Assembly (NCBI GenBank): GCA_934229785.1
Contig: CAKQEA010000026.1
Location: forward strand, 1-24,586
DNA from: an uncultured Anaeroplasmataceae bacterium
GTDB taxonomy: Bacteria; Bacillota_I; Bacilli_A; Acholeplasmatales; Anaeroplasmataceae
Reading direction: 5' to 3'
Length of the DNA stretch: 24,586 bases
In this document: piece after piece, positions 1-24,586 of the stretch
How positions within the stretch are numbered: position 1 is the stretch's first letter
Layout: the number at the start of each line of letters is the position of its first letter
Notes under the pieces: model-generated
The model's database searches: none
What the model saw: the letters and a program-made list of their open reading frames with translations, nothing else
Told to the model about the DNA's origin: nothing
Made by a program: the position numbers and the translations under genes

Positions 1-2
1 CA

Positions 3-98
3 CTAGGTGATTATCATGGTAAGGTATTATTACTAGGAATATCATATGATGATAATACTTTAAAGCATTCATCTAGTGTTCTAATAATTGAAATGTAA
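3..98 (+). CDS. C-terminal end of an upstream gene, partial; possibly an AAA-ATPase/PD-(D/E)XK nuclease-like protein
   Basis: An open frame enters from the left edge and ends at TAA 96-98, giving 31 residues. The stretch VLLLGISYDD followed by a K-H pair and a hydrophobic end resembles the extreme C-terminus of the AAA-ATPase-like family with a C-terminal PD-(D/E)XK nuclease domain, which is common in gut Firmicutes and Bacteroidetes. Too little is present to be sure of the family. A strong terminator begins seven bases after the stop, which supports this being a real gene end. Confidence 0.55.
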   Translation, partial: LGDYHGKVLLLGISYDDNTLKHSSSVLIIEM

Positions 99-104
99 TT
101 GATT

Positions 105-130
105 GGAGTAACTGTTATGTTACTCCTTTT
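105..130 (+). terminator. Rho-independent terminator of the upstream gene
   Basis: A perfect 8-bp stem, GGAGTAAC (105-112) with GTTACTCC (119-126), encloses a 6-nt loop and is followed by TTTT (127-130). It lies just after the stop codon at 98. The stretch from 131 to about 270 is AT-rich with no gene visible. Confidence 0.85.
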
Positions 131-275
131 GATACTAAAATATTAAATTAATTCTTTAATTTCTTAGGTTAAAAGATTTTAAGAAATTCAACTTTAATTT
201 AATGATTATTAATATGAATTTAATTATAAAATAATAATATTAATTTTAATCAAAATAGAAATAAATTGTTAAAAA

Positions 276-296
276 TGATATAATTTTGTCGAGGTG
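276..296 (+). promoter_or_regulatory. Extended -10 promoter and Shine-Dalgarno site of the DUF3737-patB unit
   Basis: TGATATAAT at 276-284 is an extended -10 element (TG-N-TATAAT). No good -35 box lies 17 bp upstream, as is usual for extended -10 promoters. GAGGTG at 291-296 is the ribosome binding site, five bases before ATG 302. Transcription from this -10 would begin at or next to the binding site, so the leader would be very short; a second promoter further upstream cannot be excluded. Confidence 0.5.
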
Positions 297-301
297 TTAG
301 A

Positions 302-1147
302 ATGTTTGAAGTTAAACAAGAATTAAAAACAGGGGAAAGAGCAATGTATAATACGCATAATTGCGAAATTATTGATACAACATTTGCTGATGGAGAGTCT
401 CCTTTAAAGGAGTCCTCTGACTTAAGGTTAGTAGGATGCATATTTAAGTGGAAATATCCACTATGGTATTGTAAAAATGTTAATGTGGAAAATACTACAT
501 GGCTTGAAACTGCTAGAAGTGGTATTTGGTATACTGAAAATATTACAGTTAAAAACTCTTTTATTGAGGCACCAAAGCAGTTTAGAAGATCTAAAGACAT
601 TTATATTGAAAATACAATGATTCCTAATGCTGAGGAATTTTTATGGAATTGTGAAAATATTACTTTAAAAAATGTACAAGCAAGAGGTAATTATTTTGCG
701 ATGAACTCTAAAAACATTACAGTATCTGACTTTACATTATCTGGAAACTATGCCTTTGATGGTGCTTCTAATATTGAAATTCATAATGCTAAGCTTAATT
801 CTAAGGATTCATTTTGGAATTGTGAAAATGTTGTTGTTTATGATTCTATTATTATTGGTGAATATTTAGGATGGAATAGTAAGAATTTAACATTTATCAA
901 TTGTACAATAGATTCTAATCAGGGAATGTGCTATATGGATGGAATTAAAATGGTTAATTGTAAGCTATTAAATACTGATTTGGCATTTGAGCTTTGTTCA
1001 AATATTGATGCTGATATAAAGTCAAAGGTTATTAGTATAAAAAATCCAATTTCAGGTAGTATTAAGGCTTTGGGTGTTGGTGATATTATTTTAGATAAGG
1101 AAATGATTGATCCAAGTAAGACAAAAATTGTTGTAGGTGAAAAATAA
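302..1147 (+). CDS. DUF3737 family right-handed beta-helix protein
   Basis: This 281-residue protein has no signal peptide or membrane segment, so it is probably cytosolic. Near the N-terminus it carries the DUF3737 hallmarks GESPLKESSD and KYPLWYC, then short repeated units such as SGIWYT, FLWNCENI and SFWNCENV spaced about 20 residues apart. This pattern is typical of a solenoid beta-helix. The biochemical role of the family is unknown. The start is fixed by GAGGTG five bases upstream and by the usual family N-terminus. Its stop overlaps the start of the PLP enzyme (TAATG), so the two are translationally coupled. From memory, DUF3737 proteins are often found beside PatB-type enzymes in Firmicutes, which suggests a shared but undefined function. 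Confidence 0.9.
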   Translation: MFEVKQELKTGERAMYNTHNCEIIDTTFADGESPLKESSDLRLVGCIFKWKYPLWYCKNVNVENTTWLETARSGIWYTENITVKNSFIEAPKQFRRSKDIYIENTMIPNAEEFLWNCENITLKNVQARGNYFAMNSKNITVSDFTLSGNYAFDGASNIEIHNAKLNSKDSFWNCENVVVYDSIIIGEYLGWNSKNLTFINCTIDSNQGMCYMDGIKMVNCKLLNTDLAFELCSNIDADIKSKVISIKNPISGSIKALGVGDIILDKEMIDPSKTKIVVGEK

Positions 1148-2310
1148 TGTTCGATTTTGATAAGCCAGTTAATAGAAGAAATACCTATTCACTAAAGTGG
1201 GATGTTTTAGATTCAGAACTTCCAATGTGGGTTGCAGATATGGATTTTGAAACTGCACCATGTGTTAAGGAAGCTCTTAAAAAAAGAGTTGAAATTGGAG
1301 CCTATGGTTATTCAGTTATTCCTGATGAATATTTTTTAAGCTATAAGAGATTTTGGGAAAGAAGGCATAATTTTTCATTTTCTTTAGATTGTATGATTTT
1401 TTCAACAGGTGTTGTTCCAGCGATTTCTTCAATTGTAAGAAAAATAACAACTGTTGCTGAAAATGTTTTAATCTGTTCTCCTGTTTATAATATTTTTTAT
1501 AATTCTATTTACAATAATGGTAGAAATATAATATCAAGTGATTTAGTTTATGAAGATGGAGAGTATCATATTGATTTTATTGATTTAGAAAAGAAAATGA
1601 AGAATCCTCAAACTACACTAATGATATTATGTAACCCTCATAATCCTATAGGTAAGATTTGGAGTCGTGAGGAGCTTAGTAAAATTGGACATTTAGCTAA
1701 GGAAAATAATGTTGTTGTATTAAGTGATGAAATTCATTGTGATTTAGTTGATAATGGTTATTCCTATACTCCATTTCAAAGTGTAAATGATGAATGTAAA
1801 TACAATTCAATTACTTGTATAGCTGCCTCTAAATGCTTTAATCTTGCTGGATTACAATCAGCTTGTGTTGTAGTGCCAAATGATGTTTTAAGGTGGAAGG
1901 TAACTCGCGGATTGAATACTGATGAGGTTGCTGAAAATAATTTCTTTTGTGTTGAGGCCAATATTGCTGCATTAAATGATGGGGAAGAATGGTTAAATGA
2001 ATTAAATCTTTATATAGAAGAAAATAAAAAAATTTTTAAGGATTTTATTAATAATAACATTAAAGAACTATATGTTGTTCCTAGCCATGCAACCTATCTT
2101 TTATGGATTGATTGTAGTAAAGTATGTAGTGATACCGAGGTTTTGTGTGATTTCATAAGAGCTAAAACTGGTTTATATATTACTGCTGGTAGTGAGTATG
2201 GTAAAAATGGAGCTTCATTTGTTCGTATTAATTTAGCAACTCAAAGAACTAATGTTATTGATGGAGCAAATCGTTTAAAAAAAGGTATTGAATTATTTTT
2301 AAATAAATAG
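1147..2310 (+). CDS. patB: PLP-dependent aminotransferase / C-S lyase of the PatB-MalY type
   Basis: A 387-residue fold-type I PLP enzyme of full family length. The N-terminus (RRNTYSLKWD, then LPMWVADMDF) is the signature of the MalY/PatB cystathionine beta-lyase group. Visible active-site features are N163-P-H-N-P for the cofactor pocket, D194-E-I-H contacting the pyridine nitrogen, the Schiff-base lysine K229 in AASKCFNLAGL, and R360 in FVRINLA for the substrate carboxylate. Members cleave C-S bonds in cystathionine or cysteine conjugates, releasing pyruvate, ammonia and a thiol; some act as aminotransferases. The exact substrate cannot be read from sequence. ATG 1147 overlaps the preceding stop by one base. 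A terminator lies about 100 bp downstream. Confidence 0.93.
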   Translation: MFDFDKPVNRRNTYSLKWDVLDSELPMWVADMDFETAPCVKEALKKRVEIGAYGYSVIPDEYFLSYKRFWERRHNFSFSLDCMIFSTGVVPAISSIVRKITTVAENVLICSPVYNIFYNSIYNNGRNIISSDLVYEDGEYHIDFIDLEKKMKNPQTTLMILCNPHNPIGKIWSREELSKIGHLAKENNVVVLSDEIHCDLVDNGYSYTPFQSVNDECKYNSITCIAASKCFNLAGLQSACVVVPNDVLRWKVTRGLNTDEVAENNFFCVEANIAALNDGEEWLNELNLYIEENKKIFKDFINNNIKELYVVPSHATYLLWIDCSKVCSDTEVLCDFIRAKTGLYITAGSEYGKNGASFVRINLATQRTNVIDGANRLKKGIELFLNK

Positions 2311-2412
2311 AATTATTATATTTAAACTAAAGTTTATTTGATATTAATTACTATACTTAGTTTTTATCACAATGCAAATAGATGAATAATATTAATAAAA
2401 CTATATAAAAGA

Positions 2413-2449
2413 GGCATTTCATAATAACTTAATTGAAACGCCTTTTTTT
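2413..2449 (+). terminator. Rho-independent terminator after patB
   Basis: GGCATTTCA (2413-2421) pairs with TGAAACGCC (2434-2442) with one A-C mismatch, followed by seven T residues (2443-2449). It ends the DUF3737-patB unit. The rest of the 2311-2617 gap holds only AT-rich sequence and the likely promoter of the kinase gene. Confidence 0.8.
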
Positions 2450-2491
2450 GTTTATTTGTTATTTAATTAAAAGTTCTTTTTATACTTTTAC

Positions 2492-2520
2492 TTTATTTAA
2501 CTTTTAACTTAAGGTATAAT
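2492..2520 (+). promoter_or_regulatory. Likely promoter of the two-component system genes
   Basis: A perfect -10 hexamer TATAAT (2515-2520) lies 17 bp after a weak -35-like TTTATT (2492-2497), leaving a leader of about 90 nt before ATG 2618. A second TATAAT at 2580-2585 is closer to the gene but has no -35. Neither has been tested. The kinase start lacks a clear Shine-Dalgarno site; the purine-rich AGGAGAGAG at 2571-2579 is too far upstream to serve it. Confidence 0.45.
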
Positions 2521-2617
2521 TTGTAATAGATGAAGTTATGTTGTACTCATAACACTATTATGTCTTAGTTAGGAGAGAGTATAATTAAAAGTACAATTTA
2601 ATTATATTAAAGTTAAT

Positions 2618-3955
2618 ATGAATTTTTTTAAGATAGTATATGATTTTGATTTTATTCTTCAGCTACTTACTGTTTGTGTTTCACTAGTAATTATTTTTTA
2701 TCCAATTAAAAAAACATGGAAATCAGTTATAATGGTATTTTTACAAATTATTATTTTATTTATTGTAGGAACTTTGCTAAATTGGGGATTGTTTGAATTA
2801 TCTTATGTTGTTCCATTTTTTGCAGGAATTAACTTTCCTATATCATGGGTAATTCTAATTTTATTTTATTTAGTTTTTATTAAAATACCATTTGTTAATC
2901 GTTTGCTGATGGGTGGAACATTATTTGTTACTATATATGCTATAATTAATTTATGTCGTTATATTATGATTGGAATCAGTTCTAATTCAAATAATAAGTA
3001 TTTAGTTCTTTTAGTTTATGCATTTATTATTGCATATAGTATTGTTTTACGTAAGTTATCTTTAAGGGAATATATTGATCTTCCTATACTATCTGTTGTA
3101 ATGATGTTTATTATAATATTCTGTATTTCAATTTTGTTAATTGTAAAGGAAGCCTTTAACGTTAGAAATGGTTCATTTAAATTTGATTCATTTTATGTTT
3201 TAACTTTAATATGCTTTTGTCTTATTTCTATTTGTTCCTATCTTATGCTATATTTTTATGCGAAGGCTAGAAAGAAAATGCTTAATCTTCAAGTGGAAAA
3301 TAAGCTTCTAGAAGCTGATAGAGAACGTATTGAAAGCTATGAAAGTGCAGTAGAGGAATTTCATCTTTTAAGACATGATATTAATAATCAAATGAATATA
3401 TTACAAGTGATGTTAGAAAAAAAGAAATATGATGAGATGCAAGAATATTTTAATTCTATGTATTCTAACTTTATTCATAGTAAAAAATTTGAGTTTATTG
3501 ATTGTGGTAATTCTTTAATAAATTCTGTAATTAATATGGAGATATTAAAGGCTAAAAAAAATAATATTGAAATAAAAACATGTATAAATGTTGATAGTGA
3601 ATTGCCATTTGAATCAAGCGATATTTGTCGCATATTGGTAAATTTAATTGATAATTCAATTGAGGCTTTAATGCGAATTGATGAAAAAAATAAGCAAGTA
3701 GTTTGTTCAATTTTAACCCATGGAGAATATTTATATATTGGTGTTAAAAATAAAGTTAGTAGTAATATTAATCCTGATAATATTTTAAAAATGAATACTG
3801 AAAAAGAAGATCAAGCCAATCATGGATTTGGTCATAGAATAGTAAAGAAAATTGCTAATAAGTACAATGGACATGTTAATTATTCAATTGAAGAAGGAAT
3901 TTTCTACGCTGAGGTTATGCTAGATATTAATTACGTTGAAAAAGAGGAGAAGTAA
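2618..3955 (+). CDS. AgrC-like membrane sensor histidine kinase (GHKL ATPase)
   Basis: This 445-residue protein starts with about seven hydrophobic segments (residues 8-28, 37-60, 65-90, 94-120, 127-147, 154-178 and 190-215), then a coiled-coil linker, a phosphoacceptor helix and an ATPase domain. The phosphorylated residue is H253 in LLRHDINNQ, the motif of the AgrC/CitA-like HPK10 group. The ATP-binding N box is NLIDNSIEA at 342-350 and the G box is GFGH at 403-406. Such kinases sense extracellular signals, classically peptides, and phosphorylate a LytTR regulator. No peptide precursor or AgrB-type processing protein is present nearby, so the signal is unknown. No in-frame ATG precedes 2618 before a stop at 2582. 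The regulator starts immediately after its stop. Confidence 0.92.
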   Translation: MNFFKIVYDFDFILQLLTVCVSLVIIFYPIKKTWKSVIMVFLQIIILFIVGTLLNWGLFELSYVVPFFAGINFPISWVILILFYLVFIKIPFVNRLLMGGTLFVTIYAIINLCRYIMIGISSNSNNKYLVLLVYAFIIAYSIVLRKLSLREYIDLPILSVVMMFIIIFCISILLIVKEAFNVRNGSFKFDSFYVLTLICFCLISICSYLMLYFYAKARKKMLNLQVENKLLEADRERIESYESAVEEFHLLRHDINNQMNILQVMLEKKKYDEMQEYFNSMYSNFIHSKKFEFIDCGNSLINSVINMEILKAKKNNIEIKTCINVDSELPFESSDICRILVNLIDNSIEALMRIDEKNKQVVCSILTHGEYLYIGVKNKVSSNINPDNILKMNTEKEDQANHGFGHRIVKKIANKYNGHVNYSIEEGIFYAEVMLDINYVEKEEK

Positions 3956-4720
3956 ATGAATAGTATTCCATATTTTGCAGTTTGTGATGATGATGAAATT
4001 GTTTGTGAGGCAGTTTCAAATAAGGTTAAAAATTATTTTGAGTTGTGTGGAATTGAAGTAAAATTAGAGTTGTTTACTTCAGCAATGAATTTATATGATT
4101 CTATTAAAAAAAATGAAAAGAAATTTGATGCTTTATTTTTAGATATTAGTATGCCTAAATTAAATGGAGTTGAATTGGCTGAAAAGGTTAAAATTTTAAA
4201 TAAAGAAATTGATATTATTTTTATTTCCAGTCGTGAGGATAAAGTATTTGAAACATTCAAGGTATTACCATTTGGTTTTGTTAGAAAAACTAATTTTTCT
4301 AATGATATAATTAATGTACTTAAGCTTTATATTGAAAAAAGAATAATGTCTGATACGTTTATTGCAGTTAAATCTAACAATAATTCTGTTATTCAAAAGG
4401 TTAATGTTAATAGTATTGTTTATATTGAAAGTTTTAGGTATAAGCAGTTTATTTATTTAGAAAATGGTGATGTGATAGAATGCAGGATGACTTTAGAGGA
4501 TTTTGAAAGTAAATTGGCTAAAAATGATATAATTAAGGTATATAAAGGTTATTTAATTAATTTAAAATTTGTTAAAAAAATTGAAAATAAAGGTATAATC
4601 ATGAATTATAATGAGGGAGTATTTATTAGTATTTCTAGAAGTAAGGTTCAAGAAATAAAAACAAAATATCTTAATTACTTAAGAAAAACAGGAACCATTG
4701 TTTTTGAAGAAAATGAATAA
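3956..4720 (+). CDS. LytTR-family response regulator
   Basis: A 254-residue regulator with a receiver domain (about 5-125) and a C-terminal LytTR DNA-binding domain (about 138-243). Receiver residues are intact: the acidic cluster D11-D12-D13, phosphoacceptor D63 in LFLDISMP, S91/S92 at the switch position and K111 in FVRKTNF. The LytTR domain shows the usual pattern around IVYIES, YLENGDVIECRMTL and ISISRSKV. GAGGAG at 3944-3949 lies six bases before the start, which directly abuts the kinase stop. Such regulators bind paired direct repeats upstream of promoters. The nearest candidate target is the long operon starting at 4966, but I found no convincing repeat pair there, so the target is unproven. 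Confidence 0.94.
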   Translation: MNSIPYFAVCDDDEIVCEAVSNKVKNYFELCGIEVKLELFTSAMNLYDSIKKNEKKFDALFLDISMPKLNGVELAEKVKILNKEIDIIFISSREDKVFETFKVLPFGFVRKTNFSNDIINVLKLYIEKRIMSDTFIAVKSNNNSVIQKVNVNSIVYIESFRYKQFIYLENGDVIECRMTLEDFESKLAKNDIIKVYKGYLINLKFVKKIENKGIIMNYNEGVFISISRSKVQEIKTKYLNYLRKTGTIVFEENE

Positions 4721-4763
4721 TTATCATTAAGCTATGATGAATTTAGTTTTTGCTTATATTGGT

Positions 4764-4806
4764 AAGCCAATGTGTAAAAGCTGTTACTTCATGGCTTTTT
4801 ATTTTT
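4764..4806 (+). terminator. Rho-independent terminator after the two-component system
   Basis: A two-part hairpin: AAGCCAATG (4764-4772) pairs with CATGGCTT (4790-4797) with one bulged A, and an inner GTAA (4774-4777) pairs with TTAC (4784-4787). A T-rich run follows (TTTATTTTT). It separates the regulator gene from the long downstream operon. Just after it is a small palindrome, TGCAT-TTC-ATGCA (4806-4818), of unknown meaning. Confidence 0.7.
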
Positions 4807-4910
4807 GCATTTCATGCATAAAAAAACGCAGTTTGTAATACGAAAATATTATTTATGTTGCTAAAAATACCATTGATTTAACAACTCTTTTTTTTCTCTT
4901 GTCAAAAGCG

Positions 4911-4935
4911 TATATTATACTTGAAAACGATTTCA
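4911..4935 (+). promoter_or_regulatory. Promoter -10 region with overlapping CcpA cre-like operator
   Basis: TTGAAAACGATTTCA at 4921-4935 matches every position of the cre consensus WTGNAANCGNWNNCW, and its arms TGAAA/TTTCA form a palindrome. It abuts or overlaps -10 candidates TATTAT (4913-4918) and TATACT (4916-4921), so a LacI-family repressor bound here would cover the start of transcription. The -35 region is unclear; an 8-T tract occupies 4888-4895. AAGGAGGA at 4951-4958 is the ribosome binding site for ATG 4966. Known biology: CcpA bound at such positions represses carbohydrate genes when preferred sugars are present. A local LacI-type regulator could also use this site. Confidence 0.65.
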
Positions 4936-4965
4936 TCAATTAAAATTAATAAGGAGGACAGAAAG

Positions 4966-7900
4966 ATGAAAGGAAAAAAGAGTATCTTGAAGGTTTTAAC
5001 TTCTGCAGGTATGCTTGCTCTTGCTTCCGCTAGTGTTTCAACAGTTAGTGCGGCTGAAAATGTTTCGAAGTCTAAGTATTATACTGCCTATGAAACCGAA
5101 GAGGAAGCTGTCAATGCTGCAGTTAAACTTCAAAGAAGAATTGCAGGCGAGGGTGATGTATTATTAAAAAATAAGGATAATGCACTTCCTTTAAGCTCTT
5201 CAGCAAAAATTAGTGTTTTTGGTGGAAGGCAAAACAATGTTTTAGGCGTTTCAAAATCAAGTGGTGGAACGTCATCTGGTAGTGGAGGAATTGGATTATG
5301 TAGTGCGTTAAATGAAGCTGGTTTTGATGTTAATCCGACATTGGAAAATTATTATCAGAATAATGCTACTTCAATTGGTAAAGAAAATACAGATTTTACA
5401 GGTCGTGTAGAAAGCTCATTGAATTTTTATAATGATGCAGCAATTGTTATGTTTTCTCGTGAAGGTGGCGAGGGTTCAGATGCTTCACGTGTTACAAGCG
5501 AGGTAACTGATGAGGATGATTTTGAACATCAAGCTTTATATTCAAAGGATGGTAAGACTTATAAGCATTACCTAATGCTTACTAATGAAGAAGAGGATCT
5601 TCTTAAATACGTCAAATCTCATTTTAAAAAAGTAGTTGTTGTAATTAACTCATCTAATGCTATGGAGGTATCAAATCTTAAGAAGGATGATGGTATTTCT
5701 GCAATTATTAATGTTGGTCGACCAGGTGAAGGTGGCCTATATGGGCTTGCTGATATTTTAAATGGTACTGTAAGTCCATCAGGAAGCTTAGTTGATGAGT
5801 GGATGACTGATTTTACAACAGATCCGACTTGGTATAATTTTGGTACTAATAATCAAACTGGTGGTGAAAACTCATATTACTATGAGGATAAAACAGCTGC
5901 TGGTGCTGCTGGTACAACAACTTCTCATGACAATGAAGGATATCATGGAGTTGATTATGAAGAAGGTATTTACTTAGGATATAAGTATTATGAAACAATT
6001 TATACAGAGATTGCTTCAGGAAATATTACTTATGATTCATCTAAACCTCTTGGAAAGCAATTAATTGCTAATGAGGTATCAACTGGTTTGACAGATGATA
6101 ATATTCTTAGCGCTGAAGCATGGTGGAAAAAGAATGTTGCCTATCAATATGGTTATGGCTTAACATATACGGATTTCTCTTTCAATATCTCAGGTGTTTA
6201 TACAAATGAAAAATGCACAAGTACGTTATCGTCTACAGGCTTAGCTGATAAGGTTAAATCTACTGCTTCAAAGGCTGCAGATATTAAAACTATTTATGTT
6301 AAGGTTAAGGTTAAGAATACTGGTAATGTTGCAGGTAAGAAAACAGTTCAGCTTTATGTAACTACACCTTATAAAAATGGTGGTGTTGAAAAGTCTTTTG
6401 TTTCATTAGTAGGTTTTGGAAAAACTTCACTTCTTGCTCCTGGTCAATCAGAAGATGTTGTTGTTGCTATTAATATGCAAGATATTGCATCATATGATTA
6501 TAAGAATCTAAGTGGTGTTGTTGGCTCTGATGGTGGTTATGTATTAGAGCAGGGAGAATATGTTCTAAGAGCAATGGATAGCTCACATTATAGCTATCAA
6601 ACAGATAAGTCAGTAAATACAGATGCTTATGATGAGTCAACATTTACTCTTGATAAGTCAGTTGAATTAGTTCAAGATGATTATTCAGGTAATGAGGTCA
6701 AGAACTTATTCTCATCTGGTACTATTGGTACAGGTGCTGCAATTAGTAATTCTTCAACTAAAGATAATATTTACTCTGGAGAAGTTACTGAGGAAAAAAT
6801 GCATGATATAAGATTTAATTCTGTTAGAACTTCTGATATGATGGCTGATGGTGAAACAGGTATGACAATATTAAGTCGTGGTAATATGGTTTCAACTTTC
6901 CCTCAAGCTCCAACAGAACAAGATCATGTATTTAAAAATAGTGTTTTAAATTATTTCTCATATTGGGATAATTTTAGAGTTTCAACTGAATATGAAATAG
7001 ATGGTAAAGGCTTTGAATCTAATAAGAAGGTAAGAGATGCTTCTCATGATTATGAAACTGATCCTTGGTATAAATCATCTGTTCCAGCAAATTGGACTCA
7101 GGCTACAGGTACATATGATGAGAATCATATGGTTGAAAACAATAGAACAAAAACAAAATATCCAATGTATGTTTCTACTGCAAAGGAAGACACAATTAAA
7201 TTTATTCAAATGAAGGGTCTTTCTATCGATGATTCAAAATGGGACTTATTTTTAAATCAATTAACCTATGATGAATTGTGTTCTATAGTTGAGTTTGGTG
7301 GCTATAGTACAGTTGATATTAAATCTGTTGGTAAGGGACAAACTAAGGATACTGACGGTCCTAATAATTTAGATGGTACTGTTGCTTGGACATCAGAGGA
7401 TATTTTAGCTGCTACATTTAATGTTGATTTAGCTTATGAAGAGGGCGAAGTAATGGGTAATATCGGCTTGCTTCATGGTGTTGAAGGTTGGTATGGACCT
7501 GGAGCTGATACTCATCGTTCTCCATTCTCTGGCCGTAACAATGAATATTATTCACAAGATGCAATTCATGCTGGTTATATGGGTGCAGCAGAGGTTCAGG
7601 GTGTTCAATCTACTGGTGTTATTCCTTACATTAAGCATTGCTTAATGAATGATATGGAAACAGATCGTGGTACTATGTTTGTTTGGGCTGATGAGCAAAC
7701 TATTAGAGAAAGTGGTGCTAAGCAGTTCCAGATTATTCTTCAAGAGGGTGGCTGTAAAGCAGCGATGACTGGATATGCTCGTTTGTGTGGTTTAAATAAT
7801 ACTAATAATTACAATTTAGGTGTCGAATTATATCAAAATCAATGGGGTAGCAATGCTTATTTTGTAACTGATGGCTATATTGGTTGGAGAACAAGAACAG

Positions 7901-8991
7901 ATCTTGATAGCATGGTTCGTACTGGTAATCAAATGGAATTATATACAACACCATTTGTTGAATATTTATCAGGTGAATGGAAGGCTGATGCAAATAGCGC
8001 AAATGGTGGTATGGTTTATGTTGAGGATTTAAATTCAGGTGCTGAAGATCATATGGTTGCATCACCTACTCAATGGTATTGGGTAAGAAAGTCAGCTCAG
8101 GCTATTTTGTATCAGGTTGCAAATTCAGCTGGTCAATTTAATGGTTACTCTGAATTAAGTATTGAAGGCGGACAGTTGAGTGCAACTCAAGGTGTTGCTG
8201 TTAATAATTCATTAAGTATTGCCAATATGTTAACAAGTGGTTCATCTGTTTCATATTCAGCAGTTGGTCTTCCACAAGGATTAACACTTAATGCTTATAC
8301 AGGTAATTTAAGTGGTAGGGTAACTTCAAGTGGTACATATAATTTCACAGTAAATTATGCTATTGATGGTTGGATTAATAAATCTGCAAATTATACTTTA
8401 ACTGTTGTTCCATCAATTAAACTTGCCGATGGTAGTGATGATTTATTAAAACTAAAAGTTGGTGATGAGGTTTATGCTCAAATTACAAGTGATATTTATA
8501 AAGCAGGTAGCAATTACAATACAGTTACATATTCTTTAAAGAGTGGTAAATTACCTGCTGGAGTTACACTTGATGAAAATGGATTAATTTCAGGTGCTCC
8601 AACAGAAGCTGGTACATTTGATATAGTTGTAGATGTTACTGCAATAAAGATTACATCTTCTAAAAAAGGTGAAGAAAGAACAGAAACTCATGATGAATTT
8701 GTTACTCAATTAGTTATAGCTGGTCAAGATGATAATAATGATCCTGTAACAGATCCAATTGATGATGTCAAGAAGGAACTACAAACTGAAATTGATAAGA
8801 TTAATGATCGATTAGATAAGACTTCAACAAAAGAAGATCAAACTCAAATTAGTAATCAAATTACTGAATTACAAAAGCAAGTTTCTTCTTCAAAAACAAC
8901 TACACTTGTTATGAGCATTGTTGCGATTGTTTTAGCAGTAGTTACATGTGGTACTTCATTATTTGTAGTATTAAAGAAAAAAAATAATTAA
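4966..8991 (+). CDS. Surface-anchored glycoside hydrolase family 3 protein with permuted domains and Ig-like repeats
   Basis: 1341 residues. The start is ATG 4966, eight bases after an AGGAGG site; the frame is open from a TTG at 4921, which lies inside the operator. Domain order: signal peptide (cut near VSA-A at 29-30), GH3 alpha/beta sandwich (about 50-285), fibronectin-III domain (about 440-560), GH3 TIM barrel (about 735-1060), two putative Ig-like He_PIG domains (about 1083-1235), coiled coil (1266-1310), membrane helix (1314-1336) and a KKK tail. Sandwich before barrel is the circularly permuted GH3 arrangement known in some Firmicutes beta-glucosidases. The likely nucleophile is D969 (VTDGY) and the likely acid/base is E169 (GEGSD); D797-G-P is present. 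The usual SEDP motif reads SQDA (863-866) and KHF reads KHC (890-892), so substrate or activity may differ. It should act outside the cell, anchored by its C-terminus. Confidence 0.93.
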   Translation: MKGKKSILKVLTSAGMLALASASVSTVSAAENVSKSKYYTAYETEEEAVNAAVKLQRRIAGEGDVLLKNKDNALPLSSSAKISVFGGRQNNVLGVSKSSGGTSSGSGGIGLCSALNEAGFDVNPTLENYYQNNATSIGKENTDFTGRVESSLNFYNDAAIVMFSREGGEGSDASRVTSEVTDEDDFEHQALYSKDGKTYKHYLMLTNEEEDLLKYVKSHFKKVVVVINSSNAMEVSNLKKDDGISAIINVGRPGEGGLYGLADILNGTVSPSGSLVDEWMTDFTTDPTWYNFGTNNQTGGENSYYYEDKTAAGAAGTTTSHDNEGYHGVDYEEGIYLGYKYYETIYTEIASGNITYDSSKPLGKQLIANEVSTGLTDDNILSAEAWWKKNVAYQYGYGLTYTDFSFNISGVYTNEKCTSTLSSTGLADKVKSTASKAADIKTIYVKVKVKNTGNVAGKKTVQLYVTTPYKNGGVEKSFVSLVGFGKTSLLAPGQSEDVVVAINMQDIASYDYKNLSGVVGSDGGYVLEQGEYVLRAMDSSHYSYQTDKSVNTDAYDESTFTLDKSVELVQDDYSGNEVKNLFSSGTIGTGAAISNSSTKDNIYSGEVTEEKMHDIRFNSVRTSDMMADGETGMTILSRGNMVSTFPQAPTEQDHVFKNSVLNYFSYWDNFRVSTEYEIDGKGFESNKKVRDASHDYETDPWYKSSVPANWTQATGTYDENHMVENNRTKTKYPMYVSTAKEDTIKFIQMKGLSIDDSKWDLFLNQLTYDELCSIVEFGGYSTVDIKSVGKGQTKDTDGPNNLDGTVAWTSEDILAATFNVDLAYEEGEVMGNIGLLHGVEGWYGPGADTHRSPFSGRNNEYYSQDAIHAGYMGAAEVQGVQSTGVIPYIKHCLMNDMETDRGTMFVWADEQTIRESGAKQFQIILQEGGCKAAMTGYARLCGLNNTNNYNLGVELYQNQWGSNAYFVTDGYIGWRTRTDLDSMVRTGNQMELYTTPFVEYLSGEWKADANSANGGMVYVEDLNSGAEDHMVASPTQWYWVRKSAQAILYQVANSAGQFNGYSELSIEGGQLSATQGVAVNNSLSIANMLTSGSSVSYSAVGLPQGLTLNAYTGNLSGRVTSSGTYNFTVNYAIDGWINKSANYTLTVVPSIKLADGSDDLLKLKVGDEVYAQITSDIYKAGSNYNTVTYSLKSGKLPAGVTLDENGLISGAPTEAGTFDIVVDVTAIKITSSKKGEERTETHDEFVTQLVIAGQDDNNDPVTDPIDDVKKELQTEIDKINDRLDKTSTKEDQTQISNQITELQKQVSSSKTTTLVMSIVAIVLAVVTCGTSLFVVLKKKNN

Positions 8992-8996
8992 TAATT

Positions 8997-9025
8997 AAAT
9001 AAAACTTTTTAATAAGGTTTTATTT
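8997..9025 (+). repeat. AT-rich inverted repeat after the first GH3 gene
   Basis: AAATAAAAC (8997-9005) and GTTTTATTT (9017-9025) are perfect complements around an 11-nt loop, six bases after the stop. The right arm is T-rich, so it could be a weak terminator or partial attenuator, but it has only one G-C pair and no long T run after it. Confidence 0.45.
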
Positions 9026-9035
9026 AGGCTAATAT

Positions 9036-9082
9036 TACAAGAAAGGGTACACAGCAAAATTAATAGTGTACCCAATCTTGTA
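9036..9082 (+). repeat. Long imperfect hairpin before the lipoprotein gene
   Basis: TACAAGA (9036-9042) pairs with TCTTGTA (9076-9082), and GGGTACAC (9045-9052) pairs with GTGTACCC (9066-9073). The two stems are separated by an AA/AA internal loop and close on a 13-nt A-rich loop. No T tract follows, so it is not a typical terminator. It ends about 15 bases before the ribosome binding site of the next gene. It could be an RNA stability or processing element, or an operator. Confidence 0.6.
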
Positions 9083-9110
9083 TTAAGAGATTTTAGAAAA
9101 GGTGATATTT

Positions 9111-10232
9111 ATGAAAAAAATTACAAAATGTTTAGGTGGAGCGTTATGCTTATTTTCGGCATTTGCTTTAAGTGGATGTGATAGCGGTGAAGCAAAACCT
9201 GAACAATATACAGTTACTTTCGATACTCAAGGTGGAAGTGCTGTAAGTAGTCAACAGGTTGAAAAGGGTAAATTTGCTGTTAGACCAGATGATCCAACTA
9301 AAGATAATTTTAGTTTTATTGGTTGGTATAAGGAGGCAAATGGAGAAAATGTATTTGATTTTGATACAGAGGCTATTAATTCAGATACTACAATTTATGC
9401 AAGTTGGTTAGACAGTTCTTCATCAGATGCCACAACAGCAAAATTTTACTTAAATTATGACGCATCATCAAATGAATTATATAAGGAAGTTGTTTATAAA
9501 GATGGTGGAAGAATTTCAAAGCCAGCTGATCCTACAAGAGATGGCTATGAATTTGATGGTTGGTACACATCAACAACATTCACTACTGCTTATAGCTCAC
9601 TTTCAAAATACAATGGAAACCAAACATTTTATGCAAAATGGGTTAAGGTTTTTACTATGGAGGCTGAAAATACTCAATTAACTGGAATTGAATGGAATAT
9701 AGATTTAGACAATGTAGTAACTCAATCAGGAGATAAAAAGGGTTCTAATTTCTCCGGTAATGTAAGTGGTAAGAATTTAGTTAGACAGGATGAAAACGCA
9801 AGTGGTGGTAAATTTGTTTGGGGCTGTCTTAATCTAGAGGAAGGCTATTTGGATTTTGAATTCACAGCTGATAAGGCTGATCCAAATGCCAAATTAAATA
9901 TAGTATTATCTGCAGAATTCTGGGGATTTACGCTTACTCCTCAAACATTTAAGGTATTGGTTAATCCTGTAAGCAATAGTGATCCAAGTGTCTCATATAG
10001 TGATATTGATTTAACATTTGTTGAAGCATCAACTTCATCAACATTACACCCAACTTGGGTTAATGCTTATATTAATACTGTTAATATTAAAGAGGGCAAG
10101 AATCTTATTAGATTATTAGTTAATAATAGCAATGCTAATTCAGTAGGTACTATTAAAGCACAAGGTCCAATTGTTGATTGTATTACCCTTAAGTCAACAT
10201 CAAAATTAGTTATGACAACTTATAATAATTAA
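9111..10232 (+). CDS. Lipoprotein with two InlB B-repeats and a CBM6/35-like domain
   Basis: 373 residues. ATG 9111 is chosen over GTG 9102 because AAAGGTG (9098-9104) is correctly spaced for it. The N-terminus is a lipoprotein signal with lipobox LSGC, lipid-modified at C23, so the protein is tethered to the outer face of the membrane. Two InlB B-type (Flg_new) repeats follow at about 33-99 and 111-177, each with the pattern P-x-(K/R)-D-x-(F/Y) then GWY and ending in a W. The C-terminal part (about 181-366) begins MEAENTQLTG and ends VDCITLKSTSKL, which is how CBM6/CBM35 sugar-binding modules start and end. A likely role is a surface glycan-binding partner of the flanking GH3 enzymes. The CBM assignment rests on these short motifs only. 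Confidence 0.8.
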   Translation: MKKITKCLGGALCLFSAFALSGCDSGEAKPEQYTVTFDTQGGSAVSSQQVEKGKFAVRPDDPTKDNFSFIGWYKEANGENVFDFDTEAINSDTTIYASWLDSSSSDATTAKFYLNYDASSNELYKEVVYKDGGRISKPADPTRDGYEFDGWYTSTTFTTAYSSLSKYNGNQTFYAKWVKVFTMEAENTQLTGIEWNIDLDNVVTQSGDKKGSNFSGNVSGKNLVRQDENASGGKFVWGCLNLEEGYLDFEFTADKADPNAKLNIVLSAEFWGFTLTPQTFKVLVNPVSNSDPSVSYSDIDLTFVEASTSSTLHPTWVNAYINTVNIKEGKNLIRLLVNNSNANSVGTIKAQGPIVDCITLKSTSKLVMTTYNN

Positions 10233-10249
10233 TAGAAGGGGATGATTAT

Positions 10250-10729
10250 ATGGATAGAGTAAAGATTTTTTTAAGAGAAAGAAGCTTAGGATTTTATTTA
10301 GCATTTCCTGCTATGATAATTGCTCTTATTACAATTTTTCTCTATAAAAAAATAGGTATTAATACATTCAGTCCTACTTTAAATAAGCAAGCAATTTTGT
10401 TTTTGATTTTAGGAATTTCATTTACATTAGTTAGTTTAGTGATTAGTCTAATTCCAATTAAATATGTAAATCGATTCGGAAAAATAATTCGCTTTGGTGC
10501 TTATCTAATGATTTTATATGCTTTTATTATGTTTATTTATTCTCAAGTTAATTTTATTGCAAATGTTTTTGTTGGAATTGATGGAAATTCATTTTCTTCA
10601 ACTTTTATTTTAACAATTATATTCTATCTTTTATCTTGTGTTCTAACTGCAGTGTCAGCTGGATTAGATAATTTTATTCCATGGAAGAAAAATATGGTTG
10701 CGGTAGGTGAGATTAATGAAAATAAATAA
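10250..10729 (+). CDS. Small four-helix membrane protein of unknown function
   Basis: 159 residues with four clear hydrophobic segments (about 13-31, 46-68, 79-97 and 119-142) and short charged ends. I do not recognise a family. GAAGGGGATG just upstream gives a good ribosome binding site. It sits 17 bp after the lipoprotein gene, and its last 14 bases overlap the start of the second GH3 gene, so it is translationally coupled to it. This suggests it works with that membrane-anchored enzyme, perhaps in membrane placement or assembly, but nothing in the sequence shows a catalytic role. Confidence 0.85.
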   Translation: MDRVKIFLRERSLGFYLAFPAMIIALITIFLYKKIGINTFSPTLNKQAILFLILGISFTLVSLVISLIPIKYVNRFGKIIRFGAYLMILYAFIMFIYSQVNFIANVFVGIDGNSFSSTFILTIIFYLLSCVLTAVSAGLDNFIPWKKNMVAVGEINENK

Positions 10730-13607
10730 ATTATTTAAAAAGGTACTATGGGAATCATTATTAGTAACATCATCAAGCTTTTGTGTATTAAGCCTTGGTG
10801 TGACTAAGATTGCTGATAGTAAAAGTGGAACTATTAATGATGCGTTAGGTATTTCAAATTCAAATATTGATCGTAGTGATGATCCTCAATATCAATATTT
10901 TAAAAGAACATATTTGGATGATGATTATGAATCTTTAAAGAGAGAATATATTAATATTGCTGAAGAAGTAGAAAGTGAAGGTATCGTATTATTAAAAAAT
11001 AAAAATAATGCGTTGCCTTTAAAGAAAGATGAGAAAGTTAGCTTAATGCTATCAGGCTCATATTATTTTAGTTATTCATCTAGTGGTTCATCAAATGTTG
11101 ATTCATCAGCATATAAAACACTTAAATCATCACTAGAGGATGAGAATTTAAGTGTTAATGAAGCAATGTGGAATTATTATTCTAATGTTAATAAAAGAAC
11201 AACAACTAAAATTAATGATGCTAAATGGGATGATATTTCACAAGATGTTAAGAATACATTGTCTGAATATAAAACTGCCATTGTAACTATATCACGTAAT
11301 AGTGGAGAGGGCTCGGATGTAAGAGCTTATGGAAGTGATGGAAGTGATGGATCATATTTATCACTAAATAGTAATGAATTATCAGTATTGAAGGGTTTAT
11401 CAGAATTAAAAAAATCTAATACTATTTCTAAAATCGTTGTGCTATTAAATTCAAGTGCAACTATTCAATTAGATTTTTTAAATGATAGTGATATTGATAT
11501 TGATGCTTGTTTGTGGGTTGGTAATGTTGGAACTGGTATAGGTGGTGTTTCAAAGGTTTTAACTGGAGAGGTTAATCCTAGTGGTAAATTATCAGATACC
11601 TATGTTTTTAATAATTTTTCATCTCCGGCAGCTCAAAATCTTTATTTGGCTAAAAACAAAAAATTTTCACAGGTTTATGATAGTTCTTATGATTTAGTAG
11701 AAACTAGCAATTATTATGGTATCTATAATGAAGGTATTTATGTTGGATATCGCTATTATGAAACTCGTTATTTTGATTATGTGACTGAAAGAGAAAATAC
11801 AGGAAGCTACGATTATTCTTCTGATGTTGCTTATCCATTTGGCTATGGTTTAAGCTATACTAGTTTTGAATATTCAAATTATAGCGTTGTGGAAAAAAAT
11901 AATGATTATGAGGTATCCGTTACTGTTAAAAATGTAGGTGATGTTAGCGGTCGCGAGACTGTAGAGGTATATTTGCAAAAACCATATACTGATTATGATA
12001 TTGAAAATGGTATTGAAAAATCTGCTGTAGAGCTTGTTGGCTATGATAAAACAAAGCTTCTTGCCTCTGGTGAATCTCAAGATGTAAAAATTACTATTAA
12101 TAAGGAACGCTTTAAAAGCTATGATGCAAATAAGGCAAAAACTTATATTATCGAAAATGGTAATTATTATTTAACTGTTGCTAATGGTGCACATGAGGCT
12201 AATAATAACATATTAGCTAAAATTGGAAAAAATACAAGTAATACTAGTGGAAGAATGGATAAAAATGGAAATAGCAATCTTGTGTCTGATGCTTTAAATA
12301 TTACAAATGCACTTGATGTTACAACTTATTCTAAGTCTTCCTATACTGGAAATAGTATTACAAATCAATTGGATTTTGCGGATATTAATAAATATGATGG
12401 CGCAACAAATAAAACACAATACGTTTCTAGAAGTAATTGGGAAAAAACATTTCCAACTATTGTTGATAGTATAAAAGTTACAGAAAAAATGTATAAGGAT
12501 TTACAATATAATAAAGAAATTAAGCAAAATTTAAATGCTAAATCTAATGTTTATAATCAAAGTAAAACTATATCTTTAGTCCAATTACGTAATAAAGCAT
12601 ATGATGATGAGTTATGGGATGTGCTTTTAAACCAAATGTCATATGATGATCAGGTAACATTAATTACTCAAGGATATTTTACAACTTCTTTAATTGCATC
12701 AGTTGGTAAACCTGATACAAGAGAATCAGATGGTCCAACAGGTGTTGTTGGTTCTAAGGGAAGCTTATCACTACCAAGTGAAGGAATTTGGGCTTCTTCA
12801 TTCAATGATGAATTGATTAAAAAGGTTGGAGATATTTTAGCTGAGGACGCTTTAGCTAATGGAAAAACTGGAATATATGCTAATGGTATAAATATACATA
12901 GAATGCCATTTGGTGGTAGAAGCCATGAGTATTTTTCAGAGGATCCATATTTAACAGGTATGGCTGCCATTGCTGAAATAACAGGAATTCAAAATAAAGG
13001 AGTTATTGCTCATGTTAAGCACATTGCGTTTAATGATCAAGAGGATGCTAGAAATGGTATTAGTATTTGGCTAAATGAGCAGGAGGCTCGTGAAATAATG
13101 CTATTGCCATTTGAGTTTGCTTTATCAAGTGCTGATGGTATGGGTAACGCTCATGCGGTAATGAGTGCATTTAATAGAGTAGGTACCGTTTGGGCTGGGG
13201 CTTGTAATGAGTTATTAAATAATATAATGCGAGATGAATGGGGCTTTGATGGTTATTGTATTACAGATATGGCTGAATCTAATGGTGATTTTATGACATA
13301 TCATGATGGTATTCCTAATGGTACAGACCTATATTTAGGCAATACTCGTGAAGGCGGATTAGCAAGTTACCAATCAAATGAAACATTTACAACTGCAATG
13401 CGTGAAGCATGTCATAGGATTTTATATGTAGTTTGTAATTATAGTGCAGCAATGAATGGTATTAATGAAAATACAATAATTGGTCCTAAAAATCCCTGGT
13501 GGAAAACTACATTAACTGCAATTGAAATAACAACTGGTACTTTAACTGCTTTATTTTTAGCTATGTATATAGCATCTATAGTATGGGAGGATAAAAAAGA
13601 AGCTTAA
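10716..13607 (+). CDS. Membrane-anchored permuted glycoside hydrolase family 3 protein
   Basis: 963 residues from ATG 10716, preceded by AGGTGAG; the frame opens earlier at GTG 10707 but that start lacks a binding site. Order: N-terminal membrane helix (about 9-31), GH3 alpha/beta sandwich (about 75-300), fibronectin-III domain (about 390-500), GH3 TIM barrel (about 630-920), C-terminal membrane helix (about 930-955) and a charged tail. The order is permuted as in the 4966 gene. Catalytic features look standard: D672-G-P, the motif GRSHEYFSEDP, K768-H769, probable nucleophile D851 in CITDMAE and probable acid/base E198 in GEGSD. It should act on beta-linked glycosides outside the membrane, with both ends anchored. 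It is clearly related to the 4966 product but lacks its Ig-like and coiled-coil parts. Confidence 0.93.
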   Translation: MKINKLFKKVLWESLLVTSSSFCVLSLGVTKIADSKSGTINDALGISNSNIDRSDDPQYQYFKRTYLDDDYESLKREYINIAEEVESEGIVLLKNKNNALPLKKDEKVSLMLSGSYYFSYSSSGSSNVDSSAYKTLKSSLEDENLSVNEAMWNYYSNVNKRTTTKINDAKWDDISQDVKNTLSEYKTAIVTISRNSGEGSDVRAYGSDGSDGSYLSLNSNELSVLKGLSELKKSNTISKIVVLLNSSATIQLDFLNDSDIDIDACLWVGNVGTGIGGVSKVLTGEVNPSGKLSDTYVFNNFSSPAAQNLYLAKNKKFSQVYDSSYDLVETSNYYGIYNEGIYVGYRYYETRYFDYVTERENTGSYDYSSDVAYPFGYGLSYTSFEYSNYSVVEKNNDYEVSVTVKNVGDVSGRETVEVYLQKPYTDYDIENGIEKSAVELVGYDKTKLLASGESQDVKITINKERFKSYDANKAKTYIIENGNYYLTVANGAHEANNNILAKIGKNTSNTSGRMDKNGNSNLVSDALNITNALDVTTYSKSSYTGNSITNQLDFADINKYDGATNKTQYVSRSNWEKTFPTIVDSIKVTEKMYKDLQYNKEIKQNLNAKSNVYNQSKTISLVQLRNKAYDDELWDVLLNQMSYDDQVTLITQGYFTTSLIASVGKPDTRESDGPTGVVGSKGSLSLPSEGIWASSFNDELIKKVGDILAEDALANGKTGIYANGINIHRMPFGGRSHEYFSEDPYLTGMAAIAEITGIQNKGVIAHVKHIAFNDQEDARNGISIWLNEQEAREIMLLPFEFALSSADGMGNAHAVMSAFNRVGTVWAGACNELLNNIMRDEWGFDGYCITDMAESNGDFMTYHDGIPNGTDLYLGNTREGGLASYQSNETFTTAMREACHRILYVVCNYSAAMNGINENTIIGPKNPWWKTTLTAIEITTGTLTALFLAMYIASIVWEDKKEA

Positions 13608-13656
13608 CTGTAGATATATTATTAATTGTTTATAAATCAAGAGAGGGGCAAGAATC

Positions 13657-15087
13657 ATGTATAAAAATATTATTAAAAAAGTAATTGTTTTTCTCATTTT
13701 TCTCCTTTTTCCATTTGTGATTCTTGTCTCTTTTGATTTATCCATTAAAAATCAATATGGTGAAATTTATCATGCTGAATTATCAAATATGTATGATAGA
13801 TTAAAAAAAATAGATAGTAAAAAAATAGTAATAATAGGTAATTCTAATGTTGCCTTTGGTGTGGATTCTAAACTTTTTGAGGAATTGATTAATGATTCTA
13901 TAGACTACTCAGTAGTTAATTTTGGATTGTATGGTAGTATAGGAACTAAAGCTATGCTAGATTTAGCTCAAAAATATATTAATAAGGATGACATAGTTAT
14001 TCTTATTCCTGAGGAGTATAGTCAATCTATGAGCTTATATTTTTCAGCAACTGAATTTTGGTATGCTCTTGATAGTAACAAAAAAATGTTTAATGATTTA
14101 GATTCCAGATCAAAAGAAGCATTAGCTGGTAATTATTTTGATTATGTTTCAAAAAAATTTATATCCTCTAAAAATAACAATAATTATAAGTTAGGTGTAT
14201 ATTCAGTATTCTCTTTTAATGATAGATGTGATATGACTTATGAAAGAGAATATAATATTATGTTTAATGATTATGATGAAAATAATCTAATCAATTTGTC
14301 AAACTTAATTGATGATAGCTTTATCAATTATATTAATGAGTATAATGCTGGTATTTTAAAAAAGGGAGCTAAAATGTATTATTCATTTTCACCAATGAAT
14401 AAAGAGGCTATTGTTAATGATAAAGAAGAAATAGATGAATTTTATAAAACTTTAAGAAAAAAGTTAAACTTTCCAATAATAAGTGACATAAATAGATATA
14501 TTATGGATAAGGAATGGTTTTATGATTCTAATTATCATTTAAATACAAGTGGAATGAAGGTACGAACTGCTTTCCTGGTTGATGATTTAAAAAATGAGTT
14601 GGGTATAACTTCTAAAAATAATTTCATTATGATTGAAAAACCAGTAAAACCTCAAGATGGCATTGAGGGTGAAGGCGATAATAGCTGTAGCGATTGTTTT
14701 ATTTATGAAAAGAATGGTAATTATTATAAAATAATTGGTTTAACAGAAGAAGGTTTAGCTAAGGAAGAATTAATTATTCCCTATCAGGTTAATGGAATAT
14801 ATGTTAATGAATTTACTAAGGATGTATTTAGCTATGACAAAAATATTAAAAGAATTGTAATTCAGAAAAATATAAAAAGAATATATGATAATAGTTTTTA
14901 TGGCTGTGAAAAATTAAGTGGTATATATTTAGAACATGATAGTCCTTCTATGATTTCTGTTGGATTTAATTTATTAGTGGGCACTATGGGAAATATTTAT
15001 GTTGATAATAAAATAAAATCAAGCTTTATTAATGATTATTTCTTTGGTGCTTACCAAGAAAGGATCTATGGCTATGAAAAGAATTAA
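13657..15087 (+). CDS. DltD/AlgJ-like SGNH acyltransferase-hydrolase with C-terminal BspA-type LRR domain
   Basis: 476 residues. One N-terminal membrane helix (about 7-27) places the rest outside the cell. The SGNH-type domain (about 56-312) has block I GNSNVAFG with nucleophile S63, a later FGLYG block, a SFSPMN motif and the C-terminal block YDSNYHLN with D290 and H294. These are features of the DltD/AlgJ-like proteins that move acyl groups onto or off cell-surface polymers in partnership with an MBOAT protein. Residues about 345-470 form LRR_5 (BspA-like) repeats, shown by IIPYQVNGIYV and IKRIYDNSFYGCEKL, which usually mediate binding. GAGAGGGG at 13641-13648 is the ribosome binding site. 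A 14-base overlap with the next gene indicates coupling. Confidence 0.8.
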   Translation: MYKNIIKKVIVFLIFLLFPFVILVSFDLSIKNQYGEIYHAELSNMYDRLKKIDSKKIVIIGNSNVAFGVDSKLFEELINDSIDYSVVNFGLYGSIGTKAMLDLAQKYINKDDIVILIPEEYSQSMSLYFSATEFWYALDSNKKMFNDLDSRSKEALAGNYFDYVSKKFISSKNNNNYKLGVYSVFSFNDRCDMTYEREYNIMFNDYDENNLINLSNLIDDSFINYINEYNAGILKKGAKMYYSFSPMNKEAIVNDKEEIDEFYKTLRKKLNFPIISDINRYIMDKEWFYDSNYHLNTSGMKVRTAFLVDDLKNELGITSKNNFIMIEKPVKPQDGIEGEGDNSCSDCFIYEKNGNYYKIIGLTEEGLAKEELIIPYQVNGIYVNEFTKDVFSYDKNIKRIVIQKNIKRIYDNSFYGCEKLSGIYLEHDSPSMISVGFNLLVGTMGNIYVDNKIKSSFINDYFFGAYQERIYGYEKN

Positions 15088-16870
15088 AACTTTTTTAATA
15101 ATTATTTTATTATTACTTCTTTGTAGTTGTAGTGATAGTAATACATATGATTCAAACAAGGTTAGAGTAAGTGTAATTGATAGTGATTTTTTTATTTGCA
15201 CAAATAATAGTGAATTAATTGATGTTGATTCAGATTTTCAAACTACATTAATAATGAGAGATGGATATGACATAGATTTTTGCAGTTATGAAAATTATAT
15301 TTTGAATAAAATCTCTACAAATACTTATTTGCTGACATTAAAAAATGTTGATAAACCTGTCAGAGTTAAAATTAATTCTTATCGAAAGGATGGCTTTAAA
15401 ACTGAAAATGAGTCATTTGAAACGATGGTTAAATATAATTTTAATGATGGAACAGATAGATATGAAATAAAAAAATATAAGTTATCATATCACATTAGAC
15501 AAAATACTTGGACAGCTATTGATTTAAAACGAGATGGATATACATTAAATGGCTGGAATACAAAAGAAGATCTATCAGGTGAGCATATTGGCTTAGGTAG
15601 TAGAGTAAGTGTTAATAAGGATGATACTTTACAGTTATATGCTGAATGGGTAAAGTGGACTGATGCTGATATGTTTTTATATCAAAGAAATATTGATGAC
15701 ACCATAAGCCTAACTGGCTATAGAGGTAGTGGGGATGATGAATATATTTGTTTGCCAGAGTCTATAAACGGCTATAAAGTAACAAAAGTTGCAAACTCTT
15801 TTACAACAAATATATTATGTGGAAAAATAACTTCAAAAACTTTAATTATTCCTAATACAATTAATTTGATTGAGGATTATGCTTTTACAAATAGTTGTTT
15901 TGATAATATTTATTTTAGTGATAATTTAACATTTAGTAGCTATAAATGTTTTAACTATAATATTAAGCATTATTTCTTAAATGCATATTCAAATCCTAAA
16001 TTGCAAAAAAATAATTATAATGTACGCTTTGCAGATAACATTGATTTATTAATTAAATATCAAAACGAAAATAAAATTGTTTTATATGGTGGTTGTAATT
16101 TAGCATATGGAATATATAGTCCAATGATTGAAAAAGAATTCTCCTCCTATAAGGTAATTAATTGTGGCTTAAATGGAGAATTTAATTCTTTATTTCAAAT
16201 GGAAATTATCGAAAATTATCTTAATAAAAATGATATATTTATTCATTCACCAGAGCAAATGAACGGCTATCAATTTATGAACAAGCTATTAGTCGATAGT
16301 AGAATTTTTGCGATGGTTGAGGGGAATTATGATTTATTTTCAATAGCTGATTTTTCATATTCGCCATTTATTATTGAAGCTTATTTAGATTATAACAAGC
16401 TTAGAGAAAAAAATGATGATTGTTCATATGAGGATAATCCCCTTATGTTTAATACCTATGGAGATTATTTAGAAGATAGAAATTATTATGAGACTAATGA
16501 ATTAAATAGAGACAAATCATATACAGAAAATTGGAAATATGACCTAGGTGTTTTAAAGAAAGATAACATTTCACTTTTAGGTAGAAAATATAATGATATT
16601 TCAAATAAGGGTGTTAAGGTTTATTTTACTCATTCACCAATGAATGAAAATTCAGAGGAGGAAGAAGTAATATATGATAAAGCAAATGAATTTGAGCAAA
16701 CCCTAAGACAAGTATTAGATGGTTATAATGTCACTATTATTTCAAAGATAGATGATTATATTTTTAAAGGTCGTTATTTTTTTGATACAGATTATCATCT
16801 TAATTTTTATGGGGCAGAGCTTAGAACAGAAAAGTTAATTAATGATTTAAAAATGGTAGGTGTTAAATAG
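15074..16870 (+). CDS. Lipoprotein with InlB repeat, LRR_5 repeats and an SGNH-like domain carrying Cys in place of Ser
   Basis: 598 residues from ATG 15074, chosen because AAAGGA (15059-15064) suits it and because it gives a compact lipoprotein signal ending LCSC (C19). In-frame ATGs at 15032 and 15068 are less suitable. Order: unassigned region (20-115), one InlB B-repeat (about 118-192), LRR_5-like repeats (about 195-320) and an SGNH-type domain (about 335-598). Block I reads GGCNLAYG, so the nucleophile position is C341 (codon TGT at 16094), not serine. CGLNG, SPMN and FFDTDYHLN (D571, H575) remain. It is paralogous to the preceding protein, with binding domains at the other end. It may be a thiol-based acyl transferase, or an inactive partner or receptor. 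It overlaps the preceding gene by 14 bases. Confidence 0.78.
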   Translation: MKRIKTFLIIILLLLLCSCSDSNTYDSNKVRVSVIDSDFFICTNNSELIDVDSDFQTTLIMRDGYDIDFCSYENYILNKISTNTYLLTLKNVDKPVRVKINSYRKDGFKTENESFETMVKYNFNDGTDRYEIKKYKLSYHIRQNTWTAIDLKRDGYTLNGWNTKEDLSGEHIGLGSRVSVNKDDTLQLYAEWVKWTDADMFLYQRNIDDTISLTGYRGSGDDEYICLPESINGYKVTKVANSFTTNILCGKITSKTLIIPNTINLIEDYAFTNSCFDNIYFSDNLTFSSYKCFNYNIKHYFLNAYSNPKLQKNNYNVRFADNIDLLIKYQNENKIVLYGGCNLAYGIYSPMIEKEFSSYKVINCGLNGEFNSLFQMEIIENYLNKNDIFIHSPEQMNGYQFMNKLLVDSRIFAMVEGNYDLFSIADFSYSPFIIEAYLDYNKLREKNDDCSYEDNPLMFNTYGDYLEDRNYYETNELNRDKSYTENWKYDLGVLKKDNISLLGRKYNDISNKGVKVYFTHSPMNENSEEEEVIYDKANEFEQTLRQVLDGYNVTIISKIDDYIFKGRYFFDTDYHLNFYGAELRTEKLINDLKMVGVK

Positions 16871-16871
16871 A

Positions 16872-17123
16872 ATGAATGATTTCTTTTGTAATAGTTTTAT
16901 TTGCACATACATTTACCTAGTTATTTTAAATTTATTGATTTTTTCAATATTTATTAAAAAATATAAGAAGTATTTTTTAATGATTGCTTTAGCATTATTT
17001 GTTATTGATATTTCATATTTAATGTTATTAGGCTTTAACTTAGAAAAATGTGCAATTGTCTGCGGTGTATGTGTTATTTTAACTTTAATTTCGATAAAAG
17101 AAGGTAGAGATAATGAACTTTAA
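16872..17123 (+). CDS. Small membrane protein within the acylation cassette
   Basis: 83 residues from ATG 16872, with AGGTG at 16858-16862 as ribosome binding site; the frame extends back to GTG 16860. It has two to three hydrophobic segments (about 9-29, 34-54 and 60-75) and a charged C-terminus. I do not recognise a family. It sits between the SGNH genes and the MBOAT gene and overlaps the latter by 11 bases. Dlt operons also encode a small membrane protein, DltX, but DltX is shorter, has a single helix and ends in an aromatic motif that this protein lacks. A helper or subunit of the MBOAT complex is plausible but unproven. Confidence 0.75.
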   Translation: MNDFFCNSFICTYIYLVILNLLIFSIFIKKYKKYFLMIALALFVIDISYLMLLGFNLEKCAIVCGVCVILTLISIKEGRDNEL

Positions 17124-18582
17124 TTCCCTTATCTTTTTGATATTTTTGTTGGTTGTTGTTGTATTGTATTGGATTATTCCTCATAAATATCGTTATATTT
17201 TATTGTTAATTGCTTCATATATATTTTATATGTGTTGGAATGTTAAGCTTATTTTATTGATAGCCTTTACAACGTTATTAACCTATTTAACTGGTTTGTT
17301 AATTGAAAAGACTAATAATAAAAAGCTTAAGAAAATATATTTAATTATTACTTTAATTTGTTGTTTAGGATTACTGATGTTCTTTAAATATTTTAATTTT
17401 TTATATAATAGTATTATTAATTTTATTAATTTATTTAAAGTAAATGCTTCAAATCATACTTTCGATATTATATTACCTGTTGGAATTTCTTTTTATACAT
17501 TTCAAACACTATCCTATGTGATTGATGTTTATAAAGGAAGGTGTGTGGCAGAGAGAAATATAGCGTACTATGCATTATTTGTTTCATTTTTTCCTCAATT
17601 AGTGGCAGGACCGATTGAAAGACCAGCTGACTTAATTCCTCAGCTTAAAAGTAAGAAAAAGATATGTTTAAATAATTTTATAGTTGGGTTTAAATATATA
17701 ATTATTGGCTTTGTAAGAAAATGCTGTATTGCTGATTTATGTGGAATTTATGTTGATAATGTTTTTATGAATTTAGGCTCTAGTAATTCATTTGCTATAT
17801 TAGTTGCTGGATTTTTGTTTTTAATTCAAATTTATAATGATTTTGCAGGGTACTCTGAAATTGCTCTTGGTACTGCTAAATTGTTAGGAATAGATTTATC
17901 GGTTAATTTTAATTTTCCGTTATTATCAAAAAGTTATACTGAATTTTTTAGAAGGTGGCATATAACCTTAAATAGATGGTTTATCGATTATGTGTATATT
18001 CCTTTAGGTGGTAATAGGAAGGGTGTTGTAAGGAAAGTATTAAATACTATGATTGTGTTTTTATTATGTGGTTTGTGGCATGGTGCTAATTGGACATTTA
18101 TTTTATGGGGATTAGTGGCAGGCATTATGATAAATATTGAAACTTTGCTTAAAAAGCCTATTTTAGCATTATGCGATAAGTTACATATTAATCCTAGAAG
18201 TAGAGAGATTTCTATTTTAAGAAATATTTTTATGATATTTTTGTTTAGCTTAAGCTGTATTTTATTTAGAGCACAGTCATTAACTGACATAGCTATTGCC
18301 TTTGGTAATATATTTACCAAGATTGGATTTAGTATTAATTATTTTAAAGAAGGATTTAAAAGTTTAGGATTGAACATTATTGATTTAATGTATATAGCTA
18401 TTGCCATTGTGATAATGTGTTTATTAAAAATTTTATATAATAATAATTTCGTTGTTGAGATAAGAAAATCAAATTATAGTTATCTTGTTTTGTCTGTTTT
18501 TGTTGTACTTTTAATTGTTTTTTGCTGGTTATATGCATATTCATTAACAGATTCAAGTGGCTTTCAATATTTTCAGTTTTAG
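17113..18582 (+). CDS. MBOAT family membrane O-acyltransferase (DltB/AlgI-like)
   Basis: 489 residues with about ten membrane helices. MBOAT hallmarks are clear: the cytoplasmic-loop motif PQLVAGPIERP, EFFRRWHITLNRWFIDYVY with H283, IPLGGNR, and the catalytic histidine H323 in CGLWHGANW. Members transfer an acyl group from a cytoplasmic donor across or within the membrane to an acceptor. With a DltD- or AlgJ-like partner they acylate teichoic acids or exopolysaccharides. The protein ends GFQYFQF (483-489), close to the aromatic F-x-Y-x-x-F type C-terminus known from DltX, as though that function were fused here. The gene overlaps the preceding gene by 11 bases, and the binding site for the next gene overlaps its stop codon. 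Confidence 0.93.
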   Translation: MNFNSLIFLIFLLVVVVLYWIIPHKYRYILLLIASYIFYMCWNVKLILLIAFTTLLTYLTGLLIEKTNNKKLKKIYLIITLICCLGLLMFFKYFNFLYNSIINFINLFKVNASNHTFDIILPVGISFYTFQTLSYVIDVYKGRCVAERNIAYYALFVSFFPQLVAGPIERPADLIPQLKSKKKICLNNFIVGFKYIIIGFVRKCCIADLCGIYVDNVFMNLGSSNSFAILVAGFLFLIQIYNDFAGYSEIALGTAKLLGIDLSVNFNFPLLSKSYTEFFRRWHITLNRWFIDYVYIPLGGNRKGVVRKVLNTMIVFLLCGLWHGANWTFILWGLVAGIMINIETLLKKPILALCDKLHINPRSREISILRNIFMIFLFSLSCILFRAQSLTDIAIAFGNIFTKIGFSINYFKEGFKSLGLNIIDLMYIAIAIVIMCLLKILYNNNFVVEIRKSNYSYLVLSVFVVLLIVFCWLYAYSLTDSSGFQYFQF

Positions 18583-18591
18583 GAGGATTAT

Positions 18592-19965
18592 ATGGAAATA
18601 AGTAAAAAATTAACTTTTCAGCTTTTAGAGGCTTTTGTAAAAGCAAATCCTGATTTTGTTTTTTTAGAAAATGATGAAGAAACCTATACAATTAGTGAAT
18701 TTTTGAATACTATTTGTAATACTGCAAATTTGCTTTCAAGAAATGGGGTAAAAAAGGGGGATATAGTTTCAATTCTTTGTAAAAAGGATATTGCAACTAT
18801 AATTTATTTGTTTGCCTGTCAAATGATGGGTGCTGTGGCTCTTATGGTTGATAAGAGTCAAAATATAGAAGAATTAGAACGTGAAAATGCCTTTAAGGTA
18901 AAGTATCGTGTAATTGAAAATCGAGAGGTAAAAAAGACTTTTATTTTTCCTATGATTAGCTATGATGTTTGGTATGATAGTAAGGATACGACTATTGCTA
19001 TTGCAACATCTGGATCTACAGGAGAAAGAAAAATTGTTAAGCTTAGTCAATATGCTTTTATAAATAATGCCTTTGATTCTGCTTTGTTTGGTGGTTATTC
19101 TTTAGATGATGTAGCTTTAGCTTTTTTGCCTTTAAATCATGTTTTTGCAATTGCGATGTTGTTTACAGCTATATGCTTTCATTTTAAGGTTGTAGTAGCG
19201 AAAGATTCTGATATATCTACACTTCTTCAATGTGTTGAAAAATATCAGGTTACTAGATTTAATGGTGTGCCTTCTATATTTTTAAAGATGGTTGAGTTAA
19301 AGGATAATTATAATCTATCATCTTTAAAATGCGCTTATATAGGAGGTGCCTCATGTAGTTATAATGATTATTTAAAAATTGAAAAAAATTTAGGGATTAA
19401 GCTAATTTGTGTTTATGGTATGACGGAATGCATAGGAATAAGTACTGGCTCGTTTGCTGATGATAGTATATTATTAGCTAATTCGGTTGGAAGGATATAT
19501 CCTTATAACGATGTTAAAATAGCTACAGATGGTGAGATAATGGTTAAAGGACCGTCAATGTGTAATGGTTATTATAAGGGTGAACTATTACTTAAGGATG
19601 GATATTTATTAACAGGTGATATTGGTAAAATTGAAAATGGCTTTTTACATATTGAAGGAAGAAAAAAAGAGATAATTATTCGTAATGGAGTTAATATTTC
19701 TATTAATGAAATTGAAAATAAACTAAGTAATATTGCTGTATTTAAATCTTATGCAGTAGTTGCAATTAATGACAAAGAAACAGGAGAGGCTCCAGCTTTA
19801 GTTGCTGTTTTAAATAAAAAGATAAGTGAAAATGAAGTTTATATTGAATTAGAAAAATATTTAAATAAATTTGAAATGCCTAAAAAAATATTATATATTG
19901 ATGCGATTCCTTTATTAGATAATGGAAAAATTGACAAAAGTACGATTAAAAAACTATTCATCTAG
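18592..19965 (+). CDS. AMP-forming acyl ligase (ANL superfamily, DltA- or acyl-CoA synthetase-like)
   Basis: 457 residues, short for the superfamily. Conserved sites are visible: the nucleotide loop ATSGSTGERK (from about residue 139), YGMTE, the hinge region LLTGDIGK then EGRKKEIIIRNGVNIS, and the C-terminal catalytic lysine K446 in LLDNGKIDKS. Enzymes of this group activate a carboxylic acid as acyl-AMP and load it onto CoA, a carrier protein or another thiol. The N-terminal third is diverged. No membrane segment or signal is present, so it is cytosolic. AGGAGG overlaps the preceding stop codon. Placement straight after the MBOAT gene parallels dltA with dltB and suggests it supplies the acyl group. 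Which acid is used, and which thiol accepts it, cannot be read here; no carrier protein gene is present. Confidence 0.88.
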   Translation: MEISKKLTFQLLEAFVKANPDFVFLENDEETYTISEFLNTICNTANLLSRNGVKKGDIVSILCKKDIATIIYLFACQMMGAVALMVDKSQNIEELERENAFKVKYRVIENREVKKTFIFPMISYDVWYDSKDTTIAIATSGSTGERKIVKLSQYAFINNAFDSALFGGYSLDDVALAFLPLNHVFAIAMLFTAICFHFKVVVAKDSDISTLLQCVEKYQVTRFNGVPSIFLKMVELKDNYNLSSLKCAYIGGASCSYNDYLKIEKNLGIKLICVYGMTECIGISTGSFADDSILLANSVGRIYPYNDVKIATDGEIMVKGPSMCNGYYKGELLLKDGYLLTGDIGKIENGFLHIEGRKKEIIIRNGVNISINEIENKLSNIAVFKSYAVVAINDKETGEAPALVAVLNKKISENEVYIELEKYLNKFEMPKKILYIDAIPLLDNGKIDKSTIKKLFI

Positions 19966-19994
19966 TAGATATAATGGTTAAAAGAGGTAGAAAC

Positions 19995-22457
19995 ATGAAA
20001 TACAAGGAAATTATTGATAAATTAACAATTAGACAAAAATGTGATTTACTAACAGGTAGAGATTTTTGGAGCACTTTAGAAATTAAGGATTTAGATATTC
20101 CTTCAGCTTTTTTATCAGATGGTCCTCACGGATTAAGAAAGCAAGCTGCCGCTTCAGATCATTTAGGTTTAAATGCAAGTATTCCAGCGACTTGCTTTCC
20201 AACAGCTGCAACAATTGCCAATAGTTTTAACTTAGAACTAGGTGAAAGAATTGGTCAGGCATTAGCTATGGAAGCGATAAGTATGGATGTTAATATGATT
20301 TTAGGTCCAGGAACAAATATTAAAAGAAATCCATTATGCGGTAGAAATTTTGAATATTTTTCAGAGGATCCATACCTATCTGGTAAAATGGCTGCCTCCT
20401 ATATTAGTGGTATTCAGTCTAAGGGAATATATGCTTGTGTAAAGCATTTTGCTGGCAATAATCAGGAATTAAGAAGAATGACAGTTAATAGTGAAATTGA
20501 TGAAAGAGCATTAAGAGAAATTTATTTAATGCCATTTGAATTGGCTGTCAAGGACGGACATGCAAAAGGAATTATGTCATCTTATAATCGAATTAATGGT
20601 GAATATGCAAATGAGTCAATCTATCTTTTAAAAAAAGTATTAAGAGATGAATGGGGCTTTGATGGTATTGTGGTGTCAGATTGGGGTGGCTGTAATGATA
20701 GGGTTTTAGGTGTAATAGCTGGCTCTGATTTGGAAATGCCTTCGTGTAAATATGGCTCTGATGATATTTATAAAGCTTTAACTGATGGCTGGGAAAATCC
20801 TTATAGTAAGGCTGATAATGAAAAATACATGGAAATACAAAGGTGTATTATTAATGGAAAGCTTGATATTAAATTAGTTGATGAGTGCTGTGATAGAATC
20901 CTTAATTTTATTTTTGAAACAAATAAGAATATTAAGAAGAATAAAGTGGTATTTGATAAAAATCTTCATCATAATTTAGCCTATCAAGCAGCAGTTGAAA
21001 GTATTGTCTTACTTAAAAATAATGATGCCTTGCCTTTAGGTAAAGAGAAGGTATGCTTTATTGGTGATTTTTGCAAAAATCCAAGATATCAAGGTGCTGG
21101 GTCTTCTGTAGTTAATCCTTTAAGACTTGATAGTGTTTATGATGAGGTTAAAAATTATGACATTAATTTTGTAGGCTTTGAAAGGGGATTTAATCGTTAT
21201 GGTAAGAATAATAAAAGGCTGTTTAAAAGAGCAATTAGTCTTGCTGAGAAATCAGATAAAATTATATTCTTTATGGGATTAGATGAGGTTTCTGAGGCCG
21301 AAGGCTTAGATAGAACTTCTATTAATATTCCTCTAAATCAGTTGAGATTATTAAAGGCATTACAAAAATTAAATAAAAAGGTGGTTGTTGTTATTTCTGC
21401 AGGCTCATCTACAAATATGGAAGTTATTAATGATAGTGATGCTATTTTGCATAGCTATTTATCTGGAGAAGCTGGGGCTAGAGCTATTTTAGATGTTTTA
21501 ACTGGTAAAGAAAACCCTAGTGGTAAGCTTTCAGAATCGTTTGCAAAAAAATATGAAGACAATTCTTCAAGTAATTACTTCCCAGCACGTCTATCAACAA
21601 GGTATAAGGAAAGTATTTATGTTGGTTATCGTTATTATGATACAAAGAATATAGATGTTACTTATCCATTTGGTTATGGATTAAGCTACACAACATTTAA
21701 ATACTCTAATTTAATTATTGATTCTTCTAAAGTAACCTTTGATATTACAAATACAGGTAAATATAAGGGTAAGGAGGTTGCTGAGCTTTATATTGGCAAA
21801 AAAGATTCTAAGGTTTTTAGAGCTAGCAAGGAGTTAAAGGGTTTTATAAAGATTGAGCTTATGCCTGGTGAAACTAAAACTGTAAGTATTGCATTTGATG
21901 AGTATTCATTTAGAGTATTTAATCCTAAAAAGAATCAGTTTGAAATTGAAAATGGTAAATATGAAATATATATTGGTTCATCTAGTAGAGATATTTTATT
22001 AACAGGTAATGTAAATATAGATGGTGTAGAACTTGATTTTGGCTATAGCAAGGAAATAGAGGAAAAATACAAAAATTGTGATATTACAGATGTTTCTGAT
22101 GAACTTTTTGAAAAATTAATTGGAAGAAAATTAATTACAGATGAATATTCATTCTATAAGAAGAAAAGAATGATTATTTATGAAAATGCAACAGTAGAAG
22201 ATCTAAGATATTCTTGTAGCTTTGTTGGAAGAGCATTTTCAAGAATTATAAGACATCTTATAAAATTTTTAAGAGCCGTTGGAGCTAAAACGACTGCAAA
22301 TACGTTAGTTATGGGAGTACTACATCAGCCAATAAGAGGAATTGCTAAATTTGGTGGATTGAGTCGTAATAAGCTAGAAGGGCTGTTGCTTATTTTTAAT
22401 GGACACTTTTTTAAAGGTATGCATAGGTTTTTAAAAAGAGAAAGAAGGAACAGATAA
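19995..22457 (+). CDS. Cytosolic glycoside hydrolase family 3 enzyme with a basic C-terminal extension
   Basis: 820 residues from ATG 19995, spaced seven bases from AGAGG; ATG 19974 lacks a binding site. Canonical GH3 order here: TIM barrel (about 1-300), alpha/beta sandwich (about 320-520) and fibronectin-III domain (about 570-660). Motifs are complete: SDGPHGLR, GRNFEYFSEDP, KHFAGNNQE, nucleophile D229 in VVSDWGG and probable acid/base E436 in AEGLDR. No signal peptide is seen, so it should be intracellular, hydrolysing imported beta-linked oligosaccharides as a beta-glucosidase or related enzyme. Residues about 690-820 form an extra region rich in Lys and Arg with amphipathic stretches (VGRAFSRIIRHLIKFLRAVG), perhaps a membrane- or partner-binding tail. 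It is followed one base later by the GtrA-like gene. Confidence 0.93.
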   Translation: MKYKEIIDKLTIRQKCDLLTGRDFWSTLEIKDLDIPSAFLSDGPHGLRKQAAASDHLGLNASIPATCFPTAATIANSFNLELGERIGQALAMEAISMDVNMILGPGTNIKRNPLCGRNFEYFSEDPYLSGKMAASYISGIQSKGIYACVKHFAGNNQELRRMTVNSEIDERALREIYLMPFELAVKDGHAKGIMSSYNRINGEYANESIYLLKKVLRDEWGFDGIVVSDWGGCNDRVLGVIAGSDLEMPSCKYGSDDIYKALTDGWENPYSKADNEKYMEIQRCIINGKLDIKLVDECCDRILNFIFETNKNIKKNKVVFDKNLHHNLAYQAAVESIVLLKNNDALPLGKEKVCFIGDFCKNPRYQGAGSSVVNPLRLDSVYDEVKNYDINFVGFERGFNRYGKNNKRLFKRAISLAEKSDKIIFFMGLDEVSEAEGLDRTSINIPLNQLRLLKALQKLNKKVVVVISAGSSTNMEVINDSDAILHSYLSGEAGARAILDVLTGKENPSGKLSESFAKKYEDNSSSNYFPARLSTRYKESIYVGYRYYDTKNIDVTYPFGYGLSYTTFKYSNLIIDSSKVTFDITNTGKYKGKEVAELYIGKKDSKVFRASKELKGFIKIELMPGETKTVSIAFDEYSFRVFNPKKNQFEIENGKYEIYIGSSSRDILLTGNVNIDGVELDFGYSKEIEEKYKNCDITDVSDELFEKLIGRKLITDEYSFYKKKRMIIYENATVEDLRYSCSFVGRAFSRIIRHLIKFLRAVGAKTTANTLVMGVLHQPIRGIAKFGGLSRNKLEGLLLIFNGHFFKGMHRFLKRERRNR

Positions 22458-22458
22458 T

Positions 22459-23436
22459 ATGAATGAAATGGAATTTGAGGTTAAAGAATTTTCAAAAAAT
22501 GCATTTATTGCTTTTTTTCAAAAGATAGGAAGAACATGTTCTTTAATGTGGACAAAGTTTTCAAATAAGCATCCTAAGCTAGCTAAGCTTTTATATGAGT
22601 TTTTTATGTTTTGGATATTTTCAATGATGGTTACAATTTTTCAATATATTGTTATGACATTTTTACCATATGCATTTGGAATTGAGTTGGCAGGAAAGGA
22701 ATTCTTATGGCCAGGTATAACAATTAATATTAAAGGCTATCAACCTTTTAAGTGGAGTATTTTAGGCTATGATGTTCAAATGATTGATGGAGTTGTAAAA
22801 ATAGGAGGCGGCCTAGGCTATTTCATTGCCTATGAATTAGCTACGTTTTTGGCTCAAGTAATTAATTTTCCTCTTCAAAGAAATATAACTTATAAATCAA
22901 AGGGAAATCCTTATTTTCAAGCAATGTGGTTTTTTATTGCATGGGTGTTAATTTCTTTGTTTTGTAATGCAATTACCTCTTTTTGGATTGGTTGGGCTAA
23001 TCAAGTTTTACCTGCAGCCATCTATAGTATTTTAACCACTATTATTACTGGTGGTGTGTCTATGGTTGTGTTTTTCTTTGTAAATAAAATTATTTTTCCA
23101 GATTTACAAAAGGAAAGTGCTAGACTTAATAAAAAGGTTGAGGTATTAAGAAATAAAAATTGCAGTAAAGAAAAATTAGATCAAATGATTGCAAAGGCTT
23201 TAAAGGTTGAACATGCTGCTAAGTTAGAATTAGCAAGAAAAAAGTATTTAAATTTTGATAAAATAGCAAATTCTAAAATTACAAAGTATTATGTCTTTAA
23301 GGATGAATTTGTTCAAACTCCAACTGATGAGAATAGTAAACAATTAAAAATGCTTTATGAAGAGACAAAAAAAGCAGTAGAAGAGAAGAATGAAGCTTTA
23401 AAAGAATATAATTATTTGAAAGGAATGCAACTATGA
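22459..23436 (+). CDS. GtrA-like multispanning membrane protein with a C-terminal coiled coil
   Basis: 325 residues. After a charged N-terminal part there are about four membrane segments (near 45-75, 105-130, 150-175 and 185-215), with the GtrA-type motif AQVINFPLQRNITYKSKGN near 135-150. A long Lys/Glu-rich coiled-coil tail (about 216-325) follows. GtrA proteins are thought to flip or help flip polyprenyl-phosphate-linked sugars for cell-surface glycan modification, usually with a family 2 glycosyltransferase. Here exactly such a gene follows, with an ATGA overlap. Typical GtrA proteins are about 120-150 residues, so the N-terminal and coiled-coil parts are additions. AAGGAAC just upstream is the ribosome binding site. 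Confidence 0.75.
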   Translation: MNEMEFEVKEFSKNAFIAFFQKIGRTCSLMWTKFSNKHPKLAKLLYEFFMFWIFSMMVTIFQYIVMTFLPYAFGIELAGKEFLWPGITINIKGYQPFKWSILGYDVQMIDGVVKIGGGLGYFIAYELATFLAQVINFPLQRNITYKSKGNPYFQAMWFFIAWVLISLFCNAITSFWIGWANQVLPAAIYSILTTIITGGVSMVVFFFVNKIIFPDLQKESARLNKKVEVLRNKNCSKEKLDQMIAKALKVEHAAKLELARKKYLNFDKIANSKITKYYVFKDEFVQTPTDENSKQLKMLYEETKKAVEEKNEALKEYNYLKGMQL

Positions 23437-24461
23437 AGCTAATTTCTTTTACTGTACCTTGTTATAATTCAGAAAAATATATGAAAAAGTGTATTGATTC
23501 ATTGTTAGTTGGTGGTGATGATGTCGAAATAATTATTATTGATGATGGCTCATTTGATAATACTTTAATGATTGCCAATGAATATGTAAAGAAATATCCA
23601 AATATTTGTCGTGCTTGTCATAAGGAAAATGGTGGGCATGGTTCTGGTGTTAATATGGGTATTGAAATGGCAACTGGTTTATATTTTAAGGTTGTAGATT
23701 CAGATGATTACTTACAAAAAGAGGCATTGCTAGAGTTAATTAGGACTATTAGAACGCATATTACTAATAATGAAGAGGCTGATTTATATATTACAAATTT
23801 TATTTATGATAGACAATCTGATAATTCACAATATGTTAGTGAGTACTCAAATAATTTCCCTGTAAGAAGCTTTTTTGGTTGGAGAGATACAAAGCCATTA
23901 AAATTGTGGAAAATGTTACTTATGCATTCTTTGCTTTATAAAACAGAAAAGCTAAGAGAATCAAATACTATTCTACCTAATCATACGTTTTATGTTGATA
24001 ATATCTATGCCTATAAGCCACTTCCTTATATGAAAAAAATATTTTATTTGGATGTTAATTTATACATGTATTATATTGGTCGAGCTGATCAATCGGTTGT
24101 AATAGGTAATATGGTTAAAAGGTATGATCAGCAAATTAGAGTTATGAATATTATGCTATCAGCATACACATATAAAGAAATATGTAATATGGATAAGAAA
24201 TTAAAAAAACAAATGCTTCATATTTTATACGCTATTATGAATAATACTATTTTCTTTACTACTGCTAAAAATTCAAAAGAAAGAAAAGAATTATATTATA
24301 ATATGTGGAATGACTTAAAAAAACGTGATAAAAGACTTTATAATTATTTAAAATATCATACTTCAATAAGTATTTTTAATGTTATTTCTTGGCGTTTAAA
24401 GGGATTTATTTCTACAATTGGTTATAAATTTTTATGTAAGCATATAAAGCTTGGAATGTAA
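23433..24461 (+). CDS. Family 2 glycosyltransferase
   Basis: 342 residues starting directly with a GT-A fold: SFTVPCYNSEKYMKKCIDSL at the N-terminus, nucleotide-binding D37-D38-G39, NGGHGSGVNMGIEMATG, and the metal-binding D89-S90-D91-D92. The C-terminal part (about 200-342) is basic and helical without clear membrane spans, so the enzyme is probably cytosolic and membrane-associated. Family members transfer a sugar from a nucleotide sugar to a glycan, lipid or polyprenyl phosphate. Donor and acceptor are not readable, but the overlapping GtrA-like gene and the neighbouring glf gene suggest surface glycan assembly, possibly with galactofuranose. The start overlaps the preceding stop (ATGA), and the stop lies inside a terminator stem. 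Confidence 0.92.
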   Translation: MKLISFTVPCYNSEKYMKKCIDSLLVGGDDVEIIIIDDGSFDNTLMIANEYVKKYPNICRACHKENGGHGSGVNMGIEMATGLYFKVVDSDDYLQKEALLELIRTIRTHITNNEEADLYITNFIYDRQSDNSQYVSEYSNNFPVRSFFGWRDTKPLKLWKMLLMHSLLYKTEKLRESNTILPNHTFYVDNIYAYKPLPYMKKIFYLDVNLYMYYIGRADQSVVIGNMVKRYDQQIRVMNIMLSAYTYKEICNMDKKLKKQMLHILYAIMNNTIFFTTAKNSKERKELYYNMWNDLKKRDKRLYNYLKYHTSISIFNVISWRLKGFISTIGYKFLCKHIKLGM

Positions 24462-24490
24462 AAAAGGAGCATATTGCTCCTTTTTTACAT
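24456..24490. terminator. Bidirectional terminator shared by the GT2 gene and glf
   Basis: ATGTAAAAAAGGAGCA (24456-24471) and TGCTCCTTTTTTACAT (24475-24490) are a perfect 16-bp inverted repeat around a 3-nt loop. Each strand reads as a GC-containing stem with A residues before and T residues after. The arms contain the last codon (ATG) and stop (TAA) of both convergent genes. Confidence 0.92.
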
Positions 24491-24586
24491 TATTTTTTTA
24501 AGCATTTCGAACGCTGCTATAATAGTATCATCCATATCATAATATTTATAGCCACCAAGTCTTCCACCAAAATAAACATTTGTTTT
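24485..24586 (-). CDS. glf: UDP-galactopyranose mutase, C-terminal end (partial)
   Basis: Reading the minus strand from the right edge gives 33 residues ending at TAA (24487-24485). The sequence NVYFGGRLGGYKYYDMDDTI followed by a short helix is the conserved C-terminal flavin-binding end of UDP-galactopyranose mutase, where R in GGRLG and the YKYYDMD segment are characteristic. This FAD enzyme converts UDP-galactopyranose to UDP-galactofuranose in the cytosol, the donor for galactofuranose-containing surface glycans. The rest of the gene lies beyond the window. It is convergent with the GT2 gene, with only 23 bases between stops. Confidence 0.88.
   Translation of the reverse strand, partial: KTNVYFGGRLGGYKYYDMDDTIIAAFEMLKKIM

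Follow-up and report, generated by a model that had tools for sequence, protein, structure and literature searches.

The window analysed here, meaning the whole stretch of 24,586 nt, has a G+C content of 25-33% and holds no tRNA genes. The sequence-only reading that preceded this work had described in it an extracellular acylation cassette of five tightly coupled genes, and our ORF check of the window confirmed the five ORFs at 13657..19965 on the + strand. These genes and the features surrounding them are as follows.

2618-3955, + strand: GHKL histidine kinase, a possible regulator
3956-4720, + strand: LytTR response regulator, a possible regulator
10707-13607, + strand: membrane-anchored GH3 with domain order C-Fn3-N (domain search), the upstream partner
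13657-15087, + strand: SGNH1, 476 aa; N-terminal membrane helix, SGNH domain at about 36-317, C-terminal LRR_5 domain at about 345-476
15032-16870, + strand: SGNH2, 612 aa; putative lipoprotein with a Listeria-Bacteroides repeat, an LRR_5-like part and a C-terminal SGNH domain
16860-17123, + strand: hydrophobic membrane protein of only 87 aa, encoded immediately ahead of the MBOAT gene
17113-18582, + strand: MBOAT acyltransferase, 489 aa; His323; PF03062 at E 8.8e-32
18562-18579, + strand: acyl-shuttle hexapeptide FQYFQF (an FXYXXF motif) with Tyr486, C-terminal on the MBOAT
18592-19965, + strand: AMP-forming acyl ligase of acyl-CoA-synthetase type, 457 aa; PF00501 at 1.2e-49, PF13193
19974-22457, + strand: GH3 in which no signal peptide is evident, starting 8 nt after the ligase gene
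22459-23436, + strand: GtrA-like membrane protein, PF04138, 1 nt behind the GH3 gene
23433-24461, + strand: GT2 glycosyltransferase, PF00535, overlapping the GtrA-like gene by 4 nt
24455-24491, + strand: intrinsic-terminator-like hairpin of 17 pairs followed by a T run, a possible operon end

Within the cassette, neighbours overlap by 56, 11 and 11 nt in turn, and the MBOAT and ligase genes are separated by 9 nt. The first of these overlaps (SGNH1/SGNH2) would be shorter if SGNH2 began at an internal Met ahead of its lipobox. The downstream GH3 gene probably belongs to the same transcription unit as the ligase, and, given the tight spacing and the hairpin behind the GT2 gene as the sole + strand terminator-like site in 8900-24586, the cassette and the downstream GH3, GtrA-like and GT2 genes probably share one transcript, with the qualification that terminator-like sites were not above the level of shuffled sequences (2 found, as against a mean of 3.8). 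Relatives of the downstream GH3 lie beside the cassette in L004, L010, L014, L191 and L201 among others, those of the GtrA-like gene in L010, L014 and L191, and a GT2 relative in L004. The glycan-related neighbourhood that had been proposed is thus borne out, and it is from these neighbouring genes that we infer a surface glycan to be the target.

The hexapeptide FXYXXF is the acyl-shuttle motif of MBOAT-SGNH systems, and MBOATs in which it is fused are reported to take acyl-CoA as their donor (PMC12148441, in the part of that article available to us). The cassette holds the elements of this fused-motif type, namely an MBOAT with an invariant His (H323, 18/18) whose C-terminal end reads F.YF.F in 18/18 cassette members, and a partner SGNH protein with Ser, Asp and His (SGNH1). 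The DltB model TIGR04091 gives the window MBOAT 134.9 bits against a cut-off of 375. A small hydrophobic ORF stands directly upstream of the MBOAT gene in 15/17 related loci, and had been likened to dltX; this likeness was not upheld, as FXYXXF is absent from the 87-aa protein and its 15 relatives and the MBOAT itself ends in FQYFQF, and a role as DltX is ruled out. Ile is the second residue of the hexapeptide in 0/32 ligase rows versus 13/16 ligase-less rows, a difference that has no independent replication, the ligase having approximately one origin.

Both SGNH proteins appear to be membrane-bound, next to the MBOAT with its shuttle motif. In SGNH1, S63, D290 and H294 are invariant in 18/18 members, and the nucleophile position is Ser in 66/66 rows; SGNH2 has a lipobox (LLCSC) and carries Cys355 at the nucleophile position together with D585 and H589. 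The LRR_5 part of SGNH1 and the Listeria-Bacteroides repeat of SGNH2 both fall below the Pfam threshold. Among 18 SGNH1 and 16 SGNH2 members, the DltD and DHHW Pfam models had no match at E 0.05 and the ALGX model a single match (E 0.049), and profile searches of the PDB returned no SGNH protein among the best 60 of 156 rows for SGNH1, all of which are LRR-type by name or region, nor in any of the 38 rows for SGNH2. When AlphaFold models were searched with Foldseek, DltD (7dxm) came first for both (E 7.8e-5 for SGNH1, 5.3e-4 for SGNH2), and the conserved residues together with these models indicate the SGNH fold. By VIA-align, however, SGNH1 ties DltD with other SGNH folds, and SGNH esterases score as high as DltD. 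Membership of the SGNH superfamily is firm for both proteins, and membership of the DltD family is not.

The ligase carries the motifs TSGSTGERK (139-147), His183, the hinge GRKKEIIIRNG and Lys446, and the TSGSTG, YGM[ST]E, GR hinge and C-terminal GK lysine columns are invariant or nearly so in a 29-row alignment (A1). Its best NCBIfam scores are 240.7 bits to PRK06187 (a CoA-ligase subfamily whose cut-off is 476) and 211.3 bits to MenE (cut-off 330.15), while its best PDB sequence match is a 2-succinylbenzoate-CoA ligase (E 3.2e-37); the DltA model is not among the best 25 of 102 NCBIfam matches. The description of this protein as short and diverged was misleading, since it aligns with positions 4-441 of the 442 of the MenE model, and what had been read as a diverged DltA has motifs of acyl-CoA-ligase type. 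We aligned the family with eight sister-system ligases, the majority of which have a carrier alongside. Position 183 of the window family is His in 28/29, followed by V, I or L, whereas the comparison ligases have F-D in 5/8, Y-A in 2/8 and His-Leu in one (L100); the hinge of the family is a near-invariant R-N-G-x-N-[IL]-S, as against G-[YHNK]-R-[IMV]-E in 7/8 comparison ligases, and one of the sister enzymes (L105:9013) has gramicidin synthase and DltA among its relatives. On the basis of this hinge and A4 pattern, the window enzyme looks like an acyl-CoA ligase, and its substrate is probably an acid without an alpha-amino group. An amino acid, one of the acyl groups suggested earlier, is disfavoured by H-[VIL] in place of F-D, but no more than that, since 2/8 comparison ligases also lack the Asp.

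A profile built from 29 ligase relatives led to 80 loci in genome contigs, of which 25 were looked at and 55 left out. Seventeen of the 25 hold the cassette (L001-L010, L012-L017, L040), two are cut by contig ends and stand outside this count (L011, L018), and no cassette was found at six weaker ligase matches (L021, L028, L029, L037, L044, L052). SGNH1, SGNH2, MBOAT and ligase occur together in 17/17 of these ligase-found loci with enough flank, despite a shuffled gene order and the use of both strands in L007 and L014. In 15/17 loci (the exceptions being L001 and L012) a GH3 relative is no more than 12 kb away, a relative of the upstream C-Fn3-N GH3 lies within 12 kb of the MBOAT gene in 13/17, and a kinase and/or regulator relative falls within the displayed span of 11/17. 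One of the loci, L005, belongs to a named strain, Blautia schinkii DSM 10518. A class-wide ligase search of 391 genomes at E 1e-60 matched only G001, and the window's own lineage was not among the matches.

To reduce the bias that comes from querying with the ligase, we also ran SGNH1 (alignment A2) against sets of 248, 250 and 251 genomes centred on G001 and G006, although the SGNH1 profile and the search centres still derive from ligase-found loci. Matches were obtained in 9, 14 and 26 genomes (limits 1e-20, 1e-40 and 1e-40; the genome sets overlap). Forty wider regions were taken around these matches, and 34 of them supplied 36 rows of an MBOAT tree, from which L195 (a cut MBOAT beside a ligase) and L202 (contig end) were left out. 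Eleven of the 36 rows have a ligase, 14 have none, four have FkbH and a carrier, and seven are contig-cut; in the family of G006, the fetched regions of 12 newly matched genomes yielded no ligase. In the whole tree of 63 rows, a clade of 32 (support 83/96; 100/99 for 31 of its rows) has the ligase in 31, the remaining row, L190, being contig-cut, and adjoins ligase-less sister rows. Eleven of the clade's rows, with 10 ligases, came from the search that did not use the ligase. Across 29 cassettes, MBOAT distances correlate with those of the ligase (r 0.61) and of SGNH1 (r 0.72), as do ligase with SGNH1 distances (r 0.44), with 0/2000 permutations as high in each case. Several observations count against our main reading, among them that ligase-less sisters are common in the SGNH1 sample, L183, L189, L192 and L199 have SGNH1 with no MBOAT or ligase in view, and L103 is an MBOAT with a ligase nearby that lies outside the ligase clade. 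The tree and the distance correlations argue that the ligase is an inherited part of its MBOAT clade and is optional in the wider family. The conserved co-occurrence in relatives that had been proposed as a check was found, and the five-gene set is more than a chance grouping, given the 17/17 loci, the small ORF in 15/17 and the covariation of MBOAT and ligase distances; a stray ligase, which the sequence-only reading had named as a refuting finding, is ruled out by the same co-occurrence, the MBOAT tree and the distance correlation.

The cassette had been described as lacking a carrier protein, and a search for a distant dltC/ACP gene in related genomes had a divided outcome: at least one PF00550 protein is present in 17/17 cassette genomes, but in 0/17 on the contig of the cassette. 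As the PF00550 search misses some carriers (it did not report the carrier-like ORF L105:8771-9013), a second profile was made from 13 carriers. At E 10 it found none in 31 ligase-cassette loci (the window and 30 related), whereas it found the carrier in 8/8 control loci, five of which played no part in building that profile (E 8e-13 to 4e-6). Seven cassette genomes have a single PF00550 protein, and by eye this adjoins a Tex-like ORF in G001, G002, G004 and G016 and lies near a PlsX-like ORF in G009. No match to the ketoacyl synthase model PF00109 was found in 10/17 cassette genomes, so that a carrier appears to be kept without evident fatty-acid synthesis. G011 has a second cassette, L100, in which a CoA-ligase-like enzyme and a PP-binding protein accompany MBOAT, SGNH1 and SGNH2; in the tree its MBOAT joins two contig-cut rows (84/86) within an eight-row set of ligase-less or cut loci (89/95), both supports falling short of the tree tool's star, and its ligase and carrier likely constitute a separate loading module. 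The absence of a carrier from the cassette is not odd in itself, since fused-motif MBOATs are, as far as the accessible portion of PMC12148441 goes, reported to use acyl-CoA.

The nucleophile of SGNH2 is Cys in 23/30 ligase cassettes versus 1/16 loci without a ligase in view, three of the latter (L172, L186, L187) being contig-cut such that a ligase may lie out of view. These counts exclude L006_19528 (a misaligned ORF), L101_6724 (a gap), L103 (the same protein as L014) and L190 (the contig-cut member of the ligase clade), and also L100, L107, L189, L192, L195 and L199; the raw counts are 25 Cys, seven Ser and one gap with ligase, two Cys and 15 Ser without, and four Cys and two Ser among the others. 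Fisher's test gives p 5e-6 for the link, with kinship ignored, and although Cys and Ser have exchanged at least six times on the MBOAT tree (48 rows), the ligase arose about once, which leaves the link without independent replication. In the alignment, the SGNH2 His is not seen at its motif in L101, L196 and L197, a further point against our main reading. The Cys could hold the acyl group as a thioester; a pseudo-enzyme or a binding role is a possible alternative.

Genes adjoining the ligase in other loci provide some hints as to cargo, though no CAT-family, SDR or MFS gene was seen in the window. A CAT-family protein, of a family that uses acyl-CoA, adjoins the ligase in L008, L169, L196 and L197 (L196 by BLAST only), an SDR does so in L195 and L103, and in L170 the ligase has beside it an MFS protein whose closest model is that of a lactate transporter (176.6 bits, cut-off 320). 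However, cassettes with no ligase have such neighbours too (MFS relatives near L171 and L179, an SDR relative at 24% near L185), so these neighbours fail as evidence of cargo. With an SDR or a lactate-type transporter beside the ligase in three loci, our guess would be a small acid, hydroxy or monocarboxylic, of which lactate and 3-hydroxybutyrate are examples.

Among known systems, that of alginate (AlgI/AlgJ/AlgX) has an MBOAT with a C-terminal FXYXXF, a separate SGNH transferase and no carrier. The cassette resembles PatA/PatB peptidoglycan O-acetylation in the same three respects (PMC12148441, in part). Both of those systems use acetyl-CoA and have no ligase, whereas the present cassette has a conserved one, an extra small membrane protein, and a pair of SGNH paralogues that bear LRR_5 and further surface modules, one of the pair being mostly of the Cys type. 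With Dlt it shares the possession of its own AMP-forming ligase, an MBOAT and an SGNH protein with DltD as its first Foldseek match; unlike Dlt, it has no nearby DltC and no DltX, and neither ligase nor MBOAT is DltA or DltB by model score or motif. With acyl-CoA ligases of the MenE/FadD type the ligase shares the ANL motifs and the best PDB match, yet it scores far below the MenE cut-off and is located in an acylation cassette. The Dlt parallel thus holds for a possible mode of working, not for membership.

The reading of an extracellular acylation cassette is supported by these results, and we consider it fairly probable that the locus encodes an MBOAT-SGNH machine for acylating a surface glycan, equipped with an acyl-CoA ligase of its own. 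Judging by its family and motifs, the ligase would use ATP to join an organic acid, probably one without an alpha-amino group, to CoA. The MBOAT, by way of His323, would then shift the acyl group from CoA to its own Tyr486 in FQYFQF on the outer side, a step suggested by PatA/DltB chemistry and the conserved residues. Ser63 of SGNH1 may accept the acyl group and esterify the surface glycan, and SGNH2, a putative lipoprotein with Cys355, may either act as a second transferase or relay the acyl group as a thioester. Building or trimming the acceptor would fall to the GtrA/GT2 and GH3 genes on the same strand.

The donor could be of another kind if the ligase loaded a housekeeping ACP encoded elsewhere and the MBOAT drew on acyl-ACP, as on D-Ala-DltC in Dlt. 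Every one of the 17 cassette genomes has a PF00550 protein to offer, the carrier is kept in the 10 without PF00109, and the sister cassette L100 pairs its ligase with a carrier. We nevertheless hold this to be rather unlikely: the searches found no carrier on the cassette contigs or in the 31 loci, in five of the seven genomes with a single one it keeps company with a Tex-like or PlsX-like ORF, CAT-family acyltransferases adjoin the ligase in four loci, and the available part of PMC12148441 has fused-motif MBOATs using acyl-CoA.

A more distant departure is that the SGNH proteins are esterases, the ligase salvaging acids which they and GH3 enzymes free from acylated plant or host glycans while the MBOAT carries out ordinary acetylation. 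The several GH3 genes adjoining the cassette, the equal VIA-align scores of esterases and DltD, and the lactate-type MFS beside one ligase would suit such an arrangement, but the genes for MBOAT, SGNH1, SGNH2 and ligase remain grouped however their order is shuffled, Foldseek places DltD first for both SGNH models, and both proteins look membrane-bound beside an MBOAT with a shuttle motif, all of which makes it improbable. Least credible by far is a canonical D-alanylation system whose dltC lies at some other place in the genome. The gross parallel in gene set and the DltD-like folds speak for it; against this, the DltA model TIGR01734 is above cut-off in 0/17 related genomes (with a weaker match in 16/17), the MBOAT falls well short of the DltB model, no DltX is present and the ligase lacks the F-D pattern. 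A canonical dltABCD set with a distant carrier, which the sequence-only reading had named as a finding that would overturn it, is accordingly disfavoured by model scores and ligase motif.

Returning to MBOAT-SGNH acylation, the cassette is real, conserved and coherent and is not a member of the Dlt family, and it is predicted to work in the manner of MBOAT-SGNH acyl export. The described pathways of this kind transfer either acetyl, taken from acetyl-CoA, or D-alanine, taken from a carrier (PMC12148441, part of the article), and among titles and abstract beginnings in the open-licence PMC literature we found none that deals with a CoA-type ligase in an MBOAT-SGNH cassette. The loading module that goes with the same core varies (it may be missing, a CoA-type ligase, or a ligase with a carrier), and more distant MBOAT-SGNH kin have FkbH with a carrier; from this we infer that the identity of the acyl group may change by exchange of the cytoplasmic module. 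Tentatively, and as a possibility we would put at somewhat under even, a group of mostly uncultured Clostridia and their kin may employ a ligase to make a non-acetyl acyl-CoA, carry the acyl group across by way of the tyrosine, and pass it to a glycan through a thioester on a Cys-type SGNH protein, with loading modules that can be swapped. A Cys in place of Ser in SGNH2 would make for an unusual SGNH enzyme. The presence of the cassette in the named strain Blautia schinkii DSM 10518 makes the proposal testable, and the conservation of a ligase with no carrier close by points both to an undescribed surface ester and to the modular loading of one export machine.

Upstream of the cassette, the window carries the following genes:

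302-2310, DUF3737 protein, then an aminotransferase
4921-8991, large surface GH3 protein, domain order C-Fn3-N
9102-10232, Listeria-Bacteroides-repeat protein
10250-10729, 159-aa protein without a Pfam match
10707-13607, large surface GH3 protein, domain order C-Fn3-N

Both GH3 proteins combine this inverted order with a C-terminal hydrophobic anchor and have relatives at many cassette loci, and the repeat protein and the 159-aa protein each have relatives at several such loci. At one locus (L204), relatives of the DUF3737 protein and the aminotransferase also occur together, close to an MBOAT-SGNH1 pair.

Among related genomes, the loci of interest are:

L008:9333-9980, L169:4802-5527, L196:6180-6845 and L197:13304-13951, CAT-family acyltransferases adjoining the ligase
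L100:6795-11807, cassette with a PP-binding protein and a CoA-ligase-like enzyme
L174:8915-13748, L188:9173-13818 and L208:1725-6188, FkbH-type gene sets

CAT-family membership of these ligase neighbours implies no resistance; the CatA cut-off was not reached by any of the three proteins scanned, from the four loci. The genome of L100 also holds the carrier-less cassette type. No match to the ketoacyl synthase model PF00109 was found in ten cassette genomes (those of L001, L002, L004, L006, L007, L008, L013, L014, L015 and L017), in which an acyl carrier protein is still present, an apparent loss of fatty-acid synthesis or else a product of MAG gaps.

The FkbH-type loci each group an FkbH-domain protein, a carrier, an SGNH1-like protein and an MBOAT with the FXYXXF shuttle hexapeptide. 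The FkbH-domain protein and the carrier perhaps constitute a further loading module, and these loci may direct envelope acylation with FkbH-loaded glyceryl groups.
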